The position numbers and the translations under genes were made by a program. A stretch of 64,000 nt of DNA, taken from Paracoccus laeviglucosivorans. Lineage in GTDB: Bacteria > Pseudomonadota > Alphaproteobacteria > Rhodobacterales > Rhodobacteraceae. The notes under the pieces were generated by a model. It did not search any database. It was given only the letters and a program-made list of their open reading frames with translations, and was not told the origin of the DNA. The stretch lies in assembly GCF_900182695.1 (NCBI RefSeq), contig NZ_FXTK01000009.1:1-64000 (forward strand), written 5' to 3'. This document shows positions 1 through 64,000 of this stretch, piece by piece. How positions within the stretch are numbered: the stretch's first letter is position 1; each line of letters starts with the position of its first letter.

Positions 1-133
1 TAGTCGCCATCGCGAAACTCAACCGCTAATCTCCGTCAGACACGGAGTCGCAGGTCAGCCGAAAACTCGGAAGGTGCGGCCTAGAAAACGCTTACAATCA
101 GTCGTTCACTCCGGCTGTCGTGCTGCATCGTCA

Positions 134-736
134 TCAGGCGTTGGCCCTCTGCGCCCGCTCCGCCGCCTGCCTATTGCGCTCATCTGCATTCTTCATCCGG
201 GCCTTTGAGCCCCGCTGCGCCCGCCGCGCATTCGAGGCCGCAAGAAAGGACGCCTCGGCGGAATTGCGCGGCCCCTCCCCTGCCCGCAACAAATTCCACT
301 CCGCGATCGGATCAAGGTCGATATCGCTTCTGTGTCGAGCGGCCACAGCAAGTCCTTCCGCCGCAGTCAAAGCGGATGCCCATCCGTGAACCGTGTTTTT
401 CGACAAAGGCTTGCCTTTTTTATCGAATATGGCTCCGGTGTCGCGCCATCTCGGAAGGTCGCCGTTGATGCGATCAGCTATCCACGTTGACGCGGTTTCA
501 ATAACCACGGTGGAAACACAAGGGCGCTGGATAGCACTTAGCGCCGCCCCTATCGCCGTCAGTTCCGGGACCTTATCCTCCCCTTCTACGATTTCTGCGA
601 GGGTGAAAAGGTGCGTCCTTGCTACGCCAGTCTCCGTCCAAGCCCGCGCCGCGTATGCGCTCGGCTGACCCTGACGTATCGCCCCCTTAATCTCTACGAC
701 GATACGGGACTCGGGCTTAATATTCATTTCGTTCAT
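134..736 (-). CDS. RNase H-like fold protein, catalytically degenerate, island-borne
   Basis: This 200-aa protein resembles RNase HI in layout: an N-terminal strand (RIVVEIKGAI), then PELTAIGAALSA where RNase HI has its helix glutamate, then VVIETASTWI where the DSxYV strand sits, and a late KNTVHGWASAL segment like the usual KNxDLW helix. The glutamate position is kept, but the first and third catalytic aspartates appear to be replaced (K or E, and T). It therefore probably binds nucleic acid rather than cleaving it, if the fold assignment is right. The C-terminus is basic (RRAQRGSKARMK). I start at 736 rather than at upstream in-frame codons because AAGGA lies about 5 nt before this ATG and the upstream reading is low-complexity. 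It sits in the accessory island; function is not established. Confidence 0.5.
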   Translation of the reverse strand: MNEMNIKPESRIVVEIKGAIRQGQPSAYAARAWTETGVARTHLFTLAEIVEGEDKVPELTAIGAALSAIQRPCVSTVVIETASTWIADRINGDLPRWRDTGAIFDKKGKPLSKNTVHGWASALTAAEGLAVAARHRSDIDLDPIAEWNLLRAGEGPRNSAEASFLAASNARRAQRGSKARMKNADERNRQAAERAQRANA

Positions 737-1404
737 CTTTTCCTTTGAAGTTGACGGAATTTCTGACGCAAAAACGCCAAAAGGCCGCATCGGCTCTACA
801 ACCGGCGACCTGACCCCATTCAAGGGGGGTGCCGACACAGCAACGCAACAGAGGCGTTCGTGGTCGGCGGGGCTAGTTGGGCTCACGCCCGGTTTCGTTG
901 TGGGGCTTGCGCCCCGGCTCAGTCGGTTGCGGCGCTTATTCGGATTTTCATCCTGCTTCCGCTCAGTTAGTGCCCGGCTTTCCCAAAGGGAGCTAGGCAA
1001 CCGGATCATCCGGCATTTGTGCTAGTCATGGCGTAGTTTCTGCATGGCCCTTGCTCCGTGGTCAAGCAATTTTGGACCGCCGTTTTAGTTGGCGGGGCAT
1101 CTGGTGAATTCCTTGAAAGAAAATTTGGTGTCGGCCATGGCTTTCCTAGTCGAACAGATAGCGCCACAGATAAAGACAGATTGGTCGCCGCATGGGGGCG
1201 TCTCTACACGAGGGCATTCAGCCCTGCCCTATAGCATGGGGCATGGCTCCTATAGGGTGTCCTAATTGCCCGCTTCCTATGGGAAGTAGAAAATCCGGCT
1301 GTCTATACTACGCTCAGCATGGCGGCCTCATCCACAGCGCCCAAACGCACAGTACAAACCAAATACCCACGATCCCCCAGCCGACCCATTGCGAAATATC
1401 CACG
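737..1404. other. Intergenic region of the island with small palindromes
   Basis: No convincing gene is seen. It holds the upstream region of the RNase H-like gene, a 13-bp palindrome CCGGATCATCCGG near 1001-1013, an inverted repeat CCGCC/GGCGG near 1079-1097, and two copies of a CTATAG-centred motif (1228-1244 and 1248-1266). That motif resembles the right half of the repeat array at 2624-2917. An upstream in-frame extension of the RNase H-like gene to 1009 is open but looks non-coding. Confidence 0.5.
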
Positions 1405-2013
1405 TCAAGCCTCATTCTTCAGGCGGCTCAGGGTAGCGCGGGAACAGCCCGTGGCCTCAATGATGCTGGACCAACTTTGCCCGCTTGCCAGCATCTTCTT
1501 TATCGCCTCGTTGCGCTTCTGGTCGGCTGGTCTGCCCCGATAGGCCCCCCGCTTCTTCGCTTCGTCAATCCCCTGCCGCTGTCTGCGCCGCCTGTCCTCG
1601 TAATCCTTGCGAGCTATCGCTGCCAGCATGTCCAGCATCATACCGTTGATGGCATCAAGCATTCGCGCCGTGAAATCATCCCCGCCCGTCCGGATCAACT
1701 GATGAGAGGTCGGGAGGTCCAGCGCGACGACTCTTACCCGCTTGCTGGTGATCTCAGCCTTGAGGCGCGACCAATCCTCCCCGTTCAATCGGCTGAGGCG
1801 GTCAACCTGCTCCACCAGCAACACGTCTCCCGGCCCGCAATCGGATAGCAAGCGGAACAACTCAGGCCGGTCCAACTTTGCCCCGCTTTCATTCTCAATG
1901 TACCGGGCAGCAATGGTCAGGCCGTGGTCGGCGGCGAAGCGGTCAAGGTCAGCACGGGCGCGGGTAGCGTCCTGCTCTGAGGTCGAAGCACGAAGATAAG
2001 CGCGGATGAACAT
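1405..2013 (-). CDS. Serine recombinase (resolvase/invertase family)
   Basis: This 202-aa protein has the serine recombinase catalytic domain: AYLRASTSEQDATRARADL near the N-terminus, with the nucleophile Ser in RASTSEQD, then LLVEQVDRLSRL, the E-helix and an IARKDYEDRRRRQRQGI arginine-rich helix. It ends in a helix-turn-helix (GQSWSSIIEATGCSRATLSRL) for DNA binding. Length fits small resolvases and invertases rather than large integrases. Such enzymes resolve cointegrates or invert DNA between paired sites. The start MFIRAYLR has an AGAGG motif upstream; an extension to 2070 is open but would run through the putative promoter. It lies in the tRNA-Ala island and is the only complete recombinase visible there. 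Function as resolvase or as invertase cannot be decided from sequence. Confidence 0.88.
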   Translation of the reverse strand: MFIRAYLRASTSEQDATRARADLDRFAADHGLTIAARYIENESGAKLDRPELFRLLSDCGPGDVLLVEQVDRLSRLNGEDWSRLKAEITSKRVRVVALDLPTSHQLIRTGGDDFTARMLDAINGMMLDMLAAIARKDYEDRRRRQRQGIDEAKKRGAYRGRPADQKRNEAIKKMLASGQSWSSIIEATGCSRATLSRLKNEA

Positions 2014-2023
2014 GGGGCCTCTA

Positions 2024-2070
2024 GTTCGCTTTGAATGGTTCCCTAATAACGGTTCGTTTTGAGTGGTCAA
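2024..2070 (-). promoter_or_regulatory. Putative promoter and paired direct-repeat operator of the serine recombinase
   Basis: Read on the minus strand, TTGACC (2070-2065) and TATTAG (2048-2043) are spaced by 16 bp. Two 13-bp direct repeats, GTTCGCTTTGAAT (2024-2036) and GTTCGTTTTGAGT (2052-2064) as read on the plus strand, match at 11 of 13 positions and lie 28 bp apart. One fills the promoter spacer and one lies just upstream of the gene start. This suggests autoregulation or a res-like site; it is an inference from pattern alone. Confidence 0.4.
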
Positions 2071-2623
2071 TATTATTTATGAAACCACACCCACATGCAG
2101 TTCCATTGAAGTATACCCAAAAGAATCGCCTGATCAGCCGTGTCTGCCTGCTATAGCAGGCGGCAATGCACAGCGGCTTGATGATGGCAGGGCCGCTTTG
2201 ACTCACTTCGTGATAGTCGCCGTAATTGAATGCCCCTTCTGCTCCCACTCGAGCTTGCCTGACGGCCAAGGCGAAGAAGAGGGCACGGGGGCCTGAGTGC
2301 TTGCGGCGTGTCGAGGGGCGACCCACGCGTGGTAGGGTGTAACGCCCGGTCAGGGCGTCCAACATCCTAGAGAAGGCAGCGAAGGGGCACGGGGGTATGA
2401 TCCAGCCGCCCCTGTCGAGGGCAAGACCACAGATTTTTCCACCAAATTATCTGGGGAGTGGCGTGGAGCCGTGGGCGGGCATTGCATCTATCAGACCATC
2501 CACATGGCATAGAACAGCATTGCTATGACATGGAAAGGAAGGGGGCGGCGGGAGGAGACTGTTAGTGAACCCTATCTCATGACATCGAACAGCGTCACGA
2601 TGCACCCTCTATGTATATCTATG
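2071..2623. other. Intergenic region upstream of the repeat array
   Basis: No supported gene is seen in this 553-bp stretch. It contains a perfect 16-bp palindrome GCCTGCTATAGCAGGC (2146-2161). That palindrome continues into GCGGCAAT, so it looks like a stray copy of the right half of the 34-bp repeats further on. A weak TGAACC element near 2566 may be a degenerate unit. Short open frames on the minus strand here have no recognisable protein features. Confidence 0.45.
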
Positions 2624-2917
2624 CTGAACCCCTTCTGGTGCTATAGCGTGGGGTAATTACCCATCTCTCCCTTCGTCTGTATATCTATGTGAACCGCTTA
2701 CTGGAGCTATGGTGAGGGGCAATCACCCATCCCTCCCCACCTATGTATCTCTTCGGATCGTCGGGCTATGGTAAGGGGTAATTGGTGCCTCCATGTCTGA
2801 TCCCCTGTCTTGTGCTATAGGTGGCGGTAACTGACCTGATCCCTGTCCAGTGCTCTAAAAAGGGGTAATCGGTCCATTTGTGTCTGAACCGCGTTTGGTG
2901 CTATAGCGTGCCCTAAT
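2624..2917. repeat. Array of six 34-bp iteron-like direct repeats
   Basis: Units start at 2624, 2690, 2749, 2797, 2836 and 2884 and are each 34 bp. The right half is best conserved, with consensus GCTATAGNGTGGGGTAAT (for example 2640-2657, 2706-2723, 2765-2782, 2814-2831, 2852-2869, 2900-2917). The left half begins CTGAACC or CTGATCC in most units; the third unit is diverged there. Start-to-start spacing is irregular (66, 59, 48, 39 and 48 bp), with variable pyrimidine-rich linkers. This is not CRISPR, because the repeats are degenerate and the linkers short and unequal. It looks like an iteron or multi-site protein-binding array. No Rep protein is seen nearby. Confidence 0.7.
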
Positions 2918-2921
2918 CCCG

Positions 2922-3052
2922 CAGCCCATCACCCAGCACCTTCAGAGACTCTCAGAGCGCCGCACAAGGGCACACACGGCTTGGCATAGGCTTGACACTG
3001 CCGGGAAGGCCAGAGACCGCTACAGGGGCCGTTACAGAGCGCTGGGGCTGGA
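2922..3052. repeat. 131-bp direct repeat, copy 1
   Basis: This segment is repeated at 3336-3466 in the same orientation and with equal length. Roughly 80-85 percent of positions match by eye, with the best block GCACAAGGGCACACACGGCT and a shared GGGGCCGTTACAGAG end. The two copies flank the short minus-strand membrane protein gene at 3086-3229. No open frame is conserved between the copies, so it behaves like a non-coding element. Confidence 0.75.
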
Positions 3053-3085
3053 CGGTTGAGCACGACGCTCCGCCGCCCTAGCCTT

Positions 3086-3229
3086 CTAGAGGAACACCTT
3101 CACGACCAATGTGGTCGTGCCCATGATGATCCCAGCCGCAAGCGCCGGGACAAGTATATCGCTAAGCCGCGCACGGCCCCCGTCTGCGATCAGCTTGGCA
3201 ACTTGCTTCCTAAGCTCGTCGTCGGTCAT
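3086..3229 (-). CDS. Small single-span membrane protein
   Basis: This 47-aa product starts MTDDELRKQVAKLIAD, an amphipathic charged N-terminal half, and continues into one hydrophobic span (DILVPALAAGIIMGTTTLVV) ending KVFL. The gene has an AGAGGCGG ribosome-binding site about 8 nt before the ATG. It is boxed between two 131-bp direct repeats. The architecture, a short charged head plus one membrane helix, would fit a small membrane toxin, a holin-like protein or a mobile-element accessory protein. I do not recognise a family and none of these is established. Confidence 0.55.
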   Translation of the reverse strand: MTDDELRKQVAKLIADGGRARLSDILVPALAAGIIMGTTTLVVKVFL

Positions 3230-3335
3230 TTTTCCGCCTCTGACGCTTGTTGACCGCCTGTATAACACCTTCCAAGGCTATACGATACCGACCGTTCTGC
3301 AGCTTGCTCTGCAACGTTGATAAGCCCCGCTCTCC

Positions 3336-3466
3336 CAGCCCATCGCCCAGCCCCTTCAGAGATTCTCAAAGGGCCGCACAAGGGCACACACGGCTAGGCA
3401 CAGGCCCGACCCTGCCGGGAGGAAAAGGGGCTGTTTAGGGGCCGTTACAGAGTCGCTGGGGGCGGA
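3336..3466. repeat. 131-bp direct repeat, copy 2
   Basis: Second copy of the element at 2922-3052, starting 414 bp downstream in the same orientation. It ends about 15 bp before the surviving reading frame of the IS3-type transposase remnant. The IS fragment may therefore have been joined next to this copy, or may have truncated whatever followed it. Confidence 0.75.
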
Positions 3467-3481
3467 ACGGGGTATCGCAGC

Positions 3482-3682
3482 GGCGGAAAGCCCCAGCAGA
3501 ACGCTTATGTCGAACGATACAACAGAACGGTCGGGCATGAATGGTTGGACCTCTACATCTTTGAAACCATCGAGGAGGCACAACAGATCGCAGCCGACTG
3601 GCTATGGACTTACAACAATGAGCGCCCCAACATGGGCATCGGCGGCGTTACACCCGCCCAGAAACTGAAGATGACTGCCTGA
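3482..3682 (+). pseudogene. 3' remnant of an IS3-family transposase (OrfB, DDE type)
   Basis: The frame reads GKPQQNAYVERYNRTVGHEW and then YIFETIEEAQQIAADWLWTYNN...RPNMGIGGVTPAQKLKM before a stop. This is the C-terminal end of the rve integrase core of IS3-family OrfB, including the region of the last catalytic Glu (QNAYVERYNR). Only about 65 codons remain out of a usual 270 or more, and no orfA or left end is visible, so it is a decayed fragment. It follows directly on the second 131-bp repeat. Confidence 0.85.
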
Positions 3683-3696
3683 AGTCTACTTCTGCA

Positions 3697-3712
3697 CCCC
3701 GTTAAAACGGGG
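3697..3712 (+). terminator. Hairpin after the transposase remnant (IS end or terminator)
   Basis: CCCCGTTAAAACGGGG is a perfect 7-bp stem with an AA centre lying 15 bp after the transposase stop. It may be part of the right end of the former insertion sequence or a terminator. There is no run of T after it, so the IS-end reading is at least as likely. Confidence 0.4.
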
Positions 3713-3857
3713 AGGATTACCGCCCCAGCTTGCTTCGCGGCAGGGCTTAGTTTGATCGTCACTGTGGGCTGGCAACTTCATCCGAAGCCGTTGACACTAT
3801 AAGTGATTACGCAAAGGATGCAAAATACACACTTTAAGATAGCGGAGTAATCGTAAG

Positions 3858-4493
3858 GTGAATTTTGTCATAGCATCCAATACCGGCCTCCATGAGGAGG
3901 ATGGGTATGGTCCGTTCGACTATGAATCCACTGAATCAATAGAAATAGCCTTGAAAGATTACAAAAACATTGGGCGAAGATCCATTCTTTGCCTAAATCC
4001 TTTGCGGTGCGACATTGCCTTTAGCCCTGCATACATTATTTTTGGTGGGGTAGTATTATTTGTTTTGAAAAGACTCTTCACCGAAGATGATGAAGTGGCA
4101 TTTGCATCAGCAAGGATGGGTGATGCAACCATAAATGGTTGGGGGGATTATAATGCACTTAGCGGCGAGAGTATTGAAGCGATGTTCTGGGAGAAAGTAA
4201 ATCTTGATCAATCATTTTTTCATATAGTAAAGCGCATTCAAATCGCTCTTGGCGATGGGTCGCCCTGGAAGGAAGGGGTGGTTGTGAATGGGCGAGATAA
4301 ACGAATTTCGTCTTTAATGGATGCAAAAAGGAATCTCCTGCGTGTTTCTGCTATCTCGTCTGCCCACTTAAACTCACGTTGGAGTAGCAATTTTTTCTTT
4401 TTTGATCGTTTTGCTTACTTCTCGTCAGATCTTGTTTTGACGCGTCCAGAACTAGAAGCTGTTTCACCCGTGTGCAGCGTCACTTGGTCGTAG
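3858..4493 (+). CDS. Hypothetical protein, AT-rich, probably acquired
   Basis: This 211-aa protein belongs to no family I recognise. It starts MNFVIASNTGLHEEDGYGPF and contains one plausible hydrophobic segment (SPAYIIFGGVVLFVLKRLF, near residues 56-74). The codon use is strikingly AT-rich (many AAA, GAT, TTT and ATT) compared with the GC-rich codons of every chromosomal gene to the right, so it was probably acquired from another source. No strong ribosome-binding site is seen (GTAAGGTG before the ATG). The last residues (PVCSVTWS) may be a read-through into unrelated sequence, so the natural C-terminus could be lost. It could be a defence or phage-related gene, but nothing in the sequence proves that. 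Confidence 0.45.
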   Translation: MNFVIASNTGLHEEDGYGPFDYESTESIEIALKDYKNIGRRSILCLNPLRCDIAFSPAYIIFGGVVLFVLKRLFTEDDEVAFASARMGDATINGWGDYNALSGESIEAMFWEKVNLDQSFFHIVKRIQIALGDGSPWKEGVVVNGRDKRISSLMDAKRNLLRVSAISSAHLNSRWSSNFFFFDRFAYFSSDLVLTRPELEAVSPVCSVTWS

Positions 4494-4705
4494 GTCATGC
4501 TAACAAAAGTATTCCCTTTTCACTGATTCTGCCCTCTACGTGGATGGCGGCAATGTCCCAAGCTCGACAGACCGTTGCCGAATTGGCATTCGCGACGAAC
4601 GGCGGCTTAAGGCCGCATCCTTACCATCGTGGGCAGGATGTGGTGATACTGATGGAGTGTCCGGCGTCGTGTCCGCTCGGAGTTGCCCAAAGAGGGCAAG
4701 CTCGT

Positions 4706-4953
4706 TCATCCTAGAAGAGGCGGCGACGCCTCATCCGTCCCGCTGAGCCCGGAACGAGCCCATTCCTCCACCGCGCAGCCATCGGGCAGATGACAATAGC
4801 CTGACCTCGCCACCGCGCTTTTGCGGATTTCGAAACGGCCACCGTGGCTGGCACAATAGGCCGAAGCAGGTTCGCCATACCCACGGAGGCGGGCTCAGAG
4901 GCGGCATAGGCAGCCAAAGGGATGATGGCGCTAACGAGAACCACAGGTTTCAT
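4706..4953 (-). pseudogene. Frameshifted DUF333 (putative hemolysin-type) exported protein
   Basis: The 5' part reads MKPVVLVSAIIPLAAYAASE, a signal peptide, in one frame. The body continues in another frame as GEPASAYCASHGGRFEIRKS, then GYCHLPDGCAVEEWAR, and ends at a stop at 4706-4708. That is the DUF333 pattern: an N/E-P-A-S-x-Y-C start, GGxxEIR, and a C-x-x-PDG-x-x-VEEWA end. The two halves are out of frame near 4877-4895, so the gene is broken or carries a sequencing error. DUF333 proteins are small secreted proteins of unclear role. It is the last island gene before tRNA-Ala. Confidence 0.6.
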
Positions 4954-5268
4954 GAAGTGGCTCCGACGACTGTTCTGGGACTGCTGTGAAGGCGGCAGAT
5001 CGAGCCACTTGGACTAAAGCAGCCGCGCACATCCCTGAGATGCAAGCACCACATCGCAGGGCCGCTGCAAGCCGCAGAGGAGAATATGCCGCTGAGAAGT
5101 CGTGAGGGCGCAGACCTCTAGAAGTCGCTGAAGGCTCAGCAAGTCGGCACGGAAAAAGGTAACAAGCATTGGTGGTCAGAATGACTGGTCAGAATGCAGA
5201 GAAAATCAACGACCGTTCTCTCTTCAACTAGCTGATTTGAATAAGGAAAATATACTATATAGAAAATC
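4954..5268. other. Intergenic island edge next to tRNA-Ala
   Basis: No gene, tRNA-like duplicate or clear repeat is seen in these 315 bp. The last 60 bp before the tRNA are locally AT-rich (TAAGGAAAATATACTATATAG near 5242-5262). This is the expected position of an attachment junction, but no second copy of the tRNA 3' end is visible within the window. Confidence 0.4.
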
Positions 5269-5344
<76 letters not shown>

Positions 5345-5409
5345 ACTAGTGGCGCTAATTGGACGCGCGCGCGAGGAATGTCAAGATACCCCGCGCGCGG
5401 TATTTCGTC

Positions 5410-7290
5410 TCACTCGGGCAGGGCGAAAGCCACCAATTGATCGCCGACCTGCGGCTTGATGATCGAGTTGCCGCCCGCCGTGAACAGCACGTATTCCCGG
5501 CCCTTATAGTCGAAAACGGCTGGGATCGAGACGGCGGGCGCGTCCACCTGCGCCTTCCACAGCACTTTGCCGGATTTTGCGTCCAAGGCCCGGACACGCG
5601 CATCCATCGAGCCGCCGATGAAGATCAGACCCGATTTGGTCAGCACCGGCCCGCCGATCGTGGGCGAGCCCCAGCTTTCGGGCATATAGAAACCCCATTG
5701 CTGCACCTGCCCAAAGGGTTCCTGCCACAAAGTTTCGCCGGATTTCAGATCGACCGCCGACATGGTACCGTAAGGCGGCTTCCAGCAGGGCATGCCCATC
5801 GGGTTCAGGAAGTTCGTCAGCCGGAACCCGTAAGGCGCGCCGTTCATCGGGAACAGCCCGCCCGATGCCTCGGACCCGCCCGAGGTCAGCTTGTCATATT
5901 CGCCGCGCTCGATCAGTTGGTAGATCTGCACCACCTTCGAGCTGTTGACGTAATAGATGCCGGTCTCGGGATCGACGGTGCCGCCGCCCCATTGCATCCC
6001 GCCCGCCGTCGCGGGGAATGCCAGCGTGCCCTGCAGGCTGGGCGGCGTATAGCGGCCCTCATAGCGCAGTTCCTTGGCCTTGGCGGAACACCAGCCAAAG
6101 GACGCCACATCGGCCAGCTTGAAGACCCCACCCCAGTCATCCGGGGTCGCGGCTTTCGGCAGCGTCGGGAAGGGCTGCGTGGGCGAGGTCCATTCGCCTT
6201 CCACGTCCGTCTGTGGCACCGGGCGGTCCTCGATCGGGAAGATCGGCTCGCCGGTCAGGCGGTTCAGCACGAAATACATCCCCATCTTGCTGGTCTGGAC
6301 CAGCGCCGGAACCGTGCCGCCATCCTTGGGAATGTCGATCAGCGTCGGCGCGGCGTTGATGTCATAGTCCCAGATGTCGTGATAGACCAACTGCCGCGAC
6401 CAGACGACCTGCCCCGTATCCCCGTTCAGCGCCGTGACCGATGTGGCATAGGGGATCGGCTCTTTGCGATCCCCGCCATAGAAATCCGGGCTGGGCGAGG
6501 ATACAGGCAGATAGACCAGCCCATTCGCCTCATCGACCGACATGGCCGTCCAGACGTTCGAGGTGCCGGTCTTGCCCTGATAATCCTCGGGGATGGAATA
6601 GAACTTCCATTTCAATTCGCCCGTGCGGGCATCGACCGCATGGACCGAACCCAAGGGATTCTTGCTGTCCACCCAGTCCTTGCCAGCCCAACCCAGCAGC
6701 AGCGTGTCCTTGTAGACGGTTGGCGGCTGCAATTGCGACAGCGGAAAATTCGCGTCGGGCTTGTTCCACTGGTTCACGTCCAGAATGCCGGCATTGCCGA
6801 AATCCTGACAAAGCTGGCCGGTATCGGCGTCCAGCGCGTGGATCTGGCCCGACATGGTGCCGATATAGACGCGCTTGGAACAAGGGCCAGTTGCGCCCTT
6901 GTCTTCCCAATAGGTCACGCCGCGGTTCTTCAGCTCGGGCTGGGTCAGCGCCTTCAGAAGCGTCTTGGGATCATAGGTCCATTTGACGCGGCCCGTATCG
7001 GGTTCGACCGCGATGACCCGATAGAATGGCGTGCCCACATAAATCGTGTCGTTGGCGACGATGGGCGTGGCCGACCAGACCGTGCCGGGAATGTCACCCT
7101 TGCCGTTCGACACGTCGCCGGTATGCAGTTCCCAGACCTTTTCCAGCTGGCCCACGTTTTCAGGCGTGATCTGGGTCGAGCGCGAATATTTCTGCGCCAT
7201 GCCGTCGCCGTGGAAACCCGTCCATTCGGCCTGTTGGGCGAAAGCCGGGGTCACGGCAAGCAGGGCCAGCGCGGTTGCAAGAATACGCAT
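5410..7290 (-). CDS. PQQ-dependent membrane-associated dehydrogenase, catalytic subunit
   Basis: This 626-aa exported quinoprotein belongs to the glucose/quinate/polyol dehydrogenase group. It has a signal peptide ([18 protein letters not shown]), repeated W-motif beta-propeller blades ([28 protein letters not shown]), [19 protein letters not shown] near the PQQ site, and [18 protein letters not shown], the block carrying the catalytic Asp. It oxidises a sugar or polyol in the periplasm and passes electrons to ubiquinone. It lacks the N-terminal membrane domain of E. coli Gcd. That part is supplied by the separate gene just upstream (7296-7661), as in SldA/SldB of acetic acid bacteria. I start at 7290 because GAGG lies 8 nt upstream; an ATG at 7296 overlaps the preceding stop. 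The substrate cannot be read from sequence. Confidence 0.9.
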
Positions 7291-7295
7291 GGCCA

Positions 7296-7661
7296 TTACC
7301 TCGCGATCAGCACGAAAAGCAGCCAGCAGGCCAGCATGGCCAGCATGGCGATCAGGACGATGTTGCTTTCCAGAAACCACGCGGCCAGCGCGGTCAGCAG
7401 CCCACCGATCAGGATCAGCACGGTAAAGGTCGTGCGCAGCGGGCCGGACCGCAGCCGCCCGACCAACCAAGTGGCACCCAGCAGCGCGGCGCAGCCAAAC
7501 AGCGACAGCCCCGCCCCGCTGGTCCATGCCACGCCCGAGGCATTGCGGAAAAATTCCACCAGCGCTGCGACCATGCCGACGGCTGCCGGGATCGCCATGA
7601 TATTGGCGACCAGTTCCTCTTGCGCGCGGGGGGGAGGCGCGGCTGTAGCAGTTTTTACCAT
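7296..7661 (-). CDS. Membrane anchor subunit of PQQ dehydrogenase (SldB-like)
   Basis: This 121-aa integral membrane protein has about four hydrophobic helices (IMAIPAAVGMVAALVEFF, SLFGCAALLGATWLVG, TFTVLILIGGLLTALAAWF and IVLIAMLAMLACWLLFVL). It matches the size and topology of the N-terminal anchor domain of membrane glucose dehydrogenase and of SldB. It should anchor the catalytic subunit to the membrane and take part in ubiquinone reduction. Its stop codon overlaps a potential start of the downstream gene (TAATG at 7294-7298), so the two are translationally coupled. Assignment rests on topology and position. Confidence 0.75.
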   Translation of the reverse strand: MVKTATAAPPPRAQEELVANIMAIPAAVGMVAALVEFFRNASGVAWTSGAGLSLFGCAALLGATWLVGRLRSGPLRTTFTVLILIGGLLTALAAWFLESNIVLIAMLAMLACWLLFVLIAR

Positions 7662-7804
7662 GATTTCATTCCACCTGTTTCACGCTTCGGTCTTGCCGCC
7701 ATGGCAGAAAGGGCTGGGCGACCGCACAGATCACAACAACGTCAGTCTAGCGTGAGCGGTTTCTTGAAACGTGGCAGATTCGTGAAAACAGGATGAAATG
7801 TGAT

Positions 7805-7830
7805 GCCGGGCCGATACTTGCCGGCCCGGC
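7805..7830 (-). terminator. Hairpin after gcvP
   Basis: GCCGGGCCG and CGGCCCGGC form a perfect 9-bp stem with an 8-nt loop, ending 7 bp after the gcvP stop on the minus strand. It is followed only by a weak T-rich stretch. It is the likely end of the gcvTHP transcript. Confidence 0.55.
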
Positions 7831-7836
7831 GCTGCC

Positions 7837-10665
7837 TTATTCCGCGGCTTCCGCATAAAGCTCAAGCGGGGGGCAGGTGCAGATCAGGTTGCGGTCGCCG
7901 TAAGCGTTGTCTACGCGCCCGACCGGCGGCCAATATTTGTCCACCCGGAACGCACCCGGCGGGAAGCAACCCTGTTCGCGCGAATAGGCGCGGTCCCAGT
8001 CGGCCACCAGATCCTCGACGGTGTGGGGGGCGTGGCGCAGGGGACTGGCTTCGGCGGTGATGCGGCCCTCGGCCACGTCGGTGATCTCGGCCCGGATCGC
8101 CATGAAGGCGGTGATCAGGCGGTCGATCTCGGCCTTGGTTTCCGACTCGGTCGGTTCGACCATCAGCGTGCCGGGGACGGGAAAGCTCATGGTTGGCGCG
8201 TGGAAACCGTTGTCGATCAATCGCTTGGCAATATCGTCCACGGTAACGCCATGTTCCTGAAACGGGCGCGTGTCCAGAATGCATTCATGCGCCACGCGGC
8301 CCCGATTGCCCATGAACAGCACCGGGTAAGCCCCGGCCAAGCGGCTGGCGATATAGTTGGCGTTCAGGATCGCCACCCGCGTCGCCTGCGTCAGCCCCGC
8401 GCCGCCCATCATCAGGATATAGGCCCAACTTATCAGCAGGATCGAGGCCGACCCCCACGGCGCCGCCGACACCGCACCCGCACCCTGTCGCGGATCGGCG
8501 GGCAGGAAGGGCGCCAGATGCGCCTTGACCCCGATCGGCCCCATGCCGGGACCACCGCCGCCATGCGGAATGGCGAATGTCTTGTGCAGGTTCAGGTGGC
8601 TGACATCGCCGCCGATCTCGCCCGGTTTCACCAGCCCGACCATGGCGTTCATGTTCGCGCCGTCGATATAGACCTGCCCGCCATGCTGATGGGTGATGCG
8701 GCAAACCTCGCGCACGGTATCTTCGAAAACGCCATGCGTGCTGGGATAGGTGATCATTACCGCCGCCAGTTTCGCGCCCGCCTGCGCAGCCTTGTCGGCG
8801 AAATCCTCAAGGTCGATGTCACCATTCGGCGCGGATTTCACCACCACGACCTTCATGCCGCACATCTGCGCCGATGCCGGGTTCGTGCCATGCGCCGACA
8901 TCGGGATCAGGCATACATCGCGATCCTCACCGCGCGAGCAGTGATAGGCGGCGATGGTCAGCAGTCCGGCATATTCCCCCTGCGCCCCGCTATTGGGTTG
9001 CAGCGAAAATGCATCATATCCGGTGATCGCGCACAGCTTGTCGGTCAGGTCGGCAAAGACCTCATGATAGCCCGCCGCCTGATCTTCAGGGGCAAAGGGA
9101 TGCAGCGCACCGAATTCGGGCCAGGTGATCGGCATCATCTCGGCGGCGGCATTCAGCTTCATCGTGCAGGAGCCCAAGGGGATCATCGCACGGTCCAGCG
9201 CCAGATCACGGTCCGATAGCCGACGCATATAGCGCATCATCTCGGATTCCGCCCGGTTCATGTGGAACACCGGATGGGTCAGGTAATCGCTGCCGCGGAT
9301 CAACCCGTCCGGGATCGAAGGCGACTGCGCAGGCGCTGCCGGATCGGTGATGCCAAAGGCATCCAGCACACGGGCAATGACGCTGGCATCGGTCGTCTCA
9401 TCGACACTGATGCCCACGCGGTCGCGACCGACGCGGCGCAGGTTGATGCCACGATGGCGGGCCGCGGCCATGATGCCCTGCTGGCCCACGCCCACGCGCA
9501 CGGTGATGGTGTCAAAGAACGCATCGGGCGCGACATCCGCCCCCGCCGCCCGCAGCGCCTGGGCCAGCGCCACCGCGTTCAGATGCACCCGCTGCGCAAT
9601 GGCCCGCAGCCCGACCGGCCCGTGGAACACCGCATAGAACGACGCCATGACTGCCAGCAATGCCTGCGCCGTGCAGACGTTCGATGTGGCCTTCTCGCGC
9701 CGGATATGCTGTTCGCGGGTCTGCAGCGACAGGCGATAGGCCTTGTTGCCCTTGGCGTCGATGCTGACGCCGACGATGCGACCGGGCATGGCGCGCTTCA
9801 TCGCGTCCCGGCAGGACATGAACCCGGCATGGGGGCCGCCGTAACCCATCGGCACGCCAAACCGCTGCGCACTGCCCACGGCGATGTCGGCGCCCATCGC
9901 GCCCGGCTCCTTCAGCACGCACAGCGCCAGCAGATCGGTCGCGACGACGGCGATCGCGCCCGCCGCGTGCAGCGCCGCACAATCGGCGCTCAGGTCGCGG
10001 ACATGGCCGTAAGTGCCGGGATACTGGAAGATCGCACCAAAGACCTCCGCCGGATCGAAGTCATTGCCCCGGATGATCTCGATGCCTAGCGGCTCGGCCC
10101 GCGTCTCGATGACCGAGACGGTCTGCGGATGCAGGTCGTTGCTGACAAAGAACCCCCGCGCCTTGGACTTCGCCAGACGCTGCGCCATCGCCATCGCTTC
10201 CGCCGCCGCCGTCGCCTCGTCCAGCAGGCTGGCATTGGCAATGGGCAGGCCGGTCAGATCGGCCACCATGGTCTGGAAGTTCAGCAGCGCCTCAAGCCGG
10301 CCCTGCGCGATTTCCGGCTGATAGGGGGTATAGGCGGTATACCATGCCGGGTTTTCCAGAATGTTGCGCTGGATCGCCGGCGGCGTGACCGTGCCGTAAT
10401 AGCCTTGACCGATCAGGCTGGTCATCACGCGGTTGCGGCTGGCCACATCCCGCATCCTCGCCAGCAGCGCGGCCTCGGACAGTGCGGGCCAGTCCAGGGG
10501 CTGATCCTGCCGGATGCTGGCGGGCACGGTCTGGGCGATCAGATCGTCCAGCGTTTCCGCACCGACGACGCGCAGCATCTCGGCCATCTCGGCAGGCGAG
10601 GGTCCGATATGGCGACGGTTCGCGAAATCATCGGGGTTGTAATCGGTCGGTGTCCATTTCGTCAT
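7837..10665 (-). CDS. gcvP: Glycine dehydrogenase (decarboxylating), P protein
   Basis: This 942-aa full-length single-chain P protein decarboxylates glycine with PLP and transfers the aminomethyl group to lipoyl-GcvH. The N-terminal half begins [15 protein letters not shown]. The PLP lysine is K695 in [20 protein letters not shown], and the C-terminal end has [18 protein letters not shown]. It is the third gene of the gcvT-gcvH-gcvP operon, 100 bp after gcvH, and is regulated through the glycine riboswitch upstream of gcvT. The ATG at 10665 (MTKWTP) is chosen over a TTG two codons upstream. A separate gcvPA/gcvPB arrangement is ruled out by the length. Confidence 0.97.
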
Positions 10666-10765
10666 GGCCAAGGCCCTTGGGAAGAATGTCGGGGATCAGC
10701 CCCCGGACACCCGGCCCAAGGGATTTCTTAGTTCTACAAATACCCATGCGGCAGTGCCGCCGGGA

Positions 10766-11122
10766 TCAGCCGATCAATTGCTGATAGGCGTCTTCGTCCA
10801 GAAAGCCCGACAGGTCGGGATCGGCGGGCCTGATGCGGAAAAACCATGCCGTCAGCGGATCGTCATTGACCGAGCCGGGGGTGTCGGGCAGCGCCTCGTT
10901 CACGGCGGTGATCGTGCCCGCGACCGGGGCCACGATGTCCGAGGCGGCCTTGACCGACTCGATCACCACGATCTCTTCACCCGCAGCCACCTCGCGGCCC
11001 ACATCGGGCAGCTCGATAAAGACCACGTCGCCCAGCTGCTCGCTGGCATGGGCGGTGATGCCGACGACGACATCGTCGCCGTCCTGACGCAGCCATTCAT
11101 GGTCTTTGGTATATTTCAACAT
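10766..11122 (-). CDS. gcvH: Glycine cleavage system H protein
   Basis: This 118-aa lipoyl carrier has its lipoylation lysine at K58 within VVIESVKAASDIVAPVAG. It shuttles the aminomethyl group between the P, T and L proteins. The length and the N-terminal YTKDHEWLRQDGDDVVVGIT match the family. It lies between gcvT (10 bp gap) and gcvP in one operon. The L protein gene is not in the window. Confidence 0.97.
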   Translation of the reverse strand: MLKYTKDHEWLRQDGDDVVVGITAHASEQLGDVVFIELPDVGREVAAGEEIVVIESVKAASDIVAPVAGTITAVNEALPDTPGSVNDDPLTAWFFRIRPADPDLSGFLDEDAYQQLIG

Positions 11123-11132
11123 GCCTTGCCTT

Positions 11133-12245
11133 TCAGCGCTTGTAGCTTGGTTTGTGGAAGGGGATGGGGGTCAGCGTCACGGCGACACGCTTGCCGCGCA
11201 ATTCGGCCCAGACCGTCGCCCCATCGGGTATCTCGGGCGGCAGCAGCGCCATGGCGACCGGCCCGCCAACCGAGGGGCCGAACCCGCCCGAGCAGACCTG
11301 ACCGATCCGTGTGCCGCCCTGTGCTGCATCGAAAATCGCCACGCCTTCGCGAATGGGTGCGCGGCCATCGGGACGCAGGCCGCGGCGCAGACGCGCCGGA
11401 CCTTGGGCCAGTTCCGGCAGGATCGCCGCCGCCCCCGGAAAGCCACCCGCCCGCGCGCCGTCCTGACGGCGGATCTTGGGGACCGACCAGCCAAGCGCCG
11501 CTTGAGCGGGGCTGGTATCGCGGTCCATGTCATGGCCGTAAAGCGGCATCCCCGCCTCAAGCCGCAGGCTGTCGCGGGCACCAAGACCGATAGGCGCCAC
11601 CTCGGGCGCGTCCAGCAGCGCCTGCGCAAAAGCCACGGCAACCGCTTCGGGGACCGAGATTTCGAACCCGTCCTCGCCGGTATAGCCCGAACGGCTGACC
11701 CAAAGCGTAACGCCCTGCCAGTCGAATTCCGCCACATCCATGAATTTCATTGCCGTCACGCCGGGGATCAACCGCGCCAGCACCGTCTCGGCCTTGGGGC
11801 CCTGCAGCGCCAGCAGCGCGCGGTCGGTGACGGGGGTGACAGTCACCCCCTGCGCCTCAAGCCCGCGCAGATGGGCGATGTCCTGATCCACACAGGCGGC
11901 GTTCACGACCAGCAGCAGGTGGTCGCCTTTGTTGGCGATCATCAGATCGTCAAGGATGCCGCCCGCTTTATCGGTGAACAGCCCGTAACGCTGCCGTGCG
12001 GGCGCAAGGCCAACGATATCGGCAGGCACCAGCGTTTCCAGCGCCTGCGCCATGTCCTCGCCGCGCAGGATGACCTGGCCCATATGGCTTACATCGAAAA
12101 GCCCAGCCTCGGCGCGCGTATGCAGGTGTTCGCCCATCACGCCCATCGGGAATTGCACGGGCATTTCCCAACCGGCAAACGGAACCATCTTGCCGCCAAG
12201 CGACAGGTGCAGGTCGTATAAAGCTGTGCGCCGAAGTTCGGCCAT
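11133..12245 (-). CDS. gcvT: Glycine cleavage system aminomethyltransferase, T protein
   Basis: This 370-aa protein transfers the one-carbon unit from aminomethyl-GcvH to tetrahydrofolate, releasing ammonia. Family blocks are visible: LYDLHLSLGGKMVPFAGWEM, then AGLFDVSHMGQV, then RSGYTGEDGFEISVP and SVGGPVAMALLP. The start at 12245 is supported by AGGGG 6 nt upstream; the in-frame ATG at 12251 would abut that motif. It is the first gene of the operon, directly downstream of a tandem glycine riboswitch on the same strand. Confidence 0.97.
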   Translation of the reverse strand: MAELRRTALYDLHLSLGGKMVPFAGWEMPVQFPMGVMGEHLHTRAEAGLFDVSHMGQVILRGEDMAQALETLVPADIVGLAPARQRYGLFTDKAGGILDDLMIANKGDHLLLVVNAACVDQDIAHLRGLEAQGVTVTPVTDRALLALQGPKAETVLARLIPGVTAMKFMDVAEFDWQGVTLWVSRSGYTGEDGFEISVPEAVAVAFAQALLDAPEVAPIGLGARDSLRLEAGMPLYGHDMDRDTSPAQAALGWSVPKIRRQDGARAGGFPGAAAILPELAQGPARLRRGLRPDGRAPIREGVAIFDAAQGGTRIGQVCSGGFGPSVGGPVAMALLPPEIPDGATVWAELRGKRVAVTLTPIPFHKPSYKR

Positions 12246-12285
12246 GGGCATCCCCTGTTTGACAGACGGAATTGTCCCGCCCGCT

Positions 12286-12456
12286 TCAGATGCCCCCTCT
12301 GTCCTTACCCCCTTGGGGCGCCTGAGATCGTTATCCCTTCGGCGGGCAGCAAGCTGCCTCTCTCCAGTCCTTCAACGGAAAACGGTTCGTTTTGCCTGAG
12401 AGTTTCCCGGGGCGGTTGCTCCTTCGGCCCTGACTTGCGCCAGCGTCTCCCGATTT
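12286..12456 (-). promoter_or_regulatory. Tandem glycine riboswitch
   Basis: On the minus strand, just upstream of gcvT, two glycine aptamer cores occur in series. The first carries GGGAGACGCTGGC, GCCGAAGGAGCAA and GAAACTCTCAGGC. The second carries TGGAGAGAGGCAGC, GCCGAAGGGATAACG, ATCTCAGGC and the end AAGGACAGAGGGG. This is the classic two-aptamer arrangement that activates gcv operons when glycine is abundant. The ends of the element are approximate. Confidence 0.93.
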
Positions 12457-12528
12457 CCGCCTTTAGTCGTAGAGACGGCGCGGCATTCCGGCAAGTCCAT
12501 TCTGCCGGAATGTCGCATCCATCCTATG

Positions 12529-13311
12529 TCACATGGTGCTGTTGGACACGCCGCCATCAAGCAGGATGTTCTGTCCCACCATGAACCGCGCGTGCTGGCT
12601 GCACATAAAGGCGCAGGTCGCGCCGAAATCCTCGGGCGTGCCATAGGTTCCGGTCGGGATCGTCGCTTCGCGCTTCGCGCGGGCTTCGTCCATGCTGATC
12701 CCTTCGGCCTTGGACACGCCGGTATCAAGGCTGATCGCGCGGTCGGTGGCGTGGATGCCGGGCAGCAGGTTGTTCACCACGACGCCATGGGGCGCGACCT
12801 GACGCGACATGCCCGCGACAAAGCCGGTCAGCCCGGTGCGGGCGGTGTTCGAAAGGCCAAGAATGCCGATGGGCGTCTTGACCGATTGCGAGGTGATGTT
12901 GACGACCCGCCCCCAGCCGCGTTCCATCATGCCCGGAACCAGCGCCTGCATCAGCGCCACGGCGGTCAGCATATTGGCGTCCAGCGCCTTGATGAAGTCG
13001 TCGCGGCTCCAGTCGGTCCATTTGCCGGGTGGCGGCCCGCCTGCATTGTTCACCAGAATATCGGCCTGCCCGCCAAGCGCGTCCAGCACGGCGGCGCGGC
13101 CATCCTCGGTGGTGATGTCGGCGGCGACGGGGGTGACGCTGACGCCGTATTTCGCTGCGATCTCATCCGCCGTGGCGCGCAGCACATCGGCACTGCGGGC
13201 GTTGATGACCAGATCGACGCCCGCCTCGGCCAATGCCTCGGCGCAGCCGCGACCCAAACCCTTGGACGCGGCGCAGACCAGCCCGCGTTTTCCCCTGATG
13301 CCCAGATCCAT
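12529..13311 (-). CDS. SDR-family protein with non-canonical active site
   Basis: This 260-aa protein has a Rossmann dinucleotide motif (CAASKGLGRG, residues 13-22), NNAGG (88-92) and the SDR serine at S141. Where classical SDRs have YxxxK it reads SNTAR (154-158), so the catalytic Tyr is Ser and the Lys is Arg. A known subgroup related to 3-oxoacyl-ACP reductases shares this SNxxR pattern. It probably binds NAD(P), but its catalysis is uncertain. It is a minus-strand gene upstream of the gcv riboswitch and not obviously in an operon with it. No substrate can be assigned. Confidence 0.85.
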   Translation of the reverse strand: MDLGIRGKRGLVCAASKGLGRGCAEALAEAGVDLVINARSADVLRATADEIAAKYGVSVTPVAADITTEDGRAAVLDALGGQADILVNNAGGPPPGKWTDWSRDDFIKALDANMLTAVALMQALVPGMMERGWGRVVNITSQSVKTPIGILGLSNTARTGLTGFVAGMSRQVAPHGVVVNNLLPGIHATDRAISLDTGVSKAEGISMDEARAKREATIPTGTYGTPEDFGATCAFMCSQHARFMVGQNILLDGGVSNSTM

Positions 13312-13371
13312 GCGAAATCCCCTATGCTTGATGCGCCCAAGGGAAACCCGGTCAGCGCGGCTTGTCCAGCC

Positions 13372-13713
13372 TTAGAAGCACAGGATTTCGGCCTCGGCCT
13401 CGGCGCGGCGGTAATTGGCGACCATATCGTTGACCGCCGTGCCCTGCCGGAACATGGCCGTGCGTTCCCCCGCCGTCTGTCGCATCGACAGCACGGTTTC
13501 CGCCTTGACGTAATCGTCATAGGGCAGGACCGTCGCAATCTGGTCGATGGCGCAGGAACAGCGATCCAGCATGGTGCGCGTCTGCCCGTTCGTCGCCATA
13601 CAGACGAAGACGTAATCGGCGCGCGCATTGGTCGGATAGTCGTTGACCGCCTGCGCCCCGGCCGAACCTGCCCAGACCGCCATCGCGGCAACCACCGTCA
13701 GCTTGCGGATCAT
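13372..13713 (-). CDS. Small exported protein, cysteine-containing, unknown function
   Basis: This 113-aa protein has a signal peptide (MIRKLTVVAAMAVWAGSAGA, cleavage after GAQA). The mature part has a conserved-looking core, YVFVCMATNGQTRTMLDRCS followed by CAIDQI, with three cysteines and a charged C-terminus ending in a fourth (ILCF). It overlaps the next upstream gene by 4 bp (ATGA), so the pair is co-translated. The location downstream of the FIST/kinase/regulator operon in a PQQ region suggests a periplasmic accessory of quinoprotein metabolism, which is inference only. I do not recognise a named family. Confidence 0.65.
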   Translation of the reverse strand: MIRKLTVVAAMAVWAGSAGAQAVNDYPTNARADYVFVCMATNGQTRTMLDRCSCAIDQIATVLPYDDYVKAETVLSMRQTAGERTAMFRQGTAVNDMVANYRRAEAEAEILCF

Positions 13714-14324
13714 TTCAGCACCATCTGGTTTTCATAGGCCGGTTGATTGCCCGCCAGCGGACCCGTCTGCGCGACCATGCTGCGGATCGGCTGCTTGGGA
13801 TCGGCCAGCGTAAAGCGCAGCTCCAGCGTCTCGAATCCCAGCATCCGGGCGCGGTTCTCATCATCCTTGAAGGGGGCGAATACGGCGATCTGCGCCCCAC
13901 CCTCCTGCCTGACCTCGCCGCCGCGGAACAGCGCGTCTTTCAGGCGGTTGCGGATATAAAACGGGCTGCCCCCGGTCAGCGCGGCCATGTCGCGGGCCAC
14001 GGTCTCCAGAAAAAAGGTCAGCGTCGGATCGCCGCTGCTGCTGGGAAAAGGACCGATCTTGCGTTTGATCCGCTGTGTGTCCTCGGCCAGTTCCAGAACC
14101 GGCTTGCCGTCGGACGGATCGGTGGCGGCGCTCAGCGTGATCGTTCCCTGCCCCAAGGGCTTGTAACCCTCGACGGTGGGGCCGGTCTGTTCGATCGTCC
14201 AGACCAGCGGGCCGGCAAGCTGCCAGGGGCCGCGTTCGGCAAAGACCAGATCGCCCGCCTCATTGGCCGCGACCGGCGTGGCAAGCGCAAGCCCGATCAG
14301 GGCCATGTGGCGCAGAATTTTCAT
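13710..14324 (-). CDS. Exported protein of unknown function
   Basis: This 204-aa protein has a signal peptide (MKILRHMALIGLALATPVAA). The mature chain is a beta-rich sequence, with WQLAGPLVWTIEQTGPTVEG and LRFTLADPKQPIRSMVAQTG; the family is unknown to me. It reads like a lipid- or ligand-binding periplasmic protein, but this is a guess. The stop overlaps the start of the 113-aa exported protein (ATGA). It lies 81 bp after the hybrid kinase on the same strand, so the two exported proteins may belong to the kinase operon. Confidence 0.65.
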   Translation of the reverse strand: MKILRHMALIGLALATPVAANEAGDLVFAERGPWQLAGPLVWTIEQTGPTVEGYKPLGQGTITLSAATDPSDGKPVLELAEDTQRIKRKIGPFPSSSGDPTLTFFLETVARDMAALTGGSPFYIRNRLKDALFRGGEVRQEGGAQIAVFAPFKDDENRARMLGFETLELRFTLADPKQPIRSMVAQTGPLAGNQPAYENQMVLK

Positions 14325-14405
14325 GTCGTCTCTCTCCCCTTCGGCCAGCCTGCCCCCGTGGCACCGGGCGCGAAAGCCTGCGTCCGGCCTCCTGCTGCTT
14401 TGGTC

Positions 14406-15731
14406 TTAGGCCAGCATGTGATGCAGCATGGCCTGAAGATCCTCGGGGCGGATCGGCTTTTCCAGCACAGGCACGCCCAGTTCCAGGCTGGCGCGACCGA
14501 TTTCCGGGTCGCGCCGGGCCGAGACGATGATGGCAGGGACGGGCTGCCCCGCCGCGATGCGCAATTCGCGGATCGCCTTAAGTCCGGTGTCGCCATTGTC
14601 CAGATTGTAATCCGCGATCAGCACATCTGGCGGGTCGTCCCCCATCTGGGCCAAAGCCTCGGGGATGCCGCCCGTCACGCGGGCGACCATGCCCAGCCGG
14701 TCATGCAGGATCAGTTGATAGGCGCGGCGCATGGCATCGTCGTTTTCCACCACCAGCGCCACCCGCCCGCGCAGGGACGGGCCGCTGTGTTCGGCGACGC
14801 GGCGGCTGGCTTCGGCACGCGGGCCGATCAAGGGCAAGCTGACGCGAAACACCGTGCCCCGCCCCGGCTCGCTGTCCATGGCGATGGGATGGCCCAGTTT
14901 CGCACAGGCCCGGCGCACGATGGACAGACCCAGCCCCATGCCGGGCGCGCCCCCTTCGCGACCAATGCGCTGGAATTCGTCGAAGATACGCGAGCGGTCC
15001 GTCGCGGCAATGCCGATGCCGGTATCCATGATCTCCAGCCATGCTCGCCCGCCGCGTTTGCGCACGCCGATCAGCACGCCGCCCTGATCGGTATACTTGA
15101 TCGCGTTCGACACAAGGTTCTGGGCGATGCGGCGCAGGAATGTCGGATCGCTTTCCACCACGGCGCTGGTCGGCGCAAAGGCCAGCTTCAGCCCCTTGGC
15201 CTCGGCCATGGGGGCGTATTCGATGGCAAGGCGGCGGAACAGATCGCCCAGATCGACGGGCTTGCGCTGAAATTCGATCCGCTGGCTGTCCAGACGCGAA
15301 ATGTCCAGAACGGCGTGCATCAATTCCTCGACCGACTCGAAGGCACCTGCCAGACGGTCGGCAAGCTCGGTCTGCAATTCGTCCAGCGATGTGTCCTTGA
15401 AAGCCGACAGAAACAGCTTGGCGGCGGATAGCGGTTGCAGAAGATCATGGCTGGCCGCGCGCAGAAACCGGGTTTTGGAACGGTTCGCCTCTTCGGCAAG
15501 GGCGCGGGCCACGGCCAGTTCGCGATTGCGTTCCGACAGGTCGGCCAGCGCCTGTTCCAGTTCGCGGGTGCGGACCTGCACCTCCTGCTCCAGCGCGACG
15601 GCGGCCTGAAACATCGACCATGCCGAGCCGCGCGATTCCTCGAGCCGGTCGATTCGGTCCACCAGCACATTCGAGATCCGGGTCAGCTTTTCGACCCGCC
15701 GGGCTTCGTCATCTTCGTCGCGCAGGAACAT
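14406..15731 (-). CDS. Hybrid sensor histidine kinase (FlhS/NahK-like)
   Basis: This 441-aa cytoplasmic hybrid kinase has no membrane segment. A coiled-coil N-terminus (about residues 10-85) is followed by the phosphoacceptor motif RAASHDLLQPL (H95), N-box NLVSNAIKYT, G1 DTGIGIA and G2 GMGLGLSIVRR. A C-terminal receiver domain has its phosphoacceptor near D374 (DYNLDNGD) and K in EKPIRP. The HDLLQPL signature is typical of NahK, ErcS' and FlhS kinases. It is the third gene of an overlapping operon (TGATG with the FIST gene) behind a NarL-type regulator. The FIST protein is the obvious sensory input. In relatives such systems control PQQ alcohol or formaldehyde oxidation, or NO responses. Confidence 0.88.
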   Translation of the reverse strand: MFLRDEDDEARRVEKLTRISNVLVDRIDRLEESRGSAWSMFQAAVALEQEVQVRTRELEQALADLSERNRELAVARALAEEANRSKTRFLRAASHDLLQPLSAAKLFLSAFKDTSLDELQTELADRLAGAFESVEELMHAVLDISRLDSQRIEFQRKPVDLGDLFRRLAIEYAPMAEAKGLKLAFAPTSAVVESDPTFLRRIAQNLVSNAIKYTDQGGVLIGVRKRGGRAWLEIMDTGIGIAATDRSRIFDEFQRIGREGGAPGMGLGLSIVRRACAKLGHPIAMDSEPGRGTVFRVSLPLIGPRAEASRRVAEHSGPSLRGRVALVVENDDAMRRAYQLILHDRLGMVARVTGGIPEALAQMGDDPPDVLIADYNLDNGDTGLKAIRELRIAAGQPVPAIIVSARRDPEIGRASLELGVPVLEKPIRPEDLQAMLHHMLA

Positions 15732-16909
15732 CAGCTTGCCTCGGGGGGCATCAAGGCCATGCCCACAAAGGTCTGGTTCACATGCATCCCGCTGTATTGT
15801 TCGCCGAAGGTGTTAAACCCGGCGACGCGGTAGCGGGCCAGCAATTCCGACATCTGGCCGGTCATGCCCGCGCGTTCCAGCGCAAGGCGGCGCAGGATGC
15901 AGTCAAAGCCCAGCACCATCAGCGGCGGGCGCGGCAGCGCGTCCATCGCATCGGCAAAGCCGCGCGTCATATCGACGGCGCGGCCAAGGGTCAGGATATT
16001 GCCCGCTTCGATCCCTGACAGCAGTTGCAGTCCGCCATCGGTGGTCATGGCGCGGATCGCGCGGACATGGTGACGCCGGCCCGTGCGCAGCAGCAGCGGG
16101 TGGCGGGCGAATTCGGTCGTGGTCAGCGCCCCCAGCGGAATTCCGGTCAGCCGCGCATATTCCTGCGCGGCGGGTTCGGCGTTCAGTTCCCAGATGACGC
16201 GGTTCTGGGCATCCGCCGCCGTCACCACCGCGCGCTTGTCGGTGGGGCGGAAATGCGCGAACGACACCTCGGCCACGGCCAGATCGGTCTCGACCATCAG
16301 AAACAGCGCCGCGCCCACCTGCGCGCGGCCATCGACCATCTGGCAGGTCGGCAGGAACTCCATCCCTTCGGCGGCCGAGCCCCCGACGACCGGCAGACCG
16401 GGAATGGCCGCGTCGAGCGTGGCGACCAGCACGTCTTCCTGACGCGCCAGCGCATCTGCCAGCAGGATGCCAAAGCAGGAACGGCGCAGATCAGGGCGGA
16501 AATCGGCGTGGAAACGCCGCAGCGTGGACATCCAGTCCGATACCGGGATCTGCGCCTGATCGCGCAATGCGCAAATCCCCACGCGGAAACTGTCCGCAGG
16601 CAGACCCAGCGCGATCACGCTTTCATTGCAATAGCCCTGCGGCCCGATCTCACCCGCCGACGCACAGCCGACCACCCGGCAATCCGGCCCCAGCGCGCGA
16701 TGCAATTCGGCCCCGACCTGTGCCAGCCCCTTCAGCGGGCTGCCGAACAGCAAAACCAGCGCGGGACGCAAAGCCTGCATCTGCGACAGGACACGTTCGA
16801 CCAGATCGGGGGCCGCGGCCGGGACCGACATGTAAACCGGCGCGGCAACCCCAGAGGGCCGCCTGTGGCGGGCATCGCCCGGCCAGGGCGCGGGCTGGAC
16901 CTGCCTCAT
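15731..16909 (-). CDS. FIST domain sensory protein (NosP-like)
   Basis: This 392-aa protein has a FIST_N domain (about residues 45-240, with RVVGCASAGEIG and VVGGSAAEGMEF) and a FIST_C domain (about 245-385) ending GFNTFGEQYSGMHVNQTFVG, a hallmark of the family. FIST proteins are ligand sensors, and NosP-type members bind heme and sense nitric oxide while regulating a co-encoded hybrid kinase. Here the gene overlaps the upstream response regulator by ATGA and the downstream hybrid kinase by TGATG, so stoichiometric production is expected. The ligand (NO, small aldehyde or other) cannot be read from the sequence. Confidence 0.88.
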   Translation of the reverse strand: MRQVQPAPWPGDARHRRPSGVAAPVYMSVPAAAPDLVERVLSQMQALRPALVLLFGSPLKGLAQVGAELHRALGPDCRVVGCASAGEIGPQGYCNESVIALGLPADSFRVGICALRDQAQIPVSDWMSTLRRFHADFRPDLRRSCFGILLADALARQEDVLVATLDAAIPGLPVVGGSAAEGMEFLPTCQMVDGRAQVGAALFLMVETDLAVAEVSFAHFRPTDKRAVVTAADAQNRVIWELNAEPAAQEYARLTGIPLGALTTTEFARHPLLLRTGRRHHVRAIRAMTTDGGLQLLSGIEAGNILTLGRAVDMTRGFADAMDALPRPPLMVLGFDCILRRLALERAGMTGQMSELLARYRVAGFNTFGEQYSGMHVNQTFVGMALMPPEAS

Positions 16910-17616
16910 GCCGGTTCGAACAGCCTCACGCTATTGGCCAAAAGCACCGCCTGCGTCCGGCGACGTGCGTTGATCTTGGACATGATCGCGGTGATGTGGG
17001 TTTTCACCGTGGCCTCGGCGATGGACAGCTCATAGCTGATTTCCTTGTTCGCCTTGCCCTGACAAATCAGGCGCAGGATTTTCATCTGCTGGGGCGTCAG
17101 GCTGGAGAAACGGCGCGCCAGTTCGGCACGGGCCGCGTCTTCCTCGCCTGCATGTTCGGGCTGATAGCTGTCGGGTGTGACATGCTCGCCTTCCCACATG
17201 CGGCGCAGGCTTTCGACCAGCGCCTCGCGGCCCAGCGACTTGCTGATATAGCCCTGCGCCCCCGCCGCCATCGCAGCCGAGATCATGGCGTTTTCCAGAT
17301 CGGCCGAGATCATGGTGATCGGCACGTCCGGGATCTGGCGGCGCAGCGTGACCAGACCTTCGGACCCGCGCGCATCTGGCAGGTTCAGATCAAGGATCAC
17401 CGCATCGGGCGCCCCCTGCGACCGGATCTGGTCCTGTGCCGCCGCCAGACTGCGGGCGGTGCGGACATTTTTCAGCCCGAAGCTGATCTTCAGCGTCAGG
17501 GCCAATGCGTCGCACATCAGCGGGTGGTCATCGACGATCAGGATCTCGCGGACGCGATCTGCGGAAAGCCTTGGCGCGCTGGTGCGTTCGGACACTTGCA
17601 AGGTGGCTGAGGCCAT
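16906..17616 (-). CDS. NarL/FixJ-type response regulator (FlhR/ExaE-like)
   Basis: This 236-aa regulator has a receiver domain (LIVDDHPLM at 27-35, phosphoacceptor D76 in VILDLNLPD, later YISKSLG) and a LuxR-type HTH (SSLTPQQMKILRLICQGKAN followed by KEISYELSIAEATVKTH). It should be phosphorylated by the hybrid kinase encoded two genes downstream and act as a transcription factor. The start at 17616 (MASATLQV) has a strong GGAGGAG site; the open frame continues further upstream without support. It is transcribed divergently from the ABC importer at 17810. In methylotrophic and alcohol-oxidising relatives this family activates quinoprotein dehydrogenase and PQQ genes, consistent with the neighbours here. 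Confidence 0.88.
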   Translation of the reverse strand: MASATLQVSERTSAPRLSADRVREILIVDDHPLMCDALALTLKISFGLKNVRTARSLAAAQDQIRSQGAPDAVILDLNLPDARGSEGLVTLRRQIPDVPITMISADLENAMISAAMAAGAQGYISKSLGREALVESLRRMWEGEHVTPDSYQPEHAGEEDAARAELARRFSSLTPQQMKILRLICQGKANKEISYELSIAEATVKTHITAIMSKINARRRTQAVLLANSVRLFEPA

Positions 17617-17809
17617 CGTTCTCCTCCCAAAGAAACGAATGGTTGCCGGGCGCTTGGCATCTCCGGCGGGCGATAGGTCTATCTTAGGCGGCTCGGGGAA
17701 CGATTGCCAAGTGTCATGGCGCATACGGGCATTTTCTCCTACGACTTCGGATGTATTGGTCAAACCTTTGCCTGCATGGCAGGCTGATCCGGGGAAACGG
17801 GGGAACACG
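17617..17809. promoter_or_regulatory. Divergent promoter region between the response regulator and ABC importer genes
   Basis: This 193-bp region contains two inverted-repeat pairs. CTTGGCA (17653-17659) faces TGCCAAG (17705-17711), and GCCTGC-ATG-GCAGGC (17770-17784) lies close to the importer start. These are candidates for binding of the NarL-type regulator. No consensus promoter hexamers are convincing. Confidence 0.35.
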
Positions 17810-18784
17810 ATGCTGCTGACCAGAAGAATCACCCTGCTTGGCGGGGCAGCAGTTCTGTCGGCACTTGCATGCCGCGCCAGCGCCCAGACCCCGCCCGCCA
17901 TCCGCGTCGGCACGCTTGAAAACGGCACGGTCAATTGGGAATTGCAAACGATCAAGGCACAGGGACTGGACCGCGCCAACGGATTTTCGCTGGTGCCGAT
18001 GATCCTTGCCGGCAACCCCGCCACACAGGTCGCCATGCAGGGCGGCGAGGTGGACACCATCGTCTCGGATTTCCTGTGGGTGGCGCAGCAGCGGGCGCGC
18101 GGTGCGGATTTCACTTTTCTGCCCTATTCGACATCCGTGGGCGGGCTGATGGTCCCGCCGGACAGCCCAGTGCAGACCCTGGCCGATCTGCGCGGCAAGA
18201 AAATAGGCATCGCGGGCGGGCCGGTCGATAAAAGCTGGCTTATCCTGCGGGCATGGTCGCGCGAAAAGCTGGGCTGGGATCTGGCCGACGAAACCCAGCA
18301 GGTCTTTGGCGCGCCGCCCATGATCCTGAACGCCGCGGAAACAGCCGAGGTCGATGCCGCCATCAACTTCTGGCACTTTCAGGCCCGGATGCAGGCGGCA
18401 GGAATGCGCGAGGTGATCTCGGTCGGGACGGCGGCACGCGATCTGGGGCTGGACCCCAGCACGCCGCTTCTGGGCTATGTCCTGCGCGATGCGTGGATCG
18501 CCGAAAATCCCGCGCTGGCCGCAGGGCTGGCCAAGGCATCCCGCGCCGCCAAGGAGGCGCTGCGCGGCGATGACGCATGGGATGCGATCCGCACATATGT
18601 GGATGCCAGGGACGATGCCGAATTCAAGGCGCTGCAAGCGGGCTTTCGCGCCGGCATCCCGCCCGAGGGTCCGGTGAATATCGAAAACGCGCAAAAGCTG
18701 TTCGCCACCATGGCCGAACTTGGCGGCGACGACCTGACCGGAGGCCTGACCACCCTGCCCGACGGTCTGTTCTGGCAGCCCTGA
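17810..18784 (+). CDS. ABC transporter substrate-binding protein (NMT1/SsuA-like)
   Basis: This 324-aa periplasmic binding protein has a signal with a twin-arginine look (LTRRITLLGGAAVLSALACRASAQ). The NMT1/SsuA-type fold shows as IRVGTLENGTVNWELQ, the GGEVDTIVSDFLWVAQQ loop and TLADLRGKKIGIAGG. Such proteins bind sulfonates, pyrimidine precursors or similar small organics. It is the first gene of a three-gene importer and overlaps the permease start by TGATG. It sits between the FlhSR-like operon and the pqq genes, and importers of this kind are often found beside quinoprotein loci. The substrate is unknown. Confidence 0.85.
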   Translation: MLLTRRITLLGGAAVLSALACRASAQTPPAIRVGTLENGTVNWELQTIKAQGLDRANGFSLVPMILAGNPATQVAMQGGEVDTIVSDFLWVAQQRARGADFTFLPYSTSVGGLMVPPDSPVQTLADLRGKKIGIAGGPVDKSWLILRAWSREKLGWDLADETQQVFGAPPMILNAAETAEVDAAINFWHFQARMQAAGMREVISVGTAARDLGLDPSTPLLGYVLRDAWIAENPALAAGLAKASRAAKEALRGDDAWDAIRTYVDARDDAEFKALQAGFRAGIPPEGPVNIENAQKLFATMAELGGDDLTGGLTTLPDGLFWQP

Positions 18785-19539
18785 TGCGGCGCATTCCATG
18801 GCCGGGTCTGCTGTCGGTGCTGGGGCTTTTGCTGCTTTGGACCGTTGCAAGCCAGCTGACCGACCGACCCCAGACCCTGCCCGCCCCGTGGGAGGTGGCG
18901 TCCCGCATCGCCCGCCTGTCCGCAAGCGGAGAATTGTGGTTCAACGCGGGCATGACGCTGATGCGCGTGGCGGCCAGCTTTGCCATCGCCATGGTGATCG
19001 GACTGGCTTTGGGGCTGGTCATGGGCCGGTCGCGCCGGGCCGACGACTGGCTGAATGCGGTGATCATCATCCTGCTGAACGTGCCTGCGCTGGTGCTGAT
19101 CGTGCTGTGCTACATCTGGATCGGCCTGAACGAGACGGCAGCCATCATCGCCGTCGCCCTGAACAAGATCCCCGTCGTCACGGTGATGATCCGCGAAGGC
19201 GCGCGCGCCATGCGCCCCGATCTGGACGACATGGCCCGGTCGTTCCGCATGTCGCCCGCAGCAAGGCTGCGCCATGTCGTGCTGCCCCAGCTTGCGCCCC
19301 AGATCGCGGCATCCGCCCGCGCGGGCATCTCGCTGATCTGGAAAATCGTGCTGGTGGTGGAATTTCTGGGCCGCTCCAACGGGGTGGGGTTCAAGATCCA
19401 CCTGCTGTTCTCAAGCTTCGACGTGACCGGCGTTCTGGCTTGGGCGCTGGCATTCGTCGCGGTGATGCTGCTGATCGACATCTGCCTGCTGCGCCCGTGG
19501 GAACGCCGCGCCAACCGCTGGAGGCAGGATGCAGCTTGA
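18784..19539 (+). CDS. ABC transporter permease (SsuC/TauC-like)
   Basis: This 251-aa membrane protein has about six helices and the binding-protein-dependent permease signature near SFRMSPAARLRHVVLPQLAPQ (the EAA loop that contacts the ATPase). The N-terminus is MRRIPWPGLLSVLGLLLLWT, and its start overlaps the binding-protein stop by one base. It forms the membrane channel of the importer with the flanking binding protein and ATPase, and belongs to the sulfonate/nitrate/taurine-type permease family. Confidence 0.9.
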   Translation: MRRIPWPGLLSVLGLLLLWTVASQLTDRPQTLPAPWEVASRIARLSASGELWFNAGMTLMRVAASFAIAMVIGLALGLVMGRSRRADDWLNAVIIILLNVPALVLIVLCYIWIGLNETAAIIAVALNKIPVVTVMIREGARAMRPDLDDMARSFRMSPAARLRHVVLPQLAPQIAASARAGISLIWKIVLVVEFLGRSNGVGFKIHLLFSSFDVTGVLAWALAFVAVMLLIDICLLRPWERRANRWRQDAA

Positions 19540-20125
19540 CCTGACCGCCAAGCATTTCGGCACGCGGCAGGTGCTGGGGGCGTTGTCGCTATCAGTCCGG
19601 CGCGGCGAACGTGTGGCGATCCTTGGCCCCTCGGGCATCGGGAAATCGACACTACTGCGCATTCTGGCCGGGCTGGATACCGGCTGGCAGGGTGGGCTGA
19701 CCGGGGACGAACGCCTTGCGCCGGTGTTTCAGGAACCCGTGCTGCTGCCATGGCGCGATGCTGTGGCCAATATCACCATCCCCACCGGCTGCGACGCGGC
19801 GACAGCCCGCGACTGGATGGCGCAGGTGGGTTTGGCGGGACATGAGGGGAAATACCCGCGCCAGCTTTCCCTGGGCCAGCAGCGCCGCCTGTCGCTGGCC
19901 CGCGCCTTCGCCGCCGCACCCGACATCCTGCTGATGGACGAACCCTTTGCATCGCTGGATGCCGAGACCGCGCAGCGTATGGTTGCACTGACGGACGATC
20001 TGCTGACGCGGACCGGGGCCGGGCTGGTTCTGGTCACGCATGACCCCGCCCAGGCCCAGCGCCTGCACACCCGGCCGCTTAACCTGTCCGGCGACCCGGC
20101 GGTGCTAGCTGCCGCCGGTGAATGA
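19529..20125 (+). CDS. ABC transporter ATP-binding protein
   Basis: This 198-aa ATPase has Walker A GPSGIGKST, a Q-loop (VFQEPVLLPW), the signature LSLGQQRR, Walker B ILLMDEP and an H-loop in VLVTHDPAQA. At 198 residues it is shorter than the usual 240-260 of this family, lacking much of the C-terminal region. It overlaps the permease by 11 bp. Its 3' end overlaps the convergent SoxYZ-like gene by 21 bp, so the two transcripts are antisense at their ends. Confidence 0.9.
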   Translation: MQLDLTAKHFGTRQVLGALSLSVRRGERVAILGPSGIGKSTLLRILAGLDTGWQGGLTGDERLAPVFQEPVLLPWRDAVANITIPTGCDAATARDWMAQVGLAGHEGKYPRQLSLGQQRRLSLARAFAAAPDILLMDEPFASLDAETAQRMVALTDDLLTRTGAGLVLVTHDPAQAQRLHTRPLNLSGDPAVLAAAGE

Positions 20126-20881
20126 CTTGTCCCAGACCCGCCCTTCGGTATCCTGCGCGTGGACCGTCACCGGACCATCGCCGGGGACATAGCCGAAACG
20201 AAACACCGGATCTTCGGAAATCGAGATGCCCGCATCCATGGTGAACAATTCGGCATCACCCTGCTTCACCTCAAGCGTCTGGATGAATTCGGCGGGAATG
20301 GTCAGCAGCGTCACCTGATCGCGTTGCAGCCCCGAGAAATTCGGATGCCGGATCATCAGCGTGCCGATGTCGCGACCATTTTCGGCGGCCTGCTTGAACC
20401 GCATTTCGCCCATCGTGGCGCGGACCTGTTCCATGCTTTTGCCCGCAGGCGCGGCACACCCGCCCGAGGCGCGGACAAACCGCCCCGCCATGATCTTGCG
20501 CCCGTCCTCTAGCGTGGCGATGGCGCGCACGTCGGAATAGCTGTCCACACGCACCCGCACCTCGAAATCCAGGGGCATCAGGGCGCGGCCAAAGGTGAAT
20601 TCCGCAGCCACGGGCGCAGGGTTGCCATCGACGACCAGCGACACCGCCGTTACGGCGGGGGCGCCGACCGGCTGGGTGATGTGGATGGGGACCAACGCCG
20701 GATTGTCGGCACGCTTGGGGGCATCAAGCAAAAGAACCGCCGGATCGACCGGCGGCTCGGTATCGGTTCCGATCACGCTTGACCGCATGTCGTCCCATAA
20801 TTCCGAAGGTTGCAGCGGGTTTTCGACAGGCTGCGCAAGGACAGGCGCGGCAAGCAACGCAAACACGAAAGCCAGTTTCAT
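20105..20881 (-). CDS. Quinoprotein dehydrogenase-associated SoxYZ-like carrier
   Basis: This 258-aa exported fusion protein has a signal peptide (MKLAFVFALLAAPVLA), a SoxY-like domain with the carrier-cysteine region GGCAAPAGK (C142), and a SoxZ-like domain (about residues 160-258; IRHPNFSGLQRD, AGISISEDPVFRFGYV). In Sox systems the SoxYZ cysteine carries the substrate. This fused family co-occurs with PQQ genes and its role is not settled. It is co-transcribed after pqqE (ATGA overlap), supporting a role in PQQ or quinoprotein maturation or electron relay. Its last 21 bp overlap the convergent ABC ATPase gene. Confidence 0.85.
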   Translation of the reverse strand: MKLAFVFALLAAPVLAQPVENPLQPSELWDDMRSSVIGTDTEPPVDPAVLLLDAPKRADNPALVPIHITQPVGAPAVTAVSLVVDGNPAPVAAEFTFGRALMPLDFEVRVRVDSYSDVRAIATLEDGRKIMAGRFVRASGGCAAPAGKSMEQVRATMGEMRFKQAAENGRDIGTLMIRHPNFSGLQRDQVTLLTIPAEFIQTLEVKQGDAELFTMDAGISISEDPVFRFGYVPGDGPVTVHAQDTEGRVWDKSFTGGS

Positions 20882-22008
20882 ATCCGTCTTTCCTTTGCCA
20901 TGCGCCGATAGACCAGCGCGATATCGTCGCTGGCCGCATCCGCCTCGGCTTCGGCGCGGAGCCGGGCGTTAAAGGAAGAACGCGAACAGACGGGATCCGT
21001 TGCGGTGGGATCGCCCGCCATCGCCATGGCCTGACAGCGGCAACCGCCGAAATCCACTTCGCGCCGGTCGCAGGTCGCGCAGGGTTCGGGCAGCCAGGCC
21101 GTGCCGCGGAATGCGTTGAAGGCGGGACCGTCGCGCCAGATGTCGGCCAAGGGCGCATCACGCAGGTTCTGGAACTGCAGCCCCTTGATCGTCTGCGCCG
21201 CGTGGCAGGGCAGCACCACCCCGTCCGGCGCGATGTTCAGGCCGGTGCTGGCCCAACCGCCCATGCAGGCCTTGGGGAATGCCGCGTGGTGATCGGCGGG
21301 CACATAGTCGATGACCATGACCCCGCGCAGGCGCTTGCGGGCGTCGTTCACCACCTCGCGCGCACGCTGCGCCTGTGCCAGCGTCGGCATCAGGGGACGG
21401 CGGTTCAGGTCGGCCCAGCCGTGGAACTGCACGGTCGCCACCTCGATCCGGCGGCAACCCAGACGTTCGGCCAGGTCGATCATCTCGGGCAGGCGGTCAA
21501 GGTTCTGGCGGTGCACCACGGCGTTCAGCGTCATCGGAAAACCGATCTGCCGGACCCATTCCGCGACCTGCATCTTGCGGGCGAAGCTGCCGCCATAGCC
21601 GCTGATCCAATCGGCCATTTCCGCGTCGATGCCTTGCAGCGACAGCTGCACGTGATCGACCACCCCGTCCAGTTCCTGCAACCGCGCCTGCGTCAGCCCG
21701 ATCCCCGAGGTGATCAGGTTCACATACAGCCCTGCATCATGCGCCGCCGTCGCGATTTCGGTCAGATCGCGGCGCGAGGCAGGCTCGCCCCCCGAAAGAT
21801 GCACCTGCAAGACGCCCATGTCGGCCGCCTGCCGGAAGGCATCGCCCCATTCGGCTGCGGTCAGTTCGGTCTGCACCCGCGCCAGCTCCACGGGGTTGGA
21901 GCAATAGGGACAGGCCAGCGGGCAGCGATGCGTCAGTTCCGCCAGCATCGCCATGGGCAGGCCGACGCGGACCGGGTTGCCCTGAATGTCGCGCGGCACG
22001 TCATTCAT
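20878..22008 (-). CDS. pqqE: PqqA peptide cyclase, radical SAM enzyme
   Basis: This 376-aa radical SAM protein has the cluster motif CPLACPYC (C29, C33, C36) and a C-terminal SPASM region (CHAAQTIKG, CATCDRREVDFGGCRCQA) that binds auxiliary Fe-S clusters. It makes the carbon-carbon crosslink between Glu and Tyr of PqqA, the first committed step of PQQ synthesis. The start MNDVPRDIQG overlaps pqqD by 8 bp and ends in an ATGA overlap with the SoxYZ-like gene. It is the fifth gene of the pqqABCDE operon. Confidence 0.96.
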   Translation of the reverse strand: MNDVPRDIQGNPVRVGLPMAMLAELTHRCPLACPYCSNPVELARVQTELTAAEWGDAFRQAADMGVLQVHLSGGEPASRRDLTEIATAAHDAGLYVNLITSGIGLTQARLQELDGVVDHVQLSLQGIDAEMADWISGYGGSFARKMQVAEWVRQIGFPMTLNAVVHRQNLDRLPEMIDLAERLGCRRIEVATVQFHGWADLNRRPLMPTLAQAQRAREVVNDARKRLRGVMVIDYVPADHHAAFPKACMGGWASTGLNIAPDGVVLPCHAAQTIKGLQFQNLRDAPLADIWRDGPAFNAFRGTAWLPEPCATCDRREVDFGGCRCQAMAMAGDPTATDPVCSRSSFNARLRAEAEADAASDDIALVYRRMAKERRI

Positions 22009-22306
22009 GTTCGGCCCCCGCACAAGCCAGATGCACCATGCGCCGATCGACAAGCCCGGTGATGAATTCGCGCACATCGCCTTCGATCTGTTCCACCGGC
22101 GCCTGATAACGCTGGCACAGGACAAGGATCACCTCGGCCAGACTGCGCTTGCCGTCCAGTTCGGTCAGGATCGCATCGCCCACCGCATCAAGCTGCATGG
22201 CGCGTTCCGGGGCCAGCAGCACGCGGATGCCCCGCACGCGATCATCATGCAACCGCACCCCGCGGGGCAGATAGGGGACGCAGGCATTGTTCAGGCGATG
22301 CGCCAT
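22001..22306 (-). CDS. pqqD: PQQ biosynthesis peptide chaperone
   Basis: This 101-aa RiPP-recognition protein presents the PqqA precursor to PqqE. It shows the family core LPRGVRLHDDRVRGIRVLL and a later LDAVGDAILTELDGKRSLAEV segment of the winged-helix fold. The chosen start MAHRLNN overlaps the pqqC stop by one base (TGATG). It is a separate gene here, not fused to pqqC or pqqE as in some species. Confidence 0.94.
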   Translation of the reverse strand: MAHRLNNACVPYLPRGVRLHDDRVRGIRVLLAPERAMQLDAVGDAILTELDGKRSLAEVILVLCQRYQAPVEQIEGDVREFITGLVDRRMVHLACAGAEHE

Positions 22307-23079
22307 CAGGCACCCACCATTTCCGGGCGAACCACCAGCCCTTCGCCGGGATGCCACGCACCGGGGGGGATATTACCCTGCACATAGCCATGCCACAGCG
22401 CGTCAAGCTGCGCCCAAAGCACATCGGTCTTGAAGGTCAGCGCCGCCGCTGCCGCGTCCTGTTTTTCCAGCGTGTCGGCATGGTCCAAGACATAATTCAG
22501 GCCAAATTCCACGTCCTTGCGCGCCTCGGTCAGGCGGTTGCGGAAATAGGACAGGCTGGTTTCATCCGCGAAATCGTAATGCTTCAACAAGCCCTCGATC
22601 CGTTCGGCATGGATCTTTGGCGCGAACATTTCCGTCAGTGACGCGGCCACGGCATCCAGCAGCGGCATGTCGCGGACAAAGCGGACATAGGCATCGACGG
22701 CAAAGCGCGTGGCGGGCAACACGCCCACGCCGCTGGCGACGTAATCGGGGTCAAGCCCCACCGCCTGCGCCAAGGCCAGCCAGCGCCGGATGCCGCCACC
22801 TTCATCGACGCCGCCATCATGATCCTCAATGCGACTGCGCCAGACGCGGCGCAGTTGCGGGTCGTCCAGCCGCGACATGAAGGCCGCGTCCTTCATCGGG
22901 ATGCGCGACTGGTATTGCCAGCGGTTGACGACCCATGCCCGCACCTCGTCGGGGGAACATTCGCCGCTGTGCAGCCGCTTATGAAAGGGGTGGCGGTCGT
23001 GGTAACGCTCGACCCCGATACGCTTCAGGCGATCGTGGAAATCGGCGCGGGACAGCGGCTTGTGATCGGCAAGCTTCAT
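22306..23079 (-). CDS. pqqC: Pyrroloquinoline-quinone synthase
   Basis: This 257-aa heme-oxygenase-like fold enzyme performs the final ring closure and eight-electron oxidation that gives PQQ. Recognisable blocks are YHDRHPFHKRLHSGE, NRWQYQSRIPMKDAAFMSR and the active-site RIEDHDG region. It overlaps pqqB by ATGA and pqqD by TGATG. The length is usual for the family. Confidence 0.96.
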   Translation of the reverse strand: MKLADHKPLSRADFHDRLKRIGVERYHDRHPFHKRLHSGECSPDEVRAWVVNRWQYQSRIPMKDAAFMSRLDDPQLRRVWRSRIEDHDGGVDEGGGIRRWLALAQAVGLDPDYVASGVGVLPATRFAVDAYVRFVRDMPLLDAVAASLTEMFAPKIHAERIEGLLKHYDFADETSLSYFRNRLTEARKDVEFGLNYVLDHADTLEKQDAAAAALTFKTDVLWAQLDALWHGYVQGNIPPGAWHPGEGLVVRPEMVGA

Positions 23080-23966
23080 GGCGTGATCTCCATTCCGTCA
23101 TGGCCGATCTGCCAGCCCGCCTGCGCGGCCAGGGCGCGTTCGGGGCTGCCGGGATCGACCAGCGGGTTCGAATTGTTCAGGTGGACATAGATGCGGCGGG
23201 CCAACGGCACATCGGCCAAGGCCGTCATGCTGCCACCCACACCGGATACCGGGACATGGCCCATGCGCCGCCCGGTTTTGACCCCCAGCCCCGACCGGAC
23301 CATCTCGTCATCCGTCCAAAGCGTGCCGTCAAACAACAGCGCATCCGCCCCCGAGATACGCTGCACCAGCCAATCGGGCACATGCGCGCAACCAGGGATA
23401 TAGAACACGCGGCGGCCATTGGCGGTCAGTTCCACCCCCACGGTCTGTTCACCGACAAGGCCGGTCTCGACCGTCTCGCCTTCCAGATACAGGGGAACTT
23501 TGCCGGGAACCGGGAACAGCCGCGCGGTCAGGCCGGATGCAAGCTGAAAGGCTGCGTCCATTGCGACCGGACGGCGGGCGACCTTTTCGGCGGACAGTGC
23601 CGACAGCATGGGATTGCCAGCCAGAACGTCATGGATGGCAGGCGTGGCGAACAGATCGAAGGGCTGGCCTTCGCGCAGGGTCAACAGCCCCGCCACATGG
23701 TCGATGTCGCCATTGGTCACAAGAACCGAACGGATGGGCGTTTCGCGCAACCCCGACGGCCACAGCAAGGGCGTCGCCGCCAGTTGCGCCCGCAGATCGG
23801 GCGAGGCGTTGATCAGCGCCCAATGCACACCATCCGCCGATACCGCGACCGAGCTTTGCGTCATGGACGGGATGCGCCCGTCGCGGGCCGCGTCGCAATG
23901 CGCGCAGCCACAGTTCCACTGCGGCAGCCCTCCGCCGGCGCCGGTGCCCAGAATTACGATACGCAT
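23076..23966 (-). CDS. pqqB: PQQ biosynthesis protein B, metallo-beta-lactamase fold
   Basis: This 296-aa protein has the PqqB N-terminus (MRIVILGTGAGGGLPQWNC with a GCAHC zinc-type motif), an SSVAVSADG block and NGDIDHVAGLL in the hydrolase-like core. PqqB hydroxylates the crosslinked tyrosine of the Glu-Tyr intermediate during PQQ formation. It lies 61 bp after pqqA and overlaps pqqC. Confidence 0.96.
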   Translation of the reverse strand: MRIVILGTGAGGGLPQWNCGCAHCDAARDGRIPSMTQSSVAVSADGVHWALINASPDLRAQLAATPLLWPSGLRETPIRSVLVTNGDIDHVAGLLTLREGQPFDLFATPAIHDVLAGNPMLSALSAEKVARRPVAMDAAFQLASGLTARLFPVPGKVPLYLEGETVETGLVGEQTVGVELTANGRRVFYIPGCAHVPDWLVQRISGADALLFDGTLWTDDEMVRSGLGVKTGRRMGHVPVSGVGGSMTALADVPLARRIYVHLNNSNPLVDPGSPERALAAQAGWQIGHDGMEITP

Positions 23967-24027
23967 GGTCTTAGCTTCCGGCGCGGCCGGCCCCGGTCAG
24001 TCGGGACCGGACGTTTCTAGACGTGGT

Positions 24028-24120
24028 TCAGAACAGCACCGGCTCGTCTTCGGCCGGGGCATACATGTTGATTTCCATGCCGCAGGAAATTTCCTTCAGC
24101 GCAGGTTTGGTCCATGCCAT
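24028..24120 (-). CDS. pqqA: PQQ precursor peptide
   Basis: This 30-aa ribosomally made precursor of the cofactor PQQ reads MAWTKPALKEISCGMEINMY followed by APAEDEPVLF. The E-x-x-x-Y pair that becomes PQQ is E16 and Y20 in EINMY. A very strong GGAGGAGGAG ribosome-binding site lies about 8 nt before the ATG, as expected for a highly made peptide. It is the first gene of the pqqABCDE operon. Confidence 0.97.
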   Translation of the reverse strand: MAWTKPALKEISCGMEINMYAPAEDEPVLF

Positions 24121-24167
24121 GAGTTCTCTCCTCCTCCTCAAGCAGCCGCGGGGGTGCGGATGGGTAG

Positions 24168-24195
24168 ATGCTATGCCCATGCCAAAACCAGTCAA
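24168..24195 (-). promoter_or_regulatory. Putative promoter of the pqq operon
   Basis: On the minus strand TTGACT (24195-24190) and TAGCAT (24173-24168) are separated by 16 bp, about 48 bp before the pqqA start. It lies in the divergent gap between pqqA and the metallo-hydrolase gene. Confidence 0.45.
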
Positions 24196-24285
24196 CCCGC
24201 CAAAGGTCTTAGAATCGTCACGCTATGGCGAGCGGGTCGGGCCCGTGCTAATGTCCGATCCCGCGTCGTTTACAAGGGTAACGGG

Positions 24286-25341
24286 ATGTTTCATCTGGTG
24301 CTTTCCGCCTGTCTGGTTGCCAGCCCCGAAACTTGCGCACAGCGGTTGCTGCCTGCGGGCGATGCCGCCGAGCGCCAGCAATGCGAACAGCGGGCCGGAC
24401 CCATCGCCCGCGACTGGCTGGCCCGCCATACCGAAATGAAGGGCGGCAAGATGGCCTGCGTCGAAACCGCCGACCTGCCCGCGCTAAGCGTTCGGGAAAT
24501 CGCCGATGACGTTTACACTCACCAAGGCACCATCGCGCAGATTTCGCCGCAAAATCAGGGCCGCATCGCCAATCTGTCCTTTGTGGTGGGCGATAGTGTC
24601 GCCGTCATCGACGCAGGCGGCAGCCGGGCCGAGGGCGAGGCGCTTTATGCCGCGATCCGCCGCGTGACCGACGCGCCGATCAGCCATGTGATCCTGACCC
24701 ATATGCATCCCGACCACATCCTTGGGTCCGAGGTGTTTTCCGAAGCGGGTGCCACCATCGTCGCCGATGCCCGTCTGCCCGAAGCGGTGGCGCAGCGGTC
24801 GCAGGCGTGGATGGTGTCGATCCCGCGCCAGATCGGGGCGGGGGCGTTCGCAGGCACGCATATCATCGGCGTCGATCAGAAGATTTCCGAGCCGACCACC
24901 ATCCCACTGGGTTCGACCGAACTGCGCCTGACGCCGCAGCCTTCGGCGCATACCGATAACGACCTGACGGTGTTCGACACCGAATCGGCCACGCTGTTCA
25001 CGGGCGATCTGCTGTTTCGCGGGCTGACGCCATCACTGGACGGCTCGCTTGCGGGTTGGCTGAACTGGCTTGCGACTCCGCCGCAGCCGGAGCCTGCGCT
25101 GATCGTGCCGGGCCATGGACCCGTTGCCGAAAGCTGGGACGAGGCATCGGCGCCCACCATCCAATATCTGACGCAATTGCGCGACATGACACGCAAAGCC
25201 GTCTCGGGTGGCATGGCGCTGTCGCAGGCGATTCCCGCCATCACCCAGATGATGAAGCCTTATTCCGAAGGATGGGCGGATTTCGCGGCTACCACTGCAA
25301 GGAACGCTGCAACCGCATATTCTCAACTGGAATGGGAATAG
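24286..25341 (+). CDS. Quinoprotein relay-type metallo-beta-lactamase-fold hydrolase (SoxH-like)
   Basis: This 351-aa protein has an N-terminal cysteine-containing segment (ACLVASPETCAQRL, perhaps exported) followed by a metallo-beta-lactamase domain with the zinc motif THMHPDH (H139, H141, D143, H144), a later SAHTDNDLTV and VPGHGPV. The arrangement fits the family of zinc hydrolases linked to quinoprotein and SoxYZ-like proteins. It is divergent from pqqA and may share its promoter region. Together with the SoxYZ-like carrier it suggests a periplasmic sulfur- or thioester-type relay around PQQ enzymes. This is an inference; no substrate is known. Confidence 0.82.
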   Translation: MFHLVLSACLVASPETCAQRLLPAGDAAERQQCEQRAGPIARDWLARHTEMKGGKMACVETADLPALSVREIADDVYTHQGTIAQISPQNQGRIANLSFVVGDSVAVIDAGGSRAEGEALYAAIRRVTDAPISHVILTHMHPDHILGSEVFSEAGATIVADARLPEAVAQRSQAWMVSIPRQIGAGAFAGTHIIGVDQKISEPTTIPLGSTELRLTPQPSAHTDNDLTVFDTESATLFTGDLLFRGLTPSLDGSLAGWLNWLATPPQPEPALIVPGHGPVAESWDEASAPTIQYLTQLRDMTRKAVSGGMALSQAIPAITQMMKPYSEGWADFAATTARNAATAYSQLEWE

Positions 25342-25403
25342 CGTGATTGCCTGATGCCCCCTTCGGTGCGACAACTATCGCGCGCGAGCAGGAGGGGGAC
25401 ACC

Positions 25404-28400
25404 ATGCACGGACGCAACTGGCTTCGGATCATTCCCGCAACCTTGGCCCTTGGGCTGATGACCGCCCTGCCCGGCCACGCGCAAGAGGGACCGATCCCCG
25501 CCAAGCGCATCCAGTTGCAGGCCGATACCGACATGCCCGGCGGCGATATCGGCAAGATATTCGACACGACGCTGCAAGCCTGCATTCAGGCCTGCCTTGG
25601 CGACGAGCAATGCACCGCGCTGACCTATAACCAGAACGCCCGCGCCTGTTTCCCCAAGGGCGAAGGCGCAGGCGCGGCTGCCGGATTCGGCGGCGCGCTG
25701 TCGGGTCGTGTCATCGCGACCAGCGCCGAAGCCCGCTTGCGGGCCGATGCCCGCGCTTCCGCGGCCCCCTTTATTGCGGCGAACGATCTGACCGCTGCGC
25801 AGGCGCAGGCCCGTATGTTCCCCGCCATGAACCCCGCCCTTGGTGCGGGCGATTCCCATCAGGCGGCATACGATGCCGAGCAGGGCGGCGATCTTGCGGG
25901 TGCGGCCAGCATCATGGCGCAGATCGTGGCCCGCGACGATGCGGCGCGCGACTGGACGAACCTTGCCCGGCTGACGCTGTATACCAGCGATTCCGATAAT
26001 TCTGACGCGTCGAACGCCATCGCATCCATGGCCGTGAACGCCTATCTGCGCGCGGACGAAGACGCGGTGGCCGCACGCGCGCTGTCGTGGCTGGCCATGG
26101 CCTATGAACGGCTGAACCGTGGCCCCGACGCGCTGAAGGCATTGCGGCTTGCGGCGCAGCTGTCCCCCGGCGACGGCTCGATCGCGACCGCGCTTGAGGA
26201 ATCCGAGGCGCGCAATGGTCTGCGCGTCACCGACAATCAGGTCGAATCCGAAGGCAAGATGCCGCGTTTTTGCGCCGTCATGTCGCGCGAACTGGACAAG
26301 GGCACCGATTACGCGCCGTTCCTGCGCCTGCCAGCAGGCGATCTGACGGTCGAGGCAGATGGCAATCGTCTGTGCGTCGGCGGCCTGACCCACGGGCAGG
26401 AAGTGGCCCTGACCCTGCGCGCGGGCCTGCCGTCGGCGGATGGCGAAAAGCTGGCCCGCGACGTGGCACTGAAAGGCTATATCCGCGACCGCAGCCCCGA
26501 GGTGCGCTTTCCGGGCCGGGCCTATGTCCTGCCCGCCTCGGGCGATCAGCGGCTGTCGGTTGTGACGGTCAATGCCGATCAGCTGAACCTGCGGCTGCTG
26601 AAGATTTCGGACCGCAACCTGATCCGCGCCATGACCGAAGACATGTTCGCCAAGCCACTGGACAGCTGGCAGGCGGATTACTTCAGCGACCAGATGGCGC
26701 GCGAGGTCTGGAAAGGCACGGCGCAGGTCGCCAAGCCCATGGGTCAGGACGTGCTGAACCGCGAACTGACCACCAGCCTTGCCATCCCCGCCGAGGCGGG
26801 CCCGCTGGAGCCGGGCATCTATATCGTCGAAGCCGGAATCGTGAACGAGAACGTCTCGGATACCGGGCTGGCGGCGCAGTGGTTCGTCATCTCGGATTTC
26901 GGGATCTCGACCTTCTCGGGGACGGATGGGCTGACGGTTGCGGTGCGCAGCCTGAAAGACACCGCAGCCAAGGTCGGGGCCGAGGTGGCGTTGGTCAGCC
27001 GCTCGAACGAGGTGCTGGCCAGGGCGGTCACCGATGAACAGGGCGTGGTGCATTTCGCGCCGGGTCTGGCGCTTGGCAAGGACGGTGCGGCCCCCGCGCT
27101 GGTCACCGCGACCTATTGGCAAGGGCAGGAGGAGGAGGACATCCCCCGCGACATGGCATTCCTGTCGCTGACCGACCCGGAATTCGACCTGTCCGACCGC
27201 GGTGTCGAAGGCGCGCCGCCCGCGCCGCCCATCGACCTGTTCGTGACCACCGATCGCGGCGCTTACCGCGTGGGCGAGACGGTGAACGCCACCGTTCTTG
27301 CCCGCAACCCCGAGGCGCGGGCCTTGGAAAATCTGCCGCTGACCGCCGTGATCCTGCGCCCCGATGGGGTCGAGGCGACGCGCATCACCCCCGCCGATGC
27401 CGGCGCAGGCGGCGCGACCGTCAACTGGCAGATCCCCGGCAATGCCCCGCGCGGCACGTGGCGGCTGGAACTTCGCGCCGAAGCCGACGGCCCCGCGCTG
27501 GCCACCCAGCGCCTGCTGGTCGAAGATTTTCTGCCCGAACGTATCGACTTTACCCCCACCCTGCCCGAAGGCGCGGCGAAAGCCGGGGCCGAACTGGACC
27601 TGTCGCTGACGGCCCGCTGGCTTTTCGGCGCACCCGCCGCCAACCTGCCGGTCGAGGGGCAGCTGCGCCTGTCGCCCGTCCGCACGCTGGCCGGTTTCGA
27701 CGGTTTCAGCTTTGGGCGTGAAGATGACGACACATCGCCCGTGACGAACAGCCTGCCCAGCGGCACGACCGATGCGCAGGGGGCCTACACCACGCAGATC
27801 ACGCTGCCGGGCGATCTGGGCCCGCGCCCCTATGATGCGCAGGTCATCATGGACATCCGCGAAGGCGCTGGCCGCCCGGTCGAGCGAGTGCAATCCCGCA
27901 CCGTCATGCCCGATGCCGCCGTCATCGGCATCAAGCCCCTGTTTGAAGGCGGCACGGTGTCCGAAGGCTCCGATGCGCGGTTTGCGCTGATCGCCGTGGG
28001 GTCGGACCTGAAACCCACAGCCCAGCCGGTGCGCTGGGTGCTGAACCGGATCGATACGGATTACCAGTGGTATTCCATCGGCGGACAATGGAATTGGGAA
28101 GCGATCACATCGCGCACGCGCGTCACCGAAGGCGTGGCCGAACCGGGCGAAAGCCCTGCCGAAATCGCCGCCCCGGTCGAATGGGGGCAGTATGAACTGG
28201 TGGCCGAGCCGACCTCGGGTCAGGGGGCGCAGTCCTCGGTGCAGTTCTATGCCGGCTGGGGCGCGGTGGCCGACAGCGGCACGCCCACGCCCGACCGCTT
28301 GCAGGTGGTGCTGGACAAGCCCGCCTATCGCAGCGGCGATACCGCGCAGGTCAAGGTGCAGGCAGCCAGCGACGGTCTGGGCATCGTCTCGGTCCTGTCG

Positions 28401-30908
28401 AACCGGCTTGTGTCTATGCAGACCGTCGCGTTGAAGGCGGGCGACAACAGCATCGAGCTGCCCGTGACCGACGATTGGGGTGCGGGCGTCTATGTCACCG
28501 TGTCCGCGATTCGCCCGCTGGACGGCGCGCAGCCCGGCCAGCGCGAACCCGTCCGCGCGCTGGGTCTGGCCCATGCCGCCGTCGATCCCGGCGACCGCAG
28601 GCTGACGGCATCGCTTCAGGCTCCGCAGGAAACCCGCCCGCGCGGCATGATCCCCGTGACGCTGAAAGTCGAAGGCGTGGCCGAGGGCGATACCGTCCAC
28701 GCCACCATCGCCGCCGTCGATCAGGGCATCCTGAACCTGACCAAATTCACGCCCCCCGATCCGTCCGGCCACTACTTCGGCCAGCGCCAGTTGGGCGTGG
28801 GCCTGCGCGATCTTTATGGGCGGCTGATCCTGCCCTCGGGCGCGCCGGACGGCGCGCTGCGTCAGGGTGGCGATGCCAGCCTTGCCAGCAACGCCGAGGC
28901 GCCTCCACCCACCGAAAAACTGATGAGCTGGTTCAGCGGTCCCGTCACGATCGGTCCCGACGGCACGGCCACGGTTCAGGTTCCCGTCGGCGATTTCAAC
29001 GGCGAGGTTCGGGTCATGGCCGTGGTCTGGTCCGCCAAGGGCGTGGGTCAGGCCGATGCAACCGTGCTGGTGCGCGATCCGGTGGTGATGACCGTGACCG
29101 CGCCCGCGTTCCTTGCGCCGGGCGACCGGGCGCAGGTCGGGCTGCGGCTGACGCACGCCTCCGGCCCCTCGGGGCAGATGGGGCTGGCCGCGCAGCAGAC
29201 AGGCGGCGACGCGCCGGTGACTCTGACGCTGCCCGTGGACAGCGTAACGCTTGCCGACAAGGCCGAGGCGCAGGTCCAGATGCCCGTCACTGCGGGGAAT
29301 GCGCTGGGGTCGGCGCAGCTTCGCCTGACGCTTACCACGCCCGATGGGCAAGCGCTGACCAAGGACATCGTGATCCCGGTCGCGCTGAACGATCCCGACA
29401 TCCAGCGTCAGGACCGCCTGACCGTCGCACCGGGCCAAAGCGTCACGCTGCCGCCTGCGTTGACGGCGGACATGCTGCCGGGCGCAATGCTGACTGCCGC
29501 TGTCGGCCCCTATGCCCGGCTGGACGTGGCTGGCGCGCTGGCGCGGCTGAACCGCTATCCTTACGGCTGCACGGAACAGTTGACCTCGGGCGCGATGCCG
29601 CTGCTGTATCTGCCCAACCTTGCCGCGATCGAAGGCGTGGATGCAGGCGATACCGGCCAGCAGGTGCAAAAGGCGATCACGCAGATCCTGACGCGCCAAG
29701 GCAGCAATGGCGGCTTCGGCCTGTGGCAGGCCGATAGCGGCGATCTGTGGCTTGAGGCTTATGTCACCGACTTCTTGTCCAAGGCCCGCGCCGCCGGCTA
29801 TCAGGTGCCGGACGCCGCATTCCGCCAGGCCATCGACAACCTGCGCAACCGCGCCAATTACGCGACCGAACCCAGTGCCGCCTCGCCCGAGGAGAACGCG
29901 GCCTTGGCCTATGCGCTGGCCGTGCTGGCGCGGGAACGCGCGGCAACGGTGGGTGATCTGCGTTACTATGCCGATACGGCGGCGGGGGCCTTTGGCACGC
30001 CGATGGCTGCGGCCAATCTGGGCGCGGCGCTGGCATCTTACGGCGATCAGCAGCGCGCGGATCGCATGTTCACCCAAGGCCGCAACCTGCTGAACCTTGG
30101 CGCACCCGAACCCTATGCGTTCCGGGCCGATTACGGCACCAAGCTGCGCGATGCGACCGCGCTGCTGGCGCTGGCGGCGGATGCGAAAACGCAGGTGGTC
30201 AACACGACCGACCTGACGGGGCAGGTGGCCGAACGCATCGCGCAGGCGCAGGAAGCGGGTCGCACGCTTTCGACGCAGGAATCCGTCTGGACTGTCATGG
30301 CCGCGCGGGCGCTGTCGCAATCGACGCCGCCCGCGATGCTGAACGGCGTGGCGCTGACCCAGCCGGTGACTGCCCTGCCCGATGCCGATGCGGCCATCGC
30401 CAATAACGGCGACCAACCTTTGGAGGTGACGCTGACCGCCACCGGCAAGCCCGCGACCCCGCCCGCAGCGGGTGGGCGGGGCTACCGGATCACGCGCAGC
30501 TATTACTCGATCCAGGGCGAGGCGCTGGACCCCGCCACGGTCAGGCAGGGCACGCGCATGGTAGCCGAAATCAAGGTCTGGCCCGATCAGGCGGGCGGCG
30601 GGCGGCTGATCGTCAGCGACCCGCTGCCTGCAGGCTGGGAAATCGACAACCCCAACCTGATCCGCGCGGGCGATGTCTCGGCGCTGGACTGGCTGGAAGG
30701 CCAGACCAATGCCGACATGACCGAGTTCCGCGCCGACCGCTTTGCCGCCGCCCTGACATGGACCGAGGCCGAGCCGTTCACCCTGGTCTATATCCTGCGT
30801 GCGGTGACGCCCGGCACGTTCCGCCACCCCTCGGCCAGCGTCGAGGATATGTATCGCCCCGAATACCGCGCATGGAGCGACGGGGGCACGGTCACCGTCA
30901 CCGAATGA
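25404..30908 (+). CDS. Bacterial alpha-2-macroglobulin with PAN/Apple-like domain and thioester
   Basis: This giant exported protein has 1834 aa. A signal peptide (MHGRNWLRIIPATLALGLMTALPGHAQ) precedes a cysteine-rich PAN/Apple-like domain (about residues 41-85, with CIQACLGDEQCTALTYN). Successive MG domains follow, with a bait-like middle, and a thioester motif YGCTEQL (C1389) is near the TED helical domain. It should trap proteases in the periplasm and protect the envelope, by analogy with YfhM. It has no lipobox, unlike many members, and no pbpC partner follows. A GGAGGGGG ribosome-binding site precedes the ATG. A 6.3-kb open frame on the opposite strand is an antisense by-product of codon bias. 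Confidence 0.92.
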   Translation: MHGRNWLRIIPATLALGLMTALPGHAQEGPIPAKRIQLQADTDMPGGDIGKIFDTTLQACIQACLGDEQCTALTYNQNARACFPKGEGAGAAAGFGGALSGRVIATSAEARLRADARASAAPFIAANDLTAAQAQARMFPAMNPALGAGDSHQAAYDAEQGGDLAGAASIMAQIVARDDAARDWTNLARLTLYTSDSDNSDASNAIASMAVNAYLRADEDAVAARALSWLAMAYERLNRGPDALKALRLAAQLSPGDGSIATALEESEARNGLRVTDNQVESEGKMPRFCAVMSRELDKGTDYAPFLRLPAGDLTVEADGNRLCVGGLTHGQEVALTLRAGLPSADGEKLARDVALKGYIRDRSPEVRFPGRAYVLPASGDQRLSVVTVNADQLNLRLLKISDRNLIRAMTEDMFAKPLDSWQADYFSDQMAREVWKGTAQVAKPMGQDVLNRELTTSLAIPAEAGPLEPGIYIVEAGIVNENVSDTGLAAQWFVISDFGISTFSGTDGLTVAVRSLKDTAAKVGAEVALVSRSNEVLARAVTDEQGVVHFAPGLALGKDGAAPALVTATYWQGQEEEDIPRDMAFLSLTDPEFDLSDRGVEGAPPAPPIDLFVTTDRGAYRVGETVNATVLARNPEARALENLPLTAVILRPDGVEATRITPADAGAGGATVNWQIPGNAPRGTWRLELRAEADGPALATQRLLVEDFLPERIDFTPTLPEGAAKAGAELDLSLTARWLFGAPAANLPVEGQLRLSPVRTLAGFDGFSFGREDDDTSPVTNSLPSGTTDAQGAYTTQITLPGDLGPRPYDAQVIMDIREGAGRPVERVQSRTVMPDAAVIGIKPLFEGGTVSEGSDARFALIAVGSDLKPTAQPVRWVLNRIDTDYQWYSIGGQWNWEAITSRTRVTEGVAEPGESPAEIAAPVEWGQYELVAEPTSGQGAQSSVQFYAGWGAVADSGTPTPDRLQVVLDKPAYRSGDTAQVKVQAASDGLGIVSVLSNRLVSMQTVALKAGDNSIELPVTDDWGAGVYVTVSAIRPLDGAQPGQREPVRALGLAHAAVDPGDRRLTASLQAPQETRPRGMIPVTLKVEGVAEGDTVHATIAAVDQGILNLTKFTPPDPSGHYFGQRQLGVGLRDLYGRLILPSGAPDGALRQGGDASLASNAEAPPPTEKLMSWFSGPVTIGPDGTATVQVPVGDFNGEVRVMAVVWSAKGVGQADATVLVRDPVVMTVTAPAFLAPGDRAQVGLRLTHASGPSGQMGLAAQQTGGDAPVTLTLPVDSVTLADKAEAQVQMPVTAGNALGSAQLRLTLTTPDGQALTKDIVIPVALNDPDIQRQDRLTVAPGQSVTLPPALTADMLPGAMLTAAVGPYARLDVAGALARLNRYPYGCTEQLTSGAMPLLYLPNLAAIEGVDAGDTGQQVQKAITQILTRQGSNGGFGLWQADSGDLWLEAYVTDFLSKARAAGYQVPDAAFRQAIDNLRNRANYATEPSAASPEENAALAYALAVLARERAATVGDLRYYADTAAGAFGTPMAAANLGAALASYGDQQRADRMFTQGRNLLNLGAPEPYAFRADYGTKLRDATALLALAADAKTQVVNTTDLTGQVAERIAQAQEAGRTLSTQESVWTVMAARALSQSTPPAMLNGVALTQPVTALPDADAAIANNGDQPLEVTLTATGKPATPPAAGGRGYRITRSYYSIQGEALDPATVRQGTRMVAEIKVWPDQAGGGRLIVSDPLPAGWEIDNPNLIRAGDVSALDWLEGQTNADMTEFRADRFAAALTWTEAEPFTLVYILRAVTPGTFRHPSASVEDMYRPEYRAWSDGGTVTVTE

Positions 30909-30910
30909 TC

Positions 30911-30949
30911 CAAAGCGCCCCCGGTCCTCGTGCCGGGGGTTCTGCTTTG
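30911..30949 (+). terminator. Rho-independent-like terminator after the alpha-2-macroglobulin gene
   Basis: CCCCCGG (30918-30924) pairs with CCGGGGG (30933-30939), extended by AAAGC with GCTTT and followed by a T-containing stretch. It starts 3 bp after the stop codon. Confidence 0.6.
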
Positions 30950-31037
30950 CCCAACGCGCCTCCCTCGCGAAAGCTTTGCTTGCCGGATGGGCGACCCCAC
31001 GCAATAATCCCCGAACCAGTAGGGAAAGGGGGGAGCC

Positions 31038-32003
31038 TTGCCCGAACATCGCCACGAAGATCGCGTCGCCCGTGCATCGGCGTCGCCGGGGGCCGTGACG
31101 CGCCTTGCCGCAAGCTGGCGCAGATCCATGGTCAAGCATGGGCTGGACCCCGCACGCGCGCCCCAGATCGAAGCGCTGACCGCCCGCGAACTGGCACAGC
31201 GGCGCGAGAAGCTGGACGGTTTCCTGACCGTCGCCCGCCCGCAACTTGACCAGCTGTTCCAGTTGGTCTGCCCGACCGGCTGCAACGTGCTTTTGACCGA
31301 CGCCACCGGGATCGTGCTGGAACAGCGCGTGAATGACGGAGATGCAGCCACGTTTCGCGAATGGGGCTTGTGGACCGGCACCGACTGGTCCGAAGGGGCC
31401 GAGGGCACGAACGGCATCGGCACCTGTCTGGCTGAGGGGCGGCAGGTCACGATCCATCGTGAAGAACATTTCTATGCCCGCAATACCGGGCTTTCCTGCA
31501 TGGACGCGCCGATCTGGGGGCCGGACGGCCGGCTGGTGGGCGCGCTGGATGTCAGTTCGGCCCGGTCGGATCATACCGAACGCTGGAATGCGCTGATCGC
31601 GGCGCAGGTCGCGCAAAGCGCCCGCCAGATCGAAGCCGCTTTCTTCCGCGCCTCATTCCCCGGCGCGCGCATCGTGACCGCCCAGACCGACGGGATCGAG
31701 GCACTGGTGGCCGTGGACCGCGACGACCTTGCGATTGGCGCGAACCGCGCCGCGCGTCGCGCCTTTGGGCTGGAACGCGAAGGCGCGCTGCGCCCCCGCC
31801 CCGCATCCGACCTGTTCGGCCGCGAGGATGAGGTGACGGGCTTTGAACGCGCCGAACGGGCTGCGGTGATTCGCGCCCTTGCGCGGGCCGAAGGCAACGT
31901 ATCCGCCGCCGCCCGTGCCTTGGGTGTCGGGCGCGCGACGCTGTATCGCCGGATGCAGCGGCTGGGGATTTCGGAAAAAACGGGGCGACTGTCTCGCCCC
32001 TGA
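31038..32003 (+). CDS. AcoR-like regulator with GAF and Fis-type HTH, no AAA+ domain
   Basis: This 321-aa protein has an N-terminal region typical of AcoR (ASWRRSMVKHGLDP), a GAF sensory domain (about residues 70-200; EGTNGIGTCLAEGRQVTI) and a C-terminal Fis-type helix-turn-helix (NVSAAARALGVGRATLYRRM). The sigma-54-interacting AAA+ domain of classical AcoR is absent, so it cannot act as a bacterial enhancer-binding protein. It probably works as an ordinary regulator of the adjacent aldehyde dehydrogenase. The start is TTG at 31038 with a strong GGGGGGAG site 5 nt upstream, and no better ATG exists. Confidence 0.8.
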   Translation: MPEHRHEDRVARASASPGAVTRLAASWRRSMVKHGLDPARAPQIEALTARELAQRREKLDGFLTVARPQLDQLFQLVCPTGCNVLLTDATGIVLEQRVNDGDAATFREWGLWTGTDWSEGAEGTNGIGTCLAEGRQVTIHREEHFYARNTGLSCMDAPIWGPDGRLVGALDVSSARSDHTERWNALIAAQVAQSARQIEAAFFRASFPGARIVTAQTDGIEALVAVDRDDLAIGANRAARRAFGLEREGALRPRPASDLFGREDEVTGFERAERAAVIRALARAEGNVSAAARALGVGRATLYRRMQRLGISEKTGRLSRP

Positions 32004-32108
32004 AACACATTCCGCACTGCGGCGGAAAGCGTGCGTTGATTTGTGCGCGGCAGGGTCCAAACTTCGATCAGAAACCGGCAGGAGGAGCCGGTCAGTGAGG
32101 AGGATCAC

Positions 32109-33635
32109 ATGCCGAACGACCAGACGCATGACTTCAAGGGCGTCGACGTGCTGCCCTTTGCCAAGCGCTATGACAATTTCATCGGCGGCGAATGGGTCGC
32201 CCCGAAATCGGGCAAGTATTTCACCAACACCACCCCCATCACCGGCGCCGAGATCGGCGAGATCGCCCGTTCGGGCGCCGAGGACGTGGAAGCCGCGCTG
32301 GACGCAGCCCATGCTGTGAAAGACCGCTGGGGCGCGACCCCCGCCGCCGAACGTTCCAACATCCTGCTGAAGATCGCCGACCGGATGGAGGCGAACCTTG
32401 AACTGCTGGCCACTGCCGAGACATGGGATAACGGCAAGCCGATCCGTGAAACCATGGCGGCCGACGTGCCACTGGCCATCGACCACTTCCGTTACTTCGC
32501 AGGCGTCCTGCGCGCGCAGGAAGGCACGATTTCGGAAATCGACTCGACCACCATCGCCTATCACTTCCATGAACCGCTGGGCGTCGTGGGCCAGATCATC
32601 CCGTGGAACTTCCCGCTACTGATGGCCTGCTGGAAACTGGCGCCCGCACTGGCCGCCGGCAACTGCGTGGTGATCAAGCCCGCCGAACAGACCCCCGCCA
32701 GCATCATGGTCTGGATCAGCGTCATCGCCGATCTGCTGCCGCCGGGCGTCCTGAACGTCGTCAACGGCTTCGGCCTTGAGGCGGGCAAGCCGCTGGCTTC
32801 CAGCCCGCGCATTTCCAAGATCGCCTTCACGGGGGAAACCTCGACCGGTCGGCTGATCATGCAATACGCATCGGAAAACCTGATCCCGGTGACGCTGGAA
32901 CTGGGCGGCAAATCCCCCAACGTTTTCTTCGACGATGTAGGCCGCGAAGATGACGACTTCTTCGACAAGGCGCTGGAAGGCTTTGCGATGTTCGCGCTGA
33001 ACCAGGGCGAGGTCTGCACCTGCCCGTCGCGCGTGCTGATCCAGGAATCGCTGTATGACCGCTTTATGGAACGCGCGGTGAAGCGCGTGCAGGCGATCAA
33101 GCAGGGTGACCCGCGCCAGTCCGACACCATGATCGGGGCGCAGGCATCGTCCGAGCAGAAGGAAAAGATCCTGTCCTATCTGGACATCGGCCGCAAAGAA
33201 GGCGCCGAGGTGCTGATCGGCGGCAAGGCGGCCGATCTGGGCGGCGATCTGTCGGGCGGTTTCTATGTCGAACCGACCATCTTCCGCGGCAACAACAAGA
33301 TGCGGGTTTTCCAGGAAGAAATCTTCGGCCCCGTCGTTTCAGTCACCACCTTCAAGGACGAGGCAGAGGCGCTGTCCATCGCCAATGACACGCTTTACGG
33401 CCTTGGCGCGGGCGTTTGGTCGCGCGATGCCAATACCTGCTACCGCATGGGTCGCGGCATCAAGGCGGGCCGGGTCTGGACCAATTGCTATCACGCCTAT
33501 CCGGCCCATGCGGCCTTTGGCGGCTACAAGCAGTCGGGCATCGGGCGCGAGACGCATAAGATGATGCTGGACCACTATCAGCAGACCAAGAACATGCTGG
33601 TCAGCTATTCGCCCAAGAAGCTGGGCTTCTTCTGA
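32109..33635 (+). CDS. Aldehyde dehydrogenase (acetaldehyde dehydrogenase, AcoD/ExaC-like)
   Basis: This 508-aa NAD(P)-dependent aldehyde dehydrogenase has the general-base Glu in LELGGKSPN (E264) and the catalytic Cys in [11 protein letters not shown] (C303). Further signatures are [13 protein letters not shown] and [13 protein letters not shown]. The sequence type matches ExaC and AcoD, which oxidise acetaldehyde in ethanol or acetoin catabolism. The GAGGAGG site is 6 nt before the ATG. It follows the AcoR-like regulator. Further on is DUF779, a family that often accompanies this dehydrogenase. It could remove aldehyde made by the PQQ dehydrogenase. Confidence 0.93.
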
Positions 33636-33718
33636 TGCCTTGCCGGGCGGCCTTTGCGGGTCGCCCGGTGAACCCGCGACGGTCTTGCGGCGTTTCACCA
33701 CATCGCGCCGCAAGCCGG

Positions 33719-34786
33719 ATGGCCGTCATGCCCAAGGACTCCGCAATTGTCGATCCCGAAGACGCCGCCGAAGTGGCGGGTCTTGTCCATGTCAGCGACG
33801 ATATGCCGGGCATCACGCGCCGCCGCAGCGGCACGGGGTTTTCCTACCGCGATGCCAAGGGAAATACCGTCCGTGACAAGCGTGTTCTGTCGCGCATCCG
33901 GGGGCTGGTGATCCCGCCCGCATATCAAGACGTCTGGATATGCGCCAATCCGCGCGGGCATCTGCAAGCGACAGGCCGCGATGCACGGGGGCGCAAGCAA
34001 TACCGGTATCACCCGCGTTTCCGCGAATTCCGCGACAGCGCCAAGTTCGAACATATGCTGGAATTCGCAGCCAGCCTGCCCCGCATCCGCGCCCGCGTCG
34101 ATGCCGACATGTCCCTGCGCGGATTGCCTGCCGAAAAGGTGCTGGCGACGGTGGTGCATCTTTTGGAAACCACGATGATCCGCGTGGGCAACGACACCTA
34201 TGCGCGGGAAAACAAATCCCACGGGCTGACCACGCTGCGCGCCCGCCACGCCAGAATCGAGGGCAGCAAGATCCGCTTCCGCTTCAAGGGCAAAGGCGGC
34301 AAGGAATGGGATCTGGGCATACGCGACCGCCGCGTCGCGACCATCATGCGCAAGATGCACGATTTGCCGGGACAGCAGCTGTTCCAGTATCTTGACGAAG
34401 ATGGCGAACGCTGCCGCGTCAGTTCGACCGAGGTGAACGACTATCTGCGCGAGATTTCAGGGCGCGAGGTGACGGCCAAGGATTTCCGCACTTGGACTGG
34501 CACCGTGCTGGCCGCCATGGCGCTCGCCGCCTATGAGGCATTCGACAGCGAAGCGGCGGCCAAGCGCAATGTGCGCGACGCCATCGCCACCGTGGCCGCG
34601 ACCTTGGGCAATACGCCCGCGATCTGTCGCAAGTGCTATATCCACCCCACGATCATCGACGCCTATCTGGCGGACGATCTGAAGATCGTGATCCGCGACG
34701 AAATCGACGAAACCCTGGGCGACACCGATCTGCGCGACGAAGAACGTCAGATCCTGCGCCTGCTGAAGAAAAGGCTGAAGACATGA
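33719..34786 (+). CDS. DNA topoisomerase IB (poxvirus-type)
   Basis: This 355-aa enzyme of the bacterial topoisomerase IB family relaxes supercoils through a 3'-phosphotyrosine link. The N-terminal domain has SGTGFSYRDAKGNTV and IPPAYQDVWIC, the catalytic core has KGKGGKEWDLGI and FRTWTGTVLAA, and the nucleophile is Y307 in CRKCYIHP. The start is uncertain between 33719 (MAV) and 33728 (MPKDS). It sits between the aldehyde dehydrogenase and DUF779 genes and overlaps DUF779 by ATGA, so it has been inserted into an otherwise common gene pair. Confidence 0.9.
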   Translation: MAVMPKDSAIVDPEDAAEVAGLVHVSDDMPGITRRRSGTGFSYRDAKGNTVRDKRVLSRIRGLVIPPAYQDVWICANPRGHLQATGRDARGRKQYRYHPRFREFRDSAKFEHMLEFAASLPRIRARVDADMSLRGLPAEKVLATVVHLLETTMIRVGNDTYARENKSHGLTTLRARHARIEGSKIRFRFKGKGGKEWDLGIRDRRVATIMRKMHDLPGQQLFQYLDEDGERCRVSSTEVNDYLREISGREVTAKDFRTWTGTVLAAMALAAYEAFDSEAAAKRNVRDAIATVAATLGNTPAICRKCYIHPTIIDAYLADDLKIVIRDEIDETLGDTDLRDEERQILRLLKKRLKT

Positions 34787-35127
34787 CCGAACAGACATTG
34801 GATCAGGTCGAGGCGACCCCTGCCGCGCTGGAACTGCTGGCCGAAATAATCGCCGATCACGGCCCGGTGCTGTTCCACCAGTCCGGCGGTTGCTGCGACG
34901 GGTCGTCGCCCATGTGCTATCCGCAGGGCGATTTCCGCGTCGGCCAGCGCGACGTGAAACTGGGCGAGATCGGGGGAATGCCCTTCTACATCTCGGCCAG
35001 CCAGTATGAGGCGTGGAAACATACGCGCCTGACTATCGACGTCATCCCCGGTCGGGGCGGCATGTTCAGTCTGGATAACGGGCGGGAAAAGCGGTTCCTG
35101 ACCCGCTCGGACCTGTGCGAAATATGA
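34783..35127 (+). CDS. DUF779 protein
   Basis: This 114-aa DUF779 protein has the conserved GPVLFHQSGGCCDGSSPMCY and IDVIPGRGGMFSLDN. The cysteine cluster (C-C-D-G and C-Y) suggests a metal site. The family is commonly linked with acetaldehyde dehydrogenase genes. Its biochemical role is not settled. It starts inside the topoisomerase stop (ATGA). Confidence 0.88.
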   Translation: MTEQTLDQVEATPAALELLAEIIADHGPVLFHQSGGCCDGSSPMCYPQGDFRVGQRDVKLGEIGGMPFYISASQYEAWKHTRLTIDVIPGRGGMFSLDNGREKRFLTRSDLCEI

Positions 35128-35191
35128 CAGAATGTGAACCGTTGTCCGCCACGCCCCGTCGCGCTAATCATGCCGCAAACAGGAGGCCCCC

Positions 35192-36100
35192 ATGGCGCAC
35201 AAGGTTTTCATCGATGGCGAAGCCGGCACGACCGGCCTGCAAATCCGTGACCGGCTGCTGAGCCGCAGCGATATCGAACTGATCCAGATCGACCCGGCCC
35301 GCCGCAAGGATGCCGATGCCCGCCGCGAAGCGTTTGCCAGCGCCGATGTGGCAATCCTGTGCCTGCCCGACGGCCCCGCCAAGGAAGCCGTGGCGCTGGC
35401 CGCCGACCTGCCGGTGCGTTTCATCGACGCCTCGACCGCCCATCGCGTCGATCCGAACTGGGTCTTTGGCTTTGCCGAACTGACCGCCGATGCCCGCGCA
35501 GCCATCGCGGGCGCCAAGCTGGTGTCGAACCCCGGCTGCTATTCGACCGGCGCGATTTCGCTGCTGGCGCCCTTGGTCAAGGCGGGTCTGATCGACCCGG
35601 CCGAGGCTTTGTCGATCAATGCCGTGTCGGGCTATACTGGCGGCGGCAAGGAACTGATCGCCGAATACGATCAGGGCACCGCGCCTGCCGCCTTCGTCTA
35701 TGCGCTGGGTCAGAAACACAAGCACCTGCCGGAAATCGTGAAGTATTGCGCGCTGACCTCGCGCCCGGTCTTTGCGCCCTCGGTCGGCAATTTCGCCCAG
35801 GGCATGGCGGTGCAGATCCCGCTGCACCTGAACGGCCAGCGCAATCTGGACAACCTGCGCGCCGCACTTGAGGCGCATTATGCCGGGCAGGCTTTCGTCA
35901 GCGTCGTCGATGCCGAAGCCCGCGTGGTGCCGACCAAGCTGAACGACACCAACAAGCTGGAGATCTCTGTCCATGGCGATGCCGAGAATGGCTGTGCGGT
36001 GCTGGTCGCCGTGCTGGACAACCTTGGCAAAGGCGCCTCGGGGGCTGCGGTGCAGAACCTGAACATCATGCTTGGTGCCGATGAAGGTGCGGGGCTTTAA
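35192..36100 (+). CDS. argC: N-acetyl-gamma-glutamyl-phosphate reductase (type 2)
   Basis: This 302-aa NADPH-dependent enzyme of arginine synthesis reduces N-acetylglutamyl phosphate to the semialdehyde. It has the short type-2 form (VFIDGEAGTTGLQI at the start), the catalytic Cys C116 in SNPGCYSTG, and KHKHLPEI further on. The AGGAGG ribosome-binding site is clear. It is a stand-alone gene with other arg genes elsewhere. Confidence 0.95.
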   Translation: MAHKVFIDGEAGTTGLQIRDRLLSRSDIELIQIDPARRKDADARREAFASADVAILCLPDGPAKEAVALAADLPVRFIDASTAHRVDPNWVFGFAELTADARAAIAGAKLVSNPGCYSTGAISLLAPLVKAGLIDPAEALSINAVSGYTGGGKELIAEYDQGTAPAAFVYALGQKHKHLPEIVKYCALTSRPVFAPSVGNFAQGMAVQIPLHLNGQRNLDNLRAALEAHYAGQAFVSVVDAEARVVPTKLNDTNKLEISVHGDAENGCAVLVAVLDNLGKGASGAAVQNLNIMLGADEGAGL

Positions 36101-36671
36101 GCCCTATCGACAGGTATGAAATGCGCGCGCTGCATGATGGCGCGCGCCGATGCGCCGTCACGGTCCTGCATTGTCGGACTGAACGGTAAAGTCAGGCGAC
36201 ACGACCCGGCTGGGGGCGTTCCAGCGGCGTGCTACGAAAAATGCGTTTCCTTATGACGCAGTTGCGTCATGCACACGACCGGGGGCGCGTATATCCTGAA
36301 ACTCAACAGACGAATTCCGGGTCTGGAGAAACGCAGTTTTGTCACCAGTGGCCATGTTTTGGGCCGATACCGAAGGGACGACCTGCCCCACGGAACGGGG
36401 CGCACCTTACGACCCGACGCGGTTTTTGCGCAGGTCATTTCCGCCTATCGCGCCCGATGCGGCGTCGTCGCGGAAAAACTCTGGTCATGGATGAATGCTG
36501 CCGCAGCCGGATTTTCGGCGGGCCATGCAGTCGCGACCGGCACGTTTTCAAAGCAATTTTCGATCACGCGACGATATGGGATGCGCAATGCCCGGCAGCG
36601 CCGCATCTTGCAAGGTCGTTTCAAGGAGAGGTTTCCGTTCGTGGCGGAAATCTCTCCTTTTTCTTATCGGG
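36101..36671. other. Long intergenic region ending in a strong terminator
   Basis: These 571 bp contain no gene I can support. Several overlapping open frames exist on the plus strand (for example 36269-36685), but none has a convincing start, and they run through the hairpin at 36623. The presence of a strong plus-strand terminator some 520 bp after argC suggests either a long argC 3' UTR or an unannotated small RNA or small gene in this interval. Confidence 0.45.
36623..36665 (+). terminator. Strong rho-independent terminator
   Basis: AAGGAGAGGTTTCCG (from 36623) pairs with CGGAAATCTCTCCTT over 15 bp with one G-U pair, followed by a T-rich run. It is oriented for plus-strand transcription. 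No plus-strand gene is known immediately upstream except argC, about 520 bp away. On the minus strand it also borders the end of the Trm112-like gene. Confidence 0.75.
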
Positions 36672-36881
36672 TCAGTCGGCCTTGATCTGGCGTGCGCCGT
36701 CGATCAGCATGATCGGAATGCCGTCATGGATCGGAAAGGCCAGCCCCGCCGCATCCGAGATAAGCTCCTGCGCCTGCGCATCGTAACGCAGCGTGGTGTG
36801 GGTCACGGGGCAGACCAGCGCCTCCAGCATGTGGCGGTCATAGCCGCGCTCGGACGCGCGTGCGGGGGTGGTGTCGGTCAT
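36672..36881 (-). CDS. Trm112/YcaR-like small protein
   Basis: This 69-aa protein of the Trm112/UPF0434 type has core [17 protein letters not shown] and a C-terminal [16 protein letters not shown]. Only one cysteine of the usual zinc ribbon remains, as in many bacterial members. Such proteins act as small activators or partners of methyltransferases in other organisms; the bacterial role is unclear. It overlaps the LON-domain gene by ATGA in a three-gene operon. Confidence 0.88.
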
Positions 36882-37516
36882 TGGATCGTTTCCTCGTCAT
36901 CGCCGCCCCGCAGGGCGTATTCCAGCAGTCCGTCCAGCAATTCGCGACGATCCGCAAGGGTCGGGCTTTCCAGCAATGCCTGCTTCTCCTCGGGGGAAAA
37001 CGGCAGCAGCATGGACAGCGAATTCACCAAAAGCTCTTCCTCGGATGCCTCGGCGGCCTCCCAGTCGGTGGTCAGCCCGCGCTGTTCGGCATAGCGCGAC
37101 AGGCGGCGCAGCAAAGCGGCGCGGTCAAAGCCCGCCACGGTTTCAGGGCGCGGGTTCAGGTCGGTCTCAAAACCCCGCCAATCGGCACGCCCGCGCAGAT
37201 AGGGGCTAAAGCCCTGCTCGGTCGTCTTCAGCCGGAACCGCGACCGCGCTTTCAGCGAGATCATCAGCCGGTTGTCGTCCAATTCGGTAAAGGCCACGAT
37301 CCGGCCCGCGCAGCCGATCAGCGACAGATCGTCACCGCCCGGCACGGTGGGCTGGATCATCCCGATCAAACGGTCGGGGGTTTTCAGCGAATCCTCGATC
37401 ATCTGCAGATAACGCGGTTCGAATATTTGCAGCGGCAGGCGCGTGCGGGGCAGCAGCACCGCCCCGGTCAGCGGAAACAGCGGGATCGTCTCCGGCAGGT
37501 CGGGGCTGCGTGCCAT
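36878..37516 (-). CDS. LON N-terminal substrate-binding domain protein
   Basis: This 212-aa protein is formed only by the LON substrate-binding (PUA-like) domain: [20 protein letters not shown], then [14 protein letters not shown] and [17 protein letters not shown]. The ATPase and protease domains of Lon are absent. It may act as a substrate adaptor or chaperone. It starts in a TAATG overlap after the thioredoxin-like gene and is co-transcribed with it. Confidence 0.9.
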
Positions 37517-38430
37517 TACAGAAAGATCAGCGAGGAAAGCCGACGACGCCCTTTTTGCGCGATCGGATCGGTCGGTTTCAGCGAATCGAAGATGGTGATC
37601 AGCTGCGCCTTGGCCGCCCCGTCTTTCCATTCCCGGTCGCGGCGGAAGGATTCCAGAAGCTGGTCGATCGCTTCCTCGATCTGTCCGTCGGCATGAAGCG
37701 CGGTGGCGTAATCGAAACGCGCCTGCTGATCGGCGGGATCTGCCTCGACCTTGCTGCGCAGATCGTCCAGCGGGCCGGCGGATGCGGCCTGACGGGCAAG
37801 CTGCAACTGCGCACGGGCGTTTTCCACCGGCACCGCTGTCGCGACGGCGGCGGGAACGCGGGCCAGTTCGGCCTCGGCCCGGTCCAGATCGCCTGCGGCC
37901 AGCAGGGCGCGGATCAGCCCGCCCCATGCGGTGGCGTTTTCCGGTTCCTCGTCCAGAATGGCGGCAAAGGTTTCGGCGGCGTCCTCAGCCGCGCCTTCGG
38001 TCAGCATGGCTTCGGCGGCGTCCAGCGCGTCGGCAAGGCCATTATCTTCGGGCGACATGGCCACCAGCTTTTCGACGAATTGCTTGATCTGGCTTTGCGG
38101 GATCGCACCCTGAAAGCCATCGACCGGCTGGCCCTGGAAAAACGCATAGACCGTCGGGATCGACTGGACGCGCATCTGGCCCGCGATCATCTGGTTTTCG
38201 TCCACGTTGACCTTGACCATGCGGACGCGGCCCTTGGCCTTTTTCACTTCTTCCTCAAGTTGGGGACCAAGCGTCTTGCAGGGGCCGCACCACGGCGCCC
38301 AGAAATCGACGATCACCGGCACCGACATCGAAGCATCGACCACATCCGCCATGAAGGTCGCTTCGGTCACGTCCTTGATCAGATCGGCGTTGTCGGTGGC
38401 GGGGGCTGCGGCGGAGCCAAGCTCAAGCAT
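37516..38430 (-). CDS. cnoX: Co-chaperone thioredoxin CnoX (YbbN)
   Basis: This 304-aa protein has a thioredoxin domain with active-site WCGPC (C48, C51) followed by TPR-like repeats (residues about 130-300). This is the CnoX/YbbN architecture: it protects proteins from over-oxidation and hands them to GroEL. Here both redox cysteines are present, so it can act as a true thioredoxin. The start MLELGSAAA has GAGGATT upstream. It is first in an operon with the LON-domain and Trm112-like genes. Confidence 0.9.
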   Translation of the reverse strand: MLELGSAAAPATDNADLIKDVTEATFMADVVDASMSVPVIVDFWAPWCGPCKTLGPQLEEEVKKAKGRVRMVKVNVDENQMIAGQMRVQSIPTVYAFFQGQPVDGFQGAIPQSQIKQFVEKLVAMSPEDNGLADALDAAEAMLTEGAAEDAAETFAAILDEEPENATAWGGLIRALLAAGDLDRAEAELARVPAAVATAVPVENARAQLQLARQAASAGPLDDLRSKVEADPADQQARFDYATALHADGQIEEAIDQLLESFRRDREWKDGAAKAQLITIFDSLKPTDPIAQKGRRRLSSLIFL

Positions 38431-38511
38431 CGGAAATCCTCGTGCGGAGTGTTTGGTCCTTAGATGGAGCATGGGCCGGGGGCTTGCAAGGTCGCGCGCC
38501 GCCCCAAGCCG

Positions 38512-39258
38512 TCAACCGGGCAAGGTCAAGACGATTGCACCGCGATCCGTGGCGACGACGGTGTGTTCATATTGCACGGCAGGGGCGCTGGGTTCGCTGT
38601 AAAGCGTCCAGCCATCATCGCCCGCCTCGGCCCAGATGCCGCCGGTGGACAGAAAGGGTTCGACGGTCAGGACAAGCCCCTTGTCGATGCGGCGCCGGTC
38701 GCGGGTGGGCCATGTCGCGATTTCTTCGGGATATTCGTGCAGCGAACGCCCGATGCCGTGGCTGGCAAGGTTGCGGATCAACGTGTAGCCGCGTGCATCG
38801 GCGAATTTGCCGATGGCATTGCCGATGCCCGACAGCGGCTTGCCAGCGCCGACCTGCGCAATGCCGATCTGCATGGCCCGCTTGCCATCGCGGCACAGCC
38901 GGTCCAGCGAAGGCTTGACCGCGCCAAACCGGAACGTCGCGCCGGTATCTGCGAAATAGCCGTCCTTCGAGGCGGAGACATCGATATTGACCAGATCGCC
39001 GTGGCGAATGGCGCGCGTGCCCGGAATGCCATGCGCGATTTCTTCGTTCACGCTGATGCAGGTCGTGCCGGGGAAATCATAGACCGATTGCGGGGCCGAT
39101 ACCGCGCCTTCGCGTTCCAGACAGGCGCGGCCCAACTGGTCCAGTTCCTGCGTGGTCATGCCGGGCTCCATTGCCTTCGACATGGTTTGCATGGTGTTTG
39201 CGACGATCCGGCCGATTTCCTTCAGCCCGTCCAGTTCGTCTTGCTTGGTGATCGTCAT
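38512..39258 (-). CDS. map: Methionine aminopeptidase, type I
   Basis: This 248-aa enzyme removes the N-terminal methionine from nascent proteins. The metal ligands of the family are in place: NIDVSASKDGYFADTG (two Asp), SHGIGRSLHE (His), TVEPFLS (Glu) and QYEHTVV (Glu). The length is that of type Ia enzymes without N-terminal extension. Confidence 0.96.
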   Translation of the reverse strand: MTITKQDELDGLKEIGRIVANTMQTMSKAMEPGMTTQELDQLGRACLEREGAVSAPQSVYDFPGTTCISVNEEIAHGIPGTRAIRHGDLVNIDVSASKDGYFADTGATFRFGAVKPSLDRLCRDGKRAMQIGIAQVGAGKPLSGIGNAIGKFADARGYTLIRNLASHGIGRSLHEYPEEIATWPTRDRRRIDKGLVLTVEPFLSTGGIWAEAGDDGWTLYSEPSAPAVQYEHTVVATDRGAIVLTLPG

Positions 39259-39335
39259 CTATGCTGTCTTTCTGGGCGCATTCGGCACAATCTAGCAATC
39301 ACGCGCCGAAATGTCTGCCCCGCCCCGCAGATGCC

Positions 39336-40121
39336 CTAAAGATCGAAGCTTGCCAGCACCGGAACGTGATCGCTGGGCTGTTCCCAGCCGCGCACGGGGC
39401 GCAGGATGCGGCTGGCATGGCCCGCATTGGAAATATCGGGCGTGGCCCAGATATGATCCAGTCGGCGGCCCTTGTCCGCGGCGTCCCAATCCTTGGCGCG
39501 ATAGCTCCACCAGGAATACAGCAGACCCTGCGGGATGTCCTGGCGGGTGATGTCCACCCATTTGCCCGCATCCTGCGCGGCGCCCAGATGCTCGACCTCG
39601 ATCGGGGTGTGGCTGACGATCTTCAGCAGTTGCTTGTGCGACCACACATCGTCTTCGCGCGGCGCGATGTTCAGGTCGCCCACCATGATGGATTTCGTCG
39701 GATTGTCGGCGTGAAAGGCGTCGCGCATCTCGGTCAGGAAATCCAGTTTCTGGCCGAACTTGATATTCTGTTCGCGGTCAGGAATGTCGCCACCCGCCGG
39801 GACGTAGAAATTGTGGATGGTGACGCCATTTTCCAGACGCGCCGCCACGTGACGGGCATGGCCAAGACTGGCGTAATCGCGGTCGCCCGCATCCTCCAGC
39901 GGCAGCTTGGACAGGATCGCGACGCCGTTATAGCCCTTTTGTCCGCGCGCGACGATGTGATTGTAGCCAAGCGCGCGAAAGGTCTCCAGCGGCACCTTGT
40001 CCACGGGGCTTTTGATTTCCTGCAGGCACAGGATGTCGGGCGCCTCCTCGGTCAGCAGTCGCGCCACCAGCATCTCGCGCAGGCGAACGGAATTGATGTT
40101 CCAGGTGGCGATGGTGAACAT
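39336..40121 (-). CDS. xthA: Exodeoxyribonuclease III
   Basis: This 261-aa AP endonuclease and 3'-5' exonuclease of base-excision repair contains ATWNINSVRLR (metal-binding Asn), LCLQEIKSP (Glu), VPAGGD, MVGDLNIAP (Asp, Asn) and the end GRRLDHIWATPD plus PSDHVPV (Asp-His). All catalytic blocks are intact. Confidence 0.96.
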   Translation of the reverse strand: MFTIATWNINSVRLREMLVARLLTEEAPDILCLQEIKSPVDKVPLETFRALGYNHIVARGQKGYNGVAILSKLPLEDAGDRDYASLGHARHVAARLENGVTIHNFYVPAGGDIPDREQNIKFGQKLDFLTEMRDAFHADNPTKSIMVGDLNIAPREDDVWSHKQLLKIVSHTPIEVEHLGAAQDAGKWVDITRQDIPQGLLYSWWSYRAKDWDAADKGRRLDHIWATPDISNAGHASRILRPVRGWEQPSDHVPVLASFDL

Positions 40122-40212
40122 GGGTGCGCTCCTTTGATTTGGGGCGCGACCCTAGGGGGCGGCGGCGGGCTTGTCCATCGGCGCGGTGCCAAGCTGAAAA
40201 AAAGGGGGACGC

Positions 40213-40257
40213 ATAAACAAACCCGGCCGCCTGCGCTGCGCAGGAACCGGGCCGGGT
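40213..40257 (-). terminator. Second of two tandem terminators after the OmpR-type regulator
   Basis: A G+C-rich hairpin (CCCGGCC against GGCCGGG, with an inner CCTGCGC/GCGCAGG stem) is followed on the minus strand by TTTGTTT. It lies between the regulator and xthA. Confidence 0.55.
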
Positions 40258-40293
40258 GTGTGTGGCCGCATCCGCCGACCACTGGGCTTCGGG

Positions 40294-40322
40294 GACAAAA
40301 CCCGCAGGCCGTGCTGCGGGTT
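40294..40322 (-). terminator. Rho-independent terminator of the OmpR-type regulator gene
   Basis: AACCCGCAG (40299-40307) and CTGCGGGTT (40314-40322) form a 9-bp stem with a 6-nt loop and run into TTTTGT on the minus strand. It lies 18 bp after the stop codon of the regulator. Confidence 0.7.
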
Positions 40323-40339
40323 CCGCCATCAAACATTTG

Positions 40340-41026
40340 TCATGCGACCAGACGATAGCCGCCCGATTCCGTGACCAGCAGCCGTGCGTTCGAGGGGTCG
40401 GGTTCGATCTTCTGGCGCAGGCGATAGATGTGGGTTTCCAGCGTATGCGTGGTGACGCCCGCATTGTAGCCCCAGACCTCGTGCAGCAGCACGTCGCGCG
40501 GCACGACACCGTCCTGCGCGCGATACAGGAATTTCAGGATGTTGGTTTCCTTTTCCGTCAGGCGAATCTTGCGGTCCTTGACGTCGATCAGCATCTTCAT
40601 CGCCGGCTTGAACGTATACGGCCCAAGCTGGAAAATCGCGTCCTCGGACTGTTCATGCGTGCGAAGCTGGGCGCGCAGACGGGCCAGCAGCACCGGGAAC
40701 TTGAACGGTTTGGTGATGTAGTCGTTGGCACCGCTGTCCAGACCCAGAATGGTGTCGGCATCGGTGTCGTGACCCGTCAGCATGACGATGGGGCATTTCA
40801 CGCCCTGTTTGCGCAGCCGTTTGCACAGCTCGCGCCCATCGGTATCGGGCAGGCCCACGTCCAGCACCACCAGATCGAAAATGGCGCCCTTGGTCTTTTC
40901 AACAGCCTCGTGACCCGAGCCTGCCTCGAACACTTCGAAATCTTCGGTCGCGACCAGTTGTTCGGCCAGCGCCTCGCGCAGGTCGTCTTCGTCGTCAACC
41001 AGCAGGATCTTTTTCAGTCCGGCCAT
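40340..41026 (-). CDS. OmpR/PhoB-family response regulator (orphan)
   Basis: This 228-aa protein has a receiver domain (ILLVDDEDDLREAL, phosphoacceptor D56 in VVLDVGLPD, K in YITKPFKFP) and a winged-helix DNA-binding domain (LTEKETNILKFLYRA, then THTLETHIYRLRQKI). No histidine kinase is adjacent, so its partner is elsewhere. An AAAGGAGG site lies just before the chosen ATG, and the open frame further upstream has no support. It is divergent from ribA. Confidence 0.9.
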   Translation of the reverse strand: MAGLKKILLVDDEDDLREALAEQLVATEDFEVFEAGSGHEAVEKTKGAIFDLVVLDVGLPDTDGRELCKRLRKQGVKCPIVMLTGHDTDADTILGLDSGANDYITKPFKFPVLLARLRAQLRTHEQSEDAIFQLGPYTFKPAMKMLIDVKDRKIRLTEKETNILKFLYRAQDGVVPRDVLLHEVWGYNAGVTTHTLETHIYRLRQKIEPDPSNARLLVTESGGYRLVA

Positions 41027-41159
41027 TCTTGCCTCCTTTGGCGATATGTCGGAAACGTGAGGGGGCATGGGGCGGGCGTCCAGCGCATTGCAGCAATTCT
41101 CACATGGAGTTGTCGGAATTCGGCCCTATGTTTCAGTTTGTTTCAATTAAGCTGCTGCC

Positions 41160-42221
41160 ATGACCCTGATCCCGACCCTGACCGAAAGTGTTTCCCGCGC
41201 CCGCACCGACCTGCGCATGGGTCTGCCGGTGATGCTGGGCAGCTATGTCGCGGCAGCGGTCGAGACGCTTTCCCCCGACCGGCTGGCCCTGATGCGCGCA
41301 CTTGGCCCCGCCGTTCTGGCGATCACCGAACGCCGCGCGGGCACGCTGAAAGCGCGGGTCTATGACGGCGATCTGGCGCGGATCGAGGTGCCGGGCAGCG
41401 CCGACTGGGCGTGGCTGCGCGCCGTGGCCGACCCTGCGGGCGATCTGATGACACCGATGAAGGGGCCGTTCGTCAGCGAACGCGGCGGCGCGGTCATGGC
41501 CCATCGCGCGGCCATCGCGCTGGCGAAATCGGCGCAGCTTTTGCCCGCCGCGCTGCTGGTGCGCGTCGATGCCCCGCTTGAGGGGTTGACGCAGCTTGCC
41601 CCCGAAGCCGCGCTGACCCAATTGGCGACCGAGGCGCATCTGGCCCCCGTTGCCGCCGCCCGCCTGCCCTTGCTGGCGGCTGAAAATTCCAAGCTGCACA
41701 TCTTTCGTCCCGATGACGGGGCTGCGGAACATTACGCGGTCGAAATCGGTGCCCCTGCCCGCGACAAGCCGGTGCTGGCGCGGCTGCACTCGGCCTGTTT
41801 TACCGGCGATGTGCTGGGCAGCCTGAAATGCGATTGCGGCCCGCAACTGCACGCGGCCCTTGGCGCAATGGGTGCGGCGGGCGAAGGGGTGCTGCTATAC
41901 CTGAATCAGGAAGGCCGCGGCATCGGTCTGGCCAACAAGATGCGGGCCTACTCCCTGCAGAATCAGGGCTTCGATACGGTCGAGGCCAACCACCGGCTGG
42001 GGTTCGAGGATGACGAGCGTGACTTTCGCATCGGCGCGGGCATCCTGCGCGAGATGGGCTTTTCCGCCGCACGGCTGATGACGAACAACCCGCGCAAGGT
42101 GGATATGCTGGCAAGCCACGGCATTGCCGTGACCGAGCGTGTGCCGCTGATCACCCCGCGCAACCGCCACAATAGCGGCTATCTGGACGTCAAGGCCGCG
42201 AAATCGGGGCATCTGCTGTGA
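41160..42221 (+). CDS. ribA: GTP cyclohydrolase II with N-terminal extension
   Basis: This 353-aa protein makes the first committed intermediate of riboflavin from GTP. The C-terminal catalytic domain (about residues 165-350) has the zinc cysteines in HSACFTGDVLGSLKCDCG, then LYLNQEGRGIGLANKMRAY and MTNNPRKVDML. The N-terminal 160 residues resemble a worn RibB-like region without its acidic active-site loop, as seen in related alphaproteobacteria, so it is probably not bifunctional. It overlaps the following transpeptidase-like gene by ATGA. Confidence 0.92.
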   Translation: MTLIPTLTESVSRARTDLRMGLPVMLGSYVAAAVETLSPDRLALMRALGPAVLAITERRAGTLKARVYDGDLARIEVPGSADWAWLRAVADPAGDLMTPMKGPFVSERGGAVMAHRAAIALAKSAQLLPAALLVRVDAPLEGLTQLAPEAALTQLATEAHLAPVAAARLPLLAAENSKLHIFRPDDGAAEHYAVEIGAPARDKPVLARLHSACFTGDVLGSLKCDCGPQLHAALGAMGAAGEGVLLYLNQEGRGIGLANKMRAYSLQNQGFDTVEANHRLGFEDDERDFRIGAGILREMGFSAARLMTNNPRKVDMLASHGIAVTERVPLITPRNRHNSGYLDVKAAKSGHLL

Positions 42222-42751
42222 TCCTGCTGACGCCGATGGGCCTGCGGGTCGGGCGGCGCGTGATCCCTTGCAGCGTGGGACGCGGCGGGCTGACGCATGG
42301 CAAACGCGAAGGCGACGGCGCGACGCCCATCGGGGTGCATCGCATCGTGGGCGTGCTGTATCGGCCCGACCGGATCGCGCGGCCCAGCGACTGGGCGCAG
42401 CCCATCCTGCCCGGCGATCTGTGGTGCGATGCATCGGGCCATGCGGATTACAACCACGCCGTCCGCGCCCCCTTTGCCCCCAGTCACGAGGCGATGCGGC
42501 GGTCCGATCCGCTTTACGACATCGTGCTGGTCACGGATTGGAACTGGCCCGAGGGATTGGCGGGCAAAGGCTCAGCCATTTTTCTGCACCAGTGGCGGCG
42601 GCCGGGTTTCCCCACGGCGGGCTGCATCGCCATGGCGCGACGCGATCTGATATGGCTGGTTGGTGTCGTCAGGCCGGGGCAGGTGCTGATCGTGCCCGAT
42701 CTGCCGCGCTGGCCCGCACGCACGGCGTCCAAGCGGCACGGCAAGGATTAG
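42218..42751 (+). CDS. L,D-transpeptidase catalytic-domain (YkuD-like) protein
   Basis: This 177-aa protein has the catalytic pattern of the YkuD fold: an early TPIGVHRI block, GSAIFLHQW (H124), and the cysteine in FPTAGCIAM (C136). It has no signal peptide or peptidoglycan-binding domain, so its place of action is uncertain. Related proteins in this class are annotated as L,D-transpeptidases or as L,D-carboxypeptidase-like. It overlaps ribA at the 5' end and the convergent exported protein gene by 4 bp at the 3' end. Confidence 0.8.
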   Translation: MILLTPMGLRVGRRVIPCSVGRGGLTHGKREGDGATPIGVHRIVGVLYRPDRIARPSDWAQPILPGDLWCDASGHADYNHAVRAPFAPSHEAMRRSDPLYDIVLVTDWNWPEGLAGKGSAIFLHQWRRPGFPTAGCIAMARRDLIWLVGVVRPGQVLIVPDLPRWPARTASKRHGKD

Positions 42752-43221
42752 GGGCGGATAAAGTCCCAGTTCACGCGGACCGTATCCGGGGCGCAGTAAA
42801 GGCGCAGTGTCTCGGTCTCGCCCTTGTCGCTTTGGAAATCGTCGGCGTTGTCATAGACATGCAATTGCGCCGCGCGGACATAGCCGCCATCCACACCCGT
42901 CAGATGCACCGCATAAATGGTGTCGCCATGCGCCAGCCCGATGCCCGTGGTGTTCTCTGCCTGCTCGCGGATGCGGTAATACTTGGTCGAGAAGTAATAG
43001 CCCGGCGTTTCGAAATACAGTTCCGACAAGGCCATGCCGCTGGCGAAGTTATAGGAAAACGTCTCGGATATGCCGTCGCTATCGGGAACCGACGCGCAGA
43101 TTTCCACCCGCTGATCGTCGGTCATGATGTTGCACGAAAACACCGGCATCAGGGGCGGCACGCAATTCGCCGCAGCCGGACCTGCCAGCGTGATCGCAAG
43201 GGCGCATAGACGTGTCAGCAT
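42748..43221 (-). CDS. Exported protein, twin of its upstream neighbour
   Basis: This 157-aa protein has a signal peptide (MLTRLCALAITLAGPAAA) and then NCVPPLMPVFSCNIMTDDQR with VEICAS, a cysteine pattern shared with the next gene (43226-43699), and a late Cys (LYCAPD). Both are 157 aa and adjacent, so they arose by tandem duplication and have diverged strongly. The mature chain looks beta-rich. No family or function is recognised; they are periplasmic by inference. Confidence 0.65.
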   Translation of the reverse strand: MLTRLCALAITLAGPAAANCVPPLMPVFSCNIMTDDQRVEICASVPDSDGISETFSYNFASGMALSELYFETPGYYFSTKYYRIREQAENTTGIGLAHGDTIYAVHLTGVDGGYVRAAQLHVYDNADDFQSDKGETETLRLYCAPDTVRVNWDFIRP

Positions 43222-43225
43222 TGGA

Positions 43226-43699
43226 TCAACCCGGCCCGAAATTTCTGTCATCGACCTCGATCGTCGGCGGATAGCAGACGCGCCGCGCGACGGGCTTGTC
43301 GGTCTTGAAGTCGTTGAAGTCGTCGCCCGAGGCATAGACCTGCACCACGGCGGGGTTCGGGGAATGCAGGTCAGAGCCACCTTCGAAATTCATCAGGTCG
43401 CGGTCGATAAAGACGGCGTAATACATGTCGCCGCGCCGGGCCGCGCTGGCATAGGCGTTACCGTGGATGCCTTGCACGTGGCTTTTCACGCCGCCCGCGC
43501 CGGGGCCGGTGAATTGCAGTTCGATCGCGCCATCGGCGCTGTAGGTATATCGGATCTGGCCATCGCCCTGGCAAAGTTCGACCTGCGCATTGCGTTCGAC
43601 GATGCCGCAGGTGAACAGAACCTGCATCCCCTCGGGGCAATCGGCCCATGCGGGCGCGGCAAGACTTGCGAATGCAAGGGCGGCGGCGATGATTTTCAC
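43226..43699 (-). CDS. Exported protein, twin of its downstream neighbour
   Basis: This 157-aa protein has a signal peptide (MKIIAAALAFASLAAPAWA) followed by DCPEGMQVLFTCGIVERNAQ with VELCQG. It parallels the downstream gene's C-P-x-M-x-V-F-x-C-x-I-x-x-VE-x-C layout. It also shares YAVxL/F-type and VQVYASGDDFNDFKTDK (against LHVYDNADDFQSDKG) blocks with its twin. It lies 4 bp upstream of the twin, so the two are co-transcribed. Function unknown. Confidence 0.65.
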   Translation of the reverse strand: MKIIAAALAFASLAAPAWADCPEGMQVLFTCGIVERNAQVELCQGDGQIRYTYSADGAIELQFTGPGAGGVKSHVQGIHGNAYASAARRGDMYYAVFIDRDLMNFEGGSDLHSPNPAVVQVYASGDDFNDFKTDKPVARRVCYPPTIEVDDRNFGPG

Positions 43700-43775
43700 G
43701 GCAGGCTCGTGTTGGATAACAGGCGCTTATGCCTGAGTAACCGCCACGCCCGCCGCTGCAAAGCCATTTCTGCCG

Positions 43776-44969
43776 TTATAGCGGCCCGGTCTGGAACAGC
43801 CGCACCTTTAATCCGCCATGCGCGACATAGGGTCCGGGTTCGCGGAGCGGCAGGCCGGTGGCGCGGGCAAGCTGGGCATCGCTGGTGACGATGCCGACGC
43901 GCCAGCCGGTGAAACGGCTGCGGAGCACCTCTCCCATCGCGGCGTGCAGGCCGAAAAGCGGGCCCTTGTTGCCGATCCGCGCGCCGTAAGGAGGGTTTAT
44001 GATGACCAGACCCGGCGGACCTTCCGGCGGCTGGATGTCGCTGATCGACAGGTTCTGGAAATCGGTGAAATCGGCCAGCCCCGCGCGGTCTGCGTTTTCC
44101 CGGCTCATGCGGATCGCGCCGGGGTCGCGGTCGCTGCCGTAAAAACGCAGCGCCGTTTGGGGCGTGACGGGTTTGCGCAGATCGGCCCACGCATCCGCGT
44201 CAAAGCTGGTGAACTGCTCGAACGCAAAGCTGCGCAGGCGTCCGGGGTGCAGTCCCGCCGCGATTTCCGCCGCCTCGATGACGAAGGTGCCTGAACCGCA
44301 CATCGGGTCCAGCACCGGCTCGTGCCCGGTGAATCCGCATTGCGCCAGAAACATCGCGGCCATGGTTTCGCGCATGGGCGCCTTGCCGACCGCCTGCTTG
44401 TGCCCACGCCGGTGCAGGCTGTCGCCCGAGCTGTCAAGGCTGATGGTGCAAAGATCGTCCTCGATCCGCACCTTGATCGTGATTGGCGCATCATCCGCAA
44501 TCGTCGCGCCGATGCTGTCTTTCAGTGCCGCCTCGATCCGCTGGGTGATGGCGCCTGCGTGATAGATGCGGGACTTGCGGCTGGTCGCCTCGACCCGCAG
44601 GGTGCTGCCGGGATGCAGGAAATCGGCCCAGGGAAACCGATGGGCGCGCTTGTCCAGCTGCGCCGGGTGCATGGCGCGGAAACTGCCGATCCGCACCAGA
44701 ACGCGGGTCGCGCCGCGAATGCTAAGGTTCGCGCGCCAGACATCCGCCCAGCCGCCTATATAGGTGACGCCGCCTGGCTGGATCTGGGGCGCATGGCCCA
44801 GGGCCCGCACCTCGTCGGCCAGCGGATCTTCAAGCCCCGGCGTGGCGACAAGGAAAATCTCCATCCGCGACTGGTCCGCCGCCAAGGGCGCGGGTTCGGG
44901 GCGTTCGACAGGGGCAGCGGTAGCCGTGGGCTTTGCGGGCTTGGCTCGGTTCGTCTTGGGGCGCATCAT
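43776..44969 (-). CDS. THUMP-domain RNA methyltransferase (RlmL N-half type)
   Basis: This 397-aa protein has an N-terminal low-complexity basic/proline segment, a THUMP RNA-binding domain (about residues 40-150) and a class-I methyltransferase core. The core has SAM motif LDPMCGSGTFVIEAA and catalytic NPPYGARIG. It should methylate N2 of a guanosine in rRNA, like the RlmL N-terminal half or YpsC. The start is uncertain (44969 or 44966). It is a single gene. Confidence 0.88.
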   Translation of the reverse strand: MMRPKTNRAKPAKPTATAAPVERPEPAPLAADQSRMEIFLVATPGLEDPLADEVRALGHAPQIQPGGVTYIGGWADVWRANLSIRGATRVLVRIGSFRAMHPAQLDKRAHRFPWADFLHPGSTLRVEATSRKSRIYHAGAITQRIEAALKDSIGATIADDAPITIKVRIEDDLCTISLDSSGDSLHRRGHKQAVGKAPMRETMAAMFLAQCGFTGHEPVLDPMCGSGTFVIEAAEIAAGLHPGRLRSFAFEQFTSFDADAWADLRKPVTPQTALRFYGSDRDPGAIRMSRENADRAGLADFTDFQNLSISDIQPPEGPPGLVIINPPYGARIGNKGPLFGLHAAMGEVLRSRFTGWRVGIVTSDAQLARATGLPLREPGPYVAHGGLKVRLFQTGPL

Positions 44970-45121
44970 GGTCCGGCAAAAATGGTCCCGCATCATGCGC
45001 GTTTTGCGCTGGATTGGCAAATCGCCCACTTTGTCGCCATCTTAGCGACAGAGTTCCCTGAAAGGCGCCATTTTCAGCCACAATCCCGACCGCTATCTTG
45101 GTCCCAACAAAGGAGATCATC

Positions 45122-45916
45122 ATGGCAACCAGCGACGCCCCCATCCAGATCGGTCAGGTCGTGCTGACCGTCAACGACCTGACGAAAGTCGGGGATTACT
45201 ATCAACGGATCATCGGTCTGCATCGCCTGTCCGGCGACGGCGAAACGCAGGTTCTGGGCGTGGGCCGCAAGCCCCTGCTGGAACTGCGCCGCGACCCCGC
45301 CGCCCGCCATCGCCCGTCCGAGGCGGGGCTGTTTCACACCGCGTTTCTTTTGCCCGATCATCAGGCTTTGGCCGACTGGCTGCGCCATGTCGCGACAAAC
45401 CAGATCCAGCTTGACGGCGCGTCCGACCATCTGGTCAGCGAGGCGATCTACCTGCGCGACCCCGAAGGCAACGGGATCGAGGTCTATGTCGATCGCCCCC
45501 GCGACCAGTGGAAATGGATCGGCAATGAGGTCGAGATGGACACCGCCCGTCTGGATGTGCAGGCGCTGCTGGATCAGGGCCGCACATGGCAGGCCGCACC
45601 GGACGGCACGGTCGTGGGTCACGTGCACCTGCAGGTCGGCGACGTTGCATTGGCCGAGGGGTTCGTGATGAACGACCTGAACATGGACCGCACCTCGCAC
45701 CGCTTCGGAGCCAGCTTCTTTTCCAGCGGCGGGTATCACCACCATCTGGCGGGCAATATCTGGAACAGTCGCGGCGCGCGCCAGCGCAGCGCCAACGCCA
45801 CCGGTCTGGCCGAGGTCGTGCTGGAAGCCGATGCCGACGCCTTGGCGACGCTCAGCGCCCGCGAATTCACCGACCCTTGGGGCACGCGCTTCAGCGTGCG
45901 TCCGAAAGTTTCGTAA
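45122..45916 (+). CDS. VOC-family dioxygenase-like protein (CatE-like)
   Basis: This 264-aa protein has two vicinal-oxygen-chelate modules. The first begins IGQVVLTVNDLTKVGDYYQ, and the second contains GHVHLQVGDVALAEGFVMN, with later SSGGYHHHLAGNIW. The length and order match the YfiE/CatE-type catechol 2,3-dioxygenase-like group, whose real substrate is often unknown. An AAAGGAG site precedes the ATG by 7 nt. It lies next to the siderophore importer in a convergent orientation; a link to catechol turnover is possible but unproven. Confidence 0.82.
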   Translation: MATSDAPIQIGQVVLTVNDLTKVGDYYQRIIGLHRLSGDGETQVLGVGRKPLLELRRDPAARHRPSEAGLFHTAFLLPDHQALADWLRHVATNQIQLDGASDHLVSEAIYLRDPEGNGIEVYVDRPRDQWKWIGNEVEMDTARLDVQALLDQGRTWQAAPDGTVVGHVHLQVGDVALAEGFVMNDLNMDRTSHRFGASFFSSGGYHHHLAGNIWNSRGARQRSANATGLAEVVLEADADALATLSAREFTDPWGTRFSVRPKVS

Positions 45917-45922
45917 CCAGTT

Positions 45923-46678
45923 TCAGACGTGATGCAGCACCAGCGGGCGACCGTTATGGCTGCTGACCGTCACCGGTGTATCGTAAAGATCGCTTAGGGT
46001 CGCCTCGTTCAGAACCGCCTTTGGCGGGCCTTCTGCAACGATGCGGCCCTGTTTCATGGCCACGATGTGATCGGCCCATGCGGCGGCGTAGTTCACCTCA
46101 TGGATCACGGTCACGACGCTTTTGCCGCCCGCCACCAGCCCGGCAAGCCGCGCCATCAGGCTGCGGGCATGGGCCATGTCCAGATTGTTCAGCGGCTCGT
46201 CCAGCAGCAGCCAATCGGTATCCTGCGCAACGGTCATTGCCAGATAGGCGCGTTGGGCCTGTCCGCCCGACACCTCATCCAGAAAGCGGTCGCCTAGATC
46301 GGTCAGGGCGAAAGCCCGCAGGGCATCCGTCACGGCATCCTTGTCGGTGGGGGTCGGGCGACCGCGGTGACGCGGCCAGCGGCCAAAGCCTACCAATTCG
46401 CGCAGGCGCAGGCGGCTGGCGATGGCGGTCTGCTGCCCAAGGATCGCCATTTGCAGTGCCAGCGTTTCAGTCGGCGTGGCGGCAATGTCCGCACCGTCCA
46501 GCGTGACGCGGCCCGATTGCAACGGCTCCAGCCGTCCGATCAGGCGCAGCAGCGTGGATTTGCCCGCGCCATTCGGACCGATCAGCGCCGTCAGCTTGCC
46601 CTTGGGCAGATCGGTCCGGATCTCGTGCAGGATCGGCGTGCGGCCGATGCGATGGGAAAGCCCCGTCACGCGGATCAT
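45923..46678 (-). CDS. Iron-siderophore ABC transporter ATP-binding protein
   Basis: This 251-aa ATPase of the FecE/FepC type has Walker A GPNGAGKST, signature VSGGQAQRAYLAM, Walker B WLLLDEPLNNLD and an H-loop in VIHEVNYAAAW. The sequence type (MIRVTGLSHRIGRTPILHEI) is closest to importers of catecholate siderophores such as YclP and VctC. It ends the four-gene importer operon and overlaps the permease by ATGA. Confidence 0.9.
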   Translation of the reverse strand: MIRVTGLSHRIGRTPILHEIRTDLPKGKLTALIGPNGAGKSTLLRLIGRLEPLQSGRVTLDGADIAATPTETLALQMAILGQQTAIASRLRLRELVGFGRWPRHRGRPTPTDKDAVTDALRAFALTDLGDRFLDEVSGGQAQRAYLAMTVAQDTDWLLLDEPLNNLDMAHARSLMARLAGLVAGGKSVVTVIHEVNYAAAWADHIVAMKQGRIVAEGPPKAVLNEATLSDLYDTPVTVSSHNGRPLVLHHV

Positions 46679-47619
46679 CGGATGCGTCCTTTCACCAGCA
46701 GGAACAGGAAGAACAGCCCGCCCGCGAATTCGATCACGACGGACAGGAACGCGGCCTGCCCCAGCGCGCGTTCGAACACCAGCTGTCCCGCGATCAGGAT
46801 CAGCGTCCCGATGGCGGCGCTGGCGGGGATCAGGGCTGCATGGCGCGGGCTGCGGATCAGCCCATGCGTCAGCCCGGCGACCAGCAGGCCAAAGAACGTG
46901 ATCGGTCCGACCAGCGCCGTCGAGACCGAGATCAGCACTGCGACCAGCGCCAGGGCCGCCAGCACGACGCGCCCATGCCGCAGCCCCAGCGACACGGCGG
47001 CATCGCGCCCCAGCGCCAGCACGTCCAGCCGCTCCGCCAACCGCATCGCCGCCAGCCCTGCGATCAGCGTCAGGCCCCCCGCGACGGGCAGCAGCGCGGC
47101 ATCGACCCGGCTGAAGCTGGCAAAGCTGGATTGTTGGACGACCGCATATTCGTTGGGGTCCAGCACCCGCCCGATAAAAGCATTCGCCGATCGAAACATG
47201 ACGCCCAAAATCACGCCGGTCAGGATGGTTCGGGGAATGTCGCGCACCCCCTGCCCCAGCAATGTGCCGAACAGCAGGCAGGCCAGCACGGCCATGACCG
47301 CCACCTCGCCGCCGAATTTCGTCCAGATGGGCAGGCTGACGAAACCCGTGATCCCCAATGAGGCAACAAGCAGCGTCTGCAGCAGCATATACAGCGAATC
47401 GAAGCCCATGATCTGCGGTGTCAGCACGCGGTTCGCGGCGACGGTCTGGAACAGGACCGTGGCGATCCCGGTGGATATGCCGACCAGCGCCAGCCCGGCC
47501 AGACGCTCGGCCCGCAGGCCAAGGATGAAGGCGCGGCCATTGCCGTCTGGCAAGCCGTGAAACATCCAGACGGTTGCGGTCAGCCCCAGCAGCACGGTGA
47601 TCAGCGCCCCCTTAGCCAT
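46675..47619 (-). CDS. Iron-siderophore ABC transporter permease (second subunit)
   Basis: This 314-aa FecCD-family permease has about nine to ten helices. It shows LRAERLAGLALVGISTGIAT and the ATPase-contact loop (GPITFFGLLVAGLTHGLI). It pairs with the other permease to form the inner-membrane channel. It starts at MAKGALITVLLGL and overlaps that gene by 8 bp. Confidence 0.9.
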   Translation of the reverse strand: MAKGALITVLLGLTATVWMFHGLPDGNGRAFILGLRAERLAGLALVGISTGIATVLFQTVAANRVLTPQIMGFDSLYMLLQTLLVASLGITGFVSLPIWTKFGGEVAVMAVLACLLFGTLLGQGVRDIPRTILTGVILGVMFRSANAFIGRVLDPNEYAVVQQSSFASFSRVDAALLPVAGGLTLIAGLAAMRLAERLDVLALGRDAAVSLGLRHGRVVLAALALVAVLISVSTALVGPITFFGLLVAGLTHGLIRSPRHAALIPASAAIGTLILIAGQLVFERALGQAAFLSVVIEFAGGLFFLFLLVKGRIR

Positions 47620-48565
47620 GCGCGGGCCTGCGATACAAAAGCCACAGGAAGATCGCGGCGCCGACGATGCCCAGAACCATGCCCACCGGGATCTCATACG
47701 GGTAACGGATCAGCCGCCCCGCCAGATCGCAGCCCAGCAGCAGCACCGCCCCCCACAGCGCCACCACCGGGATCGAGGCGCGCAGGTTGTCGCCCATGAT
47801 CCGCGCCACGATATTGGGCACGACCAGCCCCACAAAGGGGATCAGCCCGACCGTAGTGATGACCAGCGCCGTGACCACGGCCACCACCGCAAGCCCCAGC
47901 CGCATCACTGCATCGGGCGACAGGCCCAGCCCGCTCGCCACGCCGTCGCCAAGACCAAGGATCGCAAAGCGGTCGGCGGCGAACCATGCCAGCCCCGCCG
48001 CGATCGCCGCGACCCAAAGCTGCTCATACCGTCCGGCGATGACGCCCGAGAATTCGCCCGCCATCAGCCAACTGTTGACGTATTGCAGCAGATCGGTCTG
48101 AAACCCCACGAATGTCGCGACCGAGCCAAGGACGCCGGACAGCACCAGCCCGGCGATGGGGACCAGCATCACCTCTCGCACCGGCAGGCGGCGGATGATC
48201 AGGATGAATATCGCGGTCCCGGCCATGGCGGCCAGACTGGCTGCGCCCATCTTGGCCCAGATCGGGGCCGAGGGCGCAAGGATCGTCACCGCCAGCAACC
48301 CCAGCGCCGCGCTTTCGGCGGTTCCCGTCGTCTCGGGTCCGACAAAGCGGTTGCGGACAAGCGCCTGCAATACCACGCCCGCGACGGCCAGCGCCGCGCC
48401 GGTCAGCACCACGGCCAGCGTGCGCGGCAGGCGCGATTCCAGCAGAACCAGCGCGGCTTGCGGGTCGCGCGTGGCGTCAAGGATGCTGATGCTGGCGGCG
48501 CCGACGGTCAGGCTGGCGCAGATCAGCGCGGCCAGAACCAGCAGGACGGCTGGCAGTCGTGTCAT
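47612..48565 (-). CDS. Iron-siderophore ABC transporter permease (first subunit)
   Basis: This 317-aa FecCD-family permease has RLPRTLAVVLTGAALAVAGV near the N-terminus and GLIPFVGLVVPNIVARIMGD as the coupling loop. It overlaps the binding-protein gene by ATGA and the second permease by 8 bp, a tight operon as in the YclNOPQ or VctPDGC systems. Confidence 0.9.
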   Translation of the reverse strand: MTRLPAVLLVLAALICASLTVGAASISILDATRDPQAALVLLESRLPRTLAVVLTGAALAVAGVVLQALVRNRFVGPETTGTAESAALGLLAVTILAPSAPIWAKMGAASLAAMAGTAIFILIIRRLPVREVMLVPIAGLVLSGVLGSVATFVGFQTDLLQYVNSWLMAGEFSGVIAGRYEQLWVAAIAAGLAWFAADRFAILGLGDGVASGLGLSPDAVMRLGLAVVAVVTALVITTVGLIPFVGLVVPNIVARIMGDNLRASIPVVALWGAVLLLGCDLAGRLIRYPYEIPVGMVLGIVGAAIFLWLLYRRPAHG

Positions 48566-49455
48566 CCCTTGGTCAGCGCCGCCTGCAACTGGCCCAGCAG
48601 GTTCATCGTCGAGGTATAGCCCCCCGCCGAGATATAGGCATCCGCCGAATCCAGATAGACGACATGCCCGGCCTTCCAGGCCTTGGTGCCCTGCACCAGC
48701 GGATTGTCCAGCGTGGCCTTGGCCGATTGCCCGGCTTCGCCGACGGCTGCGCCCCGGTCGATCACGAACAGCCAGTCGGGATCGGCTTCGGCGATGAATT
48801 CATAGCTGACGGCATCGCCGTGATTGGCCTCGTTGATCCGGGCAGTTGCGGGGGCCATCCCCGTCGCCTCGTGCAGCCAGCCAAAGCGGGAATTCGCGCC
48901 ATAGGCCGCCAGCTTCGGGCCGTTGGTCATCACGATCAGCGCATTGCCCTGACCCTGACCCGCCGCTTTGACGGCGGCGATGCGTTCGTCCAGCGCGGCC
49001 AGCAATTGTGCCGCCTTGTCGGACTTTTCGAACAACGCGCCATAGGTTTCGATCCGGGCGCGGGCATCGGGCAGCAGCGCCTCTCCGATGGTCATGTCGA
49101 TGGCGGGGGCGACCTGCTCGACCGCGGATTTCTGCGCGGCGGAGCGCCCGCCAAGCACCACCAGATCGGGGGCCAGACCGGCCAGCGTTTCAAGGTTGGG
49201 CTCAAACAGCGTGCCCACGACTGTCGCGTTCGCAGCCGCGTCGTCCAGATAATTCACATACAGCTTGTCCGGTACACCCACCGGGGTCACGCCAAGCGCG
49301 GCCAGCGTATCCAGCGCGGGCAGGTCATAGACCACCACTTTTTCGGGCATGGCGCTGATCGTCACCGGCCCAAGCGCGGTCGGAACCGCGACCTCGGCCA
49401 ATGCGGCGGAACCAAGCGAAATGGCCAGAACGACCGAAAGGGCGAATGCGCGCAT
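48562..49455 (-). CDS. Iron-siderophore ABC transporter substrate-binding protein
   Basis: This 297-aa periplasmic protein has a signal peptide (MRAFALSVVLAISLGSAALA) and the class III binding-protein fold (VYDLPALDTLAALGVTPVG, LAGLAPDLVVLGGRSA). It resembles YclQ and FatB-type receptors of catecholate siderophores. It lacks a lipobox, so it is soluble. It is first in the importer operon. The siderophore genes 2 kb away suggest it imports the product or its ferric form; this is inference. Confidence 0.85.
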   Translation of the reverse strand: MRAFALSVVLAISLGSAALAEVAVPTALGPVTISAMPEKVVVYDLPALDTLAALGVTPVGVPDKLYVNYLDDAAANATVVGTLFEPNLETLAGLAPDLVVLGGRSAAQKSAVEQVAPAIDMTIGEALLPDARARIETYGALFEKSDKAAQLLAALDERIAAVKAAGQGQGNALIVMTNGPKLAAYGANSRFGWLHEATGMAPATARINEANHGDAVSYEFIAEADPDWLFVIDRGAAVGEAGQSAKATLDNPLVQGTKAWKAGHVVYLDSADAYISAGGYTSTMNLLGQLQAALTKG

Positions 49456-49534
49456 GATTGGACCTTTCCCAGATGGATCAGCGCCGGGGTAAAGGCTTGA
49501 TCCCCCAAGGTCCAGTCAAAACTAATCGAAACGC

Positions 49535-50332
49535 TCAGGATTGACCGTCAGGTTGCCATCGGCGGTCGATGCGCGTGAATTTCAGGATCTCGGGGTCACG
49601 GAACCCGCTTTCGTTCATCGGCGCGACATGGCGTTCGATCCGCAGATCCGGGCCGTCGAAATCCAGCACGGCGAATTCGTTCTGCAGATCATCCTCACGC
49701 GCGCAAAGCGCGGTGCCGCCCTGAATTTGCAGGATGCCGCGGCCTTCGGGGCCAAGAAATGCGCCGACCGACCAGATATGCAGATGCCCGGTCAGGACGA
49801 CCTGAATGCCCTGCAATTCGAACAGTGCCAAAGCCTCGGGCGCGCCGCGCATCAGCGCCTTGTCGATTTCGGGCCGCTGCTGCATCGGGTGGTGCATGGC
49901 GACGATGTTGACGCATTTCGGCTCGATCCCATCGACCACGCGCCGCATCTGGGTCGAGGTCAGAACCCCGCGCTGCCACGCCATCGGATCGACGCTGTTG
50001 ACGCCCTGCACGCGCAGATTGCCGACATGGCCCACCGGCTCCATGTTCTGCGCAATCGCCCGCTTGTACCGCTTGTAAGGCTTCGTCATCCGATCAGCCA
50101 GTTTATACAGCGGGATGTCGTGATTGCCCGGCACGGCGATCAGCGGAGCTTCGATCTGGCGCAGAAAGGCCGCCGCCTGCGCAAACTGGGCCGAGCGTCC
50201 GCGATGGGTCAGATCGCCCGTCACCACCACCAGATCGGCATTGGCGCGGTTCACGCGGTCCAGAAGCGGATAGATCAGTGATTCCCGCTCATACCCGAAA
50301 TGCAGGTCGGACAGATGCACCAGTCGCGTCAT
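49535..50332 (-). CDS. Calcineurin-like metallophosphoesterase
   Basis: This 265-aa phosphoesterase has the full motif set: HLSDLHFG (Asp-x-His), VVTGDLTHRG (GD), VPGNHD (GNHD) and VLTGHLHIWS (GHxH), so its metal site is complete. The substrate is unknown. Its start overlaps the lipid-kinase gene stop (ATGA), so the two are translationally coupled and may act on the same phospholipid or phosphate pathway. Confidence 0.85.
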   Translation of the reverse strand: MTRLVHLSDLHFGYERESLIYPLLDRVNRANADLVVVTGDLTHRGRSAQFAQAAAFLRQIEAPLIAVPGNHDIPLYKLADRMTKPYKRYKRAIAQNMEPVGHVGNLRVQGVNSVDPMAWQRGVLTSTQMRRVVDGIEPKCVNIVAMHHPMQQRPEIDKALMRGAPEALALFELQGIQVVLTGHLHIWSVGAFLGPEGRGILQIQGGTALCAREDDLQNEFAVLDFDGPDLRIERHVAPMNESGFRDPEILKFTRIDRRWQPDGQS

Positions 50333-51264
50333 GCCGCGTCGCGCCCCTGACTTTCGGCGGGGACCAGAACGGCCAGCGCATGATGCCGCACCCGGACGCG
50401 AAACGGCGAATCCATCCACGTCTTTTCGCCGTCATGCGCGACATATTCATGCTTTGGCAGGGTCTCCAGCTCCATCTCCTCGGCGGCGATCAGGTCGAAG
50501 TCGTGATACCGCGCCGTCTTGCCCATGGCGAGCCGCAGCGCCGCCTTGACCAGCGGCGCGGGCCGCTGCGCCCGTGCGACCAGCAGGGCCACCTTGCCGT
50601 CGCGGATGTCCTGCGCGCCCTCCAGTCCAAAGACCTCAAGCTGATAGGCGCTTTTGGCGACAAAGGCGAGCGCGGTGGTAAAGCGCCGCTCGGTCCCGTT
50701 CGCGCGCACGACCAGTTTCAAGGGGTGGCGCAGGTTCCACAGCGCCGCGACCGCAGACCAATAGGCGGCAATGCGCGACCGGCCCCAACGCTTATAGATG
50801 CTTTCGCGCCGCTTCAGGATTTCGGGATAGGCGCCAAAGCTGCAATTGTTCAGAAAGATCATGCCGTTCATTTCGCCGACATGGATGCGGCGCAGCATGG
50901 GCGCGTCGAAAATCTTCAACGCCTCATCGACGGTTTCGCCCGATCCCAGATCGCGCGCGAAATAATTGAAGGTGCCGCCGGGGATGACCACCATCGCGGC
51001 ATCGGTCCCGGTGACGGCGCTGGCCACCGCCGCCTGCGTCCCGTCGCCCCCCGCCGCCACGATCAGATCGAAGCCCTGTTCGACAGCATCGCGTGCGATG
51101 GCCAGCAGATCCTCGCCCTTTTCGACCTTGCGGATATCCAGTTCCGCCACGCGGCCCGACAGCCTTTCGTGCAATTGCGTGGCAATCGTCGGCCCCGCCT
51201 TGCGGCCCGAACCGACATTTACCACCGCGCAGACCCGTGCCTTTGACAGTTCAAACTGTGCCAT
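50329..51264 (-). CDS. Diacylglycerol/sphingosine kinase-family lipid kinase
   Basis: This 311-aa protein has the DAGK catalytic core: VVNVGSGRKAG at the N-terminus and IVAAGGDGTQAAVAS carrying the GGDGT nucleotide motif. VIPGGTFNYFARDLG follows, with a YegS-like C-terminal half. It probably phosphorylates a membrane lipid. The start MAQFELSKA is chosen because the open frame further upstream is a run of unlikely sequence. It forms a pair with the phosphoesterase gene. Confidence 0.88.
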   Translation of the reverse strand: MAQFELSKARVCAVVNVGSGRKAGPTIATQLHERLSGRVAELDIRKVEKGEDLLAIARDAVEQGFDLIVAAGGDGTQAAVASAVTGTDAAMVVIPGGTFNYFARDLGSGETVDEALKIFDAPMLRRIHVGEMNGMIFLNNCSFGAYPEILKRRESIYKRWGRSRIAAYWSAVAALWNLRHPLKLVVRANGTERRFTTALAFVAKSAYQLEVFGLEGAQDIRDGKVALLVARAQRPAPLVKAALRLAMGKTARYHDFDLIAAEEMELETLPKHEYVAHDGEKTWMDSPFRVRVRHHALAVLVPAESQGRDAA

Positions 51265-51601
51265 TCCATCCTCGGCGATGCCTGCAACCACTAGCCAACC
51301 CTCTGATACCTTTTGGGTTCCGCACTGCGGCATCAAATTCGCGATGGGCGAAACTGTGCCTGCCCTAACAATCCTGACGATTTTACTTGCCTTGGATTTG
51401 GGCCTCTGACAGATTGCCGCCGGGAAGCCCAGAAGGGGTGCCGTGCGCCGCCTTCTCCCCTTCGGACGAAGGGCCTTTCGCCACCCGCGAACCGACACGA
51501 GCAGGAGAGCTTCGCCCCGTTTCACGGACCCCCATCCGTGCATCCTCCCCGGCTGCGCCACGCGCACCGCGGGGCTGAAACCCCATTCGATGAGAAAACA
51601 C
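51265..51601. other. Divergent control region between the lipid kinase and siderophore genes
   Basis: No gene is supported. A CCCTTCG/CGAAGGG hairpin lies at 51458-51473 and a GGGGCTGAAACCCC hairpin lies about 10 bp before the first siderophore gene start codons. No convincing iron-box or promoter hexamers are seen, although TTGCCT and CAGATT are separated by 17 bp near 51389-51417. Confidence 0.4.
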
Positions 51602-52807
51602 ATGAACATTCGCATGTCAGAGGCCATCGAGACATTGGCACCGCGCACGCAGCATCCTGTGCTGTTTGCGTTTGACGGTCCGCAGGGCCGGGTGATCGGA
51701 CGCGGCGCGCCGATTCCCCTGCCACGCGGAACGATGACAACCCTGGCCGCGCGCGTGGACCGCGCCTTGGCCAGCGCAGGTAGCGGCGCGATCCTTGGCG
51801 GTGCGCTGCCCTTTGAACGCGACGACGCCGATTGTCTGTGGCTGTGCCCGGCCAGTGCCAGAACCGACGACGCCCCCGACGCCGACGGCCAAGGCGTGCT
51901 GCCGCTGCGCGACTGGAACCTGTCGGCGCAGCCTGCTGCGGGCGATTACGCGGCCGCCGTCGATCACGCCCTGCGCATCATGCAGGACGAGGCCGGCAAG
52001 CCCAATGCGCTGGAAAAGATCGTCCTTGCCCGCAGCCTGCTGATCGAGGCGGGCGTGGAAATCCCGGTTCCGGCGCTGATGGCGCGGCTGGGGGCGGATC
52101 CGGCTGTCACCGCATTCCGCGTGGCCCTGCCCGCACAGGGCAATGCCGCACGGCGCACGCTTTGCGGCGCGACGCCGGAACTGCTGCTGGAAAAGCGGGG
52201 CCGGGCGATTTCCTCGCATCCGCTGGCGGGGTCGGCGCGGCGTCTGGCCGATGCGGCGCTGGACCGTGCCAATGCCGAGGCGTTGCGGCATTCGGAAAAG
52301 GACCATCGCGAACATGCTTTCGTGGTGGAATACATCATGGACGTGCTGTCGCCCCATTGTCGCCGACTTGCCGCGCCGCAGGGCACGACCCTGACCAACA
52401 CCCGCAGCATGTGGCATCTGGGCACCCGGATCGAGGGCGAGCTGACCGATCCCGACACGCCCTCGGTCGTGCTGGCGGCGCTGCTGCATCCCACGCCCGC
52501 TGTCTGCGGTGCGCCGATGCGCCGCGCCTATGACCTGATCGGCGCGCTTGAGGCATTCCCGCGCGATTTCTATGCCGGGGCGGTCGGCTGGTGCGATGCC
52601 AAGGGCGACGGCGCTTGGCAGGTCGCCATCCGCTGCGCAGAAATCAGTGGCTCGCAGGCCCGGCTTTATGCGGGGGCGGGCATCGTTCCCGGCTCGGACC
52701 CGATGGCCGAGGCGGCTGAAACCGGCGCCAAGTTCGGCGCCTTCCTGACCGCCCTTGGGCTGCCGCTGGATGCGGGGCTTTCGGGCGTGAACAAAGTGAC
52801 GGAGTAA
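51602..52807 (+). CDS. dhbC: Isochorismate synthase
   Basis: This 401-aa enzyme converts chorismate to isochorismate, the entry step to 2,3-dihydroxybenzoate (DHB). It has the chorismate-binding fold with KIVLARSLLIEAG, SHPLAGSARRL, SEKDHREHAFVV (catalytic Glu region) and LHPTPAVCGAP followed by RDFYAGAVGW. Length and motifs match EntC/DhbC. The start is uncertain between 51590, 51602 and 51614, as none has a strong ribosome-binding site. It is the first of three overlapping or adjacent plus-strand DHB genes. Confidence 0.93.
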   Translation: MNIRMSEAIETLAPRTQHPVLFAFDGPQGRVIGRGAPIPLPRGTMTTLAARVDRALASAGSGAILGGALPFERDDADCLWLCPASARTDDAPDADGQGVLPLRDWNLSAQPAAGDYAAAVDHALRIMQDEAGKPNALEKIVLARSLLIEAGVEIPVPALMARLGADPAVTAFRVALPAQGNAARRTLCGATPELLLEKRGRAISSHPLAGSARRLADAALDRANAEALRHSEKDHREHAFVVEYIMDVLSPHCRRLAAPQGTTLTNTRSMWHLGTRIEGELTDPDTPSVVLAALLHPTPAVCGAPMRRAYDLIGALEAFPRDFYAGAVGWCDAKGDGAWQVAIRCAEISGSQARLYAGAGIVPGSDPMAEAAETGAKFGAFLTALGLPLDAGLSGVNKVTE

Positions 52808-52810
52808 ACC

Positions 52811-53458
52811 ATGGGACTTCCCGGAATCGCCCCCTACGCCCTGCCGGTGCTGGCCGATCTGCCAGCGGCGCGCGGCGCATGGCAGCCACAGCGGGACCGG
52901 ATCGCGCTGCTGGTCCATGACATGCAGCGCTATTTCTGCCGCCCCTTTCCGGCCAGCGTGCTGGACCCGGTGGTGGCTAATATCGCCCGCCTGATCGCCG
53001 ATGCCCGCGCGGCGGGGGTGCCGGTCTTCTACACTGCGCAAAAGGGCAACCAGTTCCGCCCCGATCGCGGCTTGCAGGCCGATCTGTGGGGACCGGGCAT
53101 GAGCGCCACGCCCGAGCATGAGGAGGTACTGCCCGCGCTTGCGCCCACCGAAGCCGACATCGTGCTGGTCAAGCATCGCTACAGCGCCTTTCAGCGGTCG
53201 AATCTGGAAACGCTGATGCGGGCGCGCGGGCGCGACCAGCTGATGATCTGCGGCGTCTATGCCCATATCGGCTGCCTCGCCACCGCGGTCGAGGCGTTCC
53301 AGCGCGACATCGAAACCTTCGCCGTGGCCGATGCGCAGGCCGATTTCAGCCGCGACAAGCTGGATCTGGCGATGGGCTGGATCGCCGCCACATGCGGCGT
53401 GCCGATGACCACCGATCAGGCCGTGACCGTTTTCGAAAGTGTCTCTGAATGCGCCTGA
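52811..53458 (+). CDS. dhbB: Isochorismatase without carrier domain
   Basis: This 215-aa protein hydrolyses isochorismate to 2,3-dihydro-DHB. It shows the N-terminal YALPVLADLPAARGAWQPQR, then ALLVHDMQRYF, VLVKHRYSAF and LMICGVYAHIGCL of EntB. It stops after the isochorismatase domain: EntB and DhbB normally continue with an aryl carrier domain of about 80 residues. Here that function sits on a separate gene (54238-54474). It overlaps dhbA by 10 bp. Confidence 0.93.
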   Translation: MGLPGIAPYALPVLADLPAARGAWQPQRDRIALLVHDMQRYFCRPFPASVLDPVVANIARLIADARAAGVPVFYTAQKGNQFRPDRGLQADLWGPGMSATPEHEEVLPALAPTEADIVLVKHRYSAFQRSNLETLMRARGRDQLMICGVYAHIGCLATAVEAFQRDIETFAVADAQADFSRDKLDLAMGWIAATCGVPMTTDQAVTVFESVSECA

Positions 53459-54222
53459 CCGGATTTGAAGGCAAGCTTGCCATCGTCACCGGGGCCGCGG
53501 GCGGCATCGGTCAAGCCGTCACCCGCGCCTTGTTGGACGCGGGTGCGACCGTCATCGCCACCGATACCGAGGCCGCGCTGGCCGCAAACCCCGTGGCCCC
53601 CGGCGCGATCGCCCATGTGCTGGACGTGCGCGACGGACCGGCGGCGGATGCGCTGGTCGCCTGGGCCGAGGCGCAGCACGGCCCGCTGGCGCTTGGCATC
53701 CATGTCGCGGGGATCGTGACGATCAGCCCACTGCTGGACATGGCGCTGACCGAATGGCAGCGCGTCTTTGACATCAACACGACCGGCACCTTCAACGTCA
53801 CCCGCGCTTTTGGTGTCGCCATGGCGCGGCAGGGTGCGGGGGCCATCGTCACCGTCAGTTCCAATGCGGCGGGAATCCCGCGGCTGAACATGGGGGCTTA
53901 TGCCGCCTCCAAAGCGGCAGCGACCATGCTGATCCGCTGTCTGGGGCTGGAACTGGCGGCCAAGGGCGTGCGCTGCAATATCGTCGCGCCCGGATCGACG
54001 CTGACGCCGATGCAGACCGGCATGTGGGCATCCGATGGCGGGGCGGGCGAACGCGCCGTGCTGGACGGCAATCTTGAGGCCTATCGCACCGGCATCCCGA
54101 TGAAGAAACTTGCGACACCCGAGGATATTGCCGGGGCGGTCATGTTCTTCCTGTCCGATCAGGCGGGCCATGTCACCATGGCCGACCTGTATGTCGATGG
54201 CGGCGCGACGCTGCGCGCCTGA
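53449..54222 (+). CDS. dhbA: 2,3-dihydro-2,3-dihydroxybenzoate dehydrogenase
   Basis: This 257-aa SDR oxidises dihydro-DHB to DHB with NAD. The Rossmann motif is TGAAGGIGQ, the catalytic Ser is in VTVSSNAAG and the YxxxK motif is YAASK, all intact. It is the last gene of the dhbCBA operon. It ends 15 bp before the convergent aryl carrier gene, and a GC-rich inverted repeat between the two (two copies of GCGGCGCGCC near 54227-54250) may act as a shared terminator. Confidence 0.93.
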
Positions 54223-54237
54223 ACCTGCGGCGCGCCC

Positions 54238-54474
54238 TTAGCGGCGCGCCTGCAACAAGGCCCACCACGCATCCAGCGTGGGTTCCTTGGCCAGTTCCTC
54301 GAAACTTGCCTCGATCCCCAACTGCTTCAGTTCCGACGAGAACGTCATCACGGCGATGGAATCCAGCCCGTAAAGCACCAGATTCTCGGCCGGGTCGATG
54401 TCGCAATCATCCTCGATCATGGTCTGGATGCGGGTGGCCAGCCAGTCGCGGCTGATGTCAATTGTGGTCGTCAT
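54238..54474 (-). CDS. Free-standing aryl carrier protein
   Basis: This 78-aa carrier domain has the phosphopantetheine serine S39 in LYGLDSIAVM. The helical pattern (ISRDWLATRIQTMI and FEELAKEPTLDAWWALL) matches the C-terminal ArCP domain of EntB and VibB. It should carry DHB as a thioester after loading by the adjacent AMP ligase, 11 bp upstream. It is separate from the isochorismatase domain, unlike the usual EntB fusion. A phosphopantetheinyl transferase must be supplied from elsewhere. Confidence 0.9.
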   Translation of the reverse strand: MTTTIDISRDWLATRIQTMIEDDCDIDPAENLVLYGLDSIAVMTFSSELKQLGIEASFEELAKEPTLDAWWALLQARR

Positions 54475-54485
54475 GGTCTTTCCTT

Positions 54486-56102
54486 TCAGGCGGTGGCCGC
54501 AAGGCTGTCGCGCAGGCGGCGCTTGTCGATCTTGCCCACCGCCGTCAGCGGCAGATCAGGCACGATGCGGAAACGGTCGGGCAGTTTGTATTCGGCAACG
54601 CCTTGGGCGATCAGCCAGCGGCGCAAAGCGGGCGGAGAGAGCTTTTCGGCCCCGTCGCGCAGCACAAGGAAGGCGCAGCTTTTCTCGCCCAGATTGGCAT
54701 CCTCGACCGCGACCAGCGCGGCGTGGGTGATGTCGGGATGGCGGACCAGAAGGTTCTCGATCTCTTCGGCGGCGATCTTTTCGCCGCCCCGGTTGATCTG
54801 GTCCTTGATGCGGCCGACGACACGCAGATAGCCGTTTTCGCGCACCACCACATCGCCCGAGTGATAGAACCCATCCGCGTCGAAGGCCTTGGCGTTGTGT
54901 TCGGGGCTGCGATAATAGCCGCGGAAGGTATAGGGGCCACGGGTCGCCAATGCGCCGGGCGTGCCATCGGCCACCGGATCGCCGCTTTCGTCCAAGACGC
55001 GGATTTCGTCGTCGGGGCTGATCGGACGGCCCTGCGTGGTAAAGATGATCTGCGGATCGTCGCCCAGCCGGGTATAGTTCACCAGCCCCTCGGCCATGCC
55101 AAAGACCTGCTGCAACTGGCAGCCCAGCGTTTCGGGCACGCGCCGGGCCACCGCCTCGGCAAAACTGGCGCCGCCGACCAGCATCAGTTCCAGCGTGTCC
55201 AGCTTGGCGCGGTGGGATGGGGCTTCTTCGACCGCGCGCAGCCACAGGGCGACGGCGGGCGGGACCAGCGGGACCATGGTGACGCCTTCGCGGGCGATCA
55301 GGTCGAAACAGGTCAGTGGCTCGGGGCTTGGGGCCAGAACCACCGTGCCGCCCGCGTGGAACACCCCCAGCGAACCGGGCGAGCTAAGCGTGAAGTTATG
55401 CGCCGCAGGCAGCGCGCACAGGAACCGCGTGGCGGGCGTGCAGCAGCTGATCTCGGCGCTGGCGCGGACGCTGTAATCGTAGTCGTTGTGCGTGCGCGGG
55501 ATCAGCTTGGGCGTGCCGGTACTGCCACCCGAAAGCTGAAAGAACGCAACCTGATCGGCAGGCGTCGGGCCGGCATCCGCGGGCAGGTCGGCGTCATGCG
55601 TCAGCCAATGGGCAAGGTTTGTCCGGGGCGTATCGTCGCCCAGCAACAAAACATGGCGGACGCCGCCCGCGCGCAGTTCATCCGCAAAGGCGTCATCGGC
55701 GAAAAGCTCATGCGCGCGGGATGCGATGACGACCTTGGGCGCGATCTGGGCGGCGTATGAGGTCATCTCCAACCGGCGATGGCTGAACAGCGCGTTGACC
55801 GGCGCGACCCCGATGCGCAGCAGCGCGAAGAAGCTGATGAAGAACTCGGCCACGTTCGGCAACTGCACCAGCGCGGTATCGCCATGGCCCAGCCCCTGCG
55901 CGGCCAGACGCGCAGCCAGATGGCGCGACAGGCGGTCCAGATCGGCATAGCTGAAGCGACGGTCTGCGCAGACGATGGCCGTGGCGTCGGGCTGCACCGC
56001 CAATTGCGCATCCAGAAGATGCGTCATGGGCTGGTCGATCCAATAGCCAGCCTCGCGATAGCGGCGGGCCTGATCCTGTGGCCACGGGGTGAATTCGATC
56101 AT
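54486..56102 (-). CDS. dhbE: 2,3-dihydroxybenzoate-AMP ligase
   Basis: This 538-aa adenylating enzyme of the EntE/DhbE type activates DHB and loads it on the carrier protein. Motifs are FTPWPQDQARRYREAGYW at the N-terminus, the P-loop SGGSTGTPKLIPRTHNDY, YHSGDVVVRENGYLRVVGR and the C-terminal lysine in LTAVGKIDKRRLR. It is the first gene of a two-gene minus-strand operon with the carrier protein, divergent from the condensation-domain gene. Confidence 0.95.
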   Translation of the reverse strand: MIEFTPWPQDQARRYREAGYWIDQPMTHLLDAQLAVQPDATAIVCADRRFSYADLDRLSRHLAARLAAQGLGHGDTALVQLPNVAEFFISFFALLRIGVAPVNALFSHRRLEMTSYAAQIAPKVVIASRAHELFADDAFADELRAGGVRHVLLLGDDTPRTNLAHWLTHDADLPADAGPTPADQVAFFQLSGGSTGTPKLIPRTHNDYDYSVRASAEISCCTPATRFLCALPAAHNFTLSSPGSLGVFHAGGTVVLAPSPEPLTCFDLIAREGVTMVPLVPPAVALWLRAVEEAPSHRAKLDTLELMLVGGASFAEAVARRVPETLGCQLQQVFGMAEGLVNYTRLGDDPQIIFTTQGRPISPDDEIRVLDESGDPVADGTPGALATRGPYTFRGYYRSPEHNAKAFDADGFYHSGDVVVRENGYLRVVGRIKDQINRGGEKIAAEEIENLLVRHPDITHAALVAVEDANLGEKSCAFLVLRDGAEKLSPPALRRWLIAQGVAEYKLPDRFRIVPDLPLTAVGKIDKRRLRDSLAATA

Positions 56103-56152
56103 CTGCCTGTCCTTCGCTGGTGGCGGGGTTCAGCCCACACCACGACGCCCGC

Positions 56153-56180
56153 TTGACGGGGCATAATAGTCGAGTATTTT
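56153..56180 (+). promoter_or_regulatory. Putative promoter and palindromic operator of the condensation-domain gene
   Basis: TTGACG (56153-56158) and TATTTT (56175-56180) are spaced by 16 bp. A near-perfect 14-bp palindrome AATAGTCGAGTATT (56165-56178, one mismatched pair) overlaps the spacer and the -10 element. It lies between the divergent dhbE and condensation-domain genes. This placement fits an iron-responsive repressor site, but the match to a named consensus is not shown. Confidence 0.4.
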
Positions 56181-56288
56181 TATCCAGCTTTCTCTCTCGA
56201 AGCAAGCGGGGTGGCGACAAATGCCGCCACCCCAGCCAGCTTTCCCTTGCACAAACGGATGACCCCCATCGTTGGGCGGCAGGATTTC

Positions 56289-57644
56289 ATGACGAAATAT
56301 CAACGCGCTGAATATAAGCTGACCCTTGCGCAACTGGATTTCTGGGAAGAATTCCGCCTGCATCCCGGCGAGGCCGTCTCGACCGTGGCCCATGCGGTCG
56401 AGCTGCGCGGCGCGGTCGATGCCGATGCGCTGGCCCGTGCGATCACGCAGGTCGTGGCGGAAACCGATGTGCTGTCACTGCGTTTTACCGAAGGTGACGA
56501 AGGGCCGCGTCAGCAGCTTGACCCGACGCGGCGGCCCGAATTGCGGCATCTGGATTTCAGCGTCAGGCCCGATCCGATGGCCGATGCAATGGCCATGATG
56601 CAGGCCGATGTGGAAGCGCCGCTGGATCTGGTGAACCAGCCCCTGTCGCAGCAATGGCTGATCCGTTTGGGGGCCGACCGCTTTGTCTGGTATAACCGCG
56701 GCCATCATATCGTTCTGGACGGCTACGCGATGGGCCTGATGGAGACGCGCTGCGCCCAGCTTTACGCCGCCCATCGCGACGGGCTGCCCACGGGCGAGCC
56801 GCTGACCAGCTTTTTCGCCTATCTGACCGAGGAAGGCGACTACCGCGCCAGTCCGCGCCACGCCAAGGATGGCCAGCACTGGACCGATATTCTGTCCGCC
56901 CCGCCCGCGCCCAAGGTGCTGCAAAAGGGTTCAGAGGATTATCCGGCCAGTCCGATGTGCCACGAAGAATCGCTGGTCGATTTGCGCCCATCGCTGCTGG
57001 CGCGGGCATCCGAACTGGGCATCGGCTGGCCCGATCTGCTGACTGCCTTGTGTTCGGCATGGGCCGCGCTGGAACTGCGCGACCATTCCGCCGCAAGGGT
57101 GCAGGACAGCGCAGGCCGTGTCACCATGCCGATCTGGTTGCCTTACATGAGCCGGATGGGCAGCGTCGCCATCCGCATCCCGGCGCTGGTCGTCAACATC
57201 CTGCCATTCGACGCAAGCGTGGCCGCGACCGAAAGCGTCGCGCAGACCGTGACGCAACTTGCGGGCCGCCTGCGCAAGCTGCGCCGTCATGGCCGCTACC
57301 GCATCGAACAGATCGGCTTCGACTATGGGCTGGGCGCGTCGCAGCGGTTCTTTTTCTCGCCGCTGATCAACGTCCTGCCGTTCGAGCCTGCGCGTTTCGA
57401 CGGCACCGAAACCCAGCGGCATGTGCTGTCAAATGGTCCGGGCGACGGCTTCAACATCACCATCCGCGGCGACGGCGAGGCGAATGGGCTGGACCTGTGC
57501 CTTGAGGCGGACCCGGTGCTGACACCCCCCGCCGATTTCACGCGCCACGCGGTCACCCTGCCCGCATTCCTGCGCGCCGCTTTGGCCCTGGATGCGGGCG
57601 AACGCCCCATCGGCGCGCTGCTGACCCAGCCCGAAACCGTCTAG
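56289..57644 (+). CDS. Stand-alone NRPS condensation domain (VibH-like amide synthase)
   Basis: This 451-aa protein is one condensation domain only. It has YKLTLAQLDFWEEFRL at the N-terminus (C1 motif), the catalytic HHxxxDG as GHHIVLDGYAM (HH139-140, D144), then WLPYMSRMGSVAIRIPALVV and DYGLGASQRFFFSPLINVLP in the later motifs. No adenylation, carrier or thioesterase domain follows. VibH is such a free domain and condenses DHB-carrier protein with a soluble amine. The same is expected here, with a polyamine the likely acceptor. The ATG at 56289 has AGGA upstream; an alternative GTG start at 56211 is less likely. It is divergent from dhbE. Confidence 0.88.
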   Translation: MTKYQRAEYKLTLAQLDFWEEFRLHPGEAVSTVAHAVELRGAVDADALARAITQVVAETDVLSLRFTEGDEGPRQQLDPTRRPELRHLDFSVRPDPMADAMAMMQADVEAPLDLVNQPLSQQWLIRLGADRFVWYNRGHHIVLDGYAMGLMETRCAQLYAAHRDGLPTGEPLTSFFAYLTEEGDYRASPRHAKDGQHWTDILSAPPAPKVLQKGSEDYPASPMCHEESLVDLRPSLLARASELGIGWPDLLTALCSAWAALELRDHSAARVQDSAGRVTMPIWLPYMSRMGSVAIRIPALVVNILPFDASVAATESVAQTVTQLAGRLRKLRRHGRYRIEQIGFDYGLGASQRFFFSPLINVLPFEPARFDGTETQRHVLSNGPGDGFNITIRGDGEANGLDLCLEADPVLTPPADFTRHAVTLPAFLRAALALDAGERPIGALLTQPETV

Positions 57645-58030
57645 CCGCGGGGCAGGAATTCGCGGGTGATGCAGCCCTCGGCATCGCGGCCCCACCGGTC
57701 GATCGGTCGCTGCGGCGGCAATTCGAAATCCGCGCAGATGCGATAGCTGCGCGGCGAGATCGCCTGATAGCGATATGGCGCCTGCGTATAGGGGCCGGCG
57801 GCACGCTGGTCCCACGCGCATTGATCGGTCGGCTCAGGCGTCTGGGGCAAGGCGTTTCGCGACTGCGCGATGCAGTCGATCCATGACGACATGCTTATCA
57901 GATCCTGTTCGCGCTGCATGTCGCGCTTTTGCTTGCGGGCATGACCCGGTCCGCCGGTCAGGACCAGCCCCAGCACCACCGCCAAGGCAGCGACGATCCC
58001 GATGGCGATGGTCGTCCAGCCCTTAGCCAT
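57641..58030 (-). CDS. Small membrane-anchored protein, unknown
   Basis: This 129-aa protein has one N-terminal hydrophobic helix (TTIAIGIVAALAVVLGLVL) and a soluble part with three cysteines (DCIAQS, QCAWD, GCITRE plus ICADF). It is probably an anchored periplasmic protein. Its start lies in an 8-bp overlap with the upstream membrane-protein gene, so the two form an operon. Its 3' end overlaps the convergent condensation-domain gene by 4 bp. Family unknown. Confidence 0.6.
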   Translation of the reverse strand: MAKGWTTIAIGIVAALAVVLGLVLTGGPGHARKQKRDMQREQDLISMSSWIDCIAQSRNALPQTPEPTDQCAWDQRAAGPYTQAPYRYQAISPRSYRICADFELPPQRPIDRWGRDAEGCITREFLPRG

Positions 58031-58640
58031 CCATCTCGTCCCGGTAATAGCCCAGCACCAGCGCGGCGATCACCGCAACCAGCGCCGCCTTGCAGATGAA
58101 CCGCAGCGTCAGATCGCCGTTCAGCAGTGCATAGATCACCCAGATCGCGTCGCCCAGAAAGACCAGCGCCGCCACCATCAGCGTCAGCGAAGCGAACCAC
58201 TTGCGCACCAAGGACCGCCTGCGCCCCGCGTCGTCCCGGCTTAGCCGCGCCACCTGCCGACTTAGCAGCACAAAGACCGGCGTGAAGGCGATCAGCGCCG
58301 CGATGGACCAGCGTTCGGAACTGCCGGGCGCGACCGGATATTCGCCGGGATCGGGGATCAGGTAATCAATCAGCCCCATGCCCAACTGGCACAGATGCCA
58401 CGCAACGACGCCCAGCGACACGAATAGCAGCCCGTATAGCAGCGCCTCTTGCGCCGAGGCATAGGGGCGCGGGCGCGGCACGGGCGGCTGGCCCGGCAGC
58501 CAGCCCGACATGGCATCCTCGATCTCGGGCGCAGACCAGCCCGCCTGCCCCAAGGCCGCGCGGATCGTCTGAGCATCGCCGCCCTGCGCCAAGGACAGGC
58601 GCACGAATTCGGAAAGCCGGTCGGCTGGTTTCATCGGCAT
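58023..58640 (-). CDS. Membrane protein with N-terminal helical domain (DUF5671-like)
   Basis: This 205-aa protein has an N-terminal helical segment (LSEFVRLSLAQGGDAQTIRA, then AALGQAGWSAPEIEDAM), a UBA-like pattern, followed by four membrane spans with the DUF5671-type pattern. The spans include EALLYGLLFVSLGVVAWHLC, IAALIAFTPVFVLLSRQVA, TLMVAALVFLGDAIWVIYAL and CKAALVAVIAALVLGYY. The start MPMKPADR has AAAGGGGG upstream. Function unknown. It is followed in operon by the 129-aa protein. Confidence 0.7.
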   Translation of the reverse strand: MPMKPADRLSEFVRLSLAQGGDAQTIRAALGQAGWSAPEIEDAMSGWLPGQPPVPRPRPYASAQEALLYGLLFVSLGVVAWHLCQLGMGLIDYLIPDPGEYPVAPGSSERWSIAALIAFTPVFVLLSRQVARLSRDDAGRRRSLVRKWFASLTLMVAALVFLGDAIWVIYALLNGDLTLRFICKAALVAVIAALVLGYYRDEMDG

Positions 58641-58815
58641 CGCCCCCTTTGTCCGATGGTTTCTTGCTTTGCCGGTCCGGGTCAAGGCCGGGGTCCGACC
58701 CTGCCGCAGCGGCACCCGAAGATTTTTTTGCAGGATCGCTATTTTCCTCTTGCACCCACCCGCACCGTTCCGTAAATCACCGCTCACCGAAGGCGACGCG
58801 CCATCGGGACGGAGT

Positions 58816-58890
58816 GCGGGCGTAGCTCAGGGGTAGAGCATAACCTTGCCAAGGTTAGGGTCGGGCGTTCGAATCGCCTCGCCCGCTCCA
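58816..58890 (+). tRNA. tRNA-Gly (anticodon GCC)
   Basis: The sequence begins GCGGGCGTAGCTCAGGGGTA and ends CGCCCGCTCCA, with the CCA encoded. The anticodon arm AACCT-TGCC-AAGGTT gives anticodon GCC. The acceptor stem GCGGGCG/CGCCCGC is perfect. Confidence 0.95.
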
Positions 58891-58916
58891 AAATCTTCTC
58901 TCGGGAAGAAAACGAC

Positions 58917-58946
58917 AAGGCGGCCTTAGGGCCGCCTTCGTTTTTT
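58917..58946 (+). terminator. Rho-independent terminator after tRNA-Gly
   Basis: AAGGCGGCC and GGCCGCCTT form a 9-bp stem with a TTAG loop, followed by CGTTTTTT. It ends transcription 56 bp after the tRNA. Confidence 0.85.
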
Positions 58947-59068
58947 CTGCCATTCGAATATGATAATCCCGACCCCTCGGGGGTTGACCCGCGCGGCTTT
59001 CGGGCGAATATCTCTCGTATGGTAGCGGCCCGACCGTTCCCGGCCGCTGAGGCGAAGGGGGTCTGTCA

Positions 59069-60343
59069 ATGACATCCATCGAACATGCGATCCAGAACCG
59101 ACTTGACCATCTGGCCGTGCCTTTGCGCATCCGCCTGCCCTCGGGTGGCGTGATCGGACCACCCAGCGCCGAGGTCGAGGTGGCCTTTCACGACATGGCC
59201 GCGCTTGCCCCCATGGCATCGGGCAATCTGGGTGCTCTGGGGGCCAAGATCGTCACCGGAGAGGTCAGCATCGACGGCAGTATGCGCGCGCTGATGCATG
59301 TGGTGGCGGCGCTGGTTCCCGATGACGGGCAAGCGCATAAGCCCAAACCATGGCAGCGCGTCTGGTGGAGCCTTGCGTCCATCCTGCGCCACAACCGCGA
59401 ACGCGATGCGGCCCAGATCCGCTTTCACTATGACGTTTCGGACGAATTCTACCAGATATGGCTGGACCCGCAGCGCGTCTATTCCTGCGCCTATTTCCGC
59501 AAGGCCGATATGGATCTGGCACAGGCGCAGACCGCCAAGCTGGACCATATCTGCCGCAAGCTGGACCTGCGCAGGGGCGAGCGTTTTCTGGACATCGGCG
59601 CGGGCTGGGGCGGGCTTTTGTTCCATGCCGCCGAAAATTACGGCGTCGATGCGACCGGCATCACCCTGTCGCAGAACCAGTTCGATCACGTCTCGCAGCT
59701 GATCACGCAAAAGGGGCTGGGCGACCGGGTCCGCATCCACCTGTGCGACTATCGCGACCTCAAGCCAGAGCGGCCTTTTGACAAGCTTGCCTCGGTCGGG
59801 ATGTTCGAACACGTGGGCCGCGCGAATATGCAGCTGTATTTCCGCAATGTGCATGACCTGCTGCGCCCCGGCGGGATGGCCATGAACCATGGCATCACTG
59901 TCTCTGGGCTGGACGATGCCATGATCGGCGGCGGGCTTGGCGATTTCATCGAGAAGTTCATCTTTCCGGGCGGAGAGCTTCTGCATGTCAGCCTGGCAAT
60001 CCGCCAGCTGTCGCAAGCCGGGCTTGAGATGGTGGATACCGAAAACCTGCGCCCGCATTACGCCCGCACGCTGTGGTGCTGGTCCGACAATCTGGAGGCC
60101 CGTCTGCCCGAGGCCGAGGCCGTGCTGCGCAAGACCATGACCCCCGACCGCGCCGCCGAGGTGCTGCGCGCCTTTCGCCTGTATCTGGCGGGCTGCGCGC
60201 TGGCATTCGAGGAGGGCTGGACTTCGCTTTACCAGATCCTGATGACGCGCCCGGACGGGCAGGCCACGCGTCACGACCTTCCGGGCGCTGGGTCGGATTA
60301 CCCTTTCCGCCGCGACTATATCTATTCGCCGCGCCGGGACTAA
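59069..60343 (+). CDS. cfa: Cyclopropane-fatty-acyl-phospholipid synthase
   Basis: This 424-aa SAM-dependent methyltransferase adds a methylene bridge to unsaturated acyl chains of membrane lipids, often in stress or stationary phase. It has the SAM motif FLDIGAGWGGLLFHAAE, then ITLSQNQFDHV, MFEHVGRANMQLYF and the family segment HYDVSDEFYQIWLDP with YSCAYF. The length is that of full CfaS. It is a single gene between two tRNA genes. Confidence 0.95.
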   Translation: MTSIEHAIQNRLDHLAVPLRIRLPSGGVIGPPSAEVEVAFHDMAALAPMASGNLGALGAKIVTGEVSIDGSMRALMHVVAALVPDDGQAHKPKPWQRVWWSLASILRHNRERDAAQIRFHYDVSDEFYQIWLDPQRVYSCAYFRKADMDLAQAQTAKLDHICRKLDLRRGERFLDIGAGWGGLLFHAAENYGVDATGITLSQNQFDHVSQLITQKGLGDRVRIHLCDYRDLKPERPFDKLASVGMFEHVGRANMQLYFRNVHDLLRPGGMAMNHGITVSGLDDAMIGGGLGDFIEKFIFPGGELLHVSLAIRQLSQAGLEMVDTENLRPHYARTLWCWSDNLEARLPEAEAVLRKTMTPDRAAEVLRAFRLYLAGCALAFEEGWTSLYQILMTRPDGQATRHDLPGAGSDYPFRRDYIYSPRRD

Positions 60344-60419
60344 GCAGGCCGGGCGCAGCATTCCCCGTCTTGCACCCCGCCGCCGAAGCAGCTAAACCCC
60401 CGGTCAGTCCTACGACAAC

Positions 60420-60493
60420 GGCGGGTTGGCGGAGAGGTTACGCAGCGGATTGCAAATCCGTGAAGACCGGTTCGATTCCGGTACCCGCCTCCA
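60420..60493 (+). tRNA. tRNA-Cys (anticodon GCA)
   Basis: The sequence begins GGCGGGTTGGCGGAGAGGTT and ends ACCCGCCTCCA, with the CCA encoded. The anticodon arm CGGAT-TGCAA-ATCCG gives anticodon GCA. The acceptor stem GGCGGGT/ACCCGCC is perfect. Confidence 0.94.
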
Positions 60494-60860
60494 TCGCTTT
60501 CAGTGGATGCTGCGAATTCTGCGGGTTGCATTCGACGCGTGCGGCCAAGTTCGCGTTTGGACCTCTGCCAATATCGTATCCGTGTTTTCCAGACCTCAAG
60601 CCGTTCGGGCATATCGCGTCGGATATATTCGCGGCGTGTTCCGCTTTGTCATGCCACACCTGCACCAGTTACGCAGCGCGCCCGTCAAAGGCGCCGACAA
60701 CGCAGCTTGCCAAAGCGATACAGGCAAATGCTGAGGGGACGACTGGTCAATCAGACACTTGTAAAACAGCGCCTTAGCTGGATCACGTCCTGTCCCCGAA
60801 AAACCAGAATGGCGCGAAGCTTTCGCCCGCGCCAATCCCGCCACAATCATGCATGCTGCC
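60494..60860. other. Intergenic region after tRNA-Cys
   Basis: No convincing gene is present in 367 bp. Short open frames (for example one starting at 60507 and ending at 60734) have no start signal or recognisable features. No duplicate of the tRNA end is visible. It is the space before the convergent inhibitor lipoprotein genes. Confidence 0.4.
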
Positions 60861-61151
60861 TTAGTAGCAGCCGACCCGCGCGACACGATCATCGGTGCCG
60901 ATTTCGACGTTCAACCGCGCGGGACGGAAATCCATCGTCACCGCGTCATTGGGGCCGATAATACGCGCATCTTCGGGCAGGTTCGCCTTGGCCACCGCAT
61001 CCTTGGACTGGCCGACCAGCCCTTGAAAACGCGATGCGCCGCAGGCATCCTCGGTTGGGGGCTGCGACGGTGAAACCGGCGCGGGTGCCTGCTCCTCGCA
61101 CGCGGCAAGGACAAGCAGGGCCAATGGCGCGGCCAGCGCTCGCATCCGCAT
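60861..61151 (-). CDS. I78-family peptidase inhibitor-like lipoprotein
   Basis: This 96-aa protein has a lipoprotein signal (ALLVLAACEE) and an I78-type domain: CGASRFQGLVGQ, ARIIGPNDAVTMDFRPARLN and VEIGTDDRVARVGCY, with the two terminal cysteines of the family. It is probably an outer-membrane or periplasmic inhibitor of serine proteases. The start at 61151 forms a TGATG overlap with the preceding paralogue. A role as partner of the giant alpha-2-macroglobulin is speculative. Confidence 0.8.
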   Translation of the reverse strand: MRMRALAAPLALLVLAACEEQAPAPVSPSQPPTEDACGASRFQGLVGQSKDAVAKANLPEDARIIGPNDAVTMDFRPARLNVEIGTDDRVARVGCY

Positions 61152-61489
61152 CAGCCGCAATCGATATTGTAGATGTTGCCAGCCGCATCCAGACGGAACA
61201 CGATGCGCAGCGGATCATATTCCTGCGGCTCGATCCCGCGATATTCGACCACACGATAGTCGCGGGTCAGGCCCAGACCGGAAATCACGCTGCCGGGCTG
61301 ACCCAGTGCCGAGACGTAATCCTTGGCGTGGCAGGCATCGGGTTCGCGCGACTGCAGGCCACTGATCCCCGCGACCGGCGTGACCGGAACGGGATCGACC
61401 GCAAGAACCGGCTCCGGCGCGGGTGCCGGAGCGGGCGCGCAGGCGACCAGCGGAGCAAGGGCGGCAAGGACGAGTAGAGGTCGGATCAT
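61151..61489 (-). CDS. I78-like lipoprotein (divergent paralogue)
   Basis: This 112-aa protein has a lipobox (LAPLVACAP), a proline-rich linker (PAPAPAPEPV) and an I78-like domain: CHAKDYVSALGQPGSVI, YRVVEYRGIEPQEYDPLRIV and DAAGNIYNIDCG. It shares the overall layout (first Cys, G-Q motif, RI-F strand, final Cys) with the next gene, so the pair arose by duplication. Family membership is likely but weaker than for its twin. Confidence 0.65.
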   Translation of the reverse strand: MIRPLLVLAALAPLVACAPAPAPAPEPVLAVDPVPVTPVAGISGLQSREPDACHAKDYVSALGQPGSVISGLGLTRDYRVVEYRGIEPQEYDPLRIVFRLDAAGNIYNIDCG

Positions 61490-61626
61490 CGCAAAGTCAT
61501 CCAGCGTCAGAGAGCAAATATGCCGACACCATATGGCCCGGCGAAAGAAAATAGAAGCAGCGCAGGTTTTTCACGACGGATTCGTGACCTGCCTGCCTCA
61601 GATGCCGCATGCGGCAAGGTCGTCGG

Positions 61627-62271
61627 CTATTCCGCTGCAGTCGCGAATGCAGTTTCACCACCGCCGTAATAGGCCAGAAACATGCGCACGGCACCGTTGT
61701 TGACCCGGCGCAGCGTTTCCTTGTCGATCGCCTTGGTTCCCAGAAAAAGGGCGCGGTCGTGGACGGTGGCGCTGGACAGCTCGATCAGCTGATCGGCGGC
61801 AAGTTCAAAATCGGGGATGCGCAACTCGCCCCGCGCCACGCAATGCTGCAGATATTTGATCAGCTGCTGGCGCAAAAGCGTGGGGCCGGCTTCGTAATAT
61901 TCCTGTGCAAGCGAAGGGAAACGTTCGGATTCGCCCACGCTGACACGAAATATCCGCAATCCGAAATCGGACACGATATGCGCCGAGATGATCTGCACGA
62001 TAAAGGGCAGGATCTGATCGACCGGCAGATCGACCTCGATCAGCGCGCTGGCATCGGCGGCTTGCCGCGCCAATTCGCTGCGGAACACCTCCATGAACAT
62101 GATCCGCTTGTCGGGAAAGTAGCTGTAAAGCGTGGCTTTGGACACGCCTGCTTCGCGCGCGATGTCGTCGACACTCGCGCCTTCGAACCCGTCTCTCAGG
62201 AAGATCGTCCGCGCACCCTCAAGCACCTGCTGGAACTTGCGGCCCCGCGTAACGGGAAGGGCTTTCGCCAT
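61627..62271 (-). CDS. TetR-family transcriptional regulator
   Basis: This 214-aa protein has an N-terminal HTH domain (FQQVLEGARTIFLRDGFEGA, then SVDDIAREAGVSKATLYSYF, with PDKRIMFMEVF) and a C-terminal ligand domain typical of TetR. The start MAKALPVTR has a GAGGAG site upstream; two more ATGs lie upstream without one. No operon partner is adjacent, so its target is unknown. A 548-bp gap follows toward the flagellar genes. Confidence 0.88.
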   Translation of the reverse strand: MAKALPVTRGRKFQQVLEGARTIFLRDGFEGASVDDIAREAGVSKATLYSYFPDKRIMFMEVFRSELARQAADASALIEVDLPVDQILPFIVQIISAHIVSDFGLRIFRVSVGESERFPSLAQEYYEAGPTLLRQQLIKYLQHCVARGELRIPDFELAADQLIELSSATVHDRALFLGTKAIDKETLRRVNNGAVRMFLAYYGGGETAFATAAE

Positions 62272-62819
62272 TCGTTCGATTCTCCTCATTAACATTCAAA
62301 CGGTTCAGGCGCTTGACCCAGACTGGGCACTCTGAAACAGGCCGATCCGCGACCGGGCCGGATCCGTATTATTCGGATTGCGGCATGTTGCATAGCCTTT
62401 GCCAGCCGGTGTATCTCTACCGTCCCAAAGCTGCGCTTTGCCAGTCGCACCTGCCAATCCCTATCCATTCGAACTTCCATGCCGTCGGATCGTGCCCCGC
62501 CTGCTCCGCCTCCGGGGTATGAGGACCCGGAATAGTTGTTGTTTACAATAATCAGAATCATTTTGTCTCGTATCGGGTCAAGCGATGATTGCCAAAACAT
62601 TCCTTCGCCTTCTGATCTGCACCTGGCCCGTGCTGTGCTGTCCCAGCATAAACGGTGAAAAATTGGCGTAAGTGACGGGTGCAGTAAGTCTGAGCGGCAA
62701 GGCCATTGTCTTTCATCAGCCCTGAAACAGTCCGGGTCAGCCTGATCTGCCAGACCAAGGCCGGGTCGCTTTACGGCAATTTGTTCACGTTTTTTTGACA
62801 GTTACGGGAAAGCGTTGTT
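62272..62819. other. Intergenic region between the TetR gene and the flagellar cluster
   Basis: No gene is supported in 548 bp. Part of it is AT-rich (TTGTTTACAATAATCAGAAT near 62540) and may contain promoters; short open frames lack signals. It separates the regulator from the end of a flagellar operon running on the minus strand. Confidence 0.4.
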
Positions 62820-63209
62820 TTACGACGGTCCTTTCCCTGACCCCTGACCGTCCCCGGCCAGCACCCGCGCGCTAAGTCGGATTTCCTCCAATACGCGGAC
62901 ACGACCGTATTCGCGGATGGCTGCGGCGCGGGCGCTCTCAAAGCCTGGCATCATGCGCGCCAGATCGGCTTCCGCCCGGACAAGCTGGCGGGCATGATCG
63001 CCAGCAAGCGCATTGGCCAGACGTGCCTCGGACACCGAAAACGGCGCGCTGCTTGCGTAAAGCTGCTGCATCTTGGCCTCGATGACCGCGATTCGCGACT
63101 GGGCCGCCGTGACATGCGCCCGGTAGACCGAAAGTTTGCGCATTTCGATATCCGACCTTAACTGCGCCAGACGCTGAAGACGCGCCAGTTCATCAGCCTT
63201 TTTCCTCAT
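62820..63209 (-). CDS. FliJ-like coiled-coil flagellar protein (tentative)
   Basis: This 129-aa highly charged, almost entirely helical protein (KKADELARLQRLAQLRSDIE at the N-terminus, with later ARIMEK-like heptads) overlaps the flhB gene by ATGA. Size, coiled-coil nature and position after flhB suggest a FliJ-like or similar export accessory protein. Identity is not shown by sequence. Confidence 0.4.
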   Translation of the reverse strand: MRKKADELARLQRLAQLRSDIEMRKLSVYRAHVTAAQSRIAVIEAKMQQLYASSAPFSVSEARLANALAGDHARQLVRAEADLARMMPGFESARAAAIREYGRVRVLEEIRLSARVLAGDGQGSGKGPS

Positions 63210-64000
63210 TTTTGGTTCTTTCGGGTCGTCGGCAAACCGGACCAGCCACCACGCGCCTTTTTACGCATGGCTTCGGCAAATCGGATGGCCGCTGCCACCG
63301 GGGCAAAATGTTCGGCGCGAATTTCGGCCCCAACCTCGACGGTGGCATGGAGCGCGCGCGCGCAGGGCGGATCCGACCAGATCGGCACGCGATGTTCGCC
63401 AGCCCTTTCGCGGATACGACGGGCGACATCATCGACCCCTTTCGCCAGACAGACGGGTGCGCGGCCGCTGCCACGTTTCCATTCCAGCGCGACGGCATAA
63501 TGGGTCGGGTTGACGATCACGACATCGGCCTTTTCGACATCGGCCAGCATCGAGTTCATCACGATGTCCAGCCCCTTTTGCCGCCGGGCGGATTTCAGGT
63601 GCGGATCGCCTTCGCTTTCCTTGTGTTCGTCCAGCATTTCCTTGCGCGACATGCGCTGGCGGCGCAAATATTCCAGCCGCTTCCATAGTATGTCGATGGC
63701 TGCAAAGGCAAAGCCGATCCCCAGCGCCAGCCAGACGACGCGCTGCATCATCAGCCCAAGCCCCGCGACCCATTGCAGGTCGGCCATCGCCCCCGATGTC
63801 ATCATCCAACCCAGCAATGAGGCATAAAGCAGCCAGCCCCCCGCCCCCACCAGACAAACCTTGAGCAGCGAGATCGCATAGGTCGCCAGCCCCGCGCCGC
63901 CAAATTTCTGCGCGGCGTTCTTCAACGGATTGATCCGGTTCAGATCCGGCATGAGTTTCTTGGGGGTAAAGACAATGCCGCGCTGCACGATCAATCCAGC
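63206..64000 (-). CDS. flhB: Flagellar export protein FlhB, C-terminal part (runs off the window)
   Basis: This 264-codon fragment of FlhB, the switch of flagellar type III export, continues past position 64000. It has membrane helices (LKVCLVGAGGWLLYASLLGW and VVWLALGIGFAFAAIDILW), a cytoplasmic linker (RMSRKEMLDEHKESEGDP) and the autocleavage motif NPTH in VIVNPTHYAVALEW. The first codon at the edge (GCT) is internal. The following small gene overlaps it by ATGA. Confidence 0.93.
   Translation of the reverse strand, partial: AGLIVQRGIVFTPKKLMPDLNRINPLKNAAQKFGGAGLATYAISLLKVCLVGAGGWLLYASLLGWMMTSGAMADLQWVAGLGLMMQRVVWLALGIGFAFAAIDILWKRLEYLRRQRMSRKEMLDEHKESEGDPHLKSARRQKGLDIVMNSMLADVEKADVVIVNPTHYAVALEWKRGSGRAPVCLAKGVDDVARRIRERAGEHRVPIWSDPPCARALHATVEVGAEIRAEHFAPVAAAIRFAEAMRKKARGGWSGLPTTRKNQK

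Follow-up and report, generated by a model that had tools for sequence, protein, structure and literature searches.

Lanthanide-type PQQ dehydrogenases are common in the genomes that we sampled, and the pqq locus of Paracoccus laeviglucosivorans raises the question of why a Sox-like carrier, a rhodanese, and a zinc hydrolase accompany these enzymes. The association of this set with quinoproteins is known and its reaction is undefined (PMC12997753, a 2026 review, section 15), in agreement with an initial annotation of the locus; TIGR04557 and TIGR04559 are already named NCBIfam families. The new observations include an identical distribution of carrier and hydrolase at curated cut-offs, their tie to the rhodanese, an uncrossed pairing of their subtypes, and a four-cysteine (4-Cys) domain on the hydrolase of Rhodobacterales.

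Organization of the locus

In the window (i.e., the whole 64,000-nucleotide stretch of DNA analyzed), the fused carrier gene follows pqqABCDE on the minus strand and starts within the ATGA that ends pqqE, and the hydrolase gene, whose ATG and stop codon bound the interval in Table 1, is divergent from pqqA, with 165 bp between the two starts. Comparison with the loci of the 80 nearest named relatives, 19 of them Paracoccus loci, showed pqqE before a same-strand fusion and the hydrolase on the opposite strand in 15 of the 19, so the arrangement is not due to chance. The gap between pqqE and the fusion was −4 to 3 bp in 8 of these 15, and in 6 the fusion ORF has an early start codon that lies inside pqqE; one Paracoccus locus (L095) had a gap of 259 bp and two pqqE ORFs. 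Both the placement of the fusion behind pqqABCDE and the divergent hydrolase, as initially annotated, are thus borne out.

Table 1. Features of the window, with strand and identifying evidence.
Feature	Position	Strand	Remarks
Orf6-like 4-Cys protein	13372..13713	-	signal-peptide-like start; present in all sampled genomes that have XoxF
Orf7-like protein	13710..14324	-	signal-peptide-like start; no family match
Hybrid histidine kinase, NosP-kinase-ErdR group	14406..15731	-	group recurrent beside carrier
NosP-like FIST protein	15731..16831	-	289 bits, below cut-off of 450
ErdR-like response regulator	16906..17616	-	171 bits, below cut-off of 390
SoxYZ-like fused carrier (TIGR04557)	20105..20881	-	258 aa; Sec-type signal peptide; Cys142 in GGC-AAP
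pqqE	20878..22008	-	TIGR02109, 516 bits
pqqD	22001..22306	-	TIGR03859, 79 bits
pqqC	22306..23079	-	position and HMM built from relatives
pqqB	23076..23966	-	position and HMM built from relatives
pqqA precursor peptide	24028..24120	-	E-x3-Y motif present
SoxH-like zinc metallohydrolase (TIGR04559)	24286..25341	+	4-Cys domain, then metallo-beta-lactamase fold with C-terminal helices
N-terminal 4-Cys domain of hydrolase	24286..24462	+	C9, C17, C33, C58; residues 1-60

The set of Pseudomonas putida KT2440 (PP_2677, PP_2678, and PP_2666; TIGR04557/TIGR04559/TIGR03865) has the same kinds of carrier and hydrolase and the same link to PQQ alcohol dehydrogenase. The set described here differs in that its carrier is coupled to pqqE, its rhodanese lies on another contig beside XoxF (the XoxF-like dehydrogenase of this genome is at G000:C23:21016-22635), and its hydrolase is of type 2, with the 4-Cys domain and apparently without a signal peptide. 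An SsuA/TauA-type importer (17810-20125), which scores far below the nearest family cut-off, was considered as a part of the module and rejected, as it is also found beside dehydrogenases in module-less loci (L074, L075, L084, and L085). According to the available text of PMC11582611, a YeeE-like importer pair adjoins the same genes in Hyphomicrobium denitrificans; among clusters present in at least 3 of 41 loci, no YeeE-type importer was recognized beside the module by inspection.

The carrier and its cysteine

The carrier scored 246 bits against TIGR04557 (curated cut-off 140) and contains Pfam SoxY (residues 44-142) and SoxZ (174-254) domains, each above gathering, in one open frame. Its SoxY domain ends at Cys142 (ASGGC-AAP), between SoxY and SoxZ, and this is its sole cysteine. 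That the carrier rests on this one residue, as the initial annotation had it, is upheld by its conservation in 44 of 44 carriers and its invariance across 65 aligned rows. The structural model is confident overall (mean pLDDT 91) and less so in the block from 141 to 150 (mean pLDDT 72). Signal-like starts were found by a crude predictor in 75 of 81 carrier ORFs.

In true SoxY the cysteine sits in a C-terminal GGCGG arm, a feature also in the name of TIGR04488. The solved structures nearest to the carrier are SoxY and SoxZ, and with the thiosulfate-oxidizing SoxYZ of Paracoccus pantotrophus (2ox5 and 2oxg) it has both folds in common, as well as a GGC cysteine located in a flexible segment. However, it is a single fused chain with an internal cysteine (position 142 of 258, GGCAAP), and it falls below the cut-offs for both true SoxY (TIGR04488, 57.9 bits against 125) and true SoxZ (TIGR04490, 51.3 bits against 76). 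This genome has no SoxYZ match besides the carrier, and 18 of the 39 genomes with the module (see below) have just one SoxYZ-like match; the module is therefore independent of thiosulfate oxidation, and we rejected a dependence on the thiosulfate-oxidizing Sox system.

The hydrolase and its 4-Cys domain

The hydrolase scored 338.7 bits against TIGR04559 (SoxH-related hydrolase 2; cut-off 280) and 162 bits against TIGR04558 (SoxH-related hydrolase 1), below the cut-off of 300. Residues H139, H141, D143, H144, H222, D241, and H277 are invariant in 57 of 57 hydrolases, and the HxHxDH motif with the further H, D, and H ligands indicates an intact binuclear metal site of the metallo-beta-lactamase fold. 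Over the catalytic part, including the C-terminal helices, the hydrolase resembles a Burkholderia cenocepacia metallo-beta-lactamase superfamily protein (8d2z; Z 33.0, rmsd 2.2, 274 residues, 25% identity) and chlorothalonil dehalogenase (6uxu; Z 31.6, rmsd 2.7, 275 residues, 20% identity), a shared fold that leaves the substrate unfixed; these alignments start at residues 64-67, so that the 4-Cys domain lies outside them, and the search barely probed that domain. Beta-lactamases, alkylsulfatases, a dehalogenase, and PqsE (Z 23.2, rmsd 3.3, 263 residues) were among the fold neighbors, and no persulfide dioxygenase or glyoxalase II was among the matches listed. The thioester type named in the initial annotation is one of these several kinds of fold neighbor.

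In Rhodobacterales the 4-Cys domain, which is also a stand-alone protein in related loci, occupies the place of the signal peptide of related hydrolases. The hydrolase of the window begins with this domain, which is already folded at residue 2 of the model, and unlike the carrier, hydrolases of this clade had no signal peptide by the crude predictor. We also considered whether a signal peptide lies concealed upstream. The domain starts at the earliest possible start codon in 30 of the 74 proteins that have it, and a possible upstream signal was flagged in 7; in 6 of these the hydrophobic residues that raised the flag form the first strand of the domain itself, and only one (in L145) has a separate hydrophobic stretch further upstream. 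A hidden signal was judged unlikely on this basis, and whereas the carrier appears to be exported, the Rhodobacterales hydrolase does not; because of this difference, a direct hand-over between the two is not evident.

Distribution across genomes

Among 299 Pseudomonadota genomes searched at curated cut-offs, the fused carrier and the hydrolase were found in the identical 39. Fifty genomes had exceeded the TIGR04557 cut-off, 11 of which were omitted because a stop codon lies within the match, which then represents a soxY-soxZ pair of separate genes. The equality of the two sets is valid at curated cut-offs only, as weaker matches occur elsewhere: TIGR04559 in 76 genomes at an E-value of 1e-30, and TIGR04558 in 31 at 1e-50. 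The genome of Sulfolobus acidocaldarius, a control, also gave a TIGR04559 match below cut-off. The CXXCW rhodanese (TIGR03865) was found at cut-off in 35 of the 39 module genomes and in 0 of the 260 others, leaving 4 module genomes without it at this threshold; at 1e-10, another seven genomes gave weaker matches. In P. laeviglucosivorans itself, carrier, hydrolase, and rhodanese all exceed their curated cut-offs. Subtypes of carrier and hydrolase were uncrossed (27 A-T2 and 14 B-T1), also in the two genomes that hold both kinds (G137 and G221).

A methanol/ethanol-type PQQ dehydrogenase occurs in every one of the 39 genomes with the module, in line with the initial annotation that the set accompanies quinoproteins; among the matches listed, the set is missing from 45 of the 84 genomes with such an enzyme. 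Sequences were at hand for 44 of these 45 (none for G178). With at most 4 candidates scored per genome, not every match fetched, and one G174 gene counted twice (once as a partial), the matches listed included a lanthanide-type dehydrogenase for 38 of the 39 genomes with the module and 24 of the 44 without it (Fisher 5.7e-6, without correction for relatedness). The Asp-type (lanthanide) enzyme was rejected as an absolute requirement: one module genome (G054) showed two non-Asp enzymes only among those fetched, and these 24 genomes have the Asp type without the module.

Discussion

We tentatively favor, at somewhat less than an even chance, the reading that this set is an accessory thiol-carrier module, probably handling sulfur, and that it serves upkeep rather than a step in alcohol oxidation. 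Carrier and hydrolase would form the core of a module associated with PQQ alcohol dehydrogenases, mainly those of the lanthanide type. Cys142, in a loop that connects SoxY with SoxZ, may accept a small thiol-reactive group, the likeliest being sulfur (as persulfide or S-sulfonate) that the CXXCW rhodanese donates. The zinc hydrolase would then split the carrier-bound or carrier-derived product and regenerate the thiol, in the way that SoxB serves SoxYZ. The module would thereby serve to keep reactive sulfur off PQQ or the dehydrogenase. In favor of this reading are the YeeE-like importer pair of Hyphomicrobium denitrificans described above and the PQQ-sulfur adducts that have been suggested (PMC12997753), and in Hyphomicrobium denitrificans a second set of pqq genes is affected by sulfur-responsive repressors, according to the available text of PMC12423496. 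The module also appears dispensable: its effects were minimal in RB-TnSeq of P. putida, conducted without rare earths (PMC12997753), and the AM1 homologs that this review names are absent from the table of genes with at least 4 hits (PMC7391723, Table 1) from a Methylorubrum extorquens AM1 screen for XoxF1 function, which scored loss of formaldehyde production. This dispensability fits an upkeep role, and it points to sulfur stress with lanthanide, rather than plain alcohol growth, as the setting in which the module may matter.

The initial annotation had instead suggested a covalent intermediate of C1 or alcohol oxidation. Worked out as an aldehyde relay, Cys142 would trap the aldehyde from the dehydrogenase as a thiohemiacetal that is oxidized to a thioester, and the hydrolase would free the acid. 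The hydrolase does weakly match the hydroxyacylglutathione hydrolase family (28 bits, cut-off 201) and is structurally near PqsE, a thioesterase, and 30 of the 80 loci have S-formylglutathione-hydrolase-type genes at a distance of about 6 kb or less. However, 45 of the 84 dehydrogenase genomes, among the matches listed, do without the set, the formaldehyde screen in AM1 returned no member of it among the tabulated genes, the rhodanese has no place in such a relay, and the hydrolase of this clade appears to lack a signal peptide; so weakened, the proposal appears quite unlikely. A role in maturation, with carrier, rhodanese, and hydrolase forming or repairing the vicinal disulfide or PQQ-metal site of the dehydrogenase, has been proposed (PMC12997753) and would agree with the enrichment of lanthanide-type enzymes. 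Yet every one of the 39 module genomes, and every one of the 44 sequenced genomes that lack the module, encodes one or more dehydrogenases with the vicinal cysteine pair, so the set is unnecessary for having the pair, which we rejected as a discriminating feature; nor is it obvious what a zinc hydrolase would contribute to forming a disulfide. We consider this role unlikely. Least probable, to the point of being improbable, is that the set belongs to an ErdR-kinase-NosP regulon and handles thiol modifications derived from nitric oxide or redox stress rather than a dehydrogenase product. Cluster HMMs matched the kinase in 57, ErdR in 55, and NosP in 50 of 80 loci within 6 kb, although those for the kinase and the regulator may also match unrelated family members, and the same regulators also adjoin dehydrogenases in loci that lack the set (L074, L080, and L082); they therefore track the dehydrogenase, not the module.

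The upkeep reading meets difficulties of its own: its sulfur cargo is inferred, the module does not depend on thiosulfate oxidation, 4 module genomes are without the rhodanese at cut-off, and the Rhodobacterales hydrolase seems not to be exported. Moreover, Li et al. assigned the Hyphomicrobium genes to alcohol catabolism and found the importer genes unresponsive to thiosulfate (available text of PMC11582611). A more specific form, which we think unlikely, would make the module a minimal Sox relative dedicated to quinoproteins: the rhodanese would load sulfur on a one-cysteine fused SoxYZ, a metallo-beta-lactamase-fold enzyme would replace SoxB, and the outcome would be protection or repair of the PQQ of lanthanide-dependent alcohol dehydrogenases. 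Part of this pathway would, in Rhodobacterales, have moved to the cytoplasm through fusion of the hydrolase with the 4-Cys domain, which other loci encode as a small protein of its own. The identical distribution, uncrossed pairing, and single invariant cysteine narrow the focus to one protein and one residue, and the 4-Cys fusion offers a second handle on the module.

Orf6 and Orf7

Two unnamed neighbors at 13372-14324 correspond by gene order next to pqqE to Orf6 and Orf7 of M. extorquens AM1 (META1p1746 and META1p1747), an identity that rests on synteny in Methylobacterium tarhaniae (L162) rather than on comparison with the AM1 sequences. Normal methanol growth with lanthanum depends on Orf6 and Orf7, according to the available text of PMC7391723. 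The search for Orf7 covered 80 of 84 genomes. The Orf6-like protein and XoxF were found in the identical 31 genomes of the sample, which hints at an unnamed XoxF partner with an already published growth phenotype.

Results

The pqq genes, the SoxYZ-like fusion (the carrier) and the divergent SoxH-like zinc metallohydrolase described in the initial annotation were borne out by the layout of the locus and by scores over both curated NCBIfam cut-offs: 246 bits for the carrier against TIGR04557 and 338.7 bits for the hydrolase against TIGR04559, models whose names themselves state an association with quinoproteins. Judged by the carrier, the nearest named relative is P. shanxieyensis (90% identity), and the genome is Paracoccus-like. 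The pqq arrangement was seen again in 15 of 19 Paracoccus loci (within the 80 nearest named relatives); elsewhere the carrier lies mostly beside the hydrolase, apart from pqq (80 loci: pqqE in 21, hydrolase in 78). The window's genome has no second SoxYZ match, and the carrier's neighbours in the window are an SsuA/TauA-type importer, an ErdR-like regulator, a NosP-like protein, a kinase and two family-less proteins.

Features of the window discussed in the text
Feature	Position	Strand	Remarks
Glucose/quinate-type PQQ dehydrogenase	5413-7527	-	566 bits (cut-off 833)
Orf6-like 4-Cys protein	13372-13713	-	113 aa; signal-like start; no named family
Orf7-like protein	13710-14324	-	adjoins Orf6-like gene; no family match
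SoxYZ-like fusion	20105-20881	-	after pqqE; start overlaps pqqE stop
pqqA	24028-24120	-	followed by pqqB, pqqC, pqqD, pqqE
Metallohydrolase	24286-25341	+	165 bp from pqqA
Hydrolase N-terminal 4-Cys domain	24286-24462	+	residues 1-60
Alpha-2-macroglobulin	25404-30908	+	directly 3' of hydrolase
ExaC acetaldehyde dehydrogenase	32112-33635	+	934 bits (cut-off 900); 3' of GAF/Fis-type regulator

We searched 299 Pseudomonadota genomes (completeness at least 90%) and 14 control genomes, counting as a true fusion any TIGR04557 match over cut-off and lacking an internal stop. Such fusions occurred in 39 of the 299, and the hydrolase (TIGR04558 or TIGR04559) occurred in the identical 39, an identity that applies at curated cut-offs only, as weaker matches exist outside this set. 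The CXXCW rhodanese exceeded its cut-off in 35 genomes, every one among the 39. That the set accompanies quinoproteins also held, since methanol/ethanol-type PQQ dehydrogenases, present in 84 of the 299, were found in all 39 (Fisher's exact test for the carrier with hydrolase, rhodanese and dehydrogenase: 7.7e-50, 1.5e-41 and 1.0e-25, uncorrected for relatedness). At the limits used, TIGR04557, TIGR03075, TIGR03865 and TIGR04558 had no match in the controls, and TIGR04559 had one, under cut-off. An alignment of 148 dehydrogenases represented 83 of the 84 genomes. Among genomes with the module (carrier plus hydrolase), 38 of 39 had a lanthanide-type enzyme, versus 24 of the 44 lacking it (5.7e-6, likewise uncorrected), and each of the 83 had at least one dehydrogenase with vicinal cysteines.

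The sole methanol/ethanol-type dehydrogenase found in the window's genome is XoxF-like and lies on another contig; it has the lanthanide-type Asp (WDFDG, fitting the W-D-x-D motif that we take to mark such enzymes) and a vicinal cysteine pair. Beside it are genes for a cytochrome, a XoxJ-type protein, a CXXCW rhodanese, an S-formylglutathione hydrolase, a class III formaldehyde dehydrogenase and a glutathione-dependent formaldehyde-activating enzyme.

Cys142, the only cysteine of the window carrier, was kept in 44 of 44 fusions (41 loci), and its column was invariant over 65 aligned rows. The motif G[GA]C..P was present in 80 of 82 ORFs of named relatives. The exceptions were an ORF reading GGCSAA, with the cysteine kept, and a fragment from a broken ORF. 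The carrier model is mostly beta strand (mean pLDDT 91.4; 72 in the Cys142 block) and is consistent with Cys142 lying on a mobile loop. Its best solved matches were SoxY and SoxZ chains, interspersed with immunoglobulin-fold chains of lower TM-score. Beside their rhodanese gene, two members of the window's family carry a second, divergent fusion paralogue with GAC in place of GGC, the cysteine kept (L042:14128-15039, minus strand; L043:4974-5780, plus strand).

Each fusion subtype (A or B), defined by the motif after Cys142, has its own hydrolase subtype (T2 or T1), defined by HMMs of four hydrolases each: we counted 27 A-T2 pairs, 14 B-T1 pairs and none crossed, some paralogous fusions having one hydrolase in common, and three fusions had no hydrolase in the stretch compared. 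Both kinds were present in each of two genomes (G137 and G221).

All seven ligands of the hydrolase's binuclear metal site were invariant over 57 sequences. Its model (pLDDT 97.8) most resembled 8d2z (Z 33.0, rmsd 2.2, 274 residues), with chlorothalonil dehalogenase next (Z 31.6, 2.7, 275) and then beta-lactamases; alkylsulfatase PisA1 scored Z 23.5 (3.8, 283) and PqsE Z 23.2 (3.3, 263). Its N-terminal domain is a strand-strand-helix-strand unit containing four cysteines, which the model shows as folded from residue 2 onwards; it had no match in Pfam, NCBIfam or PHROGs. An HMM found this domain in 74 of 117 hydrolases, 70 of them from named loci picked for closeness to the window; the other four, from the 41-locus sample (G000, the window's genome, and G160, G245 and G271), all belong to the window's own family. 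It precedes the first metal motif by 69-89 residues in 73 of 74, starts at the earliest possible start codon in 30, and takes the place of the signal peptide of other hydrolases (signal-like start in 32 of 38 others with a recognisable metal motif, by a crude test). As a separate small protein it occurred in 18 ORFs, nine at loci with a fused hydrolase alongside and nine without; a 19th match (L170) was discounted as a fragment of a broken hydrolase.

The Orf6-like protein was found in 31 of the 299 genomes. A well-supported XoxF clade (0.998) comprises 30 genomes, all among these 31; the 31st, G221, has XoxF fragments at contig ends (86-87% identity), one sharing a contig with the Orf6-like gene. 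The 31 thus coincide with the genomes that have XoxF. Because five of them lack the carrier-hydrolase module, the Orf6-like protein tracks XoxF itself. The search for the Orf7-like protein covered 80 dehydrogenase genomes and found it in 16, each of them one of the 31. In Methylobacterium tarhaniae both genes adjoin pqqE in the order published for orf6-orf7 of Methylorubrum extorquens AM1, and from this gene order we infer that the two products correspond to AM1 Orf6 and Orf7. In one module-less genome (L090, G206), XoxF, cytochrome and XoxJ genes are flanked by the Orf6-like and Orf7-like genes.

Discussion

The module is real, well delimited and previously named by NCBIfam, and, as the initial annotation had it, has no defined reaction (PMC12997753, section 15). 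Within the literature searched, new points are the exact match in distribution between carrier and hydrolase, the pairing of their subtypes, the variant hydrolase with a 4-Cys domain and no recognisable export signal, and the XoxF-specific neighbour. The TIGR04559 model has the type "domain", so its curators may have been aware of varied architectures.

The proposal that the set carries a covalent intermediate in C1 or alcohol oxidation fared poorly. Of the 84 genomes that encode a methanol/ethanol-type dehydrogenase, 45 have no module. In the available part of a transposon screen for XoxF1 function in AM1, genes with at least four insertions include orf6, orf7, xoxF1GJ, pqq and lut genes, and META1p1703-1705 are missing from that list (PMC7391723); these are the AM1 homologues of the set (PMC12997753, section 15). 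RB-TnSeq in P. putida, rare earths being absent, showed minimal effects of the set (PMC12997753). Together these observations argue against an obligate covalent intermediate, and speak for an accessory role under conditions other than those so far assayed. For growth on methanol with lanthanum, the same part of the AM1 report gives rates of 0.16 per hour for wild type, 0.03 for a strain lacking orf6 and 0.08, following a lag, for one lacking orf7 (PMC7391723).

The most economical reading of the gene set is that the fused one-cysteine SoxYZ, the rhodanese and the hydrolase would form a small sulfur-handling relay for quinoprotein upkeep, with sulfur as the putative cargo. PQQ-sulfur adducts have been mentioned (PMC12997753), and the available texts on Hyphomicrobium describe YeeE-like importer genes adjoining the set (Li et al., who assign the ensemble to alcohol catabolism; PMC11582611) and a second pqq gene set affected by sulfur-responsive repressors (PMC12423496). 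A relay of aldehyde thioesters is possible at a lower probability, as is a role in maturation. The modelled hydrolase fold does not settle the choice among thioester, sulfate-type and other substrates. The main unexplained point is compartment. The start of the carrier resembles a signal peptide in 75 of 81 ORFs, and the window's hydrolase begins with the 4-Cys domain in place of a signal peptide, so that in this clade, judging from sequence, the hydrolase may be cytoplasmic and the carrier exported, or the hydrolase may be exported by another route. This mismatch counts against a simple hand-over.

Several other genes lie in the window. The large bacterial alpha-2-macroglobulin has a PAN domain and the thioester motif CTEQ, and six Paracoccus loci (L091-L095, L170) carry relatives on that side too. 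The ExaC gene suggests that ethanol is used besides methanol. A second quinoprotein, of glucose/quinate type, has an apparent signal peptide of its own and starts where an upstream membrane-anchor-like frame (to about 7660) ends, and the usual single chain thus seems to be split into two genes.
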